Of a DNA stretch of 64,000 bases, positions 1 through 64,000 are shown piece by piece; the stretch's first letter is position 1, and every line of letters starts with the position of its first letter. A model generated the notes under the pieces. The model did no database searches and was not told the origin of the DNA. It saw nothing but the letters and a program-made list of their open reading frames with translations. Where the stretch lies: contig NZ_KB913037.1 in assembly GCF_000384295.1 (NCBI RefSeq), positions 4,474,868 through 4,538,867 of the forward strand, read 5' to 3'. The stretch is from Amycolatopsis balhimycina FH 1894. Its GTDB lineage: Bacteria > Actinomycetota > Actinomycetes > Mycobacteriales > Pseudonocardiaceae. The position numbers were made by a program, and so were the translations under genes.

Positions 1-1
1 C

Positions 2-142
2 AACGCCACCACCGACGAACTGCTCGGCGAGCGTGACGTGCTCACCAAGGACAACCCCGGCCGCGGCCGGGCGGGCGACCTCGTCGGCACGACCGCGATC
101 ATGACCAAAGCCATCGTCGCCGGTGTCGGTCGGACATCATGA
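2..142 (+). CDS. C-terminal end of an unrecognised protein (5' end outside the window)
   Basis: An open frame runs from the window edge to a TGA at 140-142 and encodes about 46 residues, including DELLGERD and GTTAIMTKA. It has no Met start inside the window. It stops just before a strong hairpin at 169-212, which fits a real 3' gene end. I do not recognise the family from the tail alone, and it is too short for a functional call. It belongs to the chromosomal flank outside the tRNA-Thr island. Confidence 0.35.
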   Translation, partial: NATTDELLGERDVLTKDNPGRGRAGDLVGTTAIMTKAIVAGVGRTS

Positions 143-168
143 CCCGGCCACGCCGGTAGATCCGACAA

Positions 169-212
169 GTGATCGTGCCGTGCGCGGGTTGGCAAGCGCA
201 CGGCACCATCAC
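169..212. terminator. Bidirectional hairpin terminator between convergent genes
   Basis: A perfect 11-bp stem (GTGCCGTGCGC at 175-185, its complement at 196-206) has a 10-nt loop. After one C:C mismatch it extends by a further GTGAT/ATCAC pairing (169-173 and 208-212). It lies between the gene ending at 142 on the plus strand and the gene ending at 234 on the minus strand, so it can serve both. There is no long T tract, which is usual in actinobacteria. Confidence 0.7.
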
Positions 213-233
213 GCCGCGCAACGGATTCCCGAT

Positions 234-638
234 TTACGGGTGGTAACGCCCCAGGACCTCGGTGATCTCCCCGGCGCCGTTGAACGTCAGTTGGGGCGCG
301 TAAGGCGGGGAAGGCAACGCCAGGAACTCATCCCGGCCGCACGGGACCGCGCCGAGCCCGTTCCACCCCACCTTGATCTCGGTCGGCGTCCCGCAGCCCT
401 GCGCCGTGCGGATCACCGCGTCAGGGGCGAGCTTCGACACGTGCGGGGTCTCGGAAAGCGGGTAGACGGCAGAGTTGTTCTCCTCCGCCCGCCGGTACTC
501 GCCGTCGACCCACTCGATGGTGCCGTCGGGGTGGGTCGCGGTGATCACCGCGACGTCCACCGAGGTCGGCATCAGCCACCACACCCCCGCGCCCACGACC
601 ACCGCCGCGGCCAATGCCGCCCAGATCCAACGCTTCAT
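234..638 (-). CDS. Small membrane-anchored protein of unknown function
   Basis: A 134-aa protein with a short basic N-terminus (MKRW) followed by one hydrophobic segment at about residues 5-23. This is either an uncleaved signal anchor or a signal peptide without a lipobox. The rest is a soluble, probably extracytoplasmic domain containing HPDGTIEWVDGEYRR and two cysteines (GCGTP, VPCGRD) that could form a disulfide. A GAGGAG-type ribosome site lies about 6 nt upstream of the ATG at 638. It sits on the chromosomal side of the left island junction. No family is recognised. Confidence 0.6.
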   Translation of the reverse strand: MKRWIWAALAAAVVVGAGVWWLMPTSVDVAVITATHPDGTIEWVDGEYRRAEENNSAVYPLSETPHVSKLAPDAVIRTAQGCGTPTEIKVGWNGLGAVPCGRDEFLALPSPPYAPQLTFNGAGEITEVLGRYHP

Positions 639-823
639 TCCCCGCTCCTCGATCGGTGATCACCGTCTTGACGCCGTGACCGGCACCGGGGTTGCGTGCG
701 GCTCTTGGACAAGGGGAGCCGGCGAACCCCGAACTTGCGGAGCGTTGCGCGGCGCCTGACTCGTGGAATGCTCGGTTCGGTCGGAAGGCGACGGTTCAGG
801 ACTGCCCCGGCCTGACGGCCACG

Positions 824-1028
824 TCTGTCTACCAGCCCTGCCGCCCGGCGGGTTTCAAACGAGCAGCACACGGGCCGTTCGGCACAGCAGAGCAAACGGA
901 GACGCAACGGAGCCCCCACCGATCACTTACGACAGCAAACCCTGCCCAATTTCAGGAAAAGCGCAGGTCAAATGCCTCTTTTGCGGAGCCGCCAAGGGGG
1001 CTCGAACCCCTGACCTTCTGTTTACAAG
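824..1028. repeat. Left direct repeat of the island (attL-like)
   Basis: This 205-bp stretch matches 43346-43550 in the same orientation, with roughly ten differences and two compensating 1-nt indels. It includes the last 42 nt of a tRNA-Thr gene (minus strand, 987-1028), and identity ends exactly in the anticodon loop at ...TTTACAAG. After this point the left copy reads TCCGCC while the right copy continues into the tRNA 5' half. That is the expected left junction of an element inserted into the 3' part of a tRNA gene. The repeat also covers about 160 bp downstream of the tRNA, more than a simple core, so it may also mark a larger duplication. Confidence 0.85.
987..1028 (-). pseudogene. tRNA-Thr 3' fragment at the left island junction
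   Basis: This is the acceptor 3' strand, the T arm (AGGGG/CCCCT around TTCGAG) and the variable region, up to the 3' side of the anticodon loop. It is identical to the corresponding part of the intact tRNA-Thr at 43509-43581. The 5' half is absent, so it cannot be a functional tRNA. I interpret it as the displaced original 3' end left behind by integration. Confidence 0.85.
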
Positions 1029-1045
1029 TCCGCCGTGCACTAGTA

Positions 1046-1166
1046 TCGGCGAGTGTCACCAAGTGCCACCGGATGCAAATAAACGCAGGTCAGCCAACGT
1101 CTTCAGCGCCTTTCAATGTCTTCAAGTGTCGTCAAGTGTCAAGCACTACTCAAGCAACGGAGCCCC
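1046..1166. other. Cluster of short direct repeats just inside the left junction (possible integrase arm sites)
   Basis: Just inside the left junction, AAGTGYC-type units recur: CCAAGTGCC near 1054, TTCAAGTGTC near 1122 and GTCAAGTGTC near 1131. GCAGGTCAG lies at 1085 and GCAACGGAGCCCC at 1154-1166. The last two resemble motifs that also lie beside all three tRNA 3' ends in the window. Clusters of short direct repeats next to an att core are typical of integrase arm-type sites; that role is inferred here. Confidence 0.45.
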
Positions 1167-1882
1167 ATCGGAGACGGAGCTGCCGGCTGGGCCGATCCAG
1201 CCTGCGTTCCGGGCTCGCTTCTCCTCGCTCACGTCCACCTGTCACGTGGTGTGACGTTAGTTCTACGCGACGTATGCGACGCTGAGCCGTTCATAGAAAC
1301 TCGTGCGCGGCGACGAGCGCGGGTTCGGAGGCCCGGACTGGGCCTCCCGGACGGGGCGAGCTGGCGCCGAGCGTGCAGTGAACCGGCATCCCGGCCAGGG
1401 GGCGGCAGAGCATCCGAACGTCCGACATACGCACGAGTAGCACGAGTCGGGCCGACTGGTCGACCCGCGGTGCAAATCGGGCGGTGCGCCGTCATCTCCG
1501 CAGCAGGCTGGCTCGTCCGTTCGCCGGCCGGGCGGCTCGATCCCGGCAGTTCCTTAGCGACCTTGAAGCGATCGTCGGTGCGCTTGCCGCGGTCACCGCA
1601 GCTGCAGGAACCACTGGGCAAGACCGGCCCGTTCACCGCAGCCACCCAAGTACAACGCCGAGAAGATCCCTCAGGGTAGCGCACCTTAGATCCGGTCGGT
1701 CTGCGAATTACTTCCACGCCAACCACCTTTGGCACATACTCACGATTCGCAGATTTCCGAATTCCACCCAGCGGGCAACGCTTTGGCCAATATGAGCCAA
1801 TGAGGTAGCATCAGTGCAGGAAAACCGAGGCGGCGACCGATGGTGACGACACCGGCCGCCGCCTGCGGCTGTTCGACGAGGG
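1167..1882. other. No convincing gene; one possible promoter
   Basis: Several overlapping open frames exist on both strands, but none has a good ribosome site or a recognisable protein. Around 1782-1811 there is a promoter-like pair TTGGCC-17-TAGCAT on the plus strand. It overlaps an inverted repeat (TTGGC...GCCAA) that could be an operator. What it would drive is unclear, because the best downstream candidate gene is on the minus strand. Confidence 0.4.
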
Positions 1883-2077
1883 TTACCGGCGCACCAGCTT
1901 GGCGGTCATCCGGATTCCGATTGCGGCGAGCCTGGCAGCCTTGGCTGCCAGGCCGTTGCCGTCTTCGAGGCAGTCAGCCGAGGCTGCTACCTCCAAGAGC
2001 AGCGCGAGACCGTCAAGCAGTCCCGCCAGTCGTACCCGGAAATGCCAGCGGTCCTCGTCAGCATCCGCGCCAGCCAT
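1883..2077 (-). CDS. Small hypothetical protein (64 aa)
   Basis: The frame begins at an ATG at 2077 (MAGADADEDRWHFRVR) preceded by a strong GAGTGAGGAG ribosome site about 7 nt upstream, which is why I chose this start over longer frames. The middle (GLLDGLALLLEVAASADCLED) is hydrophobic enough for an amphipathic helix but not a clear membrane segment, and the C-terminus is basic. No family is recognised. It lies alone near the left end of the island, where excisionase-like or control genes often sit, but nothing in the sequence shows such a role. Confidence 0.4.
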   Translation of the reverse strand: MAGADADEDRWHFRVRLAGLLDGLALLLEVAASADCLEDGNGLAAKAARLAAIGIRMTAKLVRR

Positions 2078-2719
2078 GACCCATCTCCTCACTCGGCGCA
2101 GGTGACCTTGCGATGCAAGGTCGGCGACCCCGCGCCGGATCCGGTCACGCGCGGGGGCGCCTCCGAGTGCTACAAAACGATCACAACGGCTTGGACGCCA
2201 GCTAAAGATTACATGGCTCAACGCCCGCCGACTAATATCAGCGAGCGGAATCAAAAAGGCATCCAAAAAAGGACAGACTTCCGGCCTTATTATGGGAACC
2301 TTTTGGGCGTCATGTTTTATGATGACCGGTCTGCAAAGAAAAGAAAAGGCTCCAACGTCAGATTTAACCCGTTTGCAGTAGCGGGCGTGATGCCACCGCA
2401 ACCTTTCTTTCCGCTTATCGAAATGAATCTTCCATTCAAGTTAAGGCAATGCACGCTGAACCACCTGATCGGACTAACCGCGCGCGACCTCATAGACGTG
2501 GCGCGTACTCCTGCATCGCAGGGTTACCGCCAAGTTTGCTTGTCGGGATACCAGGTTCCGGCGAGAGGAGTCAGCTACAGGAGCGGCGTGATGGACACAT
2601 CGGCGAGCTCAAATGCGCCAGCGAGGGTGCTCAGGTTGGTCGGCAAAACGCCGACACCGCGGGCAGCAATGGCGCACCCTCGGATGCAGCCATCGGCGGG
2701 TACTTCGAACCGGCGGGGA
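2078..2719. other. No supported gene; lower-GC patch
   Basis: The stretch 2180-2450 is noticeably richer in A and T than its surroundings, with runs such as AAAAGGCATCCAAAAAAGG. Open frames cross it, but their translations look random and have no ribosome sites. It probably represents foreign or decayed DNA within the island. Confidence 0.4.
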
Positions 2720-3010
2720 AACCGTACTGGCGTACCGGCGTCGCTCGGCTTCGAGATGAACGACCTTGTGCGTGAACTCGCCAGGCAAGGGCCTATTCAC
2801 CGCGAGGAGCACGAGGTCGACCAGATCCTTGTAGTGGGCCGAGGTGCCAGTGCGGTCGGCACCGTATCCGAAGTAGAGGGTGCAGAGCTGGTCGCTGACG
2901 ACGTCCTCGAGCGGCTACATCCGGACCTCGGGCCAGGTGGCGCCGCCGCTGGGGAACGCGGCGGGCAGCGGCTCGACGATGTCCGATCCGCGGGGGACGC
3001 TCTCCTGCAG
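2720..3010 (-). pseudogene. Remnant of an AbiEii/AbiGii-type nucleotidyltransferase toxin
   Basis: Read from 3010 on the minus strand, the frame gives ...WPEVRM-stop-PLEDVVSDQLCTLYFGYG... and then AHYKDLVDLVLLAVNRP. The PLEDVVxDQLC and YKDLVDLVLL segments match the conserved C-terminal region of AbiEii-family nucleotidyltransferase toxins, where EDhhADKh and YRDLVDL are typical. An in-frame stop follows the ..EVRM segment. Neither the N-terminal GSxxxD catalytic region nor a cognate AbiEi antitoxin gene is present nearby. It is a short degraded fragment. The assignment rests on motif resemblance only. Confidence 0.5.
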
Positions 3011-3172
3011 TGACAACGTCGACACTGGTCGGCGGGGCCACGGTAGGTACTGCCGCCGTGATCGTGGCTGGTAGCCGCGGTACCTATCGCTGGCAGGAGA
3101 ACTGGATCTCTCGCAGCCGGGCCGCTACGCCATCGAACGCCAGATCGCACACTTCAAGCATCGCGTCGCGAG

Positions 3173-3400
3173 TTGCGGAGGCGGACGGTCGACGACCCGA
3201 AGGTGGGCGTGCCGGTGTTCGACCACCTGCGCCGGCGCGGCCGCGACGAGCCCCGCATCACCTCAGCGAAGACCGTTCGCGCCATCCTGCCCAGGCTCTC
3301 CGCGCTCGCCGTCCGCCACGGCACCCTTGACGCGAACCCCGTACGGGAGATCGGCCGAGGACATGTCGATGCCAAGCACGACCGCCGGGATTGGACTATC
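3173..3400 (+). pseudogene. Fragment of a tyrosine integrase (core-binding domain only)
   Basis: The frame encodes ...HLRRRGRDEPRITSAKTVRAILPRLSALAVRHGTLDANPVREIGR. The segment TSAKTVRAIL..LSALAVRHGxLDANPVREI is typical of the SAM-like core-binding domain of actinobacterial phage/ICE tyrosine recombinases. The frame loses similarity after VREIGR and runs into the antisense of the immunity gene. There is no catalytic domain (no R, HxxR or Y boxes). It may be a remnant of the island's own integrase or of a nested element. Just upstream (about 3105-3165), a frame reading RYAIERQIAHFKHR faintly resembles a DDE transposase tail. Confidence 0.55.
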
Positions 3401-3764
3401 GGGCTCGTCCAATCCCCCCGTCACGGGGCAGCTCATCTTCGAAGTCGCAAGACGCCACAGCCGCGTAGTCATTCCCCCACAAGATCTCGAGAAGGCGGCC
3501 GATCAGCCAGACAATCCTGGCATGGTCGGCCCTGTCCGACGATTCGGCCTCGACCAGGGTAGGCCAACGTACGAAGTCGTCACCGGACTGATCCAGGGGA
3601 AGTCGATCGTCATTTCTCAGCACCTCGAGCAGAGTTCTCTCCACCGTCGCAGTCCTCGCATCGAAATCAACACCCAGACCGGCCGACAAGACACCGACGA
3701 CAGCATCGACGGAGTCTGCTCGCACGTAGATCTTGCAGAATTCATACGATTTTTCTGTCATCAC
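3396..3764 (-). CDS. Probable immunity protein for the RHS toxin
   Basis: A 122-aa acidic, cysteine-poor cytoplasmic protein. Its start (GTG at 3764 or ATG at 3761) overlaps the stop codon of the RHS gene, so the two are translationally coupled. Conserved-looking segments include DDFVRWPTLVEAE and CDFEDELPRDGG near the C-terminus, which I associate with immunity proteins although I cannot name the Imm family with confidence. Position directly after an RHS toxin gene is the main evidence, since polymorphic toxin loci regularly end with a small immunity gene. It would bind and neutralise the nucleotidyltransferase-like C-terminal toxin domain. Local GC is lower than in the RHS core. Confidence 0.7.
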   Translation of the reverse strand: MMTEKSYEFCKIYVRADSVDAVVGVLSAGLGVDFDARTATVERTLLEVLRNDDRLPLDQSGDDFVRWPTLVEAESSDRADHARIVWLIGRLLEILWGNDYAAVASCDFEDELPRDGGIGRAR

Positions 3765-6700
3765 TTCGGAACCTCGATGAACGGCGGATTGTCGAACTGG
3801 CCACCGATCTTCACAATGGACAAGTCAACGTCGATACCCAACTGGGCCGCGATCTGCCTTCGAAGACCGCTCAGGCCAGCTTCTCCAGCCTGGATTTTTC
3901 CGCTTTCAATCGCACGTTGCATGGTTCGCTCTTTCGCACTTCCCGGGTTGGGGGTCTTGAAACGATCTCTGATCAGACTATCAAACTCGCCAGGACTCAC
4001 CCGGACGGCGAAGTCGATGTCCGACGCTTCGCCGGCGGTCCCGGCCGCGCGGCTACCATGGACGACCACTTGCCCCCGGTAACCCGCCGCATCCAATCCT
4101 GTCCGCAGAGCCTGGCCAGCTTCCGCGAATTGCCCGGAAGAGAGCCCCTGAGGAACGTTCGAGCCACCCGCAAGGCCACCGCCCAGGAGGAGCATGATGC
4201 CGCTGAAGATCTCCGCGAGCGCGTCCGATCGATGTTGATCGATCTCCGCCTGAGCACACTCGCTAAAGTGCTCCACACAGTACATCGCCGCAATACCCTT
4301 GCTGCCGGCGAGGTCATCCGGGTGCTCTCGCAGGTATTTCCACGCATGCCAGCACGCGGTTTGACCGAAGCACAGACTCCCCGTTGATCCGTCGGAGTTG
4401 TCCCACGTCATGGGAGACCAATAGGAGGTATTGGACGAATTGGAGTAAATCTCCAGCTGCGCCCGGACCTGATTCGCGTTCGTCGTGGCGGGAGAGTGGT
4501 GCGATACCCAATTTCGCCTGGCATCCCGAGCTTGACTGCAGGCAGACCCTCGCTTGCAGCCACTGTTAGCCGCGATATTCCGGAAGCTGTCAATTGATTG
4601 TTGGCTGTACCCGCGCTGTTTCATGAAGTAGGCACGGTTGTCGATGTAGTTGGGGTCTGACATCGCCTCGCCAGTACCACAAAGTACGCCGTCGGGGCCG
4701 CACGCTGCGCCCCACATCAGGCCGCTTGGGTCGCTGAACGAGATCGGGCTGTTGTTTCCGTAGCTGTACGCGTTGAGAGCCTGCGGATTGCCAGTGTCCA
4801 GGGACGAGTCTGGAGTCAAGAACCTTCCGGTAAGCGGGTCGTAGTCGCGGGCGCCCAGGTGGGTCAGCCCGGTCGTGTTCTCGTAGCCGCCCACGAACCC
4901 GTGCTTGTCCGGCCATGTCGACGGCGGCGTTCCCCGGGTCGCGCCGTACGGGTCTTGCCAGCGCCTGGACACCGCGAGGTTGCCCGCATCGACCGTGGCG
5001 TACGTCGTGCCCTGGTGATCGGCCAGTTTCCAGCTCAACCCGGTCGAGGACACGCGCGTCGCGATGGCCTGGCCGTTGTAGCTGTAGAACCGCGTACCTG
5101 AAGCGAAGATGGCCCCGGTGGGGACGAACAGCTCCATGTCCCCGACCGACAGGGTCGTTCCGCTCGGGTCCTTCGTGATGAGGATGTTGCCGTCGGCGTC
5201 GTAGAGGTAGCTGCTGTCCGCGCCGTTGGCTTCCTTCACTGTGGCGACGCGACCTTCGGCGTCGTAGGTGAACGTCTGCGCGGCGCCTGCGGGGCCGCGT
5301 GTCTCGGTGCTGCCTGTGCCCGTGTAGCCGTAACTCGTCTGGGTCGTGCCGCTGGGCCCATCGGTTGTAGCCGTCTGGACGGCGTGGGGGTGTTTCTGGC
5401 CAGGGTCGGGGTACGTCGAGGCCGTCGTGATGTCGCCCGACGGGGTGTGCTGGACCTGGGTCTTGCGGTTGCCGGTGTCGTCGAAGGTCCAGGACGTCCA
5501 GTACGGCGCAGCACCATCGATGCCCGCCGTGGTTGGTTGACCAGCGCAGTCACCTGAGGACGGCGTCCACGCTTCCGTGAGCCGCTGCAGGTAGTCCTGG
5601 CGGAAGCACTGGACGTCGGCCTTAGTCGCGGGCGGCGTGTCGGCGATCTTGGTCAGGTTGCCGACCTGGTTGTAGGTGTAGACGCGGTTGGCGATCCAGT
5701 AGTCCGATTGCGTGGAGCGCTGTGCCTGGACCGTCTTGAGCTGGTTGGTGCCGTCGGCGTAGGTGTTGGTCACCGAGACCTGATACGGGCTGGCGTCGTC
5801 GTTGAAGTTGGTGCGCAGCGCCTGGCCCAGCGGGTTGTACGAGGTCAGGGACACGAGGGTGTTGCCGCCGCCCGAAGCATTGGCGGCGAGCATGGTTTTC
5901 GGCGAGCCGTTGTCGTAGTAGGTGAGCGACAGTTCCTCGGCCGGCAGGCCACCCGCAGCGGGAGTGTTCATCGTCCGCACGGCACCTGTATTGGCGTTGT
6001 AGGTGATCCCGAACTGGTAGGTGTTCGACAGCCCCTTGTCGCCGGGCGGGATGGTCACCTTGCTGCCCGTGGGCCGGCCGGCCATGTCGTAGCCGGTGGT
6101 CTCCTTGATGTAGGCCTTGGTGCCGACGTAGCGGGTGGAGGCGGTGGGCTGTCCTGGAAGCAGGGTGTCGTAGGTCCAGCCGGCGATCTTCGTGCCGGTC
6201 GTCGCGGGGCCGTCGTACTCGGCGGTCTTGCGGCTCAGGTTGTCGTAGGTGTAGCTGATCAGCCGGTTGCGCGCGTCCGTGGTGGTCAGCAGGCGACCGG
6301 CGGCGTCGTAGGTGAACGTCGTCCGGCCCGTGTCCGGGTCGGTCGAGGCGATCTTGCGGTCTTTCAGGTCGTACTCGAAGGACCAGACGTTTTTGCCGGT
6401 CGTGTCGGTGACCGTCGACTGCTTACCGCTGCGGGTGTAGGTGTACGTCGTGGTGTCGGCCGGTGATCCCGGTGTGTACTTCGTCGGGTCCTTGTACTGC
6501 AGCAGCTGGACGGTCTGGCCGAGTCCGTTCTTGATCGTGGTCGACGCGGTGCCGCCGTCCGGCGGGATCGTGGTCGTGCGGTCGCCGTCCGCGATCGTCG
6601 TGGTGCGCCACTGCTCCACGGCGTGCAGCAGGTAGGCACTGGCCCGCGGACTGCCGGCGCTGTCGAAGGTGGCCAACGTCGTGTTCGGAACCGACGCGTC

Positions 6701-9700
6701 GTCGGTGACGTACAGGGTGGCCGACGGGGCTCCGCTGTTCCAGTAGGCGTTGTGGGTCTTGTACGTGCGGCCCTGGGAATCGTAGAAGGTGTCGGTGATG
6801 ATCCGGCCGGGCCCGTCGTCAGTGCGCGGTGCCTGGGTTTGGATGGTGCGGCCGAGACCGTCGACGAGCGTGTACGAGATCGCGTACTGCCCGTTCGCAA
6901 GCAGGTTCTGGGTGGTGACGTTGCTGACGCCACCGGCGTTGCGGACGCTGTAGCTGTAGATGACGTCCGCCGGGCCGTTCAGCGCCTTGCTGTGACCGGG
7001 CTTCCACACCGACAGCACACGGCCAAGAGCGTCCTGGGTCGCGTCGGTGCGCAACCCGCTCGCGTCCTTGCTGGCGACGGTGATGCCCGAGGCGGGGTCG
7101 AGGTACTTGGTGGAGGTGAACTTGGGCGCGTTCGCGGCAGCGCTGACCGGCGGTGCGGTGGTGTCGACCTGCGTAACCGGGCCACCCTCTGCCGGGGTGT
7201 ACGACGTTGTGCTGGTCAGGCCGAGTGCGTCGGTGGCGCTGACCGCCCGGCCGTACTTGTCGTACACGGTCGTCGCCGCAGGCGACTTGATCTTCTCCGC
7301 ACCACCCGTCGGCCAGTCGTCGAGACTGTCGATCTGGGTGATATTGCCTTCGGTGGGTGCCGCGCCGAAGGCCTGTTTGTCGAAGTAGGTCCGGCTGTCG
7401 CTGATGATGTTGCCGGGCCCCGGTGGATTGGTCTTGTCGTCGCAGACGCCGGAGATCTTCCGCACCTGGCTGGAGGAGTTCAGCAGCCAGGCGGTGGTGT
7501 TCTCCAGGTACGTGGTGAGAGTGCAGCTGGTCTGCTTCGGGTCGCTGGTATCGCCTTCGGTCTGCACCGCGGTCGCGAGCCCGTACTTGCCGTGGGTGGT
7601 GTGCGTGCGCGACACCCGCCAGGTGCTCGTGGTGTCCAGCCAAGTCCGGCTGCGGGTGGTGTCGGTGCCGGTGTAGGCCGCGGTGCGACCGTCAGCGTCG
7701 GTCGCGGTCGGGTCGGACACCCACGGCTCAGTCAGGGTGCCGCTCACGGCCTGGCCGTCGCGGTAGGTGACGGTCTCCCGGGTGACGCCGGCGACCTCCT
7801 TGCGGTCGGTGAACGACTCGTGCCAGTTGGGACTGGTGACCGTCGCGCCTTCCATACCGCGCAGGTAGAACGTCTCGGTGACCACCGGAGGCCCGGACGG
7901 GTCACCGCCCGCCGGGCCGAGCCCGGTGGTCGTCTTGACGTCGCCATAGCCGCGCCACTGCGACCACGTCCGGTACTTCGGGTCGCTGAACGGGTCGTCG
8001 TCGTAGTGCCACGCCGCGCCGCCGAGGAAGTCGTAGTGGGTGACCTTCTGCTGCGGCTGCTGCGTGGTGTTCGCGTCCTCGATGACGTCGGTGACCCGGA
8101 ACTTGGTGAAATAGTCCAGCACCGGATCAGTTGCGCCCGGCGGATTCCAGTACACCGGGTAGCACGACAGTGTGTTGTTCTTCAGGTTCGCCGGATCGGG
8201 CATCGGCCCCGCGGGCTTGCACTCGGGGTCGGCGTACTTGACGGTGGTGTAGCCGCCCTGCGGGGTGGTGATGGCGTCGATCCGATTGCGGCTCAGTGCG
8301 GTGTACTGGGTGTTGGCGTTGACTCGGTTGGCCATCGCCTTCGGGTGGAACGTCGTCGCGGGCAGCGTGATCGCCGAGCCGACGGTGTTCGAGCTCGCGA
8401 TCTTCCCGGTTTCGGTGATCGAGTCCAGCCACAGCGCCGTCTTGTTCCCGTCGGTGGTGGGTGGGAAGGACTGCGCGAGCGCCCACTCCCGGACGGGTTT
8501 CCACCCGGTGCCGCCGTCGCTGACCTGGGTGGTGAGCTTGGTGTAGCGCTTGCGTGAGAAGAAGGACGGTGAGTTGTAGACGCAGACCGCACCCGAGGCG
8601 CAGATCGTCTCGGACGGCACGTCCGGCCACGACGTCGCGGTCCCCGAGTTCAGCTGACTGGGGTCGCAGGTGATGGTGCCGCTGGGGAAGCACCGTTCGG
8701 CCGTGTCGAACAGTACTTGCGCAGGGGCGTGGCTGAAGGTGTCGGCGACCTTGGTGTTGAAGCCGTACTCGATCTTCTGCAGGTAGCCGCTGCGGGTGTA
8801 GGGCGTGCCGGGGTTGTTGGCGGTGGAGGCGTTGCGGTTGAGCCCGTAGTAGTTGGTCTCGGGCTGGTAGTAGTACGCGATCGCGTTGCCGTGCGGATCG
8901 ACGACGTAGTCGAGGTTCCAGCGCCACGCCCGGTTGCACCAGGACGCCGCGTAGGTCGCGGCGTTGCACGGCTCGAGGTTGTTGTTGCCGAACACCGGAA
9001 CAGTCCACGTCGACTGGGTCTCCGCCTTGCCCGCGGCCCAGCCGGGCAGGTGGTTCAGGCCGAAGAAGTACTGGACGCCGTCCGGTGTGGTGACCTTCCA
9101 GTACTCGCCGAACTTGTCGCCGTTGACGCCGCCGGTGAGACGTTCCACCCTCGTGCCGTCGTCGTCCTTCGGGTGCCAGGTCTGGGTGTTCTTGTCCAGG
9201 ATCAGATCACCGTTGGCGCCAGCGAAGGAGATGGTAGCGTTGTCGTTGTACCAGCACAGATCACCGGTCTTGGTCTGGCCGTTGTTGCCGCCCAGGTCCT
9301 GGCCGCAGCCCTTATAGCGACGTTCGATGAACCCGCCACCCGAGAGACTCCACCCGTCACCGACACCTGAGGCCTGGTTGTTGGTCGCCGAAGTCAGCCC
9401 GTCCACCGAGCTCGACGAGTAGTTCAAGCTGACCGACGGGCCCGTCCCGCCGAGCGCCGCGGGCGTCCCGATCGGGTACGAGTAGTCGAAGTCCGCCGAC
9501 GAACCACCCGCCGACCAGGAGCCGGCCGGCTTGAGGTCAGTCGCAGTGAAATCGCCGCCACCACTCTTGGTGTCGGCTTCGGCGGCCACCAGCATCGAGG
9601 TTGCTGCGGGGGCAGCAGCGCTCTGCCGCGATCCAGCCGGCGCCCCGGGCAGCGTGACGTCGGCGGCCACGTGCCGGGTCCGGGTGTTGTTGTCGGAGGT

Positions 9701-10309
9701 TAGCGGGCTACCGACGTGGCACTCTGGCTTGTCCGTGGTCGTCAGCAGGCAGGACGGGTACTGCACGAGGTGCAGGCGGCCGCCGAAGTCACCGCCGTAG
9801 GCGTCGCCGAACGACCGGTAATCGATGTCGACGTTCACCGGTCCGCTCGTGTCGCCGAGGACCGGCTCCACCTTGACCAGCACGCCCTTGATCCCGGCCT
9901 TGGTGGTCGTGGCCTGGTCCAGCGTGCTGATCCGGACCTTGCCCGGGGTGGGCCGGGCCTCGGCTGTCTTCGCCTGCGACCGTGCCACGGCGACGGCCTG
10001 CCCGGCGGGCACCTTCGCCGCGGCCCCCACGGGGAGATCGACATCAGCGGTGGCGGCTGCTGGCCAGCTGACCTTCGCGGGGCTGCTCGGTCCGGCCGGA
10101 GCCACCGGTGTCGCACGGAAACCGCCGTCGACGCCGTCAACGGAGCTGGTTTGCTGCAACGGGGGAAGATCCCAGCCCAGCCCGTGCCAGCCCCCGGCCG
10201 CGGCTTCCGCCGCCGCGGTCTGCGCCGAACCCACCAGCACGACGGCGAGACCGAGGGCCAGCGCTCGTCTGCTTCTGGTGAAGCGCACGAAGCCACGCGA
10301 GTGAGTCAT
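3761..10309 (-). CDS. RHS-repeat polymorphic toxin with C-terminal nucleotidyltransferase-like domain
   Basis: A 2182-aa secreted or surface protein. Residues 1-34 are a signal peptide (basic start, hydrophobic core, AxA region). The middle has many YD/RHS repeats (for example TYDNLSRKTAEYDG and TYDAAGRLLTT). The RHS-associated core lies near residues 1800-1880, with GARDYDPLTGRFLTPDS and AYSYGNNSPISFSDPSG. The variable C-terminus contains VVVHGSRAAGTAGEASDIDF and IDVDLSIV near residues 2080-2170, matching the GSx(n)DxD plus later acidic residue of nucleotidyltransferase folds. I infer a toxin that modifies a target with nucleotides. It starts at ATG 10309 behind AGGTAGG. It follows the LamG gene and overlaps its immunity gene. 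Confidence 0.85.
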   Translation of the reverse strand: MTHSRGFVRFTRSRRALALGLAVVLVGSAQTAAAEAAAGGWHGLGWDLPPLQQTSSVDGVDGGFRATPVAPAGPSSPAKVSWPAAATADVDLPVGAAAKVPAGQAVAVARSQAKTAEARPTPGKVRISTLDQATTTKAGIKGVLVKVEPVLGDTSGPVNVDIDYRSFGDAYGGDFGGRLHLVQYPSCLLTTTDKPECHVGSPLTSDNNTRTRHVAADVTLPGAPAGSRQSAAAPAATSMLVAAEADTKSGGGDFTATDLKPAGSWSAGGSSADFDYSYPIGTPAALGGTGPSVSLNYSSSSVDGLTSATNNQASGVGDGWSLSGGGFIERRYKGCGQDLGGNNGQTKTGDLCWYNDNATISFAGANGDLILDKNTQTWHPKDDDGTRVERLTGGVNGDKFGEYWKVTTPDGVQYFFGLNHLPGWAAGKAETQSTWTVPVFGNNNLEPCNAATYAASWCNRAWRWNLDYVVDPHGNAIAYYYQPETNYYGLNRNASTANNPGTPYTRSGYLQKIEYGFNTKVADTFSHAPAQVLFDTAERCFPSGTITCDPSQLNSGTATSWPDVPSETICASGAVCVYNSPSFFSRKRYTKLTTQVSDGGTGWKPVREWALAQSFPPTTDGNKTALWLDSITETGKIASSNTVGSAITLPATTFHPKAMANRVNANTQYTALSRNRIDAITTPQGGYTTVKYADPECKPAGPMPDPANLKNNTLSCYPVYWNPPGATDPVLDYFTKFRVTDVIEDANTTQQPQQKVTHYDFLGGAAWHYDDDPFSDPKYRTWSQWRGYGDVKTTTGLGPAGGDPSGPPVVTETFYLRGMEGATVTSPNWHESFTDRKEVAGVTRETVTYRDGQAVSGTLTEPWVSDPTATDADGRTAAYTGTDTTRSRTWLDTTSTWRVSRTHTTHGKYGLATAVQTEGDTSDPKQTSCTLTTYLENTTAWLLNSSSQVRKISGVCDDKTNPPGPGNIISDSRTYFDKQAFGAAPTEGNITQIDSLDDWPTGGAEKIKSPAATTVYDKYGRAVSATDALGLTSTTSYTPAEGGPVTQVDTTAPPVSAAANAPKFTSTKYLDPASGITVASKDASGLRTDATQDALGRVLSVWKPGHSKALNGPADVIYSYSVRNAGGVSNVTTQNLLANGQYAISYTLVDGLGRTIQTQAPRTDDGPGRIITDTFYDSQGRTYKTHNAYWNSGAPSATLYVTDDASVPNTTLATFDSAGSPRASAYLLHAVEQWRTTTIADGDRTTTIPPDGGTASTTIKNGLGQTVQLLQYKDPTKYTPGSPADTTTYTYTRSGKQSTVTDTTGKNVWSFEYDLKDRKIASTDPDTGRTTFTYDAAGRLLTTTDARNRLISYTYDNLSRKTAEYDGPATTGTKIAGWTYDTLLPGQPTASTRYVGTKAYIKETTGYDMAGRPTGSKVTIPPGDKGLSNTYQFGITYNANTGAVRTMNTPAAGGLPAEELSLTYYDNGSPKTMLAANASGGGNTLVSLTSYNPLGQALRTNFNDDASPYQVSVTNTYADGTNQLKTVQAQRSTQSDYWIANRVYTYNQVGNLTKIADTPPATKADVQCFRQDYLQRLTEAWTPSSGDCAGQPTTAGIDGAAPYWTSWTFDDTGNRKTQVQHTPSGDITTASTYPDPGQKHPHAVQTATTDGPSGTTQTSYGYTGTGSTETRGPAGAAQTFTYDAEGRVATVKEANGADSSYLYDADGNILITKDPSGTTLSVGDMELFVPTGAIFASGTRFYSYNGQAIATRVSSTGLSWKLADHQGTTYATVDAGNLAVSRRWQDPYGATRGTPPSTWPDKHGFVGGYENTTGLTHLGARDYDPLTGRFLTPDSSLDTGNPQALNAYSYGNNSPISFSDPSGLMWGAACGPDGVLCGTGEAMSDPNYIDNRAYFMKQRGYSQQSIDSFRNIAANSGCKRGSACSQARDARRNWVSHHSPATTNANQVRAQLEIYSNSSNTSYWSPMTWDNSDGSTGSLCFGQTACWHAWKYLREHPDDLAGSKGIAAMYCVEHFSECAQAEIDQHRSDALAEIFSGIMLLLGGGLAGGSNVPQGLSSGQFAEAGQALRTGLDAAGYRGQVVVHGSRAAGTAGEASDIDFAVRVSPGEFDSLIRDRFKTPNPGSAKERTMQRAIESGKIQAGEAGLSGLRRQIAAQLGIDVDLSIVKIGGQFDNPPFIEVPK

Positions 10310-10356
10310 GTCTGCCTACCTAAGTCTGGTGGGCGCTCGACGCGCCGAAGCCGGTG

Positions 10357-13300
10357 CTAGTGGGTGACGCCGAAGAGGTTGCCGGGGTCGTCGGCCCGCT
10401 TGTCGAAGTTGATCCCGGCGGTGCCGCGGAGACCGGAGTACACCCGCACCCCCGCGACGCCGCCGTTGAGGTTGTTGGTGCGCTGCCCGGTCCAGATCCC
10501 GCTGCCCATCAGCAGTCCCCCAATGCTGGCCCCCACGTCCACACCGGTGGCGTTCCCGGACGCGGTGTAGAACTTCCCGCGTTGCAGCTCGCCGTTTACG
10601 TAGAGTGACATCGTCTTAGTGGCGGCGTCGTAGCTCGCAGCGAGGTGGGTCCACTGGTTGTCGACCGCGTCGAGGTCGCTGTACTCCGTGGACGCGAACA
10701 CGCCGCCGGCGTTGGGCACGGTCAGGATCAGGCTCCACGCCCCGTGATCACGGCCGTTGGCGTCCTTGTAAGGGCGGTAGCTGAGGAACAACGGCGAGAA
10801 CTGTGCCTCGTCGGTACTGATCAGCGTCCGCGTCGCCGGGTCGACCTGGCCGGAGGCGGCGACGTCGGCCGCGGTCCAGGTGTGCTTCACCCAGCCTTCG
10901 ACCGTGAACGACTTGTCCGTGCGCAGGTTCGCCGGCCGCGGTCCGACGAGCCGGCCGGTCCAGGTGTTGTCGAACTGCGCGGCGCAGCCGGTCGGCGATC
11001 CGCTGCCGTCCGTCTCGGTCGTGAGTGACACACCACCGCTCGCCGCGGCCGTCGCCTGCGCGGCGGTGTCGACATAGCGCAGGCCGTTCATCGCCGCGAT
11101 CTGATCGTCGGTGAGATCCCTCGACCAGACCCGGCCCTGGTCGAGCACGCCCTTGAACAGGTTCTTCGCACCTGGCTCAGCGCCGAGCAGCAGCGGTCCG
11201 TTCGCCGTCCACGGCGCGCCCGCGGTGGCATCGGCTTCGTGCTTCCCGTTCACCGAGAGCCGAAGGCGCGATGCGGTGCTGTCGAACGTCGCCGTGAGCA
11301 AGGTCCACACCCCCGCCTGCGGCACCGAGGTACCCGTCGCCCACGTCATGGCCGCCGCGGCGTCGTCGGCCGGGGACATCCCGAACGCCCAGCGATTCGC
11401 CGCCTTGTCATAGCGCAGGACGAAGTTCGCGGCGTGACTGCCGGCCAGGGACAGCACGGTGTAACCGGCGTTGAGGTCGGTGGGGTTCACCCAGGCGGAC
11501 ACGGTGAAGGACTCCGCGGTGTTCACCACCGGACCGCTGGTGGACCCGTAACCGGTGGCACCGTCGAGTTGCAGACCGCCGCCGCCGTGACCTGGTACCC
11601 ATGCGTATCCGCCGGTGAGGGTGATGGTGTTGCCGTAGCCGGTGCTGTCGGCCGCGGTGTTTCCGCTGGTCTGCCCCAGTGCCCAGCTCGCCTGCAGCGA
11701 CGGGACGCGGGAGGTCGCGGAAATCAGCTCCGGCCCACAGCCTTCGGCTAGGCCGTAGTTCGCCAGGGGAACAGCGACGCCGGCCAAGTCGTGGACATCT
11801 TGTCCGGACAGCGTCCGCTGCCACACCTGCAGGTCATCGAGCGACCCGTGGAAGAAGTCGGCGCGAGCCCCGGACCACTTCGTCGCGCCCAGCACCGCCG
11901 GTCCCGTCGCGGCCCACGGCTGGGCGATCACCGTGCTCTGCTTCGCGCCGTCGACGTAGAGCGTGGCGACCTGTGTCGACGCGTCATACGTGCCCGCCAC
12001 ATGGGTCCACACCCCGATTTGGGGCGGCTTGCTGGAGAAGGCCCAGGCGGCCGCCGGTGTGGCCGAATCTCCTGTCGTGACGCGCATCGCCCAGGCGTTG
12101 TTTTCCTTGTTGTACTGCAGCGCGAACGGCATCGCCTGGGTCCCGTCCTGCGCGATGACGGTCTGCGAATGCGTCGTATCGGCGAGCTTCGCCCAGGCTG
12201 CCACCGTGAACGACTTCGACGGGTCCAGCACCCGGTCGCCGGTCTGGGCGTAGCCGCTGGTGCCGTCGAGGGTGATCGCGCCCTTCACGCCGTCGCTGTA
12301 GCCACCGGTGTCGGGGTGGGTCCAGCTGGTGCCGTGGTTGTAGCCCACACCTCGGGTGACACCCCCGGACGCGGTAGCCGGATGGGTCGGCAGCGTCGCG
12401 TTGTCCGGCGTCGACGAGGCACTGTCGATCAACGCCGTGCCGGACGGTTCGTCGGCTCCCCAGGCGGCGACCAGGTTCTTGCCGGGGGTCAGCGGCTGGA
12501 CGTGGTAGGAGCAGGACGGCGGGTCCAGCGTGGGGTTCGACTCGGGGAGCACCACGCACTGCGCGTCCGGGCTCGGCATCCCAGCCTTGTTCACCGACTT
12601 GATCTTGATCAGGTTCTGGTTGCCGCTGAGCGCGGTCGCCTTGATGCCGCCGACCGCGACCATCTTCCCGTTGGCGTCCGTCGACTGCGTCGCCGGAACA
12701 CTCGGCGAACCTTGGACCTGCGGCTCGGAACCATCGGTCGTGTAGATGAAATGGTCGATGTCGTAGAAGTTGTCGGTCGCCATCCCGGTCCAGATGCTGA
12801 ACTCGACCGGATCACCCTGCACCGCCGGATGCGTCCACGACGGCATCGCCACCACCGGTTGCGCCGGGACCTTGCTGTCCACGGTGAACTCGCAGTTGCC
12901 GACCCAGTTCGACGACAGCTCACCGTCAGATGCCTGCATCGACCAGTTGTAGATCCCGTCCTCGTTGATCCACCCCGCCGGGACCGCCGCCAGCTGCGCG
13001 GTCGCCTGCTGGTTCTGACCCGGCGTGCCCACCGCGACCAAGTTGGCGCCGTTGTCGTGCGTGTACACGTTGTGCCCCAGCGCGCCGTAGGCCACCGCGA
13101 ACTTCGCTAGCAGCGTGCCACCGTCGGGATCGGACACCTTCCCCGCCAGCTGCGGGTTCTTCGTGTACACCCACGGCCGGTTCGCCCCGCTCGTGCACGG
13201 CAGCAACCCGTTCTGCATCGACAGCGCCGTCGGCAGGTTCGGCGGGGAGTCGTAGTTCACCTGCAGATAGGGGTTCAGCGCGAACCGCCGCCAGGTGGCC

Positions 13301-14688
13301 ACACCGCCGCCCTCCCCGTCCTCCACCAGCGCCAGCGACACGTTCGGCCAGCGGCCCGCCGCCGCGTCCTGCGCGGCGTGCGTCGCGTTGAACTGCCCAG
13401 TGACGTCCGGCGCGTTGCCGCAGTTGGCCACGTTCACCGACGACATGTAGTAGCTCCAGCCCGGCTGGTGCGCCCACGTGATGTCCCCACCGAACGGGCC
13501 GGTCAGCCACAGGTCGGTGTCCGCCGCGTTCGAGCAGTTGTGAGTGTGCGTGACCGTGGTGTTCAGGCTCGCCGAATGCACGACCGTCCCGGCGATCTGC
13601 GCGGTGTTCATCTGCAGGTACGACCGCGACGTCCCCGCCCTGTCATCGGTCTCGTAACCCGCTTTGAGATCGGACAGGTCGCCGTCGGAGGCGTTGTAGT
13701 TGTGCGCGTCCGAATACCCGGACTGCACCACCGCATGCGCCTGCATCCCGCAGGTGGAGCACAAGGTGTCCGGGTCGAGGGTCACCGGGTACCGCGTCGC
13801 CGGATCGGCCAGGAACGCCTGGTCGGGTGAGATCACGACCGTGTCCGAGGAGAGCGTCACACCCATGACCGCCTCGCGGCGGCCACCGCCCTCACCGAGC
13901 TGCCGCTCGGCTTCGGAGCCCGCGCCGGAGGAGTCCCACATCCGCGACGCGTCGCCGGTGAAAACGACCGCTCCGGTGTCGTCCTTGACCTCCAGGCCGT
14001 CCGAAGGCTGGGCACCGGAGGTCGGCGTGGCGCGTCCGGCGCCCGGCGCGACGGACACCGTGGTGTTCTTGGTGTGCAGCCCGAACGGGATGTCACGCAG
14101 CCCGGGGTTCTGTGCGGCTTCCCGGGTCTTGACGACGAGGTTCTCGGTGTAGCCCTCCGGCAGCGCGCGGACCGTCAGGTCGACGCCCGGGAGCACCTCG
14201 GCGTAGGTCGCGGTGTCACCGGACAGCGACGGTTCCGGGAGGTCCTTCGTCCACTTGAGACCGACCTCCTTGCCCGCCTCGCGCGCCTGCACGATCGGCG
14301 TGGCCACGGAGCCGGTGCCACCAGCGTTCAGCGCGAGGTCCAGCACCGTCGCCTTCGGTGTCACCGACCCGTCGGCGTTGCGGACGAGCGTCGTGTCGAT
14401 CGGTGTCCAATCCGGACCGTGCTTGACCCGCACGGGGTGCGTGTATTCGGTCAACGTCCACGAACCGTTTGGATTCGCCACCGTCTGCGACGTCTCCGTG
14501 GTCTTCGACGTGACCAAGATCTGTTTGCCGGCTTCACGCGCCCACGCGGTCGCCGTCGCCTCGTCCTGCGCCTGGTCAGGCACCGAAACCGCAGCCGACA
14601 CGACCGGCGCCCCCAGCACCGGCAGACCGAAGACGCCGACGCCAGCAGCCAGGAAAAGCGCGCGCCAACGCACACCAAAAAACCCCAC
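10357..14688 (-). CDS. Large secreted LamG-domain protein paired with the RHS toxin
   Basis: About 1443 aa. I prefer GTG 14688, which follows GAGGGGGA, over the ATG at 14718. A signal peptide (RWRALFLAAGVGVFGLPVLG) is followed by a region with paired cysteines (CSTCGMQ) and then by three LamG/concanavalin-like jellyroll domains, at roughly residues 820-960, 1010-1140 and 1190-1430. They carry repeated signatures such as KSFTVAAWAKL, ESFTVSAWVNP and KSFTVEGWVKH, with YVDG/YVNGE strands. LamG domains bind glycans or proteins, so this is probably a cell-surface partner that displays or delivers the RHS protein 48 bp downstream. LamG-RHS pairs are common in actinomycetes. No catalytic residues are evident. 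Confidence 0.85.
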   Translation of the reverse strand: MGFFGVRWRALFLAAGVGVFGLPVLGAPVVSAAVSVPDQAQDEATATAWAREAGKQILVTSKTTETSQTVANPNGSWTLTEYTHPVRVKHGPDWTPIDTTLVRNADGSVTPKATVLDLALNAGGTGSVATPIVQAREAGKEVGLKWTKDLPEPSLSGDTATYAEVLPGVDLTVRALPEGYTENLVVKTREAAQNPGLRDIPFGLHTKNTTVSVAPGAGRATPTSGAQPSDGLEVKDDTGAVVFTGDASRMWDSSGAGSEAERQLGEGGGRREAVMGVTLSSDTVVISPDQAFLADPATRYPVTLDPDTLCSTCGMQAHAVVQSGYSDAHNYNASDGDLSDLKAGYETDDRAGTSRSYLQMNTAQIAGTVVHSASLNTTVTHTHNCSNAADTDLWLTGPFGGDITWAHQPGWSYYMSSVNVANCGNAPDVTGQFNATHAAQDAAAGRWPNVSLALVEDGEGGGVATWRRFALNPYLQVNYDSPPNLPTALSMQNGLLPCTSGANRPWVYTKNPQLAGKVSDPDGGTLLAKFAVAYGALGHNVYTHDNGANLVAVGTPGQNQQATAQLAAVPAGWINEDGIYNWSMQASDGELSSNWVGNCEFTVDSKVPAQPVVAMPSWTHPAVQGDPVEFSIWTGMATDNFYDIDHFIYTTDGSEPQVQGSPSVPATQSTDANGKMVAVGGIKATALSGNQNLIKIKSVNKAGMPSPDAQCVVLPESNPTLDPPSCSYHVQPLTPGKNLVAAWGADEPSGTALIDSASSTPDNATLPTHPATASGGVTRGVGYNHGTSWTHPDTGGYSDGVKGAITLDGTSGYAQTGDRVLDPSKSFTVAAWAKLADTTHSQTVIAQDGTQAMPFALQYNKENNAWAMRVTTGDSATPAAAWAFSSKPPQIGVWTHVAGTYDASTQVATLYVDGAKQSTVIAQPWAATGPAVLGATKWSGARADFFHGSLDDLQVWQRTLSGQDVHDLAGVAVPLANYGLAEGCGPELISATSRVPSLQASWALGQTSGNTAADSTGYGNTITLTGGYAWVPGHGGGGLQLDGATGYGSTSGPVVNTAESFTVSAWVNPTDLNAGYTVLSLAGSHAANFVLRYDKAANRWAFGMSPADDAAAAMTWATGTSVPQAGVWTLLTATFDSTASRLRLSVNGKHEADATAGAPWTANGPLLLGAEPGAKNLFKGVLDQGRVWSRDLTDDQIAAMNGLRYVDTAAQATAAASGGVSLTTETDGSGSPTGCAAQFDNTWTGRLVGPRPANLRTDKSFTVEGWVKHTWTAADVAASGQVDPATRTLISTDEAQFSPLFLSYRPYKDANGRDHGAWSLILTVPNAGGVFASTEYSDLDAVDNQWTHLAASYDAATKTMSLYVNGELQRGKFYTASGNATGVDVGASIGGLLMGSGIWTGQRTNNLNGGVAGVRVYSGLRGTAGINFDKRADDPGNLFGVTH

Positions 14689-14825
14689 GAGATCCCCCTC
14701 GCCCAAGAGCACCAGCACACAGCCGGGCCCCCGACGAACCCAAGATCACCCTGACCGATCAGACCGCGAAAAGGAATAGGCCAAGCGGGGTATTCACCTC
14801 AAACCCACCAGCCTAGCGAAATGCC

Positions 14826-14855
14826 CATACCTCATAAATGGTCGCTTACAGTCAA
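14826..14855 (-). promoter_or_regulatory. Candidate promoter for the LamG-RHS-immunity operon
   Basis: On the minus strand, TTGACT (14850-14855) is followed after 17-18 nt by AGGTAT/GGTATG. This lies in a short AT-rich patch about 140 nt upstream of the LamG start. It is the best sigma-70-like sequence in the gap, but the -10 is imperfect. Confidence 0.35.
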
Positions 14856-15306
14856 ATAGGACACACCCGTGCAGGTCGACCAGGTTCTTATTGCACCTCT
14901 ATCCAGGAACGCCTGCAATTAACCCACCATGACGTGCCGCTGCGCGCGATGTCAGAGGACGCGAACCGACGGTGTCGGCGAGCACACGGCGCCGCCGCAC
15001 ATCTCGACGAGCGTGTTGACTTGGCCGACCGGAGCCAGGACGTACACGGTGCCCGACCGCGGCATCCCGCAGACCCGACATAGGCCCTCGCACCACGTGC
15101 GTCGGCCCATTGGCTGTCGAATTTCCAGAGACCCCGTCCGGCCTGGGAAGCTCAGCGCGCGCTCTTCCACCACCCAGCGACAGCGGGCGCCAGACGCGAG
15201 CCGACTGGGTCGCCGCCGCTCTGAGTCTCGCGTCGCTGACGTTTCCGGGGTCAGGGTCTGCCCAAACTCTGGGAGAATTCGCCGTAACACTTGGTCCGCG
15301 GGTCGA
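14856..15306. other. Intergenic region; one doubtful short frame
   Basis: No gene is clearly supported. A 52-codon minus frame from ATG 15110 to 14952 encodes a peptide with CRVCGMP and MCGGAVC, a possible metal-binding Cys pattern. It has no good ribosome site and no recognised family, so I do not call it a gene. Confidence 0.3.
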
Positions 15307-15930
15307 TCAGTTCTTCGACGGTACCCACCTCGTCCGGCAGTTCTCGCAGTAGGCCCCGTCCCGAGTGCGGTCATCGGATGTCAGGGCGGCGCCGCAATGA
15401 GGGCAGGTGGCGAGTGCGCGGGGGTTTTTGTGGGTCAGGGTACGTTCGGGAACGGCGAGCAGCTCGTCGTCACGCCGACGGCGGGCCGCATCGGCGTCGA
15501 AATCGTCAGCCGCCTGCGCAACGGACTTCTCCAGGCTGGACAATTGCAGGAGTGCCGCTTTCACGGAGGACCACAGTCGACTTATCGGACCAGACAGTTC
15601 CGGTAGTTCGGAGTTCACGGAGATTGCTCGCAACCGGGCCGCGAGGGCGGTCAGCTCGGTCGAGATCGCGGCGGTGTCGACCGGTTCTGTCGTCGCTGCG
15701 GGTTTGCCGGGTGTGCTCGCCCCGACGATCCGGCCGATCTCGGGAATATGGTGGTCGAGGTCGTGGCGAAGGAGACTGATCGCTTCACTGAGCCGAGCGG
15801 CAGTGACTCCCGGCCGATCCGGGATGATCCGGGCAGCCTGTTCGAGTGCCCCGGCCGCCAGTGCGAGGTCGGCGGCGACCTCTCGCACATGGAATCTCAG
15901 CAGGCCATCACCCATACCCATTCCTATCAC
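15307..15930 (-). CDS. Helical protein with C-terminal zinc ribbon, function unknown
   Basis: 207 aa. The first 150 residues are predominantly helical and rich in Ala, Leu and Arg (LALAAGALEQAARII, LSSLEKSVAQAADDFDADAARRRR). The C-terminus is a zinc ribbon with CPHCGAAL...GAYCENCRTRW, two CxxC pairs about 18 residues apart. The start GTG 15930 overlaps the stop of the upstream gene (GTGA), implying translational coupling; ATG 15921 and 15915 are alternatives. It probably forms a two-gene unit with the FAGNRA-leader protein. No specific family is recognised. The zinc ribbon suggests a structural or nucleic-acid-contact role, but that is inference. Confidence 0.65.
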   Translation of the reverse strand: MIGMGMGDGLLRFHVREVAADLALAAGALEQAARIIPDRPGVTAARLSEAISLLRHDLDHHIPEIGRIVGASTPGKPAATTEPVDTAAISTELTALAARLRAISVNSELPELSGPISRLWSSVKAALLQLSSLEKSVAQAADDFDADAARRRRDDELLAVPERTLTHKNPRALATCPHCGAALTSDDRTRDGAYCENCRTRWVPSKN

Positions 15931-17138
15931 GGCGGCGGCAGGAAGGGCGGCACGTCCTCCCCCATCGTGCGGGCAGCCTCGGCCAGCTTGGCTTCGATCT
16001 CGAGGACCTGTTCCTCGGTGAACCCGCGACGAAGCAGTTCTCGCATGATCTGCCGCCGGGATGCGCCACGCGTTGCTTGCATGATGTTACGCACGAAGGC
16101 CTTGATCTCGGCCCACCAGTGGTGGTCGTTCTCATCGTCGTTCTTCGGCGGCTCGCCGGACGGCATCCCGCCGACACTGCCCAGGGCGAGCAGCCGGGCG
16201 AGGTGAATGGCGAGCTGGCGGGTGTTGCCCGCCAGCCGCTCGCCTTGGACTGCGAGGACAATGCCAGTGCCCAGCTGTGCGACGTCGTCCAAGGCTCGTG
16301 CGGCATCTCGCCACGCGGCGTCCAGGTCCAGTTCACGCGGTGGTGGCGCGGTGACCGCGAGCGCCACCAGCGCCGCGAGTCCAAGAAAGGGCAGAAGAAA
16401 GTCGTCCGCAGCACCGATACCGGTCGCATCGTCGGCCACTACGCCTCCGGCGGCGAAGCCGATCGCACCCATCGCTTCGGAGCGGGATGAGCCAGCTCGG
16501 CGAAGCTGCTCGTATTCCAGCACTCGGGACTCGGCAACGGCGACCGCGGCCCGCAACCGATGGCGATCCTCCGCCTGCAGCGGGACCGACTCGTCGGCCA
16601 GCAGGGTGCTGATGGCGACCAGGCGCGCTCGCGCGCCACGCAGATCGCCGGCCACCAGCGCAGTCGTCTCCGGCATGGACAGCGAAGCGGCACCATCCGG
16701 ATACGCGACCGCGAGCGACCGCGCCTCCGACAGCAATAGGCTGAGCTCGTAGGAAGCGACGGTTAACGGCGCATACGGTGGAACAATCACCTCTACGGGC
16801 TGGCTTCGATCGGACGGCGCCTGACGGGCAAGCTGTTCCAGCGTCTGCACGACGTCGCCGGCCGTGCCTGGGTTGGCCCGCATCCGGTTAACGAGTTCAC
16901 TCGCCCCTGCCGTCCGCCCCAGCACCGGCATGGCTTGGCGCTGAACGGTGGCCATCAGCCCACTCAGCGCGCGATTCCCGGCGAACCGCTGCATCTGGTC
17001 GATTTCCGAGGCAACACCGAAGGCTGGCACCCGGTTCGGGGAATCGGGCGCACGCCGCTGAGAATCGGCACGCTTCGGTTCGGCCCGCGTTCGCCCTGGC
17101 ACACCCGCAAGCTTCCTCCCCGACCAACCGGCGGTCAA
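15927..17138 (-). CDS. Protein with a GNRA-type contractile-injection leader, 5' end disturbed by IS110
   Basis: About 403 aa from a TTG at 17138 with no ribosome site. Near residues 47-70 it carries MQRFAGNRALSGLM...VQRQ. This matches the (L)QRSAGNRAV...LLQRQ leader found at the N-terminus of many actinobacterial proteins linked to extracellular contractile injection systems. The body is helical with one hydrophobic stretch (LLPFLGLAALVALAV) and ends in FLPPP. No enzymatic motif was recognised. The weak start and abutment on the transposase gene suggest the IS removed the native start, so expression is uncertain. The injection-cargo role follows from the leader alone, and no sheath, tube or baseplate genes are in the window. 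Confidence 0.6.
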   Translation of the reverse strand: MTAGWSGRKLAGVPGRTRAEPKRADSQRRAPDSPNRVPAFGVASEIDQMQRFAGNRALSGLMATVQRQAMPVLGRTAGASELVNRMRANPGTAGDVVQTLEQLARQAPSDRSQPVEVIVPPYAPLTVASYELSLLLSEARSLAVAYPDGAASLSMPETTALVAGDLRGARARLVAISTLLADESVPLQAEDRHRLRAAVAVAESRVLEYEQLRRAGSSRSEAMGAIGFAAGGVVADDATGIGAADDFLLPFLGLAALVALAVTAPPPRELDLDAAWRDAARALDDVAQLGTGIVLAVQGERLAGNTRQLAIHLARLLALGSVGGMPSGEPPKNDDENDHHWWAEIKAFVRNIMQATRGASRRQIMRELLRRGFTEEQVLEIEAKLAEAARTMGEDVPPFLPPP

Positions 17139-18361
17139 CCACTGGCAGGCGCTGGATACGGTAGCTGGAAAGTAGTGCCCTTACCGACAAGTAGGCTCCC
17201 CTTTATGCCAAGGGGTGGCCGTGGCGGGGGTAGGCTGGCTGGTGGCAGGTTCGGGTTTGGTTTGTCCGAAGGGCCGGTGTCCGGGGGCAGGCCGGTCACG
17301 CTGGATTGCAGAGTCGTCCCCGAGTGCCCTCCCGGGCCTGCCGCCTCACCTCGTTTCTGATCAGCGAGCATACGGGCGTAGACGACGTTCGATAAGCGTC
17401 GTTTGAGGGCACGCATCGCTTCCATCGAGGTCTTGCCAGCCGCCTTCTTCGAGTCGAAATAGACGCGGCCTGCGGTGGGATTACGAAGTTGGACGACGCC
17501 CATAATGTGCAGTGTCCGGTTGATTCTGCGGTTGCCGGCACGGGACAGGCGGTACCGTTGCTGTTCACCGGAGGATGCATCCAGTGGCGCGGTGCCGTTC
17601 CAGGACGCGAACCGATCACGGTTGCCGAACCGGTGGATGTCGCCGACATCGGCCAGCAGCCAAGCGGCGCCAGACGGTCCAATGCCGTCCAGCGACGTGC
17701 AGCCGCGGGCCATCACCAGCTCGCGAAGATCCTTGTCCGCAACCTTGATCTTCTTGTCGATAATCTCGAGCTCGGTGATCAGGTCGACAGCCAGCCGGCG
17801 CCGGGTCTTGCCCACAATGTCGCGCGGTTTGATCGTCGCCACGAGGGCGCAGGCCTGTGCTGCGGGCAGGAACTTCTTGGCTCCGCCGGCAAACAGCTCC
17901 AGCAGCAGCCGATGAAGGCGGTTGACTGCCTGCGTCCTGGCGCGGCCGAGCTCGTCACGGCGATCGACGAGCATGCCCATCACGACCAGCTCCGGGTCAG
18001 CCCGAACTCGGACCAAGTTCGAGGTCCGCAGCGCGACTAGGGCTACCGAGTGCGAGTCGACCGGCTCTGTCTTGCGGCCGTTGCCCGTGGCGAACACCCG
18101 CACCTGCGCGGACAGCTTCGCCGGAACGTCCAAGACTGTCTCGCCGTCGTGCACCAGCCGGTGGGCGACATGCCGGCCGACGCCGTTGCAGCCTTCCACC
18201 GCCCAGGTCCGCTCAGGGAACCGACGTCCGAAAGACAGCATTTCCCCATAGCCAGACTGGTCAGTACCGAACTTCTCGACCGTGACCACATCACCCAGTT
18301 CGGTGATCACCTCAATCGTGGCCGAACGCTTGTGCGAATCCATCCCGATAATCACCGGCAT
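17135..18361 (-). CDS. IS110-family transposase (DEDD/serine recombinase)
   Basis: 408 aa, full length for the family (about 400). The N-terminal RuvC-like DEDD domain opens with VIIGMDSHKRSATIEV, continues with TWAVEGCNGVGRH (Glu) and KTEPVDSHSVALVAL (Asp). The C-terminal Transposase_20 domain has SLDGIGPSGAAWLLADVGD and YRLSRAGNRRINRTLHIM, the region that carries the recombinase serine. IS110 enzymes act with a bridge RNA rather than terminal inverted repeats. The proline-rich tail (about 360-408) probably reads past the usual family end into target DNA, since the stop overlaps the next gene. No frameshift is seen, so it may be active. Confidence 0.9.
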   Translation of the reverse strand: MPVIIGMDSHKRSATIEVITELGDVVTVEKFGTDQSGYGEMLSFGRRFPERTWAVEGCNGVGRHVAHRLVHDGETVLDVPAKLSAQVRVFATGNGRKTEPVDSHSVALVALRTSNLVRVRADPELVVMGMLVDRRDELGRARTQAVNRLHRLLLELFAGGAKKFLPAAQACALVATIKPRDIVGKTRRRLAVDLITELEIIDKKIKVADKDLRELVMARGCTSLDGIGPSGAAWLLADVGDIHRFGNRDRFASWNGTAPLDASSGEQQRYRLSRAGNRRINRTLHIMGVVQLRNPTAGRVYFDSKKAAGKTSMEAMRALKRRLSNVVYARMLADQKRGEAAGPGGHSGTTLQSSVTGLPPDTGPSDKPNPNLPPASLPPPRPPLGIKGSLLVGKGTTFQLPYPAPASG

Positions 18362-18600
18362 CCAGTTCTCCTTGCATCAACGTGACGATGTCAGCAAGGA
18401 GGGCACCGCTACTTCGAGCCGGGCAGACCCCTTTCCAGCCACTCCTCGCACGGTGCTCGGCGAGACGCATGCCATTAGAGAGCCACACCAATGACACCGG
18501 CGGGCAGCCGATGGTGGGAGCGACTCACCGAGCACCTGGACCAGAATCTGGCCGGACCCGGCCCTGCCGCCCAGTCTTAAGTAGCCGATGAGCGAGCACA
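18362..18600 (-). ncRNA. Candidate IS110 bridge RNA region
   Basis: The non-coding segment directly upstream of an IS110 transposase is where IS110-group elements encode their bridge RNA. Here GGTGCTCGGCGAG (18452-18464) can pair with CTCACCGAGCACC (18524-18536), closing a loop of about 60 nt in which further small hairpins are possible. There is no open frame with a ribosome site. The existence of an RNA is inferred from family knowledge and this foldability. The guide loops were not identified. Confidence 0.4.
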
Positions 18601-18714
18601 GGGCCAGCGACGGCGCCCGACATCGGTGGCACCATGGCCTCATTCGGTGGCCAGGCAGAACACGGCCCGGCGCGGCGAACGAGTTCCCTGTGACACCCCG
18701 GCGGCGCCCGGCAT

Positions 18715-18990
18715 AACCTGGCCCGCGACCACGGCCTCTTCGACCTGGTCCTGGCCGAAGGCCTCTTCGACTACCTCGAAGAACGCTTCGCCCGAGCCCT
18801 GATCCGCACCACTCTGTCCCGCCTGTACCGCCCCGGAAGCCCGTTCTACTTCTCCAACATCACGACCCCGAACCTCTACGCCGCCCTGATGACCCACATC
18901 AGCCGCTGGAACCTCGTCGAACGCATCCCCGCCGATGCCACTGGCCTAACGCTGTTCGCGACGGTGCGGCACGCTGACGAGCCGGGGTGA
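18715..18990 (+). pseudogene. C-terminal fragment of a class I SAM-dependent methyltransferase
   Basis: The frame encodes HGLFDLVLAEGLFDYLEERFARALI...LYRPGSPFYFSNITTPN...ISRWNLVERIPAD and ends at a proper TGA. FDLVLAEGLFDYL and the later PGSPFYFSNI match the motif II and III region of Rossmann methyltransferases. The N-terminal SAM-binding half (GxGxG) is missing and there is no start or ribosome site. It is a fragment within the decayed zone right of the IS110 element. Confidence 0.55.
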
Positions 18991-19029
18991 TCCACGCAGT
19001 CGGCTACGTGTTCGTCGCCGACGCAGCCA

Positions 19030-19315
19030 CGATCGTCGGTCGAGGCCTTCGATGATGCGCTAGTCCCGCTCGACGCCGTCAGCAAGTGCGGCCAGCGCCT
19101 CGTGGTAGGCCGCACCCGCACGTGCGACGACCGCCTGTTCGAAGTGTCGAACTCGACCAGGACAGTGCGCTCGGCGATTCCGGCGTCATGCGCCACGACC
19201 CGACTGCCACGGGCGAGGACCCGACCGTCCCCGGCTTTGACGGCCGGAGGGGCAGCTTGTTGTAGGCAGCCAGCTTCTCAGGGTCTGAAATGGTGCGGTA
19301 GACGCTGACCAACAT
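19030..19315 (-). pseudogene. Frameshifted DUF1330-like protein
   Basis: Three consecutive minus-strand frames give MLVSVYRTISDPEKLAAYNKL, then MAHDAGIAERTVLVEFDT, then FEQAVVARAGAAYHEALAALADGVERD followed by a stop. Joined, they read as a compact DUF1330 protein (about 90 aa, ferredoxin-like fold): the AAYNKL start, the ERTVLVEFDTFEQAV strand-helix and the AYHEALAAL helix are typical. At least two frameshifts are required, so it is inactive. The start ATG is intact. Confidence 0.6.
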
Positions 19316-19617
19316 CGGATCCCGCGCCGAGGCAGACCGTCCAGCTCTGCACCGGCCTGCCCTCGGCGGCCGGTGCAGAAGTCCGGCGCCTGCTCACGTT
19401 CGCCAAAGTCAACCTCGCCCCGGGCGCGGACACAAATCATGATCACAGTTCCCGCTCGCGCGCTGTCGATCTCAAGCCCGACGGCTACGAGTGCTGTGTC
19501 CACACGGGGAGTCGCTGCGCCGCAATTCCACGGCTGAACTGGGCGTCGGCGGTTGGGACGGCGACCTCCCCCGAGACCGTGGACGCCGGAACCAGCATCA
19601 CCAGGCCGCAGCAAGCG
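19316..19617. other. No supported gene; possible decayed coding DNA
   Basis: A plus-strand frame reads RRLLTFAKVNLAPG, which faintly recalls the fibronectin-like C-terminal domain of GH3 glycosidases, but the similarity breaks after a few residues. I see no complete gene or clear regulatory site. Confidence 0.3.
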
Positions 19618-19652
19618 CACGGACCTGGCTCCGGTATAGAGCCAGGTCCGTG
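19618..19652 (-). terminator. Perfect hairpin terminator of the lectin gene
   Basis: CACGGACCTGGCTC (19618-19631) pairs perfectly with 19639-19652 around a 7-nt loop CGGTATA. The 14-bp stem lies 10 nt beyond the lectin stop codon on the minus strand. Confidence 0.8.
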
Positions 19653-19662
19653 GGGTCAGGTA

Positions 19663-20070
19663 CTACGCGCTGACCGGTGCGAGCCGCCAGTGTTGCTTGG
19701 CGCCGCCCCAGCAAGCCCACTGCATGGCCGGAGCGCCCTGGTCGAGGCCGGACCCTGCTACGTCGAGACACCTCTGGCTGTTGAGTGGATGGATCTCGTA
19801 GTAGCCGTTTCCGGCATCGCCGAGGCGCCACTTCTGGTTGGCGCCGCCCCAGCAGTCCACTGCCACGACCGGAACTCCGTCTCCGTTGCCGGCAGACTCA
19901 ACGTCGAGGCATCTCTGGGTGAGCTGGGACCTGATTTCGAAGTATTGGTCAATCGGAATATTGGCCTGGTGATTCGGCGCGGTACTGGCCTGAGCCATCG
20001 CTGGGCCAAAGCCGAAGAACAGAGCCAGCGTACCCACGAGAACCCCAAGGTAGCGCCTGAACTTGCTCAT
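19663..20070 (-). CDS. Secreted ricin-type (beta-trefoil) lectin domain protein
   Basis: 135 aa. Residues 1-28 form a signal peptide (MSKFRRYLGVLVGTLALFFGFGPAMAQA). The mature part has two ricin-B repeats, each with the RCLDV...DG/QG...CWGGA..KWRL/HWRL pattern: RCLDVESAGNGDGVPVVAVDC with QKWRL, then RCLDVAGSGLDQGAPAMQWAC with QHWRL. The QxW signature and the paired cysteines are intact. A usual trefoil has three repeats, so this is a short two-repeat version. It would be exported and bind carbohydrate; no catalytic domain is attached. It is transcribed away from the AfsR-like gene with about 200 bp between them and ends at a perfect terminator. Confidence 0.85.
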   Translation of the reverse strand: MSKFRRYLGVLVGTLALFFGFGPAMAQASTAPNHQANIPIDQYFEIRSQLTQRCLDVESAGNGDGVPVVAVDCWGGANQKWRLGDAGNGYYEIHPLNSQRCLDVAGSGLDQGAPAMQWACWGGAKQHWRLAPVSA

Positions 20071-20267
20071 GATGTCGGTAACTCCTCATCGCCACGGATG
20101 TCGACACGCCGGACCCGGTGGCCTGGCCGCCTTGCTGAAGCAACACCGCAGTGGTGGACAGGTCGACGGTGCTCGCCGGATAATGGCCGGCAGCTTGCGG
20201 GATCCTTGGTGGCTGCCGGTGTCTGCCGGTGCCCGGTCTTGCAAGGCGCGTCGGTGGTGGTGAGGTC

Positions 20268-23200
20268 GTGGAAATTCGGCTGCTGGGAGTAGTCGAGGTC
20301 TGGGACCGCGGCAGGCGGCTGCCGGACCTCGGTACACCGCAGCAGCGAGCCGTCCTGGCGGCGCTGGCCGTGGACGCCGGCCGCCCGGTGATGCTGCAGA
20401 CGCTCATCGATCGGATCTGGGATCAGGCTGCCCCGGTCGCGGCCAGACCAGCGCTGTACGCCCACATCTCTCGTCTGCGAAAGACCTTGAATCAGGCCGA
20501 AACGGTCCCGCAGGCAGGGCCGGTCCGCCAGGCGGGCGGATACGCGTTGGACATCGACCCGGATAGCGTCGACCTGCACCGGTTTCACCGGTTGACCACC
20601 GCGGCCCGCCACTCCGAGCTTCTGGTTGCCGAGCAGGTCCGCCTGCTGAACGAGGCCCTTGGTCTGTGGCGGGGGCTTCCGTTGGCTGACCTGCCCGGCG
20701 AATGGGCCGCCCGGATGCGCGAGGACTGGAACCAGCAACGGCTGGACGGCACCGTTGCGTGGGCACGAGCCGAACTACGGCTCGGCCACTACGACGAGGT
20801 GATCGGGCCGGTACGGGAACTGCTGAGCGAACACCCGCTGACCGAGCCACTGACCGCGATACTGATGCGTGCCCTGGTGGCCGCAGGCCGAGACTCCGAG
20901 GCATTGGATCGCTATTCCCTCACCCGGAGTCGGCTGGGAGACGAACTGGGAAGCGACCCCGGCCCGGAACTGCGCGCATTGCACGCTGCGATTCTCCGCG
21001 GCGAACCGTTGTCGAGCGCGAAGAGCACATTGATCCCGGAACCGGCGCCCATGCGGCCACCGGTACCCCGGCAGCTACCCGCCCATACGCCCCGCTTCGC
21101 GGGGCGCGCGAACGAACTGGCCGAGTTGGAAACCTTGCTCGAGAAATCCACGCAAGACGGCGTGGCCACGGTCGTGATCACCGCGATCAACGGCACAGCG
21201 GGGGTCGGCAAGACCGCGTTGGCGCTGCACTGGGCACACCACGTCGCCGAGCGGTTCCCGGACGGGCAGCTGTACGTGAATCTACGAGGGTTCGATCCCA
21301 CCGGCACACCGGCCCGACCCGGCGAGAGCCTGCGCGGGTTCCTGCATGGCCTGGGTGTGCACCCTGAGCAGATTCCCACCACCGTGGACGCGCAAGCGGC
21401 GTTGTACCGCAGCCTCACGGCCGAGCGACGTCTGCTGGTCGTGCTGGACAACGCCCGCGATGCCGAGCACCTGCGACCGCTGCTGCCGGCCGGCCCGGGA
21501 TGCCTGGTGGTCGTCACCAGCCGAAACCAGCTCGCCGGGCTCACCGCACAGGAAGGAGCCCGTCTCATCACGCTGGACGTGCTCACCGCGGAGGATGCGC
21601 TTGCGCTGCTGACGCGACACCTCGGCCACGACCGTGTGGCTGCCGACCCGGACGCTGTCACCGAACTGATCGAGCAGTGCGCCCGGTTGCCGCTCGCGCT
21701 GGCGATCGTGGCGGCGCGAGCTACCACCTACCCGAGCTTCGCGCTGAGGGTGCTTGTCAAAGAACTCTCCGACGCATCCACTCGGTTGGCGAGCTTGGAC
21801 ACCGGCGACGCCACCACAAGCATCCGTACCGTGTTCTCCTGGTCCTACGACCATCTCAGTGCTGAGGCTCGTCGGATGTTCCGCCTCTTCGGTCTGCATC
21901 CTGGTCCCCACATCGCCCTTTTCGCGGCCGCCCGGCTCGCCGACCTGGACCCGGCTCGGACACGAGAAACACTCGACGAGCTGGTCCAAGCGCAGCTGCT
22001 GATGCAATTCACCCCCGGCCGTTACACGTGTCACGATCTTTTGCGCGCGTATGCCGTGAACCTCAGTGCGGCCCACGATCCGGAAGATGACCGGTCCAGT
22101 GCGATAACCCGGCTGTTCGACCACTACCTGCAGACGACCGCTTCTGCGATGCGCTTCATTCACCATCCGAAGGACCAGTACTGGTCCGATGTCCCCCCGC
22201 CCGCCGAGTCCGCGTCACCGATCGCCGACCTCGCGACGGCCGACGCCTGGTTCACCGCGGAAAGGGTCAACCTCAGCGCGATCATCGCCCACGCAGTCAC
22301 CCGTGGTTCGTACCCTGACACCGCCCGGTTGGCCGTCATACTGCTCTTTCGCTGTGTCGAACTCGGCGACAACTACGCAGACTCGTTGACCATCTACAGC
22401 CACGCTCTGCGTGCGGCGCAGGACGCGGGCGATCACGCCACCGAAGTATATGCCCTGACCTACATCGGCATTGCCCACTGGCAACGAGGTCACTATGAGC
22501 AGGCCATCAACCATCACGAGCACGCGATCACGGTTTCCCGAGAAATCGGCAATCCTGTCACCGAAGCTCTTGCCCTGAGCTATCTCGGCCTCGTGCACTG
22601 GCGCCAGGGCAACTACAGGCTCGCGACGGAAGATCACCAGCACGCACTGCTGCTGGCCCGTGGCAACGACAGCGCAGCAGCTGAAGCCATCACGCTGAAC
22701 TTTCTCGGCCTCGTCCACTCGCAGCAGGGCCAGTACTCGGTGGCTATCGAACGTTACCAAAGCGCCGCGGCGATCGGCCGACGCATCGGCGACCGAGTGG
22801 TAGAAGCCTTCGCGATGAACAACTGCGGCGTTGTTCACCGGCGCCAGGGTCGTTACGAACTGGCGACCGAGCAGCACCGACGGTCGATCGCCATCTCCCG
22901 CGACATCGGCGACCGCATGGGAGAGGCCTTCGCGTTGAACAATCTCGGTGTTGTCCATATCCAACAGGGACATTACGGGCCGGCCGTCGAGCATCTCCAG
23001 CAGGCCCTCGCCGCGTTCCGCGAGACGGGGTTCGTGTTGGGTGAAACCCTGGCCACGAACAACATCGGCATTGTGCTTTGCCGGCAGGGGCACTACGCGC
23101 AAGCGGCCGAGCACCACCGGCAGGCCCTCGCGGCAGCTCGCGATATCGGTGACCGGGCCGCCGAACCGCAAATGCTCAACAATCTCGGCGAAAGCTGCCT

Positions 23201-23465
23201 GGCAAGCGGTTTCCTCGACCAAGCGCGAATCAACTACATGGCTGCCCTCGCTCTGGCCACCGAACTCGGTGACCCCTACGAGCAAGCCCATGCCTGCCAC
23301 GGAGCCGCCAAGTACGACCTCGCCGTAGGTGATCGCCTGCAAGCACAACGCCACGTGCGGCAGGCACTGGCTCTCTTCGTCGATCTTGACGTGCCCGACG
23401 CCAACGCCGCCCGGGACACGCTCGCGACTCTCGACAGAAGCCGAGCCGCTCAAAATGGTCACTGA
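20268..23465 (+). CDS. AfsR/SARP-like regulator: BTAD, NB-ARC ATPase and TPR repeats
   Basis: About 1065 aa. GTG 20268 follows GGTGAGG, better than GTG 20229. Residues 1-95 form the OmpR-like DNA-binding domain (VEIRLLGVVEVWDRG, LGTPQQRAVLAAL). Residues 95-240 form the BTAD. From about 270 an NB-ARC module has Walker A GTAGVGKTALALHWAH (near 310) and LLVVLDNARDAEHLRPLLP. Residues 700-1030 hold about eight TPR-type units (EAFALNNLGVVHxxQGHY). SARP-NB-ARC-TPR proteins are ATP-switched transcriptional activators, AfsR being the model. The next gene overlaps its 3' end by 11 nt, so the pair is coupled. In this island it could equally act as a STAND sensor. Confidence 0.9.
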   Translation: MEIRLLGVVEVWDRGRRLPDLGTPQQRAVLAALAVDAGRPVMLQTLIDRIWDQAAPVAARPALYAHISRLRKTLNQAETVPQAGPVRQAGGYALDIDPDSVDLHRFHRLTTAARHSELLVAEQVRLLNEALGLWRGLPLADLPGEWAARMREDWNQQRLDGTVAWARAELRLGHYDEVIGPVRELLSEHPLTEPLTAILMRALVAAGRDSEALDRYSLTRSRLGDELGSDPGPELRALHAAILRGEPLSSAKSTLIPEPAPMRPPVPRQLPAHTPRFAGRANELAELETLLEKSTQDGVATVVITAINGTAGVGKTALALHWAHHVAERFPDGQLYVNLRGFDPTGTPARPGESLRGFLHGLGVHPEQIPTTVDAQAALYRSLTAERRLLVVLDNARDAEHLRPLLPAGPGCLVVVTSRNQLAGLTAQEGARLITLDVLTAEDALALLTRHLGHDRVAADPDAVTELIEQCARLPLALAIVAARATTYPSFALRVLVKELSDASTRLASLDTGDATTSIRTVFSWSYDHLSAEARRMFRLFGLHPGPHIALFAAARLADLDPARTRETLDELVQAQLLMQFTPGRYTCHDLLRAYAVNLSAAHDPEDDRSSAITRLFDHYLQTTASAMRFIHHPKDQYWSDVPPPAESASPIADLATADAWFTAERVNLSAIIAHAVTRGSYPDTARLAVILLFRCVELGDNYADSLTIYSHALRAAQDAGDHATEVYALTYIGIAHWQRGHYEQAINHHEHAITVSREIGNPVTEALALSYLGLVHWRQGNYRLATEDHQHALLLARGNDSAAAEAITLNFLGLVHSQQGQYSVAIERYQSAAAIGRRIGDRVVEAFAMNNCGVVHRRQGRYELATEQHRRSIAISRDIGDRMGEAFALNNLGVVHIQQGHYGPAVEHLQQALAAFRETGFVLGETLATNNIGIVLCRQGHYAQAAEHHRQALAAARDIGDRAAEPQMLNNLGESCLASGFLDQARINYMAALALATELGDPYEQAHACHGAAKYDLAVGDRLQAQRHVRQALALFVDLDVPDANAARDTLATLDRSRAAQNGH

Positions 23466-25341
23466 ACTCACGTCGGGCGGCACCTGGCCCAGCCGAGTTC
23501 GAACCAGCACCGGTTCCTGCACCCGGCCGGGCCGGCAGCAGTGTCTCGGCGCATCGCCTGCCGGTCGGGCAGCCACGGCCGCGACAGCGAGCAAGCCAGG
23601 CGCACCGCCCGCCGGACTCCAAGCCCGACCACGCCGGCGCGCCGCGCGGAGACTGATCGAACCCCAGCCGTGGCCGTGGCCGGACCTCGAAGTCAAGAGC
23701 TTCCTCGCCGCCCTGTGGGCCAGGCAGGACCGCGACCTCGTGCCCGTTCTCCGCCGGTTGCTGCAGCGCCGCCACCGCGACGTCAACTACCGCTTCCTCG
23801 TCGAACTGCACAGGCAGGGCGTGGAACTGCCGCCGAAGGTGCACACCAAACTAGTGGAAATACTGGCCGGCTGGGTCGCCGAGCACGGCCGGAGCCACGA
23901 CGAATGGCGCGCGGCGGCCGAAGGCTTGAACCGCATCGACAGCCAGCGGGCCGCCACGGTCCTCCAGGTGACGGCCCGGAACGGTGCAGGCTGGCAACGT
24001 CGCCTCGACTCCAGTCTGATGTTGTTGGAACACAACGCCCCGATCGGCATCCAAGCCCTCGAAGACCTCACCACCGAAGGAACGCTCGACGGTCCGGACC
24101 GGCTGAAGGCCGCGAAATACCTGCTCGCGCACCATCACCGGCGTGGGATGGCCGCGCTCGGAAGGCTCGCCCGCGACGTCCGACCGGACGACCTCCGAGT
24201 GGAAGTAGCGCGCTTCATTGCCGAGCACGACTCCCAGCGTGGCGGCGAACTGCTCCGCGCCGTCGCCTATGACCCCGACGCCTCTGAGGAAGCCAGGCTC
24301 AGTGCGGGACGCGCACTCGGCCCAGGCGCGGATGCGGACGCCTTGGCCTTCCTCAGCAGCCGCCACGAGTTATCCGACCGTATCCGCTTGGATGCCGCCC
24401 TGACGATCGAAACCAGGGACGCCGGTGCCGGTACCTCTTTGCTGCTCGCCCTCGCCCAAGACCATCTAGTGAACGTCGACATCCGTCTTGAGGCCGCGCA
24501 GGAACTCACCGACCGCGACGACGCGTCTGCTGTGCACGCGTACAAGTCGATCGTCGACAGCAAGACAGTCACGAAAGACGTCCGGATCGAGACGGCCGAG
24601 CGAATCGCCGCCATCGACTCAGGAGCTGGCCTGGAACTTCTGCTCGAGCTCGTAGCGGATCCGACATTCGGCAACGCGCGAATCCTTGCTGGGCTCGCCG
24701 CCGGCCGCATAGACCCCAACGCCGCCGCACGCGCGTTGACCGGCCTGGTCGGCGTCGACAGCAAGTACAACAGCCGCCGTGATCATTGGTCGTCCTCCCG
24801 CGCCGACGGCGAAGAGTTATCGATCCGGGCCGCACGGGAGGCCCCGCAACTGGATGCAGAAGTCGGTGTCAGCGCCCTCCAAGAAATGATCACAACGCAA
24901 CAGTTCTCCACGAAACTACGGCTGGCCGCATTAACCGCGCTGGGTGAGGTGGACTCCGTGAAAGGCATAGAGGCCGCCCAGAGACTGGTGGAAAGCTACG
25001 AATCCTCGCCCGCAATCGAGTTAGGCGCCGCCGAGCAGATCTGGCGTTTGGACAGCGAGTCGGGCCGCGACATCATTTTCCAGGTAGCCTCCTTTTCTAG
25101 GGTTGCTGCCGGCGATAGAATCGACTGCGGCAGACGGATCGGCAGCACCGATAAGACGCTGGGAATCAAGATTCTGCGCCAGGTGGCTTTCGACACCTCC
25201 GTCAGTCCGAGAGTTCGACTCGATGCCGCTTCCGAAGTCCAAAACCTCGACGTGTCCCGAGGCATTCGGCTACGCGCCGGGCTAACCACGGAAGCACCCA
25301 TCAAGGACTACCTCAAGCGACTCGAGGGCCGTGACACATAA
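23455..25341 (+). CDS. HEAT-like repeat protein coupled to the AfsR-like STAND gene
   Basis: About 628 aa from ATG 23455, which overlaps the upstream stop (ATGGTCACTGA). The first 65 residues are low-complexity and rich in Thr, Pro and Arg, so a later start is possible. From about residue 75 the protein consists of helical repeats of about 36 residues: (I/V)RLxAAxxLxxxDxxxGxxLLxxLAxDxxxx. Examples are IRLDAALTIETRDAGAG, IRLEAAQELTDRDDASA and VRIETAERIAAIDSGAG. There is no enzyme motif, signal peptide or membrane segment. Such solenoids bind proteins, so it is probably the partner, sensor platform or effector regulator of the NB-ARC protein. No named family is recognised. Confidence 0.7.
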   Translation: MVTELTSGGTWPSRVRTSTGSCTRPGRQQCLGASPAGRAATAATASKPGAPPAGLQARPRRRAARRLIEPQPWPWPDLEVKSFLAALWARQDRDLVPVLRRLLQRRHRDVNYRFLVELHRQGVELPPKVHTKLVEILAGWVAEHGRSHDEWRAAAEGLNRIDSQRAATVLQVTARNGAGWQRRLDSSLMLLEHNAPIGIQALEDLTTEGTLDGPDRLKAAKYLLAHHHRRGMAALGRLARDVRPDDLRVEVARFIAEHDSQRGGELLRAVAYDPDASEEARLSAGRALGPGADADALAFLSSRHELSDRIRLDAALTIETRDAGAGTSLLLALAQDHLVNVDIRLEAAQELTDRDDASAVHAYKSIVDSKTVTKDVRIETAERIAAIDSGAGLELLLELVADPTFGNARILAGLAAGRIDPNAAARALTGLVGVDSKYNSRRDHWSSSRADGEELSIRAAREAPQLDAEVGVSALQEMITTQQFSTKLRLAALTALGEVDSVKGIEAAQRLVESYESSPAIELGAAEQIWRLDSESGRDIIFQVASFSRVAAGDRIDCGRRIGSTDKTLGIKILRQVAFDTSVSPRVRLDAASEVQNLDVSRGIRLRAGLTTEAPIKDYLKRLEGRDT

Positions 25342-25353
25342 AACCGGACGACG

Positions 25354-25752
25354 TCAGCTCTGCTCGCCGGGATTCCATTCGAGGGTGACCTTTGGGTTCG
25401 CCTTCGCGGTCCCCTTGACCAGGATCGCCGTCAATTGACCACTCTCCACTCCGACCTCGCAGCCGAATTCGACCGCCACCTTCGCCGGCTTGATCTTCCG
25501 CACGCCACCGAGGAGGGCATCGGTGACGGATACGGTCAACGCCCCGAGCGAGTCCGTGAACTCAGTGAAACCCAGAAGTCGCGCCGCGACTTCCTGGTCC
25601 TCCTGCTCCCCGACCGGGGTAACCTCGACGAACAGCGTGCGCCCCTCAATCTCTACTGGGACATGGACGGGGCACGTCGGCTGCGAGTACTCCTCAGTCA
25701 CCAAATACCTCTCAGATGTCGGGCTTGCGGCTGGATCATCTTGCTGACACAA
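25354..25752 (-). CDS. Trypco1 (trypsin-co-occurring domain 1) protein, CU044_2847 family
   Basis: 132 aa. The N-terminal part (VHVPVEIEGRTLFVEVTPV) is followed by a helix (FTEFTDSLGALTVSVTDAL) and strands PAKVAVEFGCEVGVESG.LTAILVKGTAKANPKVTLEWNP. The pattern VxVEFGxEVxxxSGxLTAxLVKGxxxAxxxVTLxW is typical of Trypco1, a small domain that accompanies trypsin-like peptidase and STAND conflict systems in actinobacteria (described by the Aravind group, 2020). Here no trypsin gene is adjacent. Instead it converges on the HEAT-like/AfsR-like pair with 12 bp between stop codons. The second Trypco1 at 38056 is next to a trypsin-STAND gene. The first ~15 residues may be untranslated. Confidence 0.75.
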   Translation of the reverse strand: MCQQDDPAASPTSERYLVTEEYSQPTCPVHVPVEIEGRTLFVEVTPVGEQEDQEVAARLLGFTEFTDSLGALTVSVTDALLGGVRKIKPAKVAVEFGCEVGVESGQLTAILVKGTAKANPKVTLEWNPGEQS

Positions 25753-26148
25753 CGACCGCGGTCGCTACGGCGCTCACCCGAATGCTCAACTTTCGCTGCC
25801 TGCCGCAGGTCAGTCAGAGCCAAGTGGAAGTGCCTTGTTCAGTTTCCTGAGCTTGCTGGCCACTCTCGTGTTCCTGTGGAAGGTCTACAAGCAGGGCGGC
25901 CGCAGTGACCTCACCGCCGTCGCCCGAGCGCTTCACGAAGCCCCGTGCACCGCCGCCGCCCCGCGGCCAGCAGCCGAGGAGGTACTGCGCGGCGGCCAGC
26001 CGCAAAGCCGGCGGCGGAGCTCCAGCCGTCACGCCGCTCGGACCAACCGGTTAGGCAGTCAATAGGGCGGGCCTGAGCAGACATTTCGGGCATTCCGTGA
26101 TCGCGACCGGCGACGATTGAGGCGTGTCCGCCGCGCACACAGACAACC
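25753..26148. other. No clearly supported gene
   Basis: A TTG-initiated plus-strand frame at 25835-26065 starts with a plausible membrane helix (MFSFLSLLATLVFLWKVYK), but after about 35 residues the translation degrades into Arg/Ser-rich sequence. It is either a frameshifted small membrane protein or chance. The rest looks like intergenic DNA upstream of the Trypco1 gene. Confidence 0.3.
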
Positions 26149-26560
26149 TCATCCACGGTCGTCATCATCGCCGAGATCGTTGAAGAGAGCGTCGAGGTCG
26201 TCGGCGGCGTCCTCGTCATCGAGAGGCAGGGCATCGGCGTAGTTCCGCAGGGTCGTGGAGGGTCCCGGTGACGTAGCCGGGCGGCGGCTTTCAGGATCTT
26301 GCCCTGGGACACCAGATGAGTGCCCACGGTGTGCCGCAGCCGGTGCAGCATGGCGTCCGGCAAGCCGGCCGCTCCGCAGCCGCTCAAACCGGTGTCCGAG
26401 ACCCCCGGCTGCACCGGCGCGCGACGGTCGGGCCGGGCCGAGAACAGCCACGGCCCCACCTCGTCGCCGGCCAGCGGATGGTGCTGCCACGCCCGGACAT
26501 GGTCGTTCCAGCACCGGACCGTGGTCGCCCCAGAGTCAGGCGGCCACGCGAATGAGTCTT
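26149..26560 (-). pseudogene. C-terminal catalytic part of a tyrosine integrase, frameshifted
   Basis: The minus strand encodes DEVGPWLFSARPDRRAP...LHRLRHTVGTHLVSQGKILKAAARLRHRDP in one frame, and then STTLRNYADALPLDDEDAADDLDALFND in the next. Together these hold the integrase HxLRHT box, the LxHRDPSTTL box and the catalytic tyrosine (RNYAD). A one-base deletion near 26262 separates the His box from the Tyr. The N-terminal domains and the first catalytic Arg are missing, because the frame merges with other decayed DNA near 26560. This is a dead recombinase fragment. Whether it belongs to the same original gene as the fragment at 3173 cannot be told. Confidence 0.65.
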
Positions 26561-26689
26561 GGTCGGACCGATCACCACATCCTTCGCGGCACGCTCGATC
26601 GACAGCTACACCGAGGCGTACCGCGAAATGGTGCGCCTGCTCGGCCTGAAGCACGCCGGCCACCCCGACTACCGGGAGAAGTGACAACC

Positions 26690-27548
26690 CCGTCGATGAC
26701 CTCATCGCCTGGTTCGGAGCCCAGATCAGCAGCCGAACGAGACGTCGTAGTTCGGCGGGTAGCCCTTGGTCGGACAGGCGAGCGCGGCTCGCACTCCACC
26801 TTCCATGGCGAGAGCGGTCAGCGGCGGCAGGTAGTCGGCGAGCGTCCAGTCGGCATGGTTCCGCATGTGCCTTCCGATGATCGAGAGCGCCAGCGGCAGG
26901 TGTCCCCAGCAGTTCGGCGATCCGGGCGGCGGTCGCCGGGTCGGCGTCTATCCGGCCCGTCCCGGCGGTGTGGCGCAGCAGGACGAGCGCTTCCCCGGTG
27001 GTGAACACGGATAACGACAGGCTGCGGACACCGTCCAGACGCTGCAAGCTGTTCCGGCTGGTGATCAGGGTCGGGCTAGTCGGCGACCTGGGCAGGAGCG
27101 GCTCGACTTGCTGTTCGTCCAGCGCGTTGTCCAGCACGATCAGCGCCTCGGTCTTGGTCAGGCACCGACGGTACAGCCGGACCCGTTCGTCCTAGGTCTT
27201 TAGGATTGTCTCGCCCGACACTCCCAGGAGCCGGAGAAACGACTCCAGCACGGCGAACGGATCCGCGGGCGGGCCTGCCGGATCGAAGCCGCGCAGGTTG
27301 GCGAACAGCACCGTCCGGTCACCGCCCCGGGCCAAGATCCGGTGGCTGAGGTGGACCGCCAGGGTCGTTTTGCCGACACCGGCCACGCCGGCGAAAGCCG
27401 AGGTCATCGCCATCCCGGCGGCCGTGGGGTGGACCAGGTCGGTGGCCTGCTGCAGCAGTTGGGCGCGGCCGGTGAACTCGAGGATGTCGCCCCGCAGGCG
27501 ATCCCGGACGCTGACGCAAGCGGCGGCTTCGCGCTCCCCGAGCACCAC
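26690..27548 (-). pseudogene. Broken NB-ARC (STAND) ATPase gene
   Basis: The 5' part (27192-27548) encodes ...EFTGRAQLLQQATDL...FAGVAGVGKTTLAVHLSH and VLFANLRGFDPAGPPADP, a normal NB-ARC start with an intact Walker A. It stops at ILKT. After a frame change it continues with LIVLDNALDEQQVEPLLPRSP, LITSRNSL and RIAELLG, and later LPLALSIIGRHMRNHADW in another frame. At least three lesions are needed. It resembles the ATPase part of AfsR-like proteins but lacks the DNA-binding N-terminus and has no TPR region. The 5' side abuts a sugar-permease remnant, so the gene was truncated by recombination. Confidence 0.65.
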
Positions 27549-27555
27549 GCCGAGG

Positions 27556-27870
27556 GAATGCTGCCAGCTACGTGCTGTTCGCGGTGATCGCTGCGCTGAG
27601 CATCGCGCAGTTCCGCCTGCTGCGATAGAAGGACTGATCGGCCATGACAGTCACCCCCGCAGACACCAAGCCGGGCGGTCGCTCCGCCCGAGCCGCGACG
27701 GCCGCGGGCACCTCACGGCGTCGCGACGGGGCACGAGCCCTGATCTACCCGTCCTCACCGTCGCTTTCGCCGCGACGCTGTTGCCGCTCGCCTGGATGCT
27801 CCTGGCGTCGTTCAAGAGCCAGCGCGAACTGCTGAGCAATACCGATGGCATGCTCGGTGCGGTGGGTCTT
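27556..27870 (+). pseudogene. Remnants of a sugar ABC-transporter permease pair
   Basis: The first piece is the last helix of a MalF-like permease (SYVLFAVIAALSIAQFRLLR, stop at 27629). After about 14 nt the ATG at 27644 begins the N-terminus of a MalG-like permease: MTVTPADTKPGGR, then, after a frame change, LPVLTVAFAATLLPLAWMLLASFKSQREL. The order and spacing are those of a carbohydrate-uptake operon. Only about 100 residues in total remain. Confidence 0.5.
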
Positions 27871-27995
27871 CGGAAACGCACCGTATCCGGATCGGGGACG
27901 ATTGATCCGCCATGCGGACGCTCACAAATCCCGTTTCGTGTTGCATGATGATTACTCTCCCCGATCGCGGGGCGTGTCGTGAGGGAGGACCTGAC

Positions 27996-28172
27996 ATGGG
28001 ACAGGTGCGGGGCGAAGTCACCACGAGCATGGTCGATCTGAGCGCGTTATCGCTGGCCGAATTGCGCGACAGTGACGACCCGGCCCTGCTCAGCTCGCTC
28101 CGGCTGGTCACCGGGCAGGCCGAATGCAGCCGGACCGGCGTTCTCCAGAACCAGGCACCGGACGCTCCTTGA
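27996..28172 (+). CDS. FxsA-like RiPP precursor peptide (atypical C-terminus)
   Basis: 58 aa from ATG 27996 behind GGGAGG. The leader MGQVRGEVTTSMVDLSALSLAELRDSDDPALLSSLRLVTGQAE closely follows FxsA precursors (xxSLVDLxxLSLAELxxxDxPALxxSLxRV). FxsA peptides normally end in FxSxx, modified by a radical SAM enzyme into a cyclophane. This one ends VLQNQAPDAP with no aromatic residue, so it either belongs to a different subclass or lost its core by frameshift. It lies 26 bp upstream of the aKG-HExxH hydroxylase gene, which supports a precursor role. No radical SAM gene is in the window. Confidence 0.6.
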   Translation: MGQVRGEVTTSMVDLSALSLAELRDSDDPALLSSLRLVTGQAECSRTGVLQNQAPDAP

Positions 28173-28198
28173 GCCGGGGTTAGGGAACCTACGACGCG

Positions 28199-29977
28199 AT
28201 GCTGGACACCCACCGGGTGTCACTGACGAACCTCGACGCGATGGCCGCGGGGAGGAGTGACGTGGCCGTCGTCGGGCAGCTCAAGCAAGCCGACCGCAGC
28301 AGGCGGCTGACGTTGCTGCGTGCGGTGCTCGACAGCGCCGCCGAGCTGAAGCCCGCGATGTCCCCGCTGCCACCGCTCGACGAAGCGTGGACGTTGCTGA
28401 TCGAGGCGCAGCGACGTGATCCAGCCGCGACCGACCGGGTCATCACGCACCCGCACACTGGCCTGTGGGCGGTGAACGTCCTGCGGCGGCTGGCGAAGGG
28501 CGGGCCCGGAGACCCGCCGCTGTGGGCCGATCTCGGCGGCCTCCACCGGCTGGCTTCCGCCGCGGCGATCCGCGCCGGGCACGACTTCCGGTCCCGGGTA
28601 CCGGTGTGGCGCGGCCGGGTCATGCTGCCCACACTCGGCCTCGCCGACGTTCGGAGCCGCCGGGAGTGGGATTTCGCGCAGGTGCACGCCGAATGCGGCA
28701 ACGTCCTCGTCCGGGGCCCGGCCGGGAGCATGCAGCTCCCGGACGACAGCTCGGCCGACGGCCCGGGCTGGCTGGCCCTGCGTGCCGTGCGCACGGGCGA
28801 AGGCGAGCTGTGGCTCGACGACATCGACCCGTACCGTGAGTTCGACGGCCCTGTCCCGCCTCATCGGCTCGACGTCGGCGAGGTGGCGCGGTGGGCGGAC
28901 AGCCTGCGGGACACCTGGCGGCTGCTCACCGAGCACCATCCCGCGATCTTGTCGGAGCTCGCCGCCGGGCTCAGCACCCTCGTGCCGCGGGCGGCCGTCG
29001 ACCGGTTCACCCCCTACAGTGCGTCACACAACGAGGTCTTCGGTTCTCTGGTCCTGTCCCGGCCGTCGGACGCAACAACGTTCGCGGCAACCCTTGTACA
29101 CGAGTTCCAGCACAGCAAACTCGGCGCTTTGCTGGTTCTAGTCGATCTGCTCGATCCCGCCGGAGACAACGAAACCCCGAGGCTCTACGCGCCGTGGCGC
29201 GACGACCCACGGCCGCCGACCGGGCTGCTGCACGGCGCGTTTTCGTTCCTGGGTGTCACCGCGTTCTACCACGGGCACTACCCGGTCGAGACGGGACTCG
29301 CAGCCCGGGCCGCGCAGTTCGAGTTCGCCTACCGGCGCGAGCAGGCGGCGCACGCCATCAGCACCCTGCTCGCCGACGCGGTCCCCTCGGCGGTCGGCCG
29401 TCGGTTCCTGACCACGGCGCGGGAGCAGCTTCGCGAGTGGGGCACGGAACTGTTGCCGGACGACATCATGCGCGCGGCCGGCCGGGCGAACCTCGACCAT
29501 CGCCTGTCCTGGCGGCTGCGGCACCTGCGGGCAGCAGACCGGGTGGTCGTGGAGCTGGCCGAGGCCTGGCTGCGGAACCGGCCGTGTCCGCTCCGGGCGG
29601 CCGCACCGCCGAGCCTGACTCCGGCGGTGGGGGCCGCCGGGCACGCCCGGCTCGCGCTCACGCGGACGTGGCTGACGGACCCGGACCTGTACGACATCTA
29701 CCGCGCCGAGCCGGACCTGGCGATGGCCGAGATCGCCGGAATGTCCGCGGCGGACCTGGCCCTCGTCGACGGCGACATCACGACCGCGGCCGAGCTGTAC
29801 CGACAGCAGCTCATGACCGCGCCGGATTCAGCGGTGGCGTGGGCCGGGTTCGCCCTGGCGACCCGGCATCCGGCTCTGCTGAGCCGGCCGGAGCTGGTGC
29901 ACGCGGTGCACCGCGCGGTGCGGTCGCGTCGTGGGGTGGTGCCGAATCCGGATCGGCTGGCGCGTTGGCTCAGCTGA
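28199..29977 (+). CDS. aKG-HExxH-type peptide beta-hydroxylase
   Basis: 592 aa. The N-terminus (RVSLTNLDAMAAGRSDVAVVGQL...RRLTLLRAVLD) and the metal motif HEFQHSKLGALL near residues 303-314 match the HEXXH-motif family (TIGR04267). This family was first taken for peptidases and is now annotated as alpha-ketoglutarate-dependent peptide beta-hydroxylases acting on RiPP precursors. The His-Glu-x-x-His pair supplies iron ligands. Downstream, GAFSFLGVTAFYHGHY and a helical C-terminal half are typical. The substrate is probably the FxsA-like peptide just upstream. It is cytoplasmic, with no signal or membrane segment. Transcription ends at the shared terminator 29989-30029. Confidence 0.85.
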   Translation: MLDTHRVSLTNLDAMAAGRSDVAVVGQLKQADRSRRLTLLRAVLDSAAELKPAMSPLPPLDEAWTLLIEAQRRDPAATDRVITHPHTGLWAVNVLRRLAKGGPGDPPLWADLGGLHRLASAAAIRAGHDFRSRVPVWRGRVMLPTLGLADVRSRREWDFAQVHAECGNVLVRGPAGSMQLPDDSSADGPGWLALRAVRTGEGELWLDDIDPYREFDGPVPPHRLDVGEVARWADSLRDTWRLLTEHHPAILSELAAGLSTLVPRAAVDRFTPYSASHNEVFGSLVLSRPSDATTFAATLVHEFQHSKLGALLVLVDLLDPAGDNETPRLYAPWRDDPRPPTGLLHGAFSFLGVTAFYHGHYPVETGLAARAAQFEFAYRREQAAHAISTLLADAVPSAVGRRFLTTAREQLREWGTELLPDDIMRAAGRANLDHRLSWRLRHLRAADRVVVELAEAWLRNRPCPLRAAAPPSLTPAVGAAGHARLALTRTWLTDPDLYDIYRAEPDLAMAEIAGMSAADLALVDGDITTAAELYRQQLMTAPDSAVAWAGFALATRHPALLSRPELVHAVHRAVRSRRGVVPNPDRLARWLS

Positions 29978-29988
29978 AGCTGATACAG

Positions 29989-30029
29989 AAACGCCTCCGG
30001 TCGAGTATTTCCTTCACCCGGAGGCGTTT
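29989..30029. terminator. Perfect bidirectional terminator between convergent operons
   Basis: AAACGCCTCCGG (29989-30000) pairs perfectly with CCGGAGGCGTTT (30018-30029) around a 17-nt loop. The A-rich and T-rich ends make it functional in both directions. It separates the hydroxylase gene (plus) from the vWA/NB-ARC/TPR gene (minus). Confidence 0.85.
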
Positions 30030-30041
30030 GTCCGAAGGCGC

Positions 30042-33000
30042 CTAGATCTGCATCGGGTCGATGTCGCAGTTGGCACGGTGGTTGAACTGCGCGTCGGTGG
30101 TCGCCGGGTGCTCCGGGCCGAGGACCTGGCGCAAGCGCTGGACGGCGGTCAACTGGAGTCTGTCCGCCTCGTCGACGCGACCGAGCCCCCGCAGGTCGAG
30201 GGCCTGGTTGACCAGAAGCGCCAGCGACGACGGGTGATCTGGGCCGAGTATGCGCTCGGAGCGTTCGAGGGTGGCTCGATCGAGTGCGTAAGCGCCTTCG
30301 TGGTCACCGGACGCGGCCAGGTCGCTGGCGTGGTTCGTCGCGCACACCAGCGTGAACGGATGCTCGTGGCCGAGAGCTTCGGTCATGTCAGCCAGCGCTC
30401 GCTCGTTCAGCGCGCGGGCTTGCCCGACCGAACCGTGCAGCCGCAGTGTGACGGCGAGGTTGGTCGCGGCGGCCACGCTGAACGGGTGCTTCTCGCCCCA
30501 CGTCGCTTCGTAGAGGCCTTTGACATGCTCACCGAGCCGCTGGGCCTCGGTGAGGTTGCCGTCCTGGCGGTGCTCGATCGACAGGTCCATCGTCGCCGAC
30601 AGCGCGTCGGGGTGGGATTCACCGTATTTGGTGACCAGACCGTCGGTGGCCTCCATGGCCAGGGTGAGCGCCTTCTTGTCGCGGTGTCGACCCGCTTTGC
30701 GGTAGGCGATCGCGAGGTTCTTGACGGCGGAGAGAGTCATCGGATGCCGTGCGCCGAGGTGGGCCCGCATCCGGCGCACGGTGTCCTCCTGCTCGGTGCG
30801 CGCCCGCAGGTAGTCGCCCGTCTCGCGCAGGTCGACGGACCAGTTGTCCAAGGTCAGCAGCGTGTGCCGGTGGTCCGGACCCAGAACGGTCTGCTTGCGC
30901 TGCGCTGTCTGCTCGTCCAGGTCGCGCGCCGTGGTGAAGTCGCCGACCAACCGTAAGCTCAGCGCGTAGTTGTTGGCCGCGGCGAGCGTGTCCGGGTCGT
31001 CCTCGCCGAAGCGTTCCAGCGCGCTCCGATAGGCAAATTCGTTCATTTGCCGCGCGCGTTCGAAGTCGCCCTTCGCGCGCAGATCCGAGGCGACGCCATG
31101 CATGGTGAGCAGCGTTTCCTCGTGCTTTTCGCCGAGCGTTTCCTGCATCAGCGCCAACGTCCGCTCTGCGACGGCGCGACCTTCGTCGAACCGGCCGAGC
31201 GCGCGCAGCGTGCGTCCCCACCACCGCGAAACGACCAGTGTGTCGGGGTGTTTTTCACCGAGCTTCTCTTTCCAGAACTGCGCGTATTCCCTGGCCATCT
31301 CGAGCGCGCCGGCAGGGTCACCGAAGGCGAACAGGTAGTTGACGGCGTTGATCGCCGTCCGCCGTACCCAGCGGTCGGTGCAGTTGCGGGCGTCGACGGC
31401 CCGGATGTGCGGCAGCATTTCCGCGTAACGCGACCAGTAGTCGACCGAGTCGGGTAGCTTGGGGTCGCGGGTGGCGAGTAACAGGTGCGCGGTGTGGCGC
31501 ACGCGCTCCTGGTCGTCTGGTCCCAGTTTGTTGCGCAGCACCAGCTGCACGAGCCGGTGCAGCTGGAGCGTGTCGCTGCGGTGATCGATCTTGGCGAGGC
31601 TGTAGCGGGTGATCTCCCGGATCGCCCGGCCCAGCTGGATGGGGTCGCCCAGTGTCTCTTCCAGCACCTCGGACGTCGGGACGTTGCGGACACCGCTGAA
31701 CATTGCCCGGGGAATCGGCTCCGGGGAGAAAAAAGCACACACCTCGAGCAATTCCAGCGCGCCGCGGTTTTCGTCGCGCAGCCTGTCCAGCGAAACGTTC
31801 CAAGCGGCTTCGACCGCGACGTCGTAGTCCGCTGGCGGCCGGGTTTGCAGCAGTTCGGTGCGCTTGCTCTCGAACAGGTCCAGGTACTCGTCGGTCGCCA
31901 TGCCGGTTTCGGCGCGCCAGGCCGCGGCCTGCTCGACGGCCAGCGGGAGGTCGCCGAGCACGGTGGCGAGCCGGTCGGCGTCCTCGTCGCCGAGGTCCCG
32001 GTTGCGCCGCTGGAGCAGCGCCCGGCTTTCCTCACGCTGGAATACATCGACCTCCACGGCCTGCGCCACCGCGGACCATTGCGGGTTCCGGGACGTCACG
32101 AGGATGTGGCCCTCACCCCGACGGGGCCAGAACTCGCGGACATCCTCTGGCCGGTCGGCATTGTCGAACACAAGCAGCCAGCGGCGATAGGGTTCGCCGG
32201 AGCCCAGCGTTTCCAGCACGGCGGGCACTGCGGTGTCCACCGACTGCTCCACCGGGAGATCCAGCCGCTTCGCCAGTTTCACCAGCGACGCCTGGATTTC
32301 GGACGGGTTCTCCGAGGGAATCCACCAGATCAGGTCATATTCTTCGGCGTGGCGGTACACGTATTCTACAGCGATCTGCGACTTGCCGATGCCGCCCATG
32401 CCGTGCAGCGCGCCCGGCAGCACCGCAGTGCGGGTCGACTTCGAGAGCTCATCGTGCAACGCCTGCAGGATGTCCCCGCGGCCGATGAAGTTGATGTTGC
32501 GAAGCGGGACTCCGCCCCAGACGGCAGGCTGCCTGCCGGAGCGGCGGACCTCAGTGCCTGGCTCCGAACCGGTGGTGGTCACTGAAGAAATCCTTCGAGG
32601 CTTGATCGGTTCAGCTGCGGAATCTGACGGGGCGGACCTTACCGCTTCGCCATCTAGAGTCGCACTCGCCCCGGGATCGTTACGGGACCTCTGAAAACGG
32701 TCCAAGGCGTCACCCAATCGGTTTGCCCGACGGGTGTACGGGCCGGACAAGGCTCTCAGAACGTCACGTTGAACGGCTATCAGAGGCTCAGTGCGCGAGG
32801 TAACCACCGGTAGGGGGGCGTCGTCTGGAGCGGCGAGGGCGCTCCGCAAATTCGCCACCGAGGGCTCTTGCGGCCCAAGGACGTCTTCGACTACCCGCTG
32901 GACCCGTGCGGTGTCCGCGCGCGACGCCGTCGCCAGCAACCTGCGGCGCAGCCCCGGGGCGAAGTCATACTCGACAGGCGGCGTTTCGCCGTCCGCGGTT

Positions 33001-34226
33001 GCCGGAACCCGGCGAAGCAGGTGCCCCAGCTGGATCTCCGCCAGGTGCGCGGGCCGGGAGTGGGGCATCAGCGTGCCGTGCACCGCCTGCATCACGCGGA
33101 GGGTCAGCGGCGCCGCGGCGAGCAGCCCGGCCAGCCGGATCGCGGGCGAGGTGCTGGTGGCGAGGAAACGGTCGAGCCTATCCGCCGGGGAAAACGCGTC
33201 TTCGGCGGGTGCCGGTTCGCTGTCCGGGGGGTCCTCAACGAGCGACGGTGCCAGCACGGGGAGCCGCACCCCGGCCACGCCGGAGATAAGTTCCGCCCAG
33301 CTGCGCAGGTGCCTCGGTTCCAGCTCCAGCACGGGAATGGGGTTCGCGGTGCCGGGCAGGACGCCGCGCAGGGTCTGCGACACCGCGTGCACTCCGGTCC
33401 AGCTCCAGCGTTCACCCGGCAGGAGGTGGAAGAGGGTGACCTGGCACGTCGTGGCCCACAGGGACAGTAGCTGGAACATCGATCCGCTGCGCCACGCCGG
33501 GCCGACGCCATCGCTGAGGACGACGATGATCCGCCGGCCGCTGGGTTCGGCGAGCTGCGCCGGTTCGCAGCCGGTGCCCGGCGTGGTTTCCACCGCCCGC
33601 ACAACCGGATCGTCGGTGTCCACCGAGACCGTCTTGACGTCGTTGAACGCGCCCTGCCGTTCCAGGAGTGCGCGGAACGCGACGGTGGTGCGTTCCCAGA
33701 ATTCCATGGAAGAACCGCGGTCGAGGACCAGCACGACCCCGAAGGGGTGGCCCCGGGAGGGCCGGTGCACCGGCAGCCACGCCCGGGTCTCCGCCGCGGC
33801 GACCGCGGTTGCCTCTTCGTCCAGTTCGACTTGGTGCTTCAGCCGGACGAGGCGATTCAGCGGCCGCAGCGCCTTCGCCAGTCCCTTAGGCAGGCCCGGC
33901 GGCATCGAGCGGATCGGCGACACCGCCGCGAGTTTCCGTGCGCGCTGCCGCACCGGGATCGGCTCGACCGGAGTGGGTGCAGGTTCGGCCGGGCCGGGTA
34001 GCCGGGCCGGCCTCGGCACCTGGCGGTCGAGCGGCGGGTGTTGGGCGCGGGACTCCGGCGGCGACGGCGTGGGTTCGGGCGGGGGAGACGGCGGGGGCTC
34101 GGGGCGCGGATCCGCGGCGGCGCGCGGCGGTTCGCCCGCCGCGATGCGGGAGGCAAGCCAGACCGCGTCGGCGATCTCGTCGGCGTTGAGCGCCTCAGTG
34201 GCGAGCTGGTCGACCGGGGCAGCCAT
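30042..34226 (-). CDS. vWA-like / NB-ARC / TPR protein (FxSxx-COOH system TPR type)
   Basis: 1394 aa. Residues 1-130 are proline-rich. Residues 140-420 form the SAV_2336-type N-terminal domain, a vWA-like fold with VVLVLDRGSSMEFW (degenerate MIDAS). From about 575 there is an NB-ARC module: NFIGRGDILQALHDEL, Walker A LHGMGGIGKSQIAVEYV near 612 and RRWLLVFDNADRPEDV. Residues about 960-1385 carry TPR units with the GExHPxTLxxxxNLAxxLR motif. This architecture matches the tetratricopeptide protein of FxSxx-COOH systems. It is the third gene of the VMAP-MoxR operon, 3 bp after the MoxR stop. I infer that the vWA part docks with MoxR and VMAP and the NB-ARC-TPR part senses a trigger. Confidence 0.85.
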   Translation of the reverse strand: MAAPVDQLATEALNADEIADAVWLASRIAAGEPPRAAADPRPEPPPSPPPEPTPSPPESRAQHPPLDRQVPRPARLPGPAEPAPTPVEPIPVRQRARKLAAVSPIRSMPPGLPKGLAKALRPLNRLVRLKHQVELDEEATAVAAAETRAWLPVHRPSRGHPFGVVLVLDRGSSMEFWERTTVAFRALLERQGAFNDVKTVSVDTDDPVVRAVETTPGTGCEPAQLAEPSGRRIIVVLSDGVGPAWRSGSMFQLLSLWATTCQVTLFHLLPGERWSWTGVHAVSQTLRGVLPGTANPIPVLELEPRHLRSWAELISGVAGVRLPVLAPSLVEDPPDSEPAPAEDAFSPADRLDRFLATSTSPAIRLAGLLAAAPLTLRVMQAVHGTLMPHSRPAHLAEIQLGHLLRRVPATADGETPPVEYDFAPGLRRRLLATASRADTARVQRVVEDVLGPQEPSVANLRSALAAPDDAPLPVVTSRTEPLIAVQRDVLRALSGPYTRRANRLGDALDRFQRSRNDPGASATLDGEAVRSAPSDSAAEPIKPRRISSVTTTGSEPGTEVRRSGRQPAVWGGVPLRNINFIGRGDILQALHDELSKSTRTAVLPGALHGMGGIGKSQIAVEYVYRHAEEYDLIWWIPSENPSEIQASLVKLAKRLDLPVEQSVDTAVPAVLETLGSGEPYRRWLLVFDNADRPEDVREFWPRRGEGHILVTSRNPQWSAVAQAVEVDVFQREESRALLQRRNRDLGDEDADRLATVLGDLPLAVEQAAAWRAETGMATDEYLDLFESKRTELLQTRPPADYDVAVEAAWNVSLDRLRDENRGALELLEVCAFFSPEPIPRAMFSGVRNVPTSEVLEETLGDPIQLGRAIREITRYSLAKIDHRSDTLQLHRLVQLVLRNKLGPDDQERVRHTAHLLLATRDPKLPDSVDYWSRYAEMLPHIRAVDARNCTDRWVRRTAINAVNYLFAFGDPAGALEMAREYAQFWKEKLGEKHPDTLVVSRWWGRTLRALGRFDEGRAVAERTLALMQETLGEKHEETLLTMHGVASDLRAKGDFERARQMNEFAYRSALERFGEDDPDTLAAANNYALSLRLVGDFTTARDLDEQTAQRKQTVLGPDHRHTLLTLDNWSVDLRETGDYLRARTEQEDTVRRMRAHLGARHPMTLSAVKNLAIAYRKAGRHRDKKALTLAMEATDGLVTKYGESHPDALSATMDLSIEHRQDGNLTEAQRLGEHVKGLYEATWGEKHPFSVAAATNLAVTLRLHGSVGQARALNERALADMTEALGHEHPFTLVCATNHASDLAASGDHEGAYALDRATLERSERILGPDHPSSLALLVNQALDLRGLGRVDEADRLQLTAVQRLRQVLGPEHPATTDAQFNHRANCDIDPMQI

Positions 34227-34229
34227 GCC

Positions 34230-35246
34230 TCAGTCCGTTCCCCGGACGTTGAGCCGCCGCCACAGGGTGTCGCGCAGCACGTCCCAGCTCGCGTCGTTCT
34301 GGTGGGCGCCCGAGGTGGTGAGGTGCACGGCGTTCAGCAGCTGGTCGTTGGCGAGGCCGCCCTCCCGGCCGCTGTTCGCGAGGAACTCGTGGATCAGGTC
34401 GTCGCTGCGCGAGGGCACGTCGTGGAAGTGCGCCGCGACCATGCTGACGAGCTCTTCGAAGCCGGGCTGAGGCATGTCGAGCCGCAGGCAGCGTCGCAGG
34501 AACGCGGGCGGGAAGTCCCGCTCCCCGTTACTGGTCACCACCACGACAGGGAACGCGCGGCACCGCACGTGCCCTTCGCGCACCGTGGCCCGGCCGCCGC
34601 GGTCGTGTGTGAAGACGGTGACTTCCGGCTGGGTGGCGGCGATGCGGGTCAGCGGCTGAATTTCGAAGTCGCCGTCCTCGAACACCGCCAGCAGGTCGTT
34701 GGGCAGGTCGATGTCCGACTTGTCGAGCTCGTCGATCAGCAGCACGCGTGGCCGGTCGTAGGGCAGCAACGCGGTGCCGAGCGGCCCGAGACGGACGAAC
34801 GCGCCGATGCCTGCGCCATCCTCCGCCGCCGCGGCCTGGACCCGGCCGATCGCGTCGTAGGTGTACATCCCGTCGCGGGACTCGGTGCGGCTACTGATCG
34901 GCCAGCGCAGCACCGGGCCGAGCCCCAGCTCTCGCGCGATCTTGTAGGCCACGCTGGACTTGCCGGTGCCGGGGTTGCCGGTGATCAGCAGCGGACGTCG
35001 CAGCAACAGCGCTGCGTTCACGGTCAGGATCTCCTCGGGCGCCGCGTCCCGCGCCGAGGCCACGGCCGGCACCCCGAGCCGCCGGACGAACTCGGCGTCG
35101 GATGCCGGCGGGACCGGCAGCGGCGGCCCGCCGTCGAACGTGCGCCAGCTGGGCGGGGCGGGCAGTTCGGCGGCCTCCTCGACGGCGCGCGGCGGCAGCC
35201 CGTGACCGTGGTAGAGGCACCATGGCGGGATCTCGGCACCACTCAT
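34230..35246 (-). CDS. MoxR-type AAA+ ATPase
   Basis: 338 aa from ATG 35246, which overlaps the VMAP stop (ATGA). AAA+ motifs are clear: Walker A GNPGTGKSSVAYKIA, Walker B RVLLIDELDKSDIDLPNDLL, sensor 1 VVVTSNGERDFPPAF and arginine finger region LRRCLRLDMP. MoxR ATPases act as chaperone-like remodelling machines with vWA-domain partners. In the vWA-MoxR-VMAP systems described in actinobacteria, all three proteins are encoded together, as here. The 110-residue N-terminal extension (PPWCLYHGHGLPPRAVEEA) is specific to this subtype. Confidence 0.85.
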   Translation of the reverse strand: MSGAEIPPWCLYHGHGLPPRAVEEAAELPAPPSWRTFDGGPPLPVPPASDAEFVRRLGVPAVASARDAAPEEILTVNAALLLRRPLLITGNPGTGKSSVAYKIARELGLGPVLRWPISSRTESRDGMYTYDAIGRVQAAAAEDGAGIGAFVRLGPLGTALLPYDRPRVLLIDELDKSDIDLPNDLLAVFEDGDFEIQPLTRIAATQPEVTVFTHDRGGRATVREGHVRCRAFPVVVVTSNGERDFPPAFLRRCLRLDMPQPGFEELVSMVAAHFHDVPSRSDDLIHEFLANSGREGGLANDQLLNAVHLTTSGAHQNDASWDVLRDTLWRRLNVRGTD

Positions 35247-36748
35247 CGCACGGGCACCTCCTCGATCGGGGCAGCAGGCGGGTCCTGCGGCTCGACGGGC
35301 CTTGCCGGGTCGTCCCACAGCAGCGAAACGCGACTGCCGACGTGTGAATCGGGTCGGGCCGCCTGTCGGGCCCGACCGCGCAGCAGGCGTAGGTGTTCGA
35401 CGAGCTCGGGCAGGACGTCGCGCAGGGACTTGATCTCCGCCTCGAACGCCGGGCGGGCGGACTCCACGCGGTGCCAGATCATCACCGGCACCCCGCTGCG
35501 GACCCCCACGAGGACCTCCCCGGGGTCCGCGCTGTCCGGCGCCGAACGCAGCACCAGGGACACAACTTTCTTCTGGGCGGCCAGCTTGGCGTCGAGCGCG
35601 GTCAGGTGCCGCCACTTGGCGCCATCGCTCCACAGCCAGTGCTCTTCCGGTGTCGTCAGCCCGGCGGGCACCTGCTTGAGCAGGTCCCACCGGCGCCGCC
35701 ATTCCCGGTGCCAGCGCGGCGAGCGCGCGCGGTCGAGGCTACGGACGACGACCTGGTAGTGCAGACCGAGCGGGCGGGGCAGCGAGCTGCCTGCCTCCAG
35801 GTCCCACTGGTCCACGGGAAGGTTCAGCAGCGAGTACGGGAGCAGGAACTCGATCCGGATCGCCGAGGCGTCCTTCGCCCAGCCGGTCTCGGCCTCGGCG
35901 ACCAGCTCCGCCATATGCGCGCGGACGGCGTCGAGGTTGCCGCTGAACGGTTCGCTCCGCAGCGGCCGCCAGGCGGCAGGATCGTTGTGCCGCCAGTGAA
36001 CCACCACGAGCGTGCCGGCTTCGAGGAGGTCCGGTTCGATGCGGACGACGAGGTAGGCGACGACCTTCTCGGCCACGGCCGGCTCAGTGGCCTGCATCAG
36101 TCGGACGGCCTTGATCTGCTCGGTCATGCCCAGGCGCGCGGCCTGCCGGTCGTTCCACGCACGCAGGCCCGCCGCGCGCCGGTCGTCGGCGGCGGCGGCC
36201 GCGAGGTACTCGACGAACAGCAGCAACGGCGGAACCCCATCCGGTTGCGCGTTGATCCGCTCCAGCGTGGCCAGGGCGTCCGCCGGGCGATGGTCGGCCG
36301 AGGTCAGCTCGGCCGCGGGCCCGGCGGCCGCCCGGACCAGCTCAGCCAGCCTGCCGCTGGGATTCTCGCCGAGCAGGTGCAGCAGCTCCTGGCGGTCGTC
36401 CTCGGTGACCAGGTCCAACGCGGCCCTGTCTTCGTCCAGCGCGACCATGTCCTCAACGGCGGACCGGGCGCGCTGCACCGGGATCGACCCGGGCTCCATT
36501 TGCTCGATCGCGTCGACGAACGCGCTGAGCGCCCGCGGATCCCTCCGGCGGCAGGCTTGCACGATGCCGATCAGGCTCGCCCGGGCGGTCGGGAGTTCCT
36601 CGACGACCAGCGGTTTGCCGAGACGGTCGGACAGCAGCTCCAGACAGAGGCGGCGGCTGCCAGGGTCGCGCAGGGGCGGGATCTGCTCCAGGCAGTCGAT
36701 GAGAAATCCCAGGGAGCTCGGATAGTCAGCACCATTCCACAACGTCAC
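35243..36748 (-). CDS. VMAP (vWA-MoxR-associated protein)
   Basis: 501 aa from GTG 36748 behind GGGAGGGCGG. The first 90 residues (YPSSLGFLIDCLEQIPPLRDPGSRRLCLELLSDRLG) look like an effector-associated domain (EAD), a small helical adaptor that recruits effectors through like-like contacts. A helical linker follows. The C-terminal half fits the VMAP-C domain: VVAYLVVRIEPDLLEAGTLVVVHWRHND, RIEFLLPYSLLNLPVDQWDL and EVLVGVRSGVPVMIWHR. VMAPs connect a MoxR/vWA chaperone module to an effector. It is the first gene of the operon and sets its promoter region. No effector with a matching EAD was identified in the window. Confidence 0.75.
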   Translation of the reverse strand: MTLWNGADYPSSLGFLIDCLEQIPPLRDPGSRRLCLELLSDRLGKPLVVEELPTARASLIGIVQACRRRDPRALSAFVDAIEQMEPGSIPVQRARSAVEDMVALDEDRAALDLVTEDDRQELLHLLGENPSGRLAELVRAAAGPAAELTSADHRPADALATLERINAQPDGVPPLLLFVEYLAAAAADDRRAAGLRAWNDRQAARLGMTEQIKAVRLMQATEPAVAEKVVAYLVVRIEPDLLEAGTLVVVHWRHNDPAAWRPLRSEPFSGNLDAVRAHMAELVAEAETGWAKDASAIRIEFLLPYSLLNLPVDQWDLEAGSSLPRPLGLHYQVVVRSLDRARSPRWHREWRRRWDLLKQVPAGLTTPEEHWLWSDGAKWRHLTALDAKLAAQKKVVSLVLRSAPDSADPGEVLVGVRSGVPVMIWHRVESARPAFEAEIKSLRDVLPELVEHLRLLRGRARQAARPDSHVGSRVSLLWDDPARPVEPQDPPAAPIEEVPVR

Positions 36749-37054
36749 CCCGCCCTCCCTCGCCCTCCGGACCTACCGGGATATCCCAGCCGCACCTGCC
36801 GGGACAACCGCAAGCGTGCGATCTCAACCGGACGGCCTATTGCAGAGAGGCCGGACGATCCCGGATCGCACCTCGATCGCCGCGGTGATACCTGAGGTCG
36901 TTGGAGGGGTGACGCCTCGGCGATGACGTCTTGCGTCGCCCAGGCCGCTCGCATGACGACCTTGAGCCCGTGCGTGACGGCCGCCGGACCTTCGCGGCGG
37001 GGCACCCTGTATAGGCTGACACGGATCGGCGCATCGTCGGCGCAATTACTGCGA
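36749..37054. other. Divergent intergenic region upstream of the VMAP operon
   Basis: Minus-strand TTGTCC-17-ATATCC lies about 45-70 nt upstream of the VMAP start, and the -10 falls in the palindrome GGGATATCCC. This is a weak candidate promoter/operator. On the plus side, an open frame continues upstream of 37055 to about 36923, so the start of the next gene is uncertain. Confidence 0.35.
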
Positions 37055-37798
37055 ATGCCGCAACTCGCTGAACCTCGGCCTTCGGGTCGGCGGAGCCTGG
37101 CCGCCTCCGCGGACGCGTCGTTCCGTGTCTGGCACGACGTGCTCCACGTCCACCTCTGGGAAGCCGTCGCGTTCTTCACCGTCGTCGAAGTGCTGCTGCT
37201 CGGCTCCGGTCTGGCCATACGCTCCAACCTGAAACGAACGGGCCGCCCGGGCATGTACGGGTCGGTCGTGTGGCTGCTCTCCGGTTTCGGCGTCGTCGCC
37301 GCCCTGCTCGTCTCGGAATGGCCCGGCAGCCTGTGGCGAGCCCTCGGCGGACCAGTGGCCTCGGTACTGGCCCTGCACTTGGCCCTCGGACTCGAACTAC
37401 GAGCCACGGGTACCCGCCAACGCTTCAGCCGACTCGGCCAGGTCGTCCGGTCGCTCGGCCAGCACCTGCTGTCCTACGCCGGCGCCGGCACCGGCGACCA
37501 AACCTGGATCGTCATCCGCCGCGAACGAGCCCTCACCCGCGCAGCCCGCCTCGCCTCCAAACCGAACCTCACCCACTGGAGCCGGCACCGCCTGGCCCGG
37601 GCGACACGAGCTTGCGGTGCCGGCCGATCCGAGACGGCGACGGTGGACCTGCTGCGAGCACTCGCCGCGGAGCGAGCCACCGACGCGTTGCTGACCATGC
37701 CAACCGTGTCGCCCTGGGACGGCACCACCTGGATCGACGCCCCCGCGGCCGTCGCTCGCCACCCTCGCCAGCCCAAACACGCCAAGCCAACCGACTGA
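37055..37798 (+). CDS. Membrane protein, possibly a 5'-truncated DUF2637/Spd-like protein
   Basis: About 247 aa from ATG 37055 (no strong ribosome site; earlier in-frame starts exist). It has two or three hydrophobic segments: AVAFFTVVEVLLLGSGLAI, MYGSVVWLLSGFGVVAALLV and GGPVASVLALHLALGLEL, followed by a basic cytoplasmic tail with SRHRLARATRACGAG. The helix pattern and tail resemble DUF2637 membrane proteins (spread-protein-like) common on actinobacterial conjugative elements. It is shorter than usual, suggesting loss of the 5' end. A transfer-related role is inference. No translocase gene is nearby. Confidence 0.45.
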   Translation: MPQLAEPRPSGRRSLAASADASFRVWHDVLHVHLWEAVAFFTVVEVLLLGSGLAIRSNLKRTGRPGMYGSVVWLLSGFGVVAALLVSEWPGSLWRALGGPVASVLALHLALGLELRATGTRQRFSRLGQVVRSLGQHLLSYAGAGTGDQTWIVIRRERALTRAARLASKPNLTHWSRHRLARATRACGAGRSETATVDLLRALAAERATDALLTMPTVSPWDGTTWIDAPAAVARHPRQPKHAKPTD

Positions 37799-37810
37799 TC
37801 ATGGTGCGAC

Positions 37811-37862
37811 GGGACGCGTCCGGTATAGATCACCGGTCATCGGACACCTAATCGGACGCGCC
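37811..37862. terminator. Possible hairpin terminator
   Basis: GGGACGCGTCCG near 37811 can pair with CGGACGCGCCCC near 37854 with one mismatch. The loop is long and itself contains a small CCGG hairpin. It lies just after the membrane-protein stop. Confidence 0.4.
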
Positions 37863-38055
37863 CCGCCCGACCTCACGCCAGAAACCGGACATTCCAGCCA
37901 GCAAACTGGCCGCCCCTGCCGCCATGGGACAGCCCCACCTCGGATCGACGCACCCGCGACGATTGCTCGTCACGCTCGGGGTGCTGTAGCAGTGGGGCCG
38001 GCTGAAACGATTAGCAAATCGATATGTGACGGGTGGCTGGACGAGGAGGGGTGGC

Positions 38056-38394
38056 GTGGAGCCCAGTGTTGTGCAGTACGAGCTCGACGACGAGACCGTG
38101 GTGCGGTTCGAGATCGATCCCCTTCCGGGGTTTCGTCCGGCGGGTGTCCAGGAGATCGCTGGGCGAGTCAAGGAGGCCGTGGCGCCGGCGGTGGAGGCAG
38201 CGCGGGTCGTGCTCGACCGCGTCCAGCAAGCACGACCTGATCAGGTGAAGCTGAAGTTCGGGATAAAGGTCAGCGGCACTACGAATTGGCTAGTGGCCAA
38301 AGCGGCCAGCGAGGGCAACTTCGAGATCGAGATGACATGGAACCCGTCGCCAACACCTTCACCGCCAGCCGAGCCTGGCGCGGCCAAACCCTGA
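38056..38394 (+). CDS. Trypco1 protein paired with a trypsin-STAND gene
   Basis: 112 aa from GTG 38056, behind the strong site GAGGAGGGG. It has an N-terminal strand pair (VVQYELDDETVVRFEIDPL), a helical middle (VQEIAGRVKEAVAPAVEAARVVL) and C-terminal strands DQVKLKFGIKVSGTTNWLVAKAASEGNFEIEMTW. KxxFGIKVSGxxNWLVAKAxxEGNFEIEMTW is a textbook Trypco1 signature. It sits 10 bp upstream of a trypsin-like/STAND gene, the association that gave the domain its name, and was presumably co-transcribed with it. Its direct role is unknown; binding to or guarding the peptidase is likely. Confidence 0.85.
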   Translation: MEPSVVQYELDDETVVRFEIDPLPGFRPAGVQEIAGRVKEAVAPAVEAARVVLDRVQQARPDQVKLKFGIKVSGTTNWLVAKAASEGNFEIEMTWNPSPTPSPPAEPGAAKP

Positions 38395-38404
38395 GCGAGA
38401 TCGC

Positions 38405-39780
38405 GTGGATGTCGCGCCCCGTCATCGTTCCTGGATAGCCGCCGTCCATGCATCGCGGGACGACTACACGCCGCTTGGAACCGCGGTGGTACTGGACGAG
38501 CGTCGGCTGATCACTTCGGCGCACGTGACGCGCACCGGTGATCGCGAGCGACCCCAGCTGTGGGTCGCGTTTCCGATGGCTGGTCCGGATGTGATGCTGA
38601 CGCGCGTCAAGGTACAACACATCCGCGGCGGCAATGGCGGATCTTGCCGTACTCGAACTCGAATCGCCGGTCCCCGCTGGGGTCTACGCTGCACAGATCC
38701 GCTGCCCACCGCCGGCTGAGTTGGAGGGTCTGCGATGGTGGGCGTTCGGCTTCCCTGGTGGGGACTGGCAGGGCAATACTGCCAACGGCAAGCTTGGTCC
38801 CGCCCTCGGCTATGGGTGGGTGAGACTCGACAGCGAGTCCCGCTATCTTGTCGAGCCCGGGTTCAGCGGCGGTGGCTTGTGGTGCCCGGACTACGACGCG
38901 GTCATCGCGGTCGTGGGCGAGGCCAACCAGCGCGGCGACGGTCGGGCCGTAACTCTGCACCACGCGGACGGTTTCCTTCCGCATGAGAAGATCCGTATCC
39001 TCGCGCGATGGAGTATCGGAGCCAGCGACGAGATCGCCCAAGCCGCGTGGGGCTGGACGCTGGCCACAGACAGGGAAGCCGACAGACATTGGCGCCCCCG
39101 TGCTCGCGGTGTGATGACTGCAGCGGAGGGCGGACAGCGATTCCGCGGACGACACTCCGCGTTACGTCGGATCATCGCCTGGCTTGACCAGCCCGTAGCG
39201 GATCGGAGGGTTCTGGTGGTTACCGGGTCTCCGGGCGCAGGTAAATCCGCTGTTCTTGGCCGAATCGTGGTCACCTCTGATTTCACCTTCCCATCGGCAT
39301 CCGACGAGATAAACGACGATGATGTTCCCAGGGCGGCCATCGGGTCGGTGGCGTGCGCTATCCATACCAAAGGCAAGACAGCGTTGGACGTGGCCCGAGA
39401 AATCGCCCGCGCTGCCTCGACTCCGATTCCGGAACGGGTGGAGGATCTACCCGCACTGCTGAGAACCGCGCTGACGGAGCGCCGAGAGCAGCCAAGTCGG
39501 TTCACTCTGCTCATCGACGCCCTGGATGAGGCCAGCACCCCCGCGCAGGCGCGAGCCATCGCCCATGAGCTGATTGTCCCGATTGCCAGCGGATGCGCAG
39601 ATGTGGGGGCCCAGCTACTCATCGGCACCAGGCGCTACGACAGCGAAGGTGATCTGCTGCGGGTTCTTGAGCCGGGAATCACCACGATTGACTTGGACGC
39701 ACCTGAGTACTTCGAGGTGACCGACTTGGCCGCTTACGTGGTAGCGACTCTGCAGCTTCGCGGCGCGGCACCAGCACCCG
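38405..39780 (+). pseudogene. Frameshifted trypsin-like peptidase / STAND NTPase
   Basis: From GTG 38405 the frame gives the N-terminal trypsin lobe with the catalytic His (RRLITSAHVTR). After a frameshift near 38630 it continues with the catalytic Asp region (ADLAVLELESPVP) and the Ser motif (VEPGFSGGGLW). A STAND NTPase follows: FRGRHSALRRIIAWL, Walker A VVTGSPGAGKSAVLGRIV and Walker B-like RFTLLIDALDEAS. All three catalytic residues are encoded, but in two frames. The protein is also cut at about residue 450, where it joins unrelated sequence, so the usual C-terminal sensor repeats are missing. It once formed a Trypco1-trypsin-STAND conflict system with the gene upstream. Confidence 0.8.
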
Positions 39781-39787
39781 AGGCGGC

Positions 39788-40140
39788 GTGCTCAAAGCGG
39801 AAGCCGCGGTGCGCTACGCCGAGGTCCTCGCCGGCTCCGGCGTGCACACGCTCGGCGACGTGGCCACGCTCCTGTCCGACCTCACCCGGCTCGACGCCGT
39901 GGAAAGCCGACTGCGAGCCGTCCCCGGCAACGGCGGCACGACGTCCGGCTCGGCTACCTCTGGATGCTGGCCGACACCGACGAACAGGTCAAACCGGACC
40001 GGAAGGTGCATCGCTGGCTGAGTCGTCACCTCGGCCACCAGGTCGACGTCCCGGCCGCGCGACAGCTGCTCGCAGACGCCGCCGTCGAGCTGGGCCGGAC
40101 GCCATGGGAACTCGACCACACGATCTGGAAGGCCGCCTAA
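39788..40140 (+). pseudogene. C-terminal remnant of an endonuclease III-like/HhH-type protein
   Basis: The frame MLKAEAAVRYAEVLAGSGVHTLGDVATLLSD...LRAVPGNGGT shifts near 39945 into RLGYLWMLADTDEQVKPDRKVHRWL...TPWELDHTIWKAA. The order helix, VPGNGG-type loop, YLWML, KPDRxVxRWL and PWELDHxIW resembles a conserved actinobacterial helix-hairpin-helix (HhH-GPD-like) protein. It lacks its N-terminus and has one frameshift. It is joined directly to the broken STAND gene, marking a recombination point near 39780. Confidence 0.5.
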
Positions 40141-40188
40141 CTGTATGAGGCCATGACGTTGGTGACGCCTGCGTGGAGCTGGGATGCT

Positions 40189-40358
40189 AGTGCACCAGGT
40201 CCACCAGCGGGGTGACGGCTTCCACGCTCAGGTAGGTCACGGCGACGAGATCGACCACGACGGGGCGCCGGGCGGCGGACATCGCCGGCGCGAACGCCTC
40301 TTGGGCCGTTTGGGCGTCGGCGAGCTTCGTCACTGTGGTGATGATCCAGTCGCACCTC
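40189..40358 (-). pseudogene. Possible STAS-domain (anti-sigma antagonist) fragment
   Basis: On the minus strand, RCDWIITTVTKLADAQTAQEAFAPAMSAARRPVVVDLVAVTYLSVEAVTPLVDLVH-stop resembles the STAS core (VVVDLxxVxxLSxxAVxxLVxL). There is no start codon with a ribosome site and the N-terminal strands are missing. The match is short. Confidence 0.4.
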
Positions 40359-40466
40359 TGTCATCAGAGGCGCTGACCTGCGCAAAGTCCTGCCGCGGCG
40401 GCGAAGCGACCCTAACCGGGTAGCTGGCCACGACGCACCGGGGTTGGCTTCCGGGAAGGAGCTGGC

Positions 40467-40718
40467 GTGACGATGACGGTGGTGGTGATCGGGGTGCTGA
40501 TCCTCCTGGTCGCGATGCTGTGCGGCACCAAGATCGCGATCGAGGCGCGCCGCGAACGATGCCGCGAACGACGCGAAGAAGAACGGATGAAGACCTCGGC
40601 TGGCCTTCCGCGCGGCAGCAGGCTCACCTCGATCGACCCAGACGGGTGCACCCTCGTGGAGATCGACCCGCTGCCCGCCGCAGCACCGGATGGACGGGAA
40701 CAACATGACCGGCGATGA
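40467..40718 (+). CDS. Small single-pass membrane protein
   Basis: 83 aa from GTG 40467, 5 nt after GGAAGGAG. One membrane helix (MTMTVVVIGVLILLVAMLCGTKI, residues 1-23) is followed by a strongly basic-acidic helix (EARRERCRERREEERMK) and a short tail. Its 3' end overlaps the start of the ECF sigma gene, so the three genes 40467-42734 form an operon. No family is recognised. A role in tethering or sensing for the sigma factor is possible but unproven. Confidence 0.55.
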   Translation: MTMTVVVIGVLILLVAMLCGTKIAIEARRERCRERREEERMKTSAGLPRGSRLTSIDPDGCTLVEIDPLPAAAPDGREQHDRR

Positions 40719-41322
40719 CACGGCCAGCGCCGCCGCGCTCGCTCCGGCCGCAACGAATCCCGCGGCCGGGGCGCAAGAGGTGCACGCTGTCGAAGTGGCC
40801 GGCGAGCACGCCGAACCGCCGGAGTTCGCGAACTTCGAGGAGTACTACCGGGCGGACGCCATGCCCTTGGTGGGATTCCTGATGAAGCTCGGGGCCGGAG
40901 TGCACGACGCGCCCGACATCGCCCAAGCCGTGCTGGTTGAGATGTTCCGGACCTGGGAGCGAATCAGGTCACCCCGGAGATGGGCGCGCGATAACGTCAC
41001 CTGGGCCTTGTACAAGATGCCGGTCTCGGCTGTGCACGAGAACCTCGCTGACGTCCTGCCGGACTCGGCGTGCTCCGTGCTTCTGTCGCCCGAGCACTAC
41101 GCCGAGGTCGCCCAGGCCGCCGAGGCCGTCCGCGCGTTGCTGGTCCCGCTGCCCGAGCAGCAGCGGCTGGTGATGGCCTACCTCATGGACGGCTTCACCC
41201 ACCGCGAGATCGCACAAGCAATCTGCACTACCCCCGCGGCGGTGGCGAAGGCAGCCGCCCGCGCGCGCATGGCCCTCAAAGACCGAATTTACGCAGACCA
41301 GCAACCGCAGGAGGACCGATGA
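40690..41322 (+). CDS. ECF-type RNA polymerase sigma factor
   Basis: 210 aa. ATG 40690 is used here; ATG 40705 is an equally good start. The Ala-rich N-terminus to about residue 48 is followed by sigma region 2 (EEYYRADAMPLVGFLMKLG...APDIAQAVLVEMFRTWERI) and region 4 (LPEQQRLVMAYLMDGFTHREIAQAICTTPAAVAKAAARARMAL), the helix-turn-helix that reads the -35 element. Region 2 ends in RRWARDNVTWALYKM. It overlaps both the upstream TM-peptide gene and the downstream gene (ATGA). No classical zinc-finger anti-sigma follows; the next protein may fill that role. Confidence 0.8.
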   Translation: MDGNNMTGDDTASAAALAPAATNPAAGAQEVHAVEVAGEHAEPPEFANFEEYYRADAMPLVGFLMKLGAGVHDAPDIAQAVLVEMFRTWERIRSPRRWARDNVTWALYKMPVSAVHENLADVLPDSACSVLLSPEHYAEVAQAAEAVRALLVPLPEQQRLVMAYLMDGFTHREIAQAICTTPAAVAKAAARARMALKDRIYADQQPQEDR

Positions 41323-42734
41323 CCGCCCACGAGCACCCGATCAGCGATGCGGACCTCGACGCCGTCCTGGGAGCGTCCGCCGCCCGCCTTCACGAGACCC
41401 TCGCCCGCAACATCGACACCGACGCCGGGATAGCCGCCATCACCCAGGCCCATACCGCGCCATCGCAGACCGGGCCACATGAGGCTTCGGCGATGCCGCA
41501 CGCCTCGCCACTCTTCGCGCCGGCACCGAGCGTCTCGCTCAGCCCGGTGATGCATGCAGCTGGCCAGGTGGCGGCCGCCGCGGACCCCTTCGTGGCTGGC
41601 GCCGCTGCCGCTACGGGCGCGGTGTTCCTGACTCGTGCGGCACTTCGCGGTCTCGCGACCGCGGACGAGGCGCAAGAACGGCGCGTGAACCGTGCCAATG
41701 CTATCGGCTGGGAGGAGGCCTTTGCCGAGGTGCTCATTCGCAACTCCCGCATCGTGCGGCTGCGCGGGCTGGCCACCATCACAAAGGGCGCGCCGACTCC
41801 GCCGCCGCTGTTCGTCTACGGAGGCCACTCCCTGTCGGACCTCACAATCTGGTGCGCAGAGATGGACCACCTCCTGCGGCGGGCCGAACACCAGCTGTCC
41901 GACGCACGGATCCGCGCAGCTCTTGAGCAGCCGGTGAGCGCATCGGCCCGGGTCGTCTACGAGCGGGTCAGGCGCAGTCTGGTCGACCGCGGACCTGCGC
42001 CGGTGCCCACCGCACCGGCTCCTTTCCCATCGGCCTCGGATCCGGTGCACAAAAACGGTCCCATCGACCTGCAGCCAGCGGTCGATGCGATTCTGGCCAG
42101 GATGGCCAGCGGAGTCAGCAGCGAAGACCTGGCGGCATTGGCCGAGCAGGCGGCCGAGGTGCTGGCGCAACGCCAGCCGGCCGCTGCCAAAGCACACCTC
42201 GACCAGCTGTACCTGATGGCCCACGAAGGACGGCTGAAGCAAGAGCGCCGCGCGAGGAACTCCGAAGCTGCCGCTGGGTGGCTTATCGCGCTCGCACCGC
42301 TGGCCGAGGAGCCCGGGAAGCTCTCGGCACACCAGCGAGATGTGCTGGCGAGGCTCGACGCTGTGGTCGCTGAACGCAAGGAGTTGGACGACGAGCTCCT
42401 CGATGCTGCCCGTGAATTGGCGGGGATGGCCGCTCGCGCAGCCGCCGATCGGGTCATCAGCACCTCGTTCGCCCGGGAGCTGGTGTTCTTGGGGTACAAC
42501 GTCGAGGTCACTTGCGGAGCCAGTGACACACCGGAGCACCTGAGTGTCTCGCGTCCGGAATGGGGTGCGACAAGCCACGCGGAGGTCAACATCTATGCGG
42601 GTGACCTCGATGCGACCTTCCACGCTGACCCGTCGGCCGGTCAAGCGGATCTGCACGTATCGAACTGGGTCAAGGACGTCGCCGAAGTCAAGCGGCGCAC
42701 GGCAGAAGGCGGTGTGCGAAGCAGAGAGTTGTGA
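41319..42734 (+). CDS. Companion protein of the ECF sigma factor, function unknown
   Basis: 471 aa; ATG 41319 overlaps the sigma stop (ATGA). The N-terminus ISDADLDAVLGASAARLHETLARNID resembles short acidic segments at the start of some actinobacterial anti-sigma or sigma-partner proteins. One hydrophobic stretch (ADPFVAGAAAATGAVFLTRAAL, about residues 88-110) could be a membrane segment. The rest is helical (AALAEQAAEVLAQRQPAAAKAHLDQLYLMAHEGRL), and the end is beta-rich (EVTCGASDTPEHLSVSRPEWG). No family is recognised. Coupling to the sigma gene suggests that it controls or serves the sigma factor. Confidence 0.6.
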   Translation: MTAHEHPISDADLDAVLGASAARLHETLARNIDTDAGIAAITQAHTAPSQTGPHEASAMPHASPLFAPAPSVSLSPVMHAAGQVAAAADPFVAGAAAATGAVFLTRAALRGLATADEAQERRVNRANAIGWEEAFAEVLIRNSRIVRLRGLATITKGAPTPPPLFVYGGHSLSDLTIWCAEMDHLLRRAEHQLSDARIRAALEQPVSASARVVYERVRRSLVDRGPAPVPTAPAPFPSASDPVHKNGPIDLQPAVDAILARMASGVSSEDLAALAEQAAEVLAQRQPAAAKAHLDQLYLMAHEGRLKQERRARNSEAAAGWLIALAPLAEEPGKLSAHQRDVLARLDAVVAERKELDDELLDAARELAGMAARAAADRVISTSFARELVFLGYNVEVTCGASDTPEHLSVSRPEWGATSHAEVNIYAGDLDATFHADPSAGQADLHVSNWVKDVAEVKRRTAEGGVRSREL

Positions 42735-42852
42735 CAAGTGAGCACCTGGACCTTGCGGATGCGCACCCGCGCGGCACAGGTCAGGTGTTCGCATGACGCC
42801 TGCCAGCGGTCACGACCGTTTCCCTCCGACGACTGGTTCGGCACGCCAGTGA

Positions 42853-42935
42853 AAACGGAGATGCAACGGAGCCCCATGTGTCCGCACGCGGGAGCGAGCA
42901 CTGGTCATCACGGGCTAAACATGCAGGTCAAACGC
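42853..42935. repeat. Attachment-type motifs shared with both tRNA-Thr junctions
   Basis: AAACGGAGATGCAACGGAGC... at 42853-42875 matches 894-916 and 43416-43438 with one or two changes. GCAGGTCAAACGC at 42923-42935 matches 963-975 and 43485-43497 with one change. Spacing to the tRNA 3' end is the same in all three places: 46-47 nt between motifs and 11 nt to the tRNA. Confidence 0.7.
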
Positions 42936-42946
42936 GTGATCATCGG

Positions 42947-42988
42947 TGGGCCGCCTGGGGCTCGAACCCAGAACCTACGGATTGAAAG
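42947..42988 (-). pseudogene. tRNA-Lys 3' half (scar of another integration)
   Basis: The minus strand reads from the anticodon loop (..TTTCAATCCGTAGG) through the T arm (TTCTGGGTTCGAGCCCCAG) to the acceptor 3' strand GCGGCCCA. From my memory of the family, this corresponds to the 3' half of actinobacterial tRNA-Lys(TTT). The 5' side is unrelated, so no cloverleaf can form. Like the tRNA-Thr scar, it breaks off in the anticodon loop. Confidence 0.6.
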
Positions 42989-43345
42989 CCTGCGTGCCGC
43001 GCCGAGGCACTCCGCGGACCGACCATCCCAGGTCAACCGATGATCAGCAAAGCCGACCAGCTGGACTGACCAGGTCACTTGTCAGGCGGTGTGGCGGACG
43101 CGGCATGCGCTGATCGACATACGGAACACGACCTCGCCGCCCAGTTCGGCTTCACCCCAGCAGCCCGGCCGACGTCGATGCGGCGGCGCGATCGCGAACG
43201 GATGCCTGCGTCGTTCCAGTGGTTCGAGGCGGGCCTGCAGGCGAGGGCGGTCAGCCTCGGTAAAGCCGGCCTGACGTCGCCGATGTAAACAAATGGCCCG
43301 TGTCGGGTCGTGGGCGCCGATCGCTTCCGTTGCACACGAACGATC

Positions 43346-43550
43346 TCTGTCTGCCAGCCCTGCCGTCCGGCGGGTTTCAAACGAGCAGCACACGGGCCGT
43401 TCGGCACAGCAGAGCAAACGGAGACGCAACGGCGCCCCAACGATCATTTACCACAGCAAACCCTGCCCAATTTTCAGGAAAAGCGCAGGTCAAATGCCTC
43501 TTTTGCGGAGCCGCCAAGGGGGCTCGAACCCCTGACCTTCTGTTTACAAG
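43346..43550. repeat. Right direct repeat of the island (attR-like)
   Basis: Partner of 824-1028 in the same orientation. Its right end lies within the intact tRNA-Thr gene at the anticodon loop, so the element supplied the 3' half of the functional tRNA while the chromosome supplied the 5' half. Confidence 0.85.
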
Positions 43551-43581
43551 ACAGATGCTCTACCAGCTGAGCTATAGCGGC
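43509..43581 (-). tRNA. tRNA-Thr(TGT)
   Basis: 73 nt. The acceptor GCCGCTA pairs with TGGCGGC (one G:T), the D arm is AGCTCAGCTGGTAGAGC, and the anticodon stem TCTGT/ACAGA closes the loop CTTGTAA with anticodon TGT. The T arm is AGGGG/CCCCT around TTCGAG. CCA is not encoded. It is the insertion site of the island on its left. Confidence 0.9.
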
Positions 43582-43761
43582 CTGGCGCCGGAGCGCCGCA
43601 CCCAGTGTATCGGGCCGCCCTCCATGATCCGCCCGGGAGGCGAGATCGCCTGGTCCTGGCCACCATGGGGCAACGTGGTGGACGCCACTCCATGATCCAT
43701 GCAACGGTCGGTGGGTGGCCGTCGATGGTCCGGGAGGAGAGAGCGAGGAGGTGGATGGATC

Positions 43762-45264
43762 ATGAAGATCAACGAGCGCACCAACGGGGGCCAGTCGACG
43801 AGATGGCCCCTCCTCGAACCTCCCGGACCGCAGAAGCAGCGGGCCCACCGCCCCAACCTCCTCAAGCGACGCCCGTGGCACGTCCTCGAAGCTCCGACCG
43901 GTGAATTCCCCGCTGTCGACGCCGAAGAGGCCATGGGGCCTCAGCTGCCCGACGAGGCCACCGTCAACTTCGTGCTCGACCTCTCCCTGCGGATCGGCGA
44001 AGTGCAGATGGCCAGCGGCGCCGGCGCTTCCGACGTCACCGCGACGATCATCGCCATCGCCGGGGCGCTCGGGCTGCCGCACTGCGAGGTCGACGTCATC
44101 TTCACGTCGATCACCGTGACCTGCCACCGCGGCACCGACCTGACGCCGATCACCGCTCTGCGCGTCGTGCGCAGCCGGAGTCTCGACTACACCCGGCTGA
44201 CCGAGACCGAGAAGCTCGTCCGCAAGATCGTCCGCGGGCACATGGGTGCCGAGCAGGCGCAGACCGAACTCGAGCGGATCACCTCCGCGCCGCACCCGTA
44301 CCCGCGCTGGGTCGCGACGCTGTCCTGGGGCGGTGTCGCCGCCTTCGTCACCATCCTGCTCGGCGGCGGGTTCGACGTCGCGCTCGTCGCGTTCGTCATC
44401 AGCGGTGTCATCGACCGGGTCGGCCGGGTCGTGAACCGCTACGGGCTGCCGTTCTTCTTCCAGCAGGTGATCGGCGGCCTGGTCGCAACACTGTCGGCCA
44501 TGGTCATCGTCAGCAGCGACGTCCTGACCACCGACAAGCCGACGCTGGTCGTGGCGGCCGCCGTCACCGTGCTGCTGTCCGGGCTGTCGACCGTGTCGGC
44601 GGTGCAGGACGCCATCACCGGCTACAACGTCACCGCCGCCGGCCGCACCATGGAGACGGCGCTGATGTCGGCGGGCCTGATCGCCGGGGTCGTGCTGGCG
44701 CTGCGGATCGCCGTCATGCTCGGCCTGCCGCGCACGCCGTTGCCCGAAGTGACCGGTTCGACGCCGCAGCAGCTGCCGCTCGTCGTCCTCGGCGGCGCCG
44801 GCGCGGCCGCCTGCTTCGCGCTCGCGAGCTACTCCAAGATGCGCGCCATGCTGGTCGCGGCGGCCGCCGGAGGCATCGGCGCCGCCGTCTACGGCGCCCT
44901 CATGCTGGCCAAGCTCGACGGCGTCAGCTCGTCCGCCGTGGCCGCGACGCTGGTCGGGTTCTGCGGTGGCGTGCTCGCGCGGCGACTCGGCGTTACGCCA
45001 CTGGTGGTCGCCGTGTCCGGGATCACTCCGTTGCTTCCGGGCCTCTCGACCTACCGTGGTCTGTACCAAATCGGGGTCGAGCCCAGCGGCGACATCTCGA
45101 CGCTCATGACGGCCGTCGCAATCGGGCTTGCCCTGGCTGCGGGCGTGGTACTCGGGGAATGGCTCGCCCAGCCGGTGCGGACCGGCCTGGGCAGGCTCGA
45201 GCGGCGGTTCGCCGGACCACGGATGGCTGGTCCGCTCGAACCGACCGAGCGGAGCTTGGAGTAA
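43762..45264 (+). CDS. Threonine/serine exporter, ThrE family
   Basis: About 500 aa from ATG 43762, behind GAGGAGGTGG. Residues 70-215 form the cytoplasmic ThrE domain (LSLRIGEVQMASGAGASDVTATIIAIA, DVIFTSITVTCHRG). About ten membrane segments follow (for example WGGVAAFVTILLGGGFDVALVAFVI and LVVAAAVTVLLSGLSTVSAVQDAITGY). The GASDV and PLLPGL motifs and the length match ThrE of Corynebacterium, which exports L-threonine and L-serine by proton motive force. It is transcribed away from the tRNA-Thr gene. It is the first core gene to the right of the island. Confidence 0.85.
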   Translation: MKINERTNGGQSTRWPLLEPPGPQKQRAHRPNLLKRRPWHVLEAPTGEFPAVDAEEAMGPQLPDEATVNFVLDLSLRIGEVQMASGAGASDVTATIIAIAGALGLPHCEVDVIFTSITVTCHRGTDLTPITALRVVRSRSLDYTRLTETEKLVRKIVRGHMGAEQAQTELERITSAPHPYPRWVATLSWGGVAAFVTILLGGGFDVALVAFVISGVIDRVGRVVNRYGLPFFFQQVIGGLVATLSAMVIVSSDVLTTDKPTLVVAAAVTVLLSGLSTVSAVQDAITGYNVTAAGRTMETALMSAGLIAGVVLALRIAVMLGLPRTPLPEVTGSTPQQLPLVVLGGAGAAACFALASYSKMRAMLVAAAAGGIGAAVYGALMLAKLDGVSSSAVAATLVGFCGGVLARRLGVTPLVVAVSGITPLLPGLSTYRGLYQIGVEPSGDISTLMTAVAIGLALAAGVVLGEWLAQPVRTGLGRLERRFAGPRMAGPLEPTERSLE

Positions 45265-45346
45265 CCCAGAGGTCACGGACTGTTCATCGCTCACGCGATA
45301 GGGTTTCACTCTGGGGCCGCGACCCAGGACGCGAGGAGCAGCAGCT

Positions 45347-46789
45347 GTGAGTGACCAGAAGGAGAACGGGAACCAGGCCGATTTCGTCGTGGTGGCGAAC
45401 CGGCTTCCGGTGGACCTCGAACGCACGACGGACGGCGAACGCCGCTGGACGGCCAGCCCAGGCGGGCTCGTCTCCGCCCTGGAGCCGTTCCTGCGGTCGA
45501 GGAAGGGCGCCTGGGTGGGCTGGCCGGGCGTCCCCGACGTCGACGTCGAGGAGTTCGACGACGACGGGCTCGTGCTGCACCCGGTTTCGTTGAGCGCCGA
45601 CGAAGTCCGCGACTACTACGAAGGTTTCTCCAACGCCACGCTCTGGCCGCTCTACCACGACGTCGTCGAGCGCCCGGTGTTCGACCGCGTGTGGTGGAAC
45701 AGCTACGTCAAGGTGAACCAGCGGTTCGCGAAGGCCAGCGCCGAGGTCGCGGCCCAGGGCGCGACCGTCTGGATCCAGGACTACCAGCTGCAGCTGGTGC
45801 CGGCGATGCTGCGTGAGCTGAGACCGGACCTGCGCATCGGCTTCTTCCTGCACATCCCCTTCCCGCCGGTCGAGCTGTTCATGCAGATGCCGTGGCGCGC
45901 CGCGATCATCCGCGGCCTCACCGGCGCGGACCTCGTCGGCTTCCACCGCCCCGGCGGCGCGCAGAACTTCCTGTGGCTGTGCCGCCAGCTGATCGGCCTC
46001 GAGTCGACGCGCGGCGCGGTCGGCGTCCGGTCGCGGCCGGGCACCATGCAGGTCGGCGACCGGACCGTCCGGGTCGGCGCCTTCCCCATCTCCATCGACG
46101 CCGCCGGCCTCGACACCCTCGCCCGCACGAAGGGCGTCCAGGAGCGGGCCGCGCAGCTGCGGCGCGACCTCGGCAACCCCAAGACCGTCATGCTCGGCGT
46201 CGACCGGCTCGACTACACCAAGGGCATCGACCTGCGGCTGCAGGCGCTGCACGAGCTGCTGCACGAGGGCAGGCTGCAGCCGGACGACGTCACGTTCGTC
46301 CAGCTCGCCACCCCGAGCCGCGAGCGCGTCGAGCACTACCAGCGGATGCGCGGCGAAATCGAGCAGATGGTCGGCCGGATCAACGGCGAGTTCGCCCGCG
46401 TCGGCCACCCGGTCGTGCACTATTTGCACCAATCCGTGGACCGCACCGAGCTGGCCGGCTTCTTCTCGGCTGCGGATGTCATGGTCGTGACGCCGCTGCG
46501 TGACGGCATGAACCTCGTGTGCAAGGAATACGTCGCCACCCGGCATGACCTGGGCGGAGCGCTGGTGCTCAGCGAGTTCGCCGGCGCGGCCGCGGAGCTC
46601 TCTAGCGCATTCCTCGTGAACCCCCACGACCTGGACGGGGTGAAGGACGCTCTAGTGGCTGCCATTACCCTCGACCCGGCAGAGGGCCGTCGCCGGATGC
46701 GCGCCATGCGTCGCCAGGTCCTCACGCACGATGTCGATCGTTGGGCGCGCTCGTTCCTGCAAGCGTTGGGTGCCGAAGGAGTCGACTGA
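45347..46789 (+). CDS. otsA: Trehalose-6-phosphate synthase OtsA
   Basis: 480 aa from GTG 45347, the usual size for actinobacterial GT20 enzymes. It joins glucose from a nucleotide-sugar donor to glucose-6-phosphate. Motifs: N-terminal [13 protein letters not shown], the [10 protein letters not shown] segment, [13 protein letters not shown] (phosphate and donor binding), and near the C-terminus [21 protein letters not shown] and [12 protein letters not shown]. It is cytoplasmic. The product passes to the trehalose-phosphatase fused to GH15 encoded 38 bp downstream, forming a trehalose module for osmoprotection and cell-wall glycolipid supply. Confidence 0.95.
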
Positions 46790-46827
46790 ACCAGTCCACC
46801 CCAAGCACGAGCTCCTGAGGAGGAGTG

Positions 46828-49359
46828 TTGACTGCCGAGGCCCTGCCCGCCGAGCTACGGCGCGCGATCGTCCAGATCGCCCGTACTCCGCGTCTGCTGG
46901 TCGCCTGCGATTACGACGGCACGCTGGCACCCATCACGCTGAACCCGGACGAGGCACGGCCACTGCCGGAGTCCGTCGGCGCCCTCAGATCGCTCGCCGG
47001 TCTGCACGAGACCACCACCGCGGTCATCTCCGGCCGCGCGCTGCGTGACCTCGCCACGCTCTCGCGGCTGCCGGCCGAGGTGAACCTCGTCGGCAGCCAC
47101 GGCTCGGAGTTCGACATCGGCTTCATTCACGCCCTCGACGAGAAGGCGCGGGAGCTGCACCGGCGGCTGGAGTCGGAGCTCGAACAACTCGTGCTGGACG
47201 TCCCTGGCGTGTCGCTGGAGGTCAAGCCGGCCAGCATCGCGGTCCACGTGCGCCGAGCCGAGCACGAAGCGGGCCGCCGGGTCCTGGCCGACGTCCACGC
47301 CGGCCCCTCGACGTGGGAAGGCGTGTCGACCACCGACGGCAAGGAGGTGGTCGAGCTCGCGGTCGTCCAAACGGACAAAGGCCGCGCGCTGGACATCCTG
47401 CGCCACCAGGTCGGTGCGACGGCGGCGATCTTCCTCGGCGACGACGTCACCGACGAGAAGGCCTTCGCCCGCCTGTCCGGCCCGGACCTGGGGATCAAGG
47501 TCGGCGACGGCGAGACCCTCGCCGGGTTCCGCGTGCCCGACACCGTCGACGTCGCGCTGGTCCTCGGCTTCCTCCTGGAGGAGCGCCGCAACTGGCTCTA
47601 CGGCGAGTCGGCGCCGCCGATCGAGCGGCTGTCGATGCTGGCCAACGAGCGCTCGGTCGCGCTGCTCACCCCGGACGCCAAGCTGACCTGGCTGTGCCAC
47701 CCCGGCCCCGACGCGCCCGCGGTGTTCGCGGACCTGCTCGGCGGCGAGGGGGCGGGCCACTTCTCCATCAAGCCGCACCGCAACGGCCTCCCGCTCGGCC
47801 AGCGCTACCTGCCGAACACGATGACGGTCGAGACGCGCTGGTCGCGCCTGCTCGTCACCGACTACCTCGAGCCGGAAAGCGCTCCACACCGGACGGACCT
47901 GGTCCGCGTCATCTCCGGCGAGGCGGCGGCGTCCGTCAAGTTCGCGCCGCGTCCCGAGTTCGGCGGCGTGCCGGTGAAGCTGGAAGTCACCGAGGGCGGC
48001 GTGCGGGTGCTCGGCACGTCGGAGCCGTTCGTGCTGTACTCGCCGGGCGTCGAGTGGACCATCACCTCCGACGGCCTGCACGACACGGCGATCGCGCTCG
48101 TGCAGCCGACGCCGACCCGGCCGGTCGTGCTGGAGCTGCGCTGCGGCACCACGGACCTCGGCCCGCACGAACTGTCCGAAGTGGAACGCCGGGACCGCGC
48201 GGGCCGCTACTGGAGCGAGTGGACGTCGAAGCTGCAGCTCCCGAAGGTGCAGACCGACCTGGTGCTGCGCTCGGCGCTGACGCTGCGCGGCCTGGTCAAC
48301 ACCGACACCGGCGGGGTGCTCGCCGCGGCGACGTCGTCGCTGCCGGAGGAGATCGGCGGCGTCCGCAACTGGGACTACCGCTACTGCTGGATCCGCGACG
48401 CGGCGATGACCGTGCGGGAGCTCGTGCACCTGGGCTCGCTCGAGGAGGCCGAGGGCTACCTGCGGTGGCTGCACGGCGTGCTCGCCACGCTGGCCGGCCC
48501 GGAGCGCCTGCACCCGCTGTACACCTTGGCGGGCAGCGTCATCGGCGCCGAAGCGGTCATCGAGTCGCTGCCCGGCTATGCCGGTTCGCGCCCGGTTCGG
48601 GTCGGCAACCTGGCGAACCACCAGGTCCAGCTGGACGTCTTCGGCCCGGTCGTCGAGCTGGTCGGCACCCTCGCGGCGGCGCGCGGCGAACTGCGTGACG
48701 AGGACTGGCAGATGGTGCGCGCGATGGCGGAAGCCGTGACGCGGCGCTGGAACGAGCCGGACCACGGGATCTGGGAGGAGCGGCACGTGCCGCGCCACCG
48801 GGTCTACTCGCGCGTCATGTGCTGGGTGACCATCGACCGGGCGATCAAGCTGGGCGAGCAGTACGGCCGCGGCATCCCGAGCGGCTGGCCGGGGCTGCGC
48901 GAGGACATCAAGACCGACGTCCTCACGCACGGCTGGAACGACGAGGTCCAGGCCTTCACCACGGCCTACGACGGCACGGACCTGGACGCGGCGTCGCTGT
49001 TCGTCGGGCTCACCGGGCTGATCGACCCGGCCGACGAGCGCTTCCAGCAGACGGTGACCGCGATCGAGGCGGAGCTGCGCAGCGGGTCCACTGTGTACCG
49101 CTACCGCCGCGACGACGGCCTGCCGGGCGGCGAAGGCGGGTTCCACATCTGCGCGGCGTGGCTGATCGAGGCCTACCTGCTCACCGGGCGGCGCACCGAG
49201 GCGCAGGAGCTGTTCGACCAGATCGTCGCGGCGGCCGGCCCGACGGGTCTGCTGCCGGAGCAGTACGACCCGATCGCGGAACGGTCCCTCGGCAATCACC
49301 CGCAGGCGTATTCGCACATCGGGCTGATCCGCTGCGCCAACCTGCTGGCGGCCAGTTAG
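46828..49359 (+). CDS. Trehalose-6-phosphate phosphatase fused to a GH15-type glycosidase
   Basis: About 843 aa; TTG 46828 sits 5 nt after GGAGGAG, while GTG 46825 is too close. Residues 1-250 form OtsB, a HAD phosphatase: motif I ACDYDGTLAPI, ISGRAL, and motif III/IV LGDDVTDEKAF. A linker leads to a GH15 (glucoamylase/trehalase-like) catalytic region: NWDYRYCWIRDAAMTV (acidic residues of the active site), YEGSRPVRVGNLANHQ-type loop, and C-terminal GGFHICAAWLIEAYLLTGR. GH15 enzymes in actinobacteria can be phosphate-dependent trehalases, so one polypeptide could both finish and hydrolyse trehalose. Confidence 0.9.
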   Translation: MTAEALPAELRRAIVQIARTPRLLVACDYDGTLAPITLNPDEARPLPESVGALRSLAGLHETTTAVISGRALRDLATLSRLPAEVNLVGSHGSEFDIGFIHALDEKARELHRRLESELEQLVLDVPGVSLEVKPASIAVHVRRAEHEAGRRVLADVHAGPSTWEGVSTTDGKEVVELAVVQTDKGRALDILRHQVGATAAIFLGDDVTDEKAFARLSGPDLGIKVGDGETLAGFRVPDTVDVALVLGFLLEERRNWLYGESAPPIERLSMLANERSVALLTPDAKLTWLCHPGPDAPAVFADLLGGEGAGHFSIKPHRNGLPLGQRYLPNTMTVETRWSRLLVTDYLEPESAPHRTDLVRVISGEAAASVKFAPRPEFGGVPVKLEVTEGGVRVLGTSEPFVLYSPGVEWTITSDGLHDTAIALVQPTPTRPVVLELRCGTTDLGPHELSEVERRDRAGRYWSEWTSKLQLPKVQTDLVLRSALTLRGLVNTDTGGVLAAATSSLPEEIGGVRNWDYRYCWIRDAAMTVRELVHLGSLEEAEGYLRWLHGVLATLAGPERLHPLYTLAGSVIGAEAVIESLPGYAGSRPVRVGNLANHQVQLDVFGPVVELVGTLAAARGELRDEDWQMVRAMAEAVTRRWNEPDHGIWEERHVPRHRVYSRVMCWVTIDRAIKLGEQYGRGIPSGWPGLREDIKTDVLTHGWNDEVQAFTTAYDGTDLDAASLFVGLTGLIDPADERFQQTVTAIEAELRSGSTVYRYRRDDGLPGGEGGFHICAAWLIEAYLLTGRRTEAQELFDQIVAAAGPTGLLPEQYDPIAERSLGNHPQAYSHIGLIRCANLLAAS

Positions 49360-49379
49360 CCCTTTCGGTCTGAATCTTC

Positions 49380-49426
49380 GTGAAGGCCACCTTGAGGAAC
49401 TACAAGTTCCTTATGGTGGCCTTCAC
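49380..49426. repeat. Long imperfect palindrome after the otsB-GH15 gene
   Basis: GTGAAGGCCACCTTGAGGAACT (49380-49401 region) pairs with 49405-49426 around ACA with two or three mismatches. It is related in layout to the palindrome at 54796 (GTGAAxGxCACxTTGAGGxACT). It could terminate transcription, but its family character suggests a dispersed repeat. Confidence 0.7.
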
Positions 49427-49446
49427 GGACTTCGGAGGTGAGGTGG

Positions 49447-49974
49447 GTGCAAGGGACGTTCGGCCAGGTCGAGTTCGTACCGCTGCCGCCCCGGTTCGCC
49501 GACCGCGTGCGCTGGGGGTCCGTGGTCGTCGGGTGCTCGATGGTCGCCGGGATGGTGCTGCTGTTCGGGCTCACCACGTTCCTGCAGGGCGTCGTCCACG
49601 GCCACGTCTTCCCGGACACCCTGCTCGGCAAGGCCGCGGCCGTGCTGCCGCCGCTGGGCGTGCTCGCGCTGGCCGTGCTGGTGCTGACGTGCCGCCGGTG
49701 CCTGCGCGGCAACTACCTCGTCGTGGCCAGCGCCCACCAGACGCGCAACGCGCTCGTGTTCACGTACGTGCTGACGCTCGTGCTGATTCTCGGGTCCTTC
49801 GCCGTGCCGATCGTGTTCCGGGTGTGGCGCGACTCGCCGGAGCTGCGGGCCCCGGACCTGCTCACGACGATCTCGACGCTCGCCTTCGCCACCGTGGGCT
49901 TCCTGGCGGGGATGTTCTACGTGCGGCCGTCGATGCAGACGCTGCGGAAGTTCAGCGACCACCCGATTTGGTGA
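49447..49974 (+). CDS. Four-helix integral membrane protein, unknown function
   Basis: About 175 aa; GTG 49447 lies 8 nt from GGAGG, better than GTG 49438. Four hydrophobic segments: VVVGCSMVAGMVLLFGLTTF, AAAVLPPLGVLALAVLVL, ALVFTYVLTLVLILGSFAV and LLTTISTLAFATVGFLAGMF. No conserved catalytic motif was seen. Its 3' end overlaps the DUF397 gene on the other strand by 23 bp. Confidence 0.6.
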   Translation: MQGTFGQVEFVPLPPRFADRVRWGSVVVGCSMVAGMVLLFGLTTFLQGVVHGHVFPDTLLGKAAAVLPPLGVLALAVLVLTCRRCLRGNYLVVASAHQTRNALVFTYVLTLVLILGSFAVPIVFRVWRDSPELRAPDLLTTISTLAFATVGFLAGMFYVRPSMQTLRKFSDHPIW

Positions 49975-50134
49975 GGAAAGCGGTCCAGGCGGCGGCGCTC
50001 AGGTGCAGTTCACCCTCGGGCGCCTTGGAGTCTCGAACGGCGACCGGTTCACTGAAAGAAACCTCGACACAGTCGCTGTTGTTGCCACTGGTGCTGTAGC
50101 TGCTCTTGAACCACCGAGTGTCTACAGTGGACAT
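49952..50134 (-). CDS. DUF397 protein
   Basis: 60 aa with the family hallmarks RWFKSSYSTSGNNSDCVEVSF and VAVRDSKAPEGELHLSAAAWTAFL. DUF397 proteins are short regulators encoded beside XRE/DUF5753 genes across actinobacteria, often acting in developmental or antibiotic control (WhiJ/BldB-type loci). It lies 13 bp after the XRE gene and is transcribed with it. Confidence 0.9.
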   Translation of the reverse strand: MSTVDTRWFKSSYSTSGNNSDCVEVSFSEPVAVRDSKAPEGELHLSAAAWTAFLTKSGGR

Positions 50135-50147
50135 GGCAGCCTCCCGG

Positions 50148-50972
50148 TCAGAGCCGTTCGATCAGCGCGATCGAATCCTCCTCGTCCAGGGCCCGATCGG
50201 CGAAATCCTTGAAGGCCAGCTTAGCAGCGGAGACCTCGTCCCTTTTCTCAACGTGAACCGAGCCGAAGATGTGCTCGACATAGGCGATATCCGGTTCCTC
50301 GGGGTCGTCGAAGCTGGCGATGATGAGGTTGCCGTTCTGCCCGTCGTAGGCGCCAACGTCCCCCGGCACCACCTGCAAGGTCACGTTCGGCAGCTGAGCC
50401 CGCTCGACCAGGTGCCGCAACTGCTCCTTCCTCTCCGCCTGCCCGAGAATCGGCTTCCGGAGCGCATACTCGTCGATGATCGCGTGGAACTTCAGGATCG
50501 GATCCACGGTGAGCCGCAACTGCCGCCGGAGCCGCACCGCGACCTGGTTCTCCAGCACCTTCGGCTTCATCGGCACCCGCGCCGCCGCGAAGACCTCGCG
50601 CATGTACGCCTCGGTCTGCAGCAGTCCGGGGATGTAGCCGAACTGGAAGACCTTCACCGCACTGGCCTCCGCCTCGATGGGCAGGAAGCCGCGATTGCCG
50701 ACCCCGTAGTGGTGCCACCAGCCCTTCTCCTTGGCGCGGTCGAAGGCGGCGATGTACTCGTCCCAGTCCGAGACGATCACCCCGTACCGGTCCAGCAGCG
50801 CGCGAAAGTCGTGATAAGGCGGCAGGTACCCCGACTCGATGCGCGACATCTTGCTCGTCGACATGCGCAGCGGCTTGCCCGCCTCGTCCTGGGTCATGCC
50901 GAGCCGTTCACGCATCCGCTTCAGCTGTCGACCCATCTGCCGCGCCGGCAGGTTCGGCTCACTCACGTCCAC
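50148..50972 (-). CDS. XRE-family regulator with DUF5753 domain
   Basis: 274 aa. The N-terminal helix-turn-helix is at residues 12-70 (RQLKRMRERLGMTQDEAGKPLRMSTSKMSRIESG). The C-terminal DUF5753 domain spans 95-270, including FQFGYIPGLLQTEAYMREVF, RRQLRLTVDPILKFHAIIDEYALRKPI and VTLQVVPGDVGAYDG. These proteins bind DNA and are paired with DUF397 partners, as here. The promoter lies in the gap to the divergent HTH gene at 51086. Confidence 0.9.
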   Translation of the reverse strand: MDVSEPNLPARQMGRQLKRMRERLGMTQDEAGKPLRMSTSKMSRIESGYLPPYHDFRALLDRYGVIVSDWDEYIAAFDRAKEKGWWHHYGVGNRGFLPIEAEASAVKVFQFGYIPGLLQTEAYMREVFAAARVPMKPKVLENQVAVRLRRQLRLTVDPILKFHAIIDEYALRKPILGQAERKEQLRHLVERAQLPNVTLQVVPGDVGAYDGQNGNLIIASFDDPEEPDIAYVEHIFGSVHVEKRDEVSAAKLAFKDFADRALDEEDSIALIERL

Positions 50973-51050
50973 TGACCCCTCGGAACCACATGGGCACGGA
51001 TAGTAAGCCGCGGGTCCGGCGATCTGGGATTCCTACGTGCATAGATTTCT

Positions 51051-51079
51051 TTGCATAACTTCCTTTGCACGGCTACTGT
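51051..51079 (+). promoter_or_regulatory. Promoter giving a probable leaderless transcript
   Basis: TTGCAT (51051-51056), a 17-nt spacer, then TACTGT (51074-51079), only 6 nt before the ATG at 51086. TTTGCA occurs twice (51050 and 51064), which may form an operator. Confidence 0.55.
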
Positions 51080-51085
51080 GGCGTC

Positions 51086-51652
51086 ATGACCAGCGCTCCA
51101 CCACCCGAAGAACTGGACCCGGACGCCCTCAAGGCCGTCGTGCACCCGCTGCGCCGCCGGATACTCGGCGTGTTGTCGGCGGGCCCGGCGACGGCCACGA
51201 AGCTCGCCAAGGCCCTGGGCGAGAACACCGGCGCGACCAGCTACCACCTGCGGGAGCTGGCGCGGTTCGGGTTCGTCGAGGACGTCCCCGAGCTGGCGCG
51301 GGGCAAGGAACGGTGGTGGCGGACGCGGCCACGGGACATCCGCTGGCCGCGCCGCAGCTCGCAGAGCGCCGAATCCCGGGTGCTGTTCGACGACATGCAG
51401 CGTCAGGGATTCGAGGAAGACCTCGAAAAGCTCAACCGGTTCGCGGAAAAGCGCGACGAGCTGCCCGGCGACTGGCCGGACGCACTGCTCTACGCGCGCG
51501 GCGGCACCTGGCTCACCGCCGAGGAGCTGCACCAGTTCTGGAACGACTACATGGAGCTGTTCCGCCGGTACTGGCGCGCCGAGGAAGACCGGTCACCGGA
51601 AGCGCGGCGTGTGCTCGTGCGCCTGCTCGCGTTCCCGGAACCAGGGGAATGA
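51086..51652 (+). CDS. ArsR-like winged-helix transcriptional regulator
   Basis: 188 aa from ATG 51086, which lacks a ribosome site and starts where transcription is expected to begin. The helix-turn-helix lies at residues 12-75: DALKAVVHPLRRRILGVLSAGPATATKLAKALGENTGATSYHLRELARFGFVEDV. The C-terminal half has conserved aromatics (LHQFWNDYMELFRRYWRAEE) but no recognised ligand pocket. It is followed 21 bp later by an alpha/beta hydrolase gene that it may control. Confidence 0.85.
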   Translation: MTSAPPPEELDPDALKAVVHPLRRRILGVLSAGPATATKLAKALGENTGATSYHLRELARFGFVEDVPELARGKERWWRTRPRDIRWPRRSSQSAESRVLFDDMQRQGFEEDLEKLNRFAEKRDELPGDWPDALLYARGGTWLTAEELHQFWNDYMELFRRYWRAEEDRSPEARRVLVRLLAFPEPGE

Positions 51653-51673
51653 CAGGACAACAGGGGGTTTCAC

Positions 51674-52957
51674 ATGAGAAGAGGGGCTCTATTGGCCGGG
51701 GTGATCCTGGCCGTCACGACGTTGGCGCCGCCGGCTTCGGCCGCGGACGGCGACGTGACTTTCCAGAACGGCGGGGTGACGTTGCACGGCACCGTCGTCG
51801 CACCACCCGGCGCCGCGAGGCTACCGGGCCTGGTGATGGTCCACGGCTCGGGGGCGCACAGCCGGGAGGACTACCGCGACCAGGCGGAAGCCTTTGCGCG
51901 GCAAGGGATCGCGACGCTCATCTACGACAAGCGGACCGAGGGCTACTCGCAGTTCGAACGCTCGTACCCGACGCTCGCGGACGACGCCCTCGCCGCCGTC
52001 GAGGCGCTGCGGAAGCGGCCCGAGGTCGACCCGGCGAGAGTCGGTGTCTGGGGGTTGAGCGAAGGGGGCTGGGTGGCGCCTCTCGCCGCGTCGAAGTCTT
52101 CGGACGTCGCTTTCGTCGTGACGCTGGGGGCGAACGGCGTCCAGCCCGCGCGACAGCAGGCGTGGGCGATCGAGAACCAGCTGCGGCGCCTGGACATGGA
52201 CGGTTCGATCGTGCGGATGGCGTCGTCGACGATGATCCGCCAGCTCGTCGGCGGCGGCGTGTTCCCCGAGGCGCACTACGACCCGGTGCCGGTGCTGCAG
52301 AGCCTGCGTCAGCCGGTGCTCGGGCTGTGGGGCGCGAAGGACGTGCTGACACCGCCGGGCGAGGCCGTCCGGATCTTCCGGGACTCCGTCGCGCACCACA
52401 CGCTGCGGGTCTTTCCGGACGCCCAGCACCAGTTGCGGCGCACCACGGACGGCTTCGACAAGCTGCCCGGCTACGCACCGGGCTACCTGGAGCTGGTTGG
52501 CACGTGGGTGCACGACCTGCCCGCGACGTCGAGTGCCGACCAACCACCGGCGCAGGACCGGCAGAGCGTCGAGATCACGCCGTTGCACTGGGCCGAGTCG
52601 AGCTGGCTGCAGCTCGCGGCGCCGGCGTTCCTGCTGCTGGCGTTCGGCTGGGGACTGGTCCGCGGTGGCGCGCGTCCGGCCCGCTGGCTGGCGGCGACGG
52701 GGTTGCTCGCGGTGCTCGGGTTCGTGGTCGTCGACGTGCTGCTCCAGACGACGATGGGCAAGGGGCTGGGCCCGGTCGTCGCGGGCCGTCCGCTGCCGTG
52801 GCTGGCGGTGCAGCTGCTGTCGGTCGGCGCGGTGGCGGCGGCGATCGGCACGGCGGTGGCGTGGTGGCGCAACCGCACCCTGCGGCTGGGCCTGCCGCTC
52901 GCGGGCGGCGTGGTGTTCGTCCCGTGGGCGATCTACTGGGGGCTGCTGATCCCCTGA
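51674..52957 (+). CDS. Secreted/membrane alpha/beta hydrolase with C-terminal membrane helices
   Basis: 427 aa. Residues 1-23 are a signal peptide (MRRGALLAGVILAVTTLAPPASA). The hydrolase domain (30-290) has LVMVHGSGAHSREDY, the nucleophile elbow WGLSEGGWV (Ser), LWGAKDVLTP (Asp) and FPDAQHQLRR (His), a full triad of the dienelactone-hydrolase/BAAT type. The last 130 residues have about four membrane segments (WLQLAAPAFLLLAFGWGL, WLAATGLLAVLGFVVVDVLL and others). The catalytic part is thus outside the cell, anchored by the tail. The substrate is unknown. Confidence 0.8.
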   Translation: MRRGALLAGVILAVTTLAPPASAADGDVTFQNGGVTLHGTVVAPPGAARLPGLVMVHGSGAHSREDYRDQAEAFARQGIATLIYDKRTEGYSQFERSYPTLADDALAAVEALRKRPEVDPARVGVWGLSEGGWVAPLAASKSSDVAFVVTLGANGVQPARQQAWAIENQLRRLDMDGSIVRMASSTMIRQLVGGGVFPEAHYDPVPVLQSLRQPVLGLWGAKDVLTPPGEAVRIFRDSVAHHTLRVFPDAQHQLRRTTDGFDKLPGYAPGYLELVGTWVHDLPATSSADQPPAQDRQSVEITPLHWAESSWLQLAAPAFLLLAFGWGLVRGGARPARWLAATGLLAVLGFVVVDVLLQTTMGKGLGPVVAGRPLPWLAVQLLSVGAVAAAIGTAVAWWRNRTLRLGLPLAGGVVFVPWAIYWGLLIP

Positions 52958-53003
52958 AGTAAGTTGCCGTGAACGCGCGCGGGGCCTGCGGGCAACAGGG
53001 GGT

Positions 53004-53600
53004 ATGCAGGTGATCCAAGAAGGCGCCGAGGTCTGGGGCGACGACCGTCCCGACCTCGGCGGCCTCGATCCCGGGCCGGCGTTCGCCCGGCTCTTCGACG
53101 TCCACGCCCCGCAGCTGCGCCGGTACCTCGCGCGGCGCGTCGGGCCCGAAACCGCGAACGACCTCGTCGCCGAGACGTTCCTCGTGGCTTTGCGCCGCCG
53201 GGAGAGCTACCGGCCGGAGCTCGGCACCGCCCGCTCGTGGCTCTACGGCATCGCGACGAACCTGGTGCGCCACCAGGTGCGTTCCGAGCTGCGGGGCCTG
53301 CAGGCGACCGCGCGGCTCGCGCACGCCGGCGAGCTCAGCCACGCGGCGCACGACGGCCGCGTCGCCGAGCAAGTCGACGCCCAGACACGCGCGGCGCAGC
53401 TGGCCGGGGCGTTGGCGCAGCTCAACCCGGCCGACCGCGACACGCTCCTGCTCGTCTCGTGGGCCGGGCTCGACCCCGCCGAGGTCGCGCAGGTCCTCGG
53501 CATCCCGCCGGGCACCGTCCGGTCCCGGCTCCACCGGATCCGGCGCTGGCTGCGGGCCAACGCCCCGGCCCAGAACACGAAGGAGGCGCAGACCTCGTGA
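53004..53600 (+). CDS. ECF RNA polymerase sigma factor
   Basis: 198 aa. Region 2: FARLFDVHAPQLRRYLARRVGPETANDLVAETFLVALRR; region 4: LNPADRDTLLLVSWAGLDPAEVAQVLGIPPGTVRSRLHRIRRWL. It is coupled to the next gene by a GTGA overlap. Sigma factors of this type in actinobacteria are regularly followed by CU044_5270-type membrane proteins that act as partners or anti-sigma-like factors. Confidence 0.9.
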   Translation: MQVIQEGAEVWGDDRPDLGGLDPGPAFARLFDVHAPQLRRYLARRVGPETANDLVAETFLVALRRRESYRPELGTARSWLYGIATNLVRHQVRSELRGLQATARLAHAGELSHAAHDGRVAEQVDAQTRAAQLAGALAQLNPADRDTLLLVSWAGLDPAEVAQVLGIPPGTVRSRLHRIRRWLRANAPAQNTKEAQTS

Positions 53601-54781
53601 CAGAGAAGAACGTCCACCCGATCTGGTCCGACGCCGAGCTGGACGCAGCGCTCGCGGACCTCCACGGCAACCCGGGTCCCGACGACGGCCTCGCCTTCGC
53701 GCGGGCGTCGCTGGTGGCGGCGGCCGGCACGCCGCTCGACGAAAGCCCCTTTCACCAGGCGCCGCCGGCGCCGCGGAAGTCCCGCGGCTCGTGGCGCTGG
53801 ATCTCGGTGGCGGCCGCGGTCGCCGCGCTGACCGCCGGCCTGATCGTCGTCACCAACCACACGCCGGGCACCGTCACTCCGGCCGCCACGGCCCAGGCCC
53901 CGGGTCTCGACCAGCTGAAGGGCGTGGACCTCCCGACCGGCCCGGCCGGCTTCTTCCACACGACCATGTCGTCCTGGAGCGCGACCGACCACGGGCCGGA
54001 CGGAAAGCCGGACCTCTTCTTGGGAACACAGACCGACGTGTGGGTGGCGGTCGACACGGCCGCGAAGTGGCGCCGGCATTCTTGGTTCACGAACAGCCCG
54101 GCCGGCCTGCAGGTCCCCACACCGCACAAGGAGCCGGTGCCGACGACAGCGACCGACGTGAACGGCCCCGGCGGGATGTTCCCCGACGTCCAGGAGTACT
54201 ACCAGGGGCAGGAATTCAAGGGCTCGTGGGACACGCCGACCGCGCCGTTCCTCGCCGCCCTGCCGGCCGACGTCAAGGTGCTGCGCGAGCGGCTGGTCAA
54301 CGACCAGGGCTCGATGTCGACCGCCCTCCACCCGGGCAAGCCGAACAGCCCGGGCATGTCGATCCAGATGGTCCGGCGGGTGCTGGAGCTCGGCGTGGTC
54401 CGCGGCGACGTCCGGGTCGCGCTCTGGCGGGCACTGGCCCAGGTGCCCGGCATCGTGACCGCCCCGGGCAAGGCGGGCCCGGACGGCCGGACCGGCATCG
54501 GGTTCACGGCGGACGGCACCGGCGAGACACTCATCGCCGACCTGCAGACGGCCCAGCTCATCGGCTACACGGTGCCCCCGAAACCGTCGAAGCCGTCGAG
54601 CCAGCCGAAGCAGGCGACCACCACGATCCCTTCGACCACGCCCGGCTCCAGCTCGACGACCTCCCAGACGTCGCAGCCACAGGCCGGTACCACCAGCAAG
54701 GCGGCTCCGGGACCGACCGGATCGGCGCGGAACGAACTCGAGACGATCTACACGTACTCGGTGACCCCGACCGACCGCTGA
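53597..54781 (+). CDS. CU044_5270-family membrane protein (sigma factor partner)
   Basis: 394 aa from GTG 53597, overlapping the sigma stop. A cytoplasmic N-terminus of about 70 residues (WSDAELDAALADLHG) is followed by one membrane helix (WRWISVAAAVAALTAGLIVV, about 72-91). The rest is a large external domain with ATAQAPGLDQLKGVDLPTGPAGFFHT and a Thr/Ser/Pro-rich low-complexity stretch near 330-375 (PSTTPGSSSTTSQTSQPQ). The layout fits the CU044_5270 family. Its cytoplasmic part probably holds the sigma factor. Confidence 0.75.
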   Translation: MTEKNVHPIWSDAELDAALADLHGNPGPDDGLAFARASLVAAAGTPLDESPFHQAPPAPRKSRGSWRWISVAAAVAALTAGLIVVTNHTPGTVTPAATAQAPGLDQLKGVDLPTGPAGFFHTTMSSWSATDHGPDGKPDLFLGTQTDVWVAVDTAAKWRRHSWFTNSPAGLQVPTPHKEPVPTTATDVNGPGGMFPDVQEYYQGQEFKGSWDTPTAPFLAALPADVKVLRERLVNDQGSMSTALHPGKPNSPGMSIQMVRRVLELGVVRGDVRVALWRALAQVPGIVTAPGKAGPDGRTGIGFTADGTGETLIADLQTAQLIGYTVPPKPSKPSSQPKQATTTIPSTTPGSSSTTSQTSQPQAGTTSKAAPGPTGSARNELETIYTYSVTPTDR

Positions 54782-54795
54782 AAATCCTCACTGAA

Positions 54796-54850
54796 GTCCG
54801 TGAATGGCACATTGAGGGACTTGAAGTCCCTCAATGTGCCATTCACGGAC
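54796..54850. repeat. Perfect 27-bp inverted repeat (dispersed palindrome / terminator)
   Basis: Arms 54796-54822 and 54824-54850 are exact reverse complements around a single G. It lies between convergent genes (stops at 54781 and 54905). It could terminate both, yet the length and its similarity to 49380-49426 point to a repeat family. Confidence 0.85.
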
Positions 54851-54904
54851 TCGGCGGATGCTGATCTGCTGACCGGAGGACACTCCTGGGGGTGCGTCCT
54901 CCGG

Positions 54905-56263
54905 TCAGCGGGCGTGGTTGGCCGCGTTCAGCGCGTCGGCGACGTTCGAGACCTCCAGCACCCGGATCCCCGCCGGCGGCTTGCCCGAATCCGGCGGCAC
55001 CAGCGCGTGCGTGAAGCCCAGCCGCGCCGCCTCGGCGAGCCGACGGCCCACGCTCGGCACCCGCCGGATCTCCCCCGCCAGCCCGACCTCGCCCACCGAC
55101 ACCAGCCGAGGCGACAGGGCGACGTCCTCGAAGCTCGACGTCAGCGCCAGCACCAGCGCCAGGTCGATGCCCGGTTCGGTGATCTTCATGCCGCCGACCG
55201 TGGCCGTGTAGACGTCCTTGTCGCCGAGCTTCAGCCCGCCGCGCTTCTCCAGCACCGCCAGGACCATCGCCACCCGGGCGGAGTCGAGACCGCTGACCGC
55301 GCGCCGCGGCTGGGGCGCCGACGTCGACGACACCAGCGCCTGGACCTCGCCCAGCAGCGGCCGCTTGCCCTCCATCGACACCGTGATCGCCGTGCCGGGC
55401 ACCGGCTCCGCCGTGCGGCTGATGAACAGACCCGACGGGTCGGGCACCCCGACGATGCCTTCCTCCTGCAGCTCGAAGCAGCCGATTTCGTCGGACGCGC
55501 CGAACCGGTTCTTGATGCCGCGCAGCATCCGCAGCGTCGAGTGCTTGTCGCCCTCGAACTGCAGCACGACGTCCACCAGGTGCTCCAGTACGCGCGGGCC
55601 GGCCACCGAGCCGTCCTTCGTGACGTGCCCCACGAGCACGACCGGCAGCCCGCGTTCCTTCGCCAGCGCGACCAGCCCGGAGGTCACCGCGCGGACCTGC
55701 GTCACGCCGCCGGGTGAGCCGTCGACCTGTGGGGACGCCATCGTCTGCACCGAGTCGACGATCAGCATCCCCGGCTTGACGTCGTCGACGTGCCCGAGGA
55801 TGGCCGAAAGGTCGCTCTCGGCGGCCAGGTACATCAGGTCGTGGACGTTGCCCGTGCGCTCGGCGCGCAACCGGACCTGGCCCGCGGACTCCTCGCCCGT
55901 GACGTACAGCGACCGGTCGACGGTCTTGGCCCACTGGTAGGCGACCTCGAGCAGCAATGTCGACTTGCCGACACCCGGCTCACCGGCGAGCAGCACCACC
56001 GCACCCGGCACCAGGCCGCCGCCGAGCACGCGGTCCAGCTCGGAGACGCCGGTGCGGCGCGCCCGCGCCGCTTCGACGTCGACCTCGCCGATCGGCCGCG
56101 CGGGAGCGCTCGGCGCCCCGGCCGCGACGCGCTGGATGGCCGGCCTGGCCGGCGCCCCGCGCTCCTCGAACGAGCCCCACTCCTGGCACTCCGGACACCG
56201 GCCCAGCCACTTGGCCGCTTCGTGACCGCAGCTTCCGCAGCGGTAGGTGGTCCCCTTCTTCAC
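54905..56263 (-). CDS. radA: DNA repair protein RadA (Sms)
   Basis: 452 aa. N-terminal zinc finger YRCGSCGHEAAKWLGRCPECQEW; RecA-like core with Walker A LLAGEPGVGKSTLLLEVAYQ, Walker B MLIVDSVQTM and the RadA-specific KNRFG motif (RGIKNRFGASDEIG). The C-terminal Lon-protease-like domain includes LGDKDVYTATVGGMKITEPGIDLALVLAL. RadA helps branch migration and processing of recombination intermediates. It is encoded downstream of the LpqE-like gene as in mycobacteria. disA, which follows radA in many actinobacteria, is not found next to it here. Confidence 0.95.
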   Translation of the reverse strand: MKKGTTYRCGSCGHEAAKWLGRCPECQEWGSFEERGAPARPAIQRVAAGAPSAPARPIGEVDVEAARARRTGVSELDRVLGGGLVPGAVVLLAGEPGVGKSTLLLEVAYQWAKTVDRSLYVTGEESAGQVRLRAERTGNVHDLMYLAAESDLSAILGHVDDVKPGMLIVDSVQTMASPQVDGSPGGVTQVRAVTSGLVALAKERGLPVVLVGHVTKDGSVAGPRVLEHLVDVVLQFEGDKHSTLRMLRGIKNRFGASDEIGCFELQEEGIVGVPDPSGLFISRTAEPVPGTAITVSMEGKRPLLGEVQALVSSTSAPQPRRAVSGLDSARVAMVLAVLEKRGGLKLGDKDVYTATVGGMKITEPGIDLALVLALTSSFEDVALSPRLVSVGEVGLAGEIRRVPSVGRRLAEAARLGFTHALVPPDSGKPPAGIRVLEVSNVADALNAANHAR

Positions 56264-56302
56264 CCCGCGAGGCTATCGGCGACCACCGACAAAACCGGGG
56301 AC

Positions 56303-56986
56303 CTAGTCCTTGACGTGCGCCGGCGCCGCCACGGGCAGCTCGACGGTGATCGGTCCGGCGTTCTTGAAGACGAAGGTGACCTTGATGACCTGACCCGGCC
56401 ACAGCGGCTGCTTCAGCGCGGCGAGCGTCACGGTGCCCTGGCCGACGACCTCGGGCGCGGCCGGCGTCGCGGTCGCTCCGGCCGGCGGGACCTCGGACGT
56501 CGAGGTCGCGGTGGAGCTGCTGGTCCCCGAGCTGGTGCCGGTCGGGGTGGCGGGCGAGGTCGGGGCACCCGAGGACGAGGTCGGCGCGCTCGGGGAGGTG
56601 GTCTGCACCTCGTTGGTGGACTCGACGGCGTTGTCCGGGCCGATCACGAGGGAGTGGGCGGCGACGATGTCCTTGGAGCCGGCGATGGTCGCCTGGCCGC
56701 CACCCTCGGTCGTCACGGAGACGAGCGAGTCGTCCTGGGTGCCGAGGTTCACGATCGTCAGGCTCAGCGCCGGGGTCGCGCCGGCCGGGTAGCCCGGGCC
56801 GGAGGTGGGGTACTGCACCGCGGCGTTGCGCAGCGCGATGTCCTTGACCTGGGCGTGCGTACCGTTGACCGCGGCCTGCTGCGACGCGGTCTGGGTGATC
56901 TGACCGGCCCCGCACCCGGCGAGCACGAGCGCGGCACCGAGGGCCAGCGCGGCCGCGCCGAGCACCCGGCGATTCTGCAGCCTCAC
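56303..56986 (-). CDS. Lipoprotein similar to LpqE
   Basis: 227 aa with a lipoprotein signal: basic start (MRLQNRR), hydrophobic core and lipobox LAGC at residues 21-24. The mature part is beta-rich (VKDIALRNAAVQYPTSGPGYPAGATPALSLTIVNLG) with a Ser/Thr/Pro-rich linker (130-170), then GTVTLAALKQPLWPGQVIKVTFVFKNAG. Position between radA and divergent carD is that of lpqE in mycobacteria. Function is unknown; the fold may resemble PCu(A)C-type copper-binding proteins, but I see no Met/His metal site. Confidence 0.7.
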   Translation of the reverse strand: MRLQNRRVLGAAALALGAALVLAGCGAGQITQTASQQAAVNGTHAQVKDIALRNAAVQYPTSGPGYPAGATPALSLTIVNLGTQDDSLVSVTTEGGGQATIAGSKDIVAAHSLVIGPDNAVESTNEVQTTSPSAPTSSSGAPTSPATPTGTSSGTSSSTATSTSEVPPAGATATPAAPEVVGQGTVTLAALKQPLWPGQVIKVTFVFKNAGPITVELPVAAPAHVKD

Positions 56987-57272
56987 GTCGCAGTCCTTCC
57001 CTTTTCACGGCCTCGTCACCGCGAAGACTAGCCGGGCGCGATCACCCGGGCCGAACCGGTCCGCGTTGCCGCGGCGCGGCGCCCAAGATCAACCGTCCAC
57101 AAAGGATTTCGAGCCCTGTGACGAAACGCTTCCCCGCTACCAGCGTGAGCACGGGGGTCCGACGTTTGTCAACCCCCGCTCAGGCCGCTGACCTGCGAGG
57201 ACGAGTCCGGCCCGCTAGGTGGGCACTGGCGGACCGTGCTAGGATGGGGTCAGCGAAAGGGGCAGAGGACAC

Positions 57273-57764
57273 ATGGTTTTCAAGGTCGGAGAGACCGTCG
57301 TCTACCCGCACCACGGTGCCGCACTCATCGAAGCCATCGAGACCCGTGTGATCAAGGGCGAGGAAAAGAAGTACCTCGTCCTCAAGGTCGCGCAAGGGGA
57401 TCTCACGGTTCGCGTGCCCGCAGACAACGCCGAAATCGTCGGCGTCCGCGATGTCGTCGGGCAAGAAGGACTGGACAAGGTCTTCGACGTTTTGCGTGCT
57501 CCGCACACCGAGGAGCCCACCAACTGGTCTCGTCGGTACAAGGCCAACCTCGAGAAGCTCGCCTCCGGCGATGTGAACAAGGTGGCCGAAGTGGTGCGCG
57601 ACCTCTGGCGGCGAGAGAAGGACCGCGGACTTTCAGCCGGTGAGAAGCGCATGCTGGCGAAGGCGCGGCAAATTCTGGTCAGCGAGCTCGCGCTCGCGGA
57701 GGGCACCGACGAGGACAAGGCTGAGGTCCTCCTCGACGAAGTTCTGGAAACCGCGACGGTCTGA
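57273..57764 (+). CDS. carD: CarD, RNA polymerase-binding transcription factor
   Basis: 163 aa, nearly the same length as mycobacterial CarD. The N-terminal RNAP-interaction domain starts [25 protein letters not shown]. The C-terminal helical DNA-contact domain has [31 protein letters not shown] with the conserved Trp that wedges into the promoter bubble, and [20 protein letters not shown]. CarD stabilises open complexes, notably at rRNA promoters, and is essential in mycobacteria. It starts a divergent pair with the lpqE-like gene and leads the ispD-ispF unit. Confidence 0.95.
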
Positions 57765-57909
57765 GAACCTTGTTCAGCCGTCGGCCGACGCCGAAGTCAC
57801 CGCAGGAAGGCGACCTGCGGTCCATGGCGCCGTCCTGACCAGAATGAGGTTCTGAGCCCAGGGGCATCCCGCTCGACGGGCGGGCGGGTGCCTCTACGAT
57901 CGCGAACTG

Positions 57910-58533
57910 ATGAATGTCGTCGCGATCGTGACCGTCGCACATCATGCCTCCGACGGAGAGCTCGCTCTCACGCCGGTCCATGGTGAGCCGCTACTCACGC
58001 ACACCGTGCGGGGGCTGCTCGACGTGCCGGAAATCTCTTCGGTGCTCGTGGCGGCCCCCCAGCGGTGTGCGTCGTCGTTTACCGAGGCGCTTCGCGGCCT
58101 CGGCTGCCGGGTGATCCCCGGCTCGCTCCGGCAGGCCTTCGCCGCCGTCGAGCCCGAGCTGCCCCGCGACTCCGTTGTACTCCTCCACGACGCGCTGCGA
58201 GCCTTCGTTCCTGCGCAGACGGTGCGTGACGTGCTTTTCGCGGTCCGTGACGGCGCCTCGGTCGTCGTCCCGGTGCTGCCGATGGCCGACACGGTGAAGG
58301 TGACCGACGAGAAGTCCCTGATCATCGGCACGGAGGACCGGTCGCGGCTGCGCACTGTCCAGACGCCGATCGGCTTCACGGTTTCGGCGTTCCCCTCCTC
58401 TCTTGACGCCGTGGACCTCGCCGGCGCGACGACGATCCCGGGCCACCCGGACGCGATGCGCGTCACGACGGATTTCGAACTGTCCCTGGCCGAGGCGATC
58501 GCGGCGGCACCGAAGAACGAGGAGACGCTGTGA
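57910..58533 (+). CDS. ispD: Divergent IspD-like protein (MEP cytidylyltransferase family), key residues missing
   Basis: 207 aa, shorter than typical IspD (about 230). Position before ispF and the segments [52 protein letters not shown] and [14 protein letters not shown] identify the family. However, the N-terminal CTP-binding motif (PAAGxGxRxGxxxPK) is replaced by [14 protein letters not shown], without the catalytic Arg and Lys. The GGxxRxxSV loop is lost ([11 protein letters not shown]), and the TDDASxVE segment is deleted. Either it is inactive or it works differently. TACGAT lies 9 nt before the ATG. Confidence 0.75.
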
Positions 58534-58997
58534 GGATCGGCAACGGAGTCGACGTCCACCCGGTGGAGCCGGGCCGCGAGTGCTGGATGGCAGGGCTCCT
58601 GTGGCCCGACACGGACGGCTGCGCGGGCCACTCGGACGGCGACGTCGCGGCCCACGCACTGTGCGATGCGCTGCTGTCGGCGGCCGGCCTGGGCGACCTC
58701 GGCGCGGTGTTCGGCACGGGCGACCCCCGCATGGACGGCGCCCACGGGGCGGACATGCTCGCCGAGGTCAGGGCCCTGATCGAGGCGGCGGGCTGGCGGG
58801 TCGGGAACGCGTCGGTCCAGATCGTCGGCAACGCACCGCGCGTGGGGAAGCGACGCGAGGAGGCGCAGAAGGTGCTGTCGGAGGCGGTGGGCGGCCCGGT
58901 GAGCGTCTCCGGGACGACTTCGGACGGCCTGGGCCTGACGGGCCGCGGCGAGGGCATCGCGGCCTTCGCGACGGCGCTGCTGCTCGCGGCGGAATAG
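58530..58997 (+). CDS. ispF: IspF, 2-C-methyl-D-erythritol 2,4-cyclodiphosphate synthase
   Basis: 155 aa from GTG 58530, overlapping the ispD stop (GTGA). Metal ligands are intact: GVDVHPV (Asp, His) and [17 protein letters not shown] (His). [14 protein letters not shown] and the C-terminal [19 protein letters not shown] are family signatures. It cyclises CDP-methylerythritol 2-phosphate in the non-mevalonate isoprenoid pathway as a trimer. Confidence 0.95.
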
Positions 58998-59020
58998 GCC
59001 TTCCCTCGCTGCGGCGATGT

Positions 59021-59069
59021 CATGAACGACTCGTTCACCTCGTCGGACGACAGGAAAGAGTCGTTCATG
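59021..59069. repeat. Inverted repeat at the truncated end of a PPOX gene
   Basis: CATGAACGACTC (59021-59032) pairs perfectly with GAGTCGTTCATG (59058-59069) around a 25-nt loop. It lies between the ispF stop and the truncated oxidoreductase. Similar ATGAACGA palindromes are, as I recall, repeated in Amycolatopsis genomes. Confidence 0.6.
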
Positions 59070-59070
59070 T

Positions 59071-59386
59071 CGACGGGCGAGTCGCCTCCGTCGTCTGGGT
59101 CGGCCTCGACGACGGGGAGCTCGTCTTCAGCGCCACCGAAGACCGCCGGAAGGTCCGCAACCTGCGCCGCGACCCCCGCATCAGCGTCTCGATCACCGAC
59201 GCCGAGAACCCCTACCGGCACACCCAGCTGCGCGGCACCGTGACGATCACGCCCGACCCCGGCAAGGCCCTCCCGAAGACTCTGAGCCACAAGTACCTCG
59301 CCCAGGACCCGCCGCCCGAGGGTGACGACGTCCAGCGGGTGGTCGTGCGCCTCAAAGCCGGGAAAATCGCCGGCAATGTGAAATAG
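59071..59386 (+). pseudogene. 5'-truncated PPOX-class (F420-dependent) oxidoreductase
   Basis: The frame encodes GRVASVVWVGLDDGELVFSATEDRRKVRNLRRDPRISVSITDAENPYRHTQLRGTVTI...KYLAQDPPPEGDDVQRVVVRLKAGKIAG. The split-barrel core KxRNLRRDPRISVSIxDxENPYRxxxLRG is typical of PPOX-class F420-dependent enzymes. The first 25-30 residues (start, first strand and its ATVxADG turn) are replaced by the palindrome at 59021-59069, and no start with a ribosome site remains. An intact paralogue follows 10 bp downstream. Confidence 0.7.
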
Positions 59387-59396
59387 GGTCCAGACC

Positions 59397-59792
59397 ATGG
59401 GTGTGACTTTCAACGAGGCCACGAAGGCTCTCTTCGACGGCAAGAACTTCCCGGTCCTCGCGACCATCAACGCCGACGGCTCGGTGCAGACCTCCGTCGT
59501 CTGGGCCAAGCGGGACGGCGACGCCGTGCTCTTCGCCACCGTCCGCGGGCGTCTCAAGGAGCGGAACATGCGGCGCGACCCGCGCATCTCGCTGTCCGTG
59601 TTCGACCTCGAGGACCCGCTCAAGTACGTGGAGATCCGCGGCCGGGCCGAGATCACCGAGGAGGGCGGCCGCGAGCTGATCAACGAGCTGTCGCACAAGT
59701 ACGACGGCAAGGACTTCCGCACCGAGCCGCCCGAGATCGTCCGGGTGGTCGTGCGCGTGGTCCCGGACAAGATCACCGGCTACGCGGCGTGA
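59397..59792 (+). CDS. PPOX-class F420-dependent oxidoreductase
   Basis: 131 aa. GVTFNEATKALFDGKNFPVLATINADGSVQTSVVWAKRDGDAVLFATVRGRLKERNMRRDPRISLSVFDLEDPLKYVEIRG covers the complete split-barrel. The C-terminus ends in KITGYAA. These small dimers bind F420 or flavin and reduce varied substrates; the specific substrate cannot be told. It is a paralogue of the truncated gene before it, probably after tandem duplication. Confidence 0.85.
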   Translation: MGVTFNEATKALFDGKNFPVLATINADGSVQTSVVWAKRDGDAVLFATVRGRLKERNMRRDPRISLSVFDLEDPLKYVEIRGRAEITEEGGRELINELSHKYDGKDFRTEPPEIVRVVVRVVPDKITGYAA

Positions 59793-59805
59793 CGTGATGC
59801 GGATC

Positions 59806-59832
59806 GCGGGCGCCGCTGCGGCGCCCGCGCTC
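59806..59832 (+). terminator. GC-rich hairpin terminator
   Basis: GCGGGCGCCG and CGGCGCCCGC around CTG, just after the PPOX stop codon. It lies directly before the -10 of the HAD gene. Confidence 0.65.
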
Positions 59833-59849
59833 TCGCTAGGCTGGATCCC

Positions 59850-60536
59850 ATGACGATCAGGGCGGTGTTGTTCGACTTCTCCGGCACGCTCTTCCGGCTC
59901 GAGCAGGACGAGTCCTGGCTCACCGAACTGACGAACCACGACGGCGAGCCGCTCGACATCGAGGCGCAGGCCGAGCTGATGCGCCGGATGACCGCCCCGG
60001 TCGGGCAGGTCGTCGAACTCGATGCCGAGCACCTGCACGCCTGGCACCACCGGGACCGCGACCCGGAACTGCACCGCAAGGTCTACCTCGAGGTGCTCAA
60101 GAAGTCCGGCGTCCCGCACGCCGACCAAGCCGAAGCGCTCTACGACCGGCTCATCGATCCCAGCCAGTGGACGCCCTACCCGGACGCCGAAGCTGCGCTG
60201 AAGGCCGCCGCCGAGCGAGGGCTCGAGGTCGGCGTCCTCAGCAACATCGCCTTCGACATCCGGCCCGCCTTCACCGCCCGCGGATGGGACGCCTATGTCG
60301 ACGAGTTCGTGCTGTCCTTCGAGGTCGGCGCGGTCAAGCCGGAGCTGGAGATCTTCCGCACGGCCGTCCGGTCGCTCGGCGTGCCGGCCACCGAGACGCT
60401 GATGGTCGGTGACAGCGAGGAGGCCGACGGCGGCGCCCGCGCACTCGGCTGCGAGTTCGCGCTGGTCGACCCGCTGCCCACCGCCGACCGGCCGGACGCC
60501 CTGCTCACGGCGTTGCGCACCCACGGCGTCGGCTGA
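59850..60536 (+). CDS. HAD-superfamily hydrolase with atypical motif I
   Basis: 228 aa. Motif I is VLFDFSGTLFRLE, so the second catalytic Asp of DxDGT is Ser. Motif II is GVLSNIAFDIRP, motif III a Lys in GAVKPELEIFRTA and motif IV MVGDSEEADGGARALG. The cap is alpha-helical (residues 18-95). The DxS change removes the usual general acid, so this may not be an ordinary phosphatase; dehalogenase-like or phosphonatase-like members also vary here. TAGGCT ends 7 nt from the ATG, suggesting a leaderless transcript. Confidence 0.8.
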   Translation: MTIRAVLFDFSGTLFRLEQDESWLTELTNHDGEPLDIEAQAELMRRMTAPVGQVVELDAEHLHAWHHRDRDPELHRKVYLEVLKKSGVPHADQAEALYDRLIDPSQWTPYPDAEAALKAAAERGLEVGVLSNIAFDIRPAFTARGWDAYVDEFVLSFEVGAVKPELEIFRTAVRSLGVPATETLMVGDSEEADGGARALGCEFALVDPLPTADRPDALLTALRTHGVG

Positions 60537-60578
60537 CCGGCTGCGACGCCGCTCACGCCCACCCCGTACCCTTTGAGG

Positions 60579-61967
60579 GTGGCCCTTCACCTTTTCGACA
60601 CAGCGACCCGGAGCGCACGGGAGTTCCACCCCGTCCGTAGCGGAACGGCGTCGATCTACGTGTGTGGTGCCACCGTGCAGGGCGTTCCCCACATCGGGCA
60701 CGTGCGCGGCGTCCTGAACTACGACGTCCTGCGCCGCTGGCTCGTCCACAGTGGACTGGACGTGCTGCTGGTCCGCAACGTCACGGACATCGACGACAAG
60801 ATCCTGACCAAGGCCGCCGAGAACGAGCGGCCCTGGTGGGAGTGGGGCGCGACGCACGAGCGCGCCTTCGAGACCGCGTACGAGCAGCTGGGCTGCCTGC
60901 CGCCGTCGATCAACCCGCGCGCGACCGGGCACGTCAGCCAGATGGTCGAGCTGATGGAACGCCTCATCGAGGCGGGCCACGGCTACGTCGCGGACGGCGA
61001 CGTCTACTTCTCGGTGAAGTCGTTCGACGACTACGGCAAGCTGTCCGGCCAGGTCCTGGAGGACGTCCAGCAGGGCGAGACGCCGACCCGCGGCAAGCTC
61101 GACCCGCGCGACTTCACCATGTGGAAGAGCGCGAAGCCGGGCGAGCCGTCGTGGCCGACGCCGTGGGGCGACGGCCGGCCGGGCTGGCACCTCGAGTGCT
61201 CGGCGATGGCGACGGCGTACCTCGGTGCGGAGTTCGACATCCACGGCGGCGGCATCGACCTGGTCTTCCCGCACCACGAGAACGAGCGCGCCCAGTCCAA
61301 CGCGGCGGGCGACCCGTTCGCGCGGTTCTGGCTGCACAACGCGTGGGTGACCATGTCGGGCGAGAAGATGTCGAAGTCGCTCGGCAACACCGTGTCGATC
61401 CCGGCGATGCTGGAGCGCTACCGGGCGCCGGAGCTGCGGTACTACCTGGTCCAGCCGCACTACCGGTCGACCATCGAGTACTCCGACGCCGCGGTCTCCG
61501 AGGCCGCGCAGGGCTACCGGCGGATCGAGACGTTCCTGCGCCGCGCCGCACAGTCGGGCTCCGTCGGCGTCGGCACGGTCCCGGAAGCGTTCGCGAACGC
61601 GCTCGACGACGACCTCGCCACCCCGCAGGCGTTCGCCGTGGTCCACACCACGGTGCGAGACGGTAACGCCGCCCTCGACGCGGGCGACACCTCAAAGGCA
61701 CTCGAATTCGCCGCGGCCGTCCGCGCGATGACCGACGTGCTCGGCCTCGACCCGCTGTCCGCGCGCTGGTCCGAGGCGGGCGGTTCCGAATCGCCCACCA
61801 AAGAAGCGCTGTCCCGGATCGTCGAAGGGTTGCTGGCCGAGCGCCAGCAGGCTCGCGCCGAGAAGGACTTCGCCCGCGCGGACGCCGCCCGTGACCGCCT
61901 CCAGCAGGCGGGCATCATGGTGGAGGACACCCCCAACGGTCCTCAGTGGACTGTGAAGTCCGACTGA
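60579..61967 (+). CDS. cysS: Cysteinyl-tRNA synthetase
   Basis: About 462 aa; GTG 60579 (TTG 60573 is possible). The class I motifs are intact: PHIGHVRG (HIGH-like) and EKMSKSLGN (KMSKS). The zinc/cysteine site is YVCGATVQG...WHLECSAMA...[19 protein letters not shown] and the C-terminal helical domain ([33 protein letters not shown]) are typical. TACCCT lies about 7 nt before GTG 60579, so translation may start on a leaderless mRNA. It belongs to the carD-ispD-ispF-cysS-rlmB neighbourhood. Confidence 0.95.
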
Positions 61968-61996
61968 TTTCGTTACCAAGCAAGGAAACTTTCACC

Positions 61997-62953
61997 ATGG
62001 CAGGCAACTCGCGGCGCCAGGGCGCGATCCGCAAGACGGGCACCAAGAAGGGTGCCGTCGTCGGCTCGGGCGGTCAGCGCCGCAAGGCCCTCGAGGGCAA
62101 GGGCCCGACCCCGAAGGCGGAGGACCGCCCCGGGCACAAGGCGTACCGCTCGAACAACGCCGCGACCAAGCGCGACCAGGCGCGGCAGAAGAAGGCCGAC
62201 AAGCCGGAGCTGATCGCCGGGCGCAACCCGGTGGTCGAGGCGCTGCGCGCGGACGTCCCGGCGACCGCGCTGTACGTCGCGCTGAACATCGAGATCGACG
62301 ACCGCGTGAACGACGCCGTCCGGTTGGCCGGCGACAAGGGCATCTCGATCTTGGAGATCCCGCGCGAAGAGCTGGACCGCAAGACCAACCGGGCCGTGCA
62401 CCAGGGCCTGGGCCTGCAGGTCCCGCCGTTCGAGTACGCCCACCCGGACGACCTGATGGCGGCGGCCCGCAACTCGGGCGAGGTGCCGCTGTTCGTCGCG
62501 CTCGACGGCGTCACGGACCCCCGCAACCTGGGCGCGGTGATCCGCTCGGCGGCCGCGTTCGGCGCGCACGGCGTGCTGCTGCCGGAGCGGCGCAGCGCGG
62601 GCATGACGGCGGTGGCGTGGCGGACGAGCGCGGGCACGGCGGCGAAGCTGCCGATCGCGGTGGCGACGAACCTGACGCGGCAGCTCAAGGCGTGGGCGAA
62701 CGACGGCCTGATGCTGGTGGGCCTGGACGCGGACGGCTCGGTGGACATCGACGAGCTGGAGCTGGCGGCCGACCCGCTGGTCATCGTGCTCGGCTCGGAG
62801 GGCCGAGGCCTGTCACGCCTGGTCCGCGAGACGTGCGACGCGACGGTGTCGATCCCGATGGCGGCGGGCGTGGAGTCCCTGAACGCGTCCGTGGCGGCGG
62901 GCGTGCTGCTCGCCGAGGTGGCGCGGCGCCGCCGTCTCGCCGGGCGGATCTGA
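61997..62953 (+). CDS. rlmB: 23S rRNA (guanosine-2'-O)-methyltransferase RlmB, SpoU family
   Basis: 318 aa from ATG 61997 behind AAGGAAA. The basic 70-residue N-terminus ([18 protein letters not shown]) is typical of actinobacterial members and may bind rRNA. The substrate-binding domain begins [12 protein letters not shown]. SpoU motifs are intact: motif 1 [16 protein letters not shown], motif 2 [15 protein letters not shown] and motif 3 [21 protein letters not shown], which form the SAM-binding trefoil knot. It methylates a conserved G in 23S rRNA (G2251 in E. coli). Confidence 0.95.
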
Positions 62954-63009
62954 GCGCCTGGGCCGCTGAGTCCCCACCTTCACGACGACGCACCACCCGG
63001 TCGGGTTAA

Positions 63010-63037
63010 GGTCCCCTCGGATAAACCCGAGGGGACC
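63010..63037 (+). terminator. Hairpin terminator after rlmB
   Basis: GGTCCCCTCGG (63010-63020) pairs perfectly with CCGAGGGGACC (63027-63037), loop ATAAAC. It ends 9 nt before the next ATG, so it may also act as an attenuator. Confidence 0.75.
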
Positions 63038-63046
63038 TGACCACCG

Positions 63047-64000
63047 ATGTCGTTCGTTTCGCCGCTCTTCCTGTGGTACTTCATGCCGGCGGTGCTCATC
63101 GCCGTGCTGGTGTGCCCGCGGACCTGGCGCAACGGCATCATCGCGGTCGGCAGCCTGCTGTTCTACACGATCGGCGCCGGCGCGTTCGTCTTCCTGCTGC
63201 TCGGCTGCATGGTCGTCAACTTCGCGGCCGGCCCGCTGCTGGCGCCGAGCCCGTGGGACGTCCACGGCGTGCGGCGGCGCCGGATCCTGATCGCCGTGGT
63301 CTCGCTCGACGTCACGGTGCTGCTGATCTGGAAGTACGCCGGGTTCGCGACGCAGCAGATCGCGGCGGTGGCGCACTGGTTCGGCGGGAGCGTGCCGGTC
63401 GCGAGCCTGGTGGTGCCGATCGGCATCTCGTTCTACACGTTCCACCACATCTCGTACGTGGTGGATATTTATCGAGGCGAGCGGCAGGCGCTCCGGAACC
63501 CGGTGTCGTTCGCCGCGTACATCGCGATGTTCCCGCAGCTGGTGGCCGGCCCGATCGTGAGATATCGCGAGATCGCCGACCAGCTGCCACAGCTGCGTTC
63601 CCACCGCCTCGACGACATCGCGGCGGGCTTCCCCCGGTTCGCGCTGGGGCTGTGCAAGAAGACGATCATCGCGGATTCGCTGGGCCCGCTGGTCGAGGCG
63701 TGCTTCAAGGTGCCACCGGATCAGATGACGTTCGCCACGGCGTGGCTCGGCGCGATCGGCTACACACTCCAGCTGTTCTTCGACTTCTCGGGCTATTCGG
63801 ACATGGCGATCGGCCTGGGCCGCATGCTGGGTTTCAGGCTGCCGGAGAACTTCGCGCGGCCGTACTCGTCGGTGACGATCACGGAGTTCTGGCGCCGCTG
63901 GCACATGTCGCTCTCCCGCTGGTTCCGCGACTACGTGTACATCCCCCTGGGCGGCAACCGCCACGGCGCGGCCCAGACGTACCGCAACCTCTGCATAGTG
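63047..64000 (+). CDS. MBOAT-family O-acyltransferase (AlgI-like), partial
   Basis: At least 318 residues; the 3' end is outside the window. A polytopic membrane protein with at least seven hydrophobic segments (LFLWYFMPAVLIAVLVC, IIAVGSLLFYTIGAGAFVFLLLGCMVV and others). Family motifs: PIGISFYTFHHISYVVDIYRG, FPQLVAGPIVRYREI, LFFDFSGYSDMAIGLG and ITEFWRRWHMSLSRWFRDYVYIPLGGNR, the last with the conserved WRRWHxSLSxWxRDYxYIPLGG. AlgI-type MBOATs acetylate exported polysaccharides together with a periplasmic or SGNH partner, which would lie further right. Confidence 0.9.
   Translation, partial: MSFVSPLFLWYFMPAVLIAVLVCPRTWRNGIIAVGSLLFYTIGAGAFVFLLLGCMVVNFAAGPLLAPSPWDVHGVRRRRILIAVVSLDVTVLLIWKYAGFATQQIAAVAHWFGGSVPVASLVVPIGISFYTFHHISYVVDIYRGERQALRNPVSFAAYIAMFPQLVAGPIVRYREIADQLPQLRSHRLDDIAAGFPRFALGLCKKTIIADSLGPLVEACFKVPPDQMTFATAWLGAIGYTLQLFFDFSGYSDMAIGLGRMLGFRLPENFARPYSSVTITEFWRRWHMSLSRWFRDYVYIPLGGNRHGAAQTYRNLCIV

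Follow-up and report, generated by a model that had tools for sequence, protein, structure and literature searches.

The window, a stretch of 64,000 nucleotides in a 10.86-Mb single-contig genome whose closest relatives are Amycolatopsis species, contains five genes that form one recurring, co-inherited module, in which a small precursor peptide gene and a gene for an HExxH protein (plus strand) converge on a three-gene operon (minus strand) encoding VMAP, a MoxR ATPase and a vWA/NB-ARC/TPR protein. The module is a variant of a kind already described, with a peptide core not listed there; what is added here is the peptide type, the likely chemistry of the enzyme and, for one subunit, a predicted shape like that of a protease. 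The reading as a whole, a peptide-coupled VMAP ternary conflict system with a hydroxylated peptide and an NB-ARC switch, is in our judgement slightly more likely than not. The elements of the locus are the following:

27984–27989, plus strand: likely ribosome-binding site, GGAGGA, 6 bases 5′ of the peptide ATG, read from the sequence
27996–28172, plus strand: precursor peptide gene, 58 amino acids, FxsA-like leader and no FxSxx end, from the homologue alignment
28137–28169, plus strand: conserved core, residues 48–58 (GVLQNQAPDAP), from the alignment of 23 sequences
28199–29977, plus strand: HExxH protein, 592 amino acids, predicted alpha-ketoglutarate-dependent peptide hydroxylase
29099–29113, plus strand: HEFQH motif, residues 301–305, from 56 aligned proteins
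29989–30029, unstranded: hairpin resembling an intrinsic terminator for both directions, where the two halves converge, from its arms and fold z-score
30042–34226, minus strand: vWA-type N-terminus (NF041121) fused to NB-ARC and TPRs (NF040586), 1394 amino acids
30045–31511, minus strand: TPR region, residues 906–1394, boundary approximate, from Pfam
31512–32510, minus strand: NB-ARC region, residues 573–905, boundary approximate, from profile and Pfam matches
34230–35246, minus strand: MoxR AAA+ ATPase, start re-assigned from the WCLYHG and PSWRTF N-terminal motifs
35243–36748, minus strand: VMAP, GTG start; EAD2 (18–98), VMAP-M0 (115–216) and VMAP-C (249–481) by Pfam
35306–36064, minus strand: VMAP-C region, residues 229–481, modelled with a CHAT/separase-like fold that lacks the catalytic His and Cys

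All five genes lie where the preliminary description had placed them, and the triad that it proposed is there in strict gene order, with an ATGA overlap of VMAP stop and MoxR start and a gap of 3 bases between MoxR stop and vWA start. The MoxR start was assigned to the ATG at 35246, since it fits the family N-terminal motifs, the 490-residue start given by the ORF tool being too early; WCLYHG and PSWRTF, identified by eye, match the forms WxhapG and PsWRxa reported in the available text of Kaur et al. 2020 (PMC7159879). The perfect bidirectional terminator described between the halves also stands, with arms of 12 nt (29989–30000 and 30018–30029) in perfect complementarity and a fold z-score of −3.3, only 1 of 200 shuffles being equally good. 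At the equivalent place of locus L001 a different hairpin-like sequence is seen by eye, so that the position of the terminator appears to be kept while its sequence is not. The proposed fusion of a vWA protein to NB-ARC-TPR holds as well, the 1394-residue protein matching NF041121 (322 bits) and NF040586 (909 bits) and, in Pfam, NB-ARC, DUF7779 and TPRs; since Pfam gives no VWA match in this protein, the vWA label is based on NF041121 and position. The rest of the window contains a minus-strand ORF (25911–27137) with a short weak match to the AfsR and FxSxx_TPR profiles, perhaps the remnant of a stand-alone NB-ARC-TPR gene of the type seen near peptide and HExxH genes in genomes G025, G030 and G039. 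It also contains a plus-strand ORF (38634–40148) matching AAA_16, NPHP3_N and nSTAND1, another STAND-like NTPase near the module, and minus-strand genes for an RHS-repeat/SpvB-domain protein (3761–10309) and a laminin-G-like protein (10357–14718). Few ORFs between about 14.7 and 27.2 kb have a clear coding signature in a simple GC3 test.

Kaur et al. (PMC7159879) described peptide-coupled VMAP systems from genomes, with peptides of RxD and acidic types and an AP-ATPase-TPR fused to the vWA protein; in the text available to us, radical SAM enzymes are given for the FxSxx and FtsH types only, and a fourth peptide type belongs with the FtsH ternary systems. Hence the combination without radical SAM, thought earlier to be uncharacterised, was already on record. 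The window has the components of a VMAP ternary system, namely VMAP, MoxR and vWA in strict 5′–3′ order, the VMAP-C domain, the MoxR motifs and a vWA protein with C-terminal effector domains, and it shares with the peptide-coupled subtype the NB-ARC and TPRs fused to vWA, the HExxH gene and the small precursor. It differs in that its peptide terminus fits none of the four motif types described, the third component here being VMAP whereas the fourth type goes with FtsH, and in that the paper, as far as its available text goes, regards the HExxH protein as a peptidase. Among seven proteins compared with the PADLOC-DB models, a set without the peptide, the MoxR ORF alone gave matches, weak ones to the IetA ATPase, and no defence system was assigned. 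No experimental, biochemical or phage work on this system was found in the open-access literature, a search outside which most subscription papers lie.

The locus resembles the FxSxx-COOH systems (TIGR04268, TIGR04269, NF040586) in its leader, its HExxH enzyme and a FxSxx_TPR equivalog match over the cut-off. The assignment was nevertheless rejected: the peptide scores 24.4 bits against TIGR04268 (FxsA; cut-off 28), covering profile positions 1–31 of 44, it terminates in NQAPDAP with neither FxSxx, nor an RxD end, nor a run of four acidic residues, and no FxsB is near. Within the genome carrying the window no FxsB exceeded the cut-off, the nearest weak match (27.8 bits) lying about 195 kb away; in the control for this search 11 of 14 genomes gave matches, none over the cut-off. 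From the FxsA/HExxH pair of the preliminary description the HExxH member is thus retained, and the likeness to FxsA ends with the leader.

The window peptide has 22 homologues besides itself, and in the 23 aligned sequences G48, V49, L50, N52, A54 and P55 are invariant, Q51 and Q53 nearly so, and the tail past P55 is variable; locus L002, of the same core class, carries E-N-S-Q in place of Q-N-Q-A. A leader-bearing precursor was located 5′ of the HExxH gene in 107 of 110 systems, a count that leans towards success since the search pattern presupposes the leader motif. These systems include 41 modules (the window, L089, L090 and L132–L169) taken from the 47 linked modules of the genus and from those of the window's own genome, L001 having been dropped as a duplicate of L133. 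The leaders have in common an L-x-D-L-like stretch and, after it, a helix-like pattern of hydrophobic residues, and the cores vary. Classified by regular expressions, leaving out ten radical SAM loci as well as the FxsB loci L170 and L171, from which no peptide was obtained, 81 cores have an R-x-D/E end, 5 are QNQ (including the window), 5 VQxQ, 5 CDQK, 4 SSSVGG and 7 other, with none found in 3 systems. Once identical sequences were removed, the R-x-D/E end was present in 79 of 105 precursors, none of the 105 having four acidic residues in a row. The most frequent last four residues are ARAE (17), GRAE (17), KRVD (12), ERID (9), GRAD (7) and ARAD (6). One precursor of L145 (G023:C19) ends in RVS and not in R-x-D. 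Directly 5′ of the peptide of L003 lies a Crp-like regulator (8908–9690, plus strand; cNMP_binding, HTH_Crp_2), and comparable HTH ends are found before the peptide in several further loci of the ERID type.

The HExxH protein matches TIGR04267 with 149 bits (in control genomes this profile gave a match in 1 of 14, below the cut-off) and is predicted to be an alpha-ketoglutarate-dependent peptide hydroxylase. H301, E302 and H305 of its motif are invariant in 56 aligned proteins, and it shows the family profile, the HExxH and the oxygenase fold of the aKG-HExxH hydroxylases, a fold shared by ChlH. Its best fold match is SjiH, for which no function was found in the literature. As far as their published descriptions were available (PMC12636437, PMC13060819), the characterised relatives ChlH, PflC/PosC and PesO share the HExxH, and the Gln/Asn-then-Ala core of the window peptide resembles PflA/PosA; these relatives differ in belonging to biosynthetic clusters without NTPase switches, the PflA leader being of the nitrile-hydratase class. 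Most precursors linked to VMAP have R-x-D-like ends, as do PflA/PosA (ARMD) and PesA (R(V/T)DN), a likeness noted by us; PosA is reported to tolerate the loss of R, M or D of its ARMD singly. Because PflC and PosC are reported to hydroxylate a Gln run and to cleave at the Ala next to it (PMC12636437), residues 51–53 and A54 can be predicted as targets. By analogy with these enzymes, whose substrates have another leader class, Q51, N52 and Q53 would be the most likely sites of hydroxylation and A54 may be the site of cleavage.

The arrangement recurs across genomes and is not due to chance. In a sample of 60 genomes, called Amycolatopsis after the window's close relatives, VMAP-C was found in 37 genomes and HExxH in the same 37, the remaining 23 having neither (Fisher p 4e-17). 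VMAP-C matches numbered 56, of which 54 were over the cut-off and 47 of these 54 lay within 12 kb of an HExxH match; conversely, 49 of 62 HExxH matches were linked to VMAP-C. The nearest HExxH gene was convergent for 40 of the 47 linked VMAP-C genes, and the other seven are tandem cases in which it comes from the neighbouring module, the convergent one being 6.4–7 kb away. In the genome carrying the window all three VMAPs adjoin an HExxH gene. Across 61 sampled genomes from the order (G000 and G016 being in both samples), VMAP-C exceeded the cut-off in 6 and HExxH in 15, all 6 included; 8 of the 9 VMAP copies lay within 12 kb of an HExxH match, 7 of them convergent. VMAP thus rarely occurs without HExxH in the order, while HExxH occurs over the cut-off without a VMAP-C match in 9 of 15 genomes. 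Occurrence of the two halves apart in most genomes, named earlier as what would refute their unity, is not seen in the genus sample; on the other side stand these 9 of 15 genomes and the figure of Kaur et al. (PMC7159879, available text), who put the peptide-coupled share of actinobacterial VMAP systems at about 20%. The earlier view that both halves constitute one system is well supported by the co-occurrence in the genus and by largely congruent trees.

Composition was also compared in a locus set consisting of the best 80 of 149 loci by HExxH similarity, which is biased accordingly. An FxsB-like ORF lay directly 5′ of the HExxH gene in 10 of these 80, and L004 and L006 each had one farther away, in a search started from one ORF of L013 whose FxsB-like label comes from its cysteine motifs and its location and not from a match to a family profile. 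The other 70 loci contained NB-ARC-TPR in 63, vWA in 60, MoxR in 56 and all four parts in 41. Most missing parts fall at the ends of the locus sequences, and for 6 of the 7 loci without NB-ARC-TPR the contig stops at most 2.5 kb upstream; L015, L017 and L044 lack parts despite full flanks. Matches to vWA and NB-ARC-TPR were in one frame in 58 of the 60 loci having both. Among 63 loci, 14 are convergent as in the window (Amycolatopsis, Umezawaea, Lentzea, Kutzneria, Frankia and others) and 49 co-directional, mostly from Streptomyces. Streptomyces loci L028 (7201–8469) and L009 (7229–8560) carry, on the plus strand, a gene between the ternary operon and the peptide with weak, sub-cut-off Abhydrolase_6 similarity. 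Three further clusters occur in the genome carrying the window: two tandem paralogous modules with R-x-D peptides (L089 and L090, about 3.65–3.68 Mb) and a broken one (L091, about 1.144–1.152 Mb) with HExxH in two frames, a partial vWA, MoxR and pieces of NB-ARC-TPR.

Trees were obtained for 102 of the 110 systems, those with NB-ARC-TPR longer than 780 residues, with 93 tips for MoxR, 80 for VMAP and 99 for vWA; for L011 and L014 the VMAP, MoxR and vWA sequences came from a second ternary set, not from the one beside HExxH. That these two loci have separate vWA and NB-ARC genes was considered and rejected given this second set, their NB-ARC-TPR protein having its own N-terminus of about 650 residues. 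The four rarer core classes each form one clade in all six trees (HExxH, NB-ARC, TPR, vWA, MoxR and VMAP). In ten genomes with several modules, the nearest relative was never in the same genome (0/22 for HExxH and TPR, 0/21 for VMAP), and the nearest HExxH relative was among the three nearest TPR relatives for 16 of 22 modules (random mean 1.7, maximum 9 in 2000 draws). Distance correlations with HExxH ranged from 0.84 to 0.90, values reached by none of 999 permutations. Physical linkage by itself would also produce trees that agree. The HExxH and TPR trees conflict for 6 of the 22 modules, which suggests that parts may have been exchanged between tandem modules.

NB-ARC-TPR is the likeliest partner of the peptide, since in seven scanned proteins it stays beside the peptide and HExxH genes while its N-terminal module varies; binding of the peptide to the TPRs is putative. 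That module is vWA in the window, EAD2-VMAP-M0 in L015, L017 and L076, whose locus DNA has no separate VMAP, MoxR or vWA match, and TIR in L013 and L025. L013, L025, L075 and L076 are radical SAM loci, and L025 also carries a ternary set. The available text of Kaur et al. (PMC7159879) reports TIR and MinD-like forms, and the EAD2-VMAP-M0-NB-ARC form was not found in it.

VMAP, whose C-terminal domain matches PF20028 with 154.7 bits, apparently combines an EAD2 adaptor with a dead CHAT-like domain, VMAP-C adopting a CHAT/separase-like fold in the predicted model. It differs from the CHAT proteases Csx29/TPR-CHAT and from separase in having no profile similarity (hhalign probability 0.07%, decoys 0.1–0.5%) and no catalytic His or Cys at the aligned places. 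These residues are invariant in 29 CHATs; in a low-confidence alignment, 50 VMAPs show no Cys at 401–408 and at most 8 His at any position of 362–381, His being common elsewhere, at 251, 347 and 426. A link between VMAP-C and CHAT was not found in the open-access literature, most subscription papers falling outside that search. The gene 5′ of VMAP in L089 and L090, without a match in the window, resembles the EAD2 gene of L002, EAD2 being confirmed for L090. A cyclase-like N-terminal half, seen by eye in this gene, was discarded as Pfam shows EAD2 alone in relatives (L002, L010, L090); the sole PDB match of the gene type is a guanylyl cyclase (E 0.066).

A mechanism can be proposed from these components. 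Gated by its conserved leader, the precursor would be β-hydroxylated in the core by the HExxH protein with Fe, O2 and alpha-ketoglutarate, most likely at Q51, N52 or Q53, and oxidative cleavage of the backbone at the invariant A54 could follow, leaving a short C-terminal amide. The peptide may plausibly serve the NTPase machine as signal or effector: the product would remain intracellular as a ligand of the TPR part and set whether the NB-ARC switch can oligomerise, and the predicted ATP-driven switch is similar to immune receptors of animals and plants. MoxR and the vWA part would form an ATP-driven threshold device, with VMAP providing assembly or trigger and an output that is presumably growth arrest or death of the infected cell. 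The peptide may either activate or restrain the switch, and both fit. Running counter to this reading are the E-N-S-Q of L002 at the predicted target residues, the conflict of the HExxH and TPR trees for 6 of 22 modules, L044, where no NB-ARC-TPR match accompanies the peptide and HExxH, and G023 (L145), where one ternary set has two HExxH genes, with one VMAP nearby.

The hydroxylase could instead be the sensor, a constantly hydroxylated peptide holding the switch off until oxygen, iron, alpha-ketoglutarate or host expression is lost during infection; the chemistry of the enzyme family, the separate convergent transcription unit and the absence of a shared exporter among the loci compared are in keeping with this, but activation by the peptide fits equally well, and we regard the proposal as unlikely. 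Similarly improbable is export of the modified peptide as a toxin or signal to neighbouring hyphae, with the NTPase machine as immunity or response. Kaur et al. (PMC7159879) suggest a toxin or signal in the text available; against export, the 15 ORFs beyond the five genes that match at least 3 other loci (14 diverse loci, ORFs of at least 90 residues with high GC3) are by Pfam NB-ARC-TPR, VMAP, MoxR-like, EAD2 or without a match over the cut-off, and none matches a transporter or peptidase. In 3 of 4 inspected Streptomyces loci (L009, L033, L048), the halves are separated by a Na/H exchanger gene on the opposite strand. That the HExxH protein is a zincin-like metallopeptidase simply cutting the precursor so that its C-terminal peptide is released, as proposed by Kaur et al. 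(PMC7159879, available text), would accord with the intact motif, which zincins share, and with the reported plain proteolysis of leaderless peptide by PflC; we consider a mere peptidase decidedly improbable. A stand-alone RiPP cluster next to an unrelated conflict operon by chance, to which the 9 of 15 order genomes lend some colour, is extremely improbable in view of the shared 37 of 60 genomes, the tandem paralogous modules, the largely congruent trees and the recurrent convergence.

Returning to the hydroxylated ligand of an NB-ARC switch, a more far-reaching version is put forward tentatively and is rather unlikely to hold: an NLR-like switch would make its own oxidised ligand, hydroxylated and oxidatively trimmed, core and TPR receptor being swapped together between paralogous modules as private pairs, on a VMAP scaffold derived from a dead CHAT/separase protease. 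Were the reading right, a large family of immune-like NTPases in filamentous actinobacteria, so far uncharacterised, would gain a concrete ligand that can be tested, the enzyme would be re-labelled from peptidase to hydroxylase, and the VMAP-C domain would be tied to caspase-clan proteases, as in the cell-death machinery of animals.
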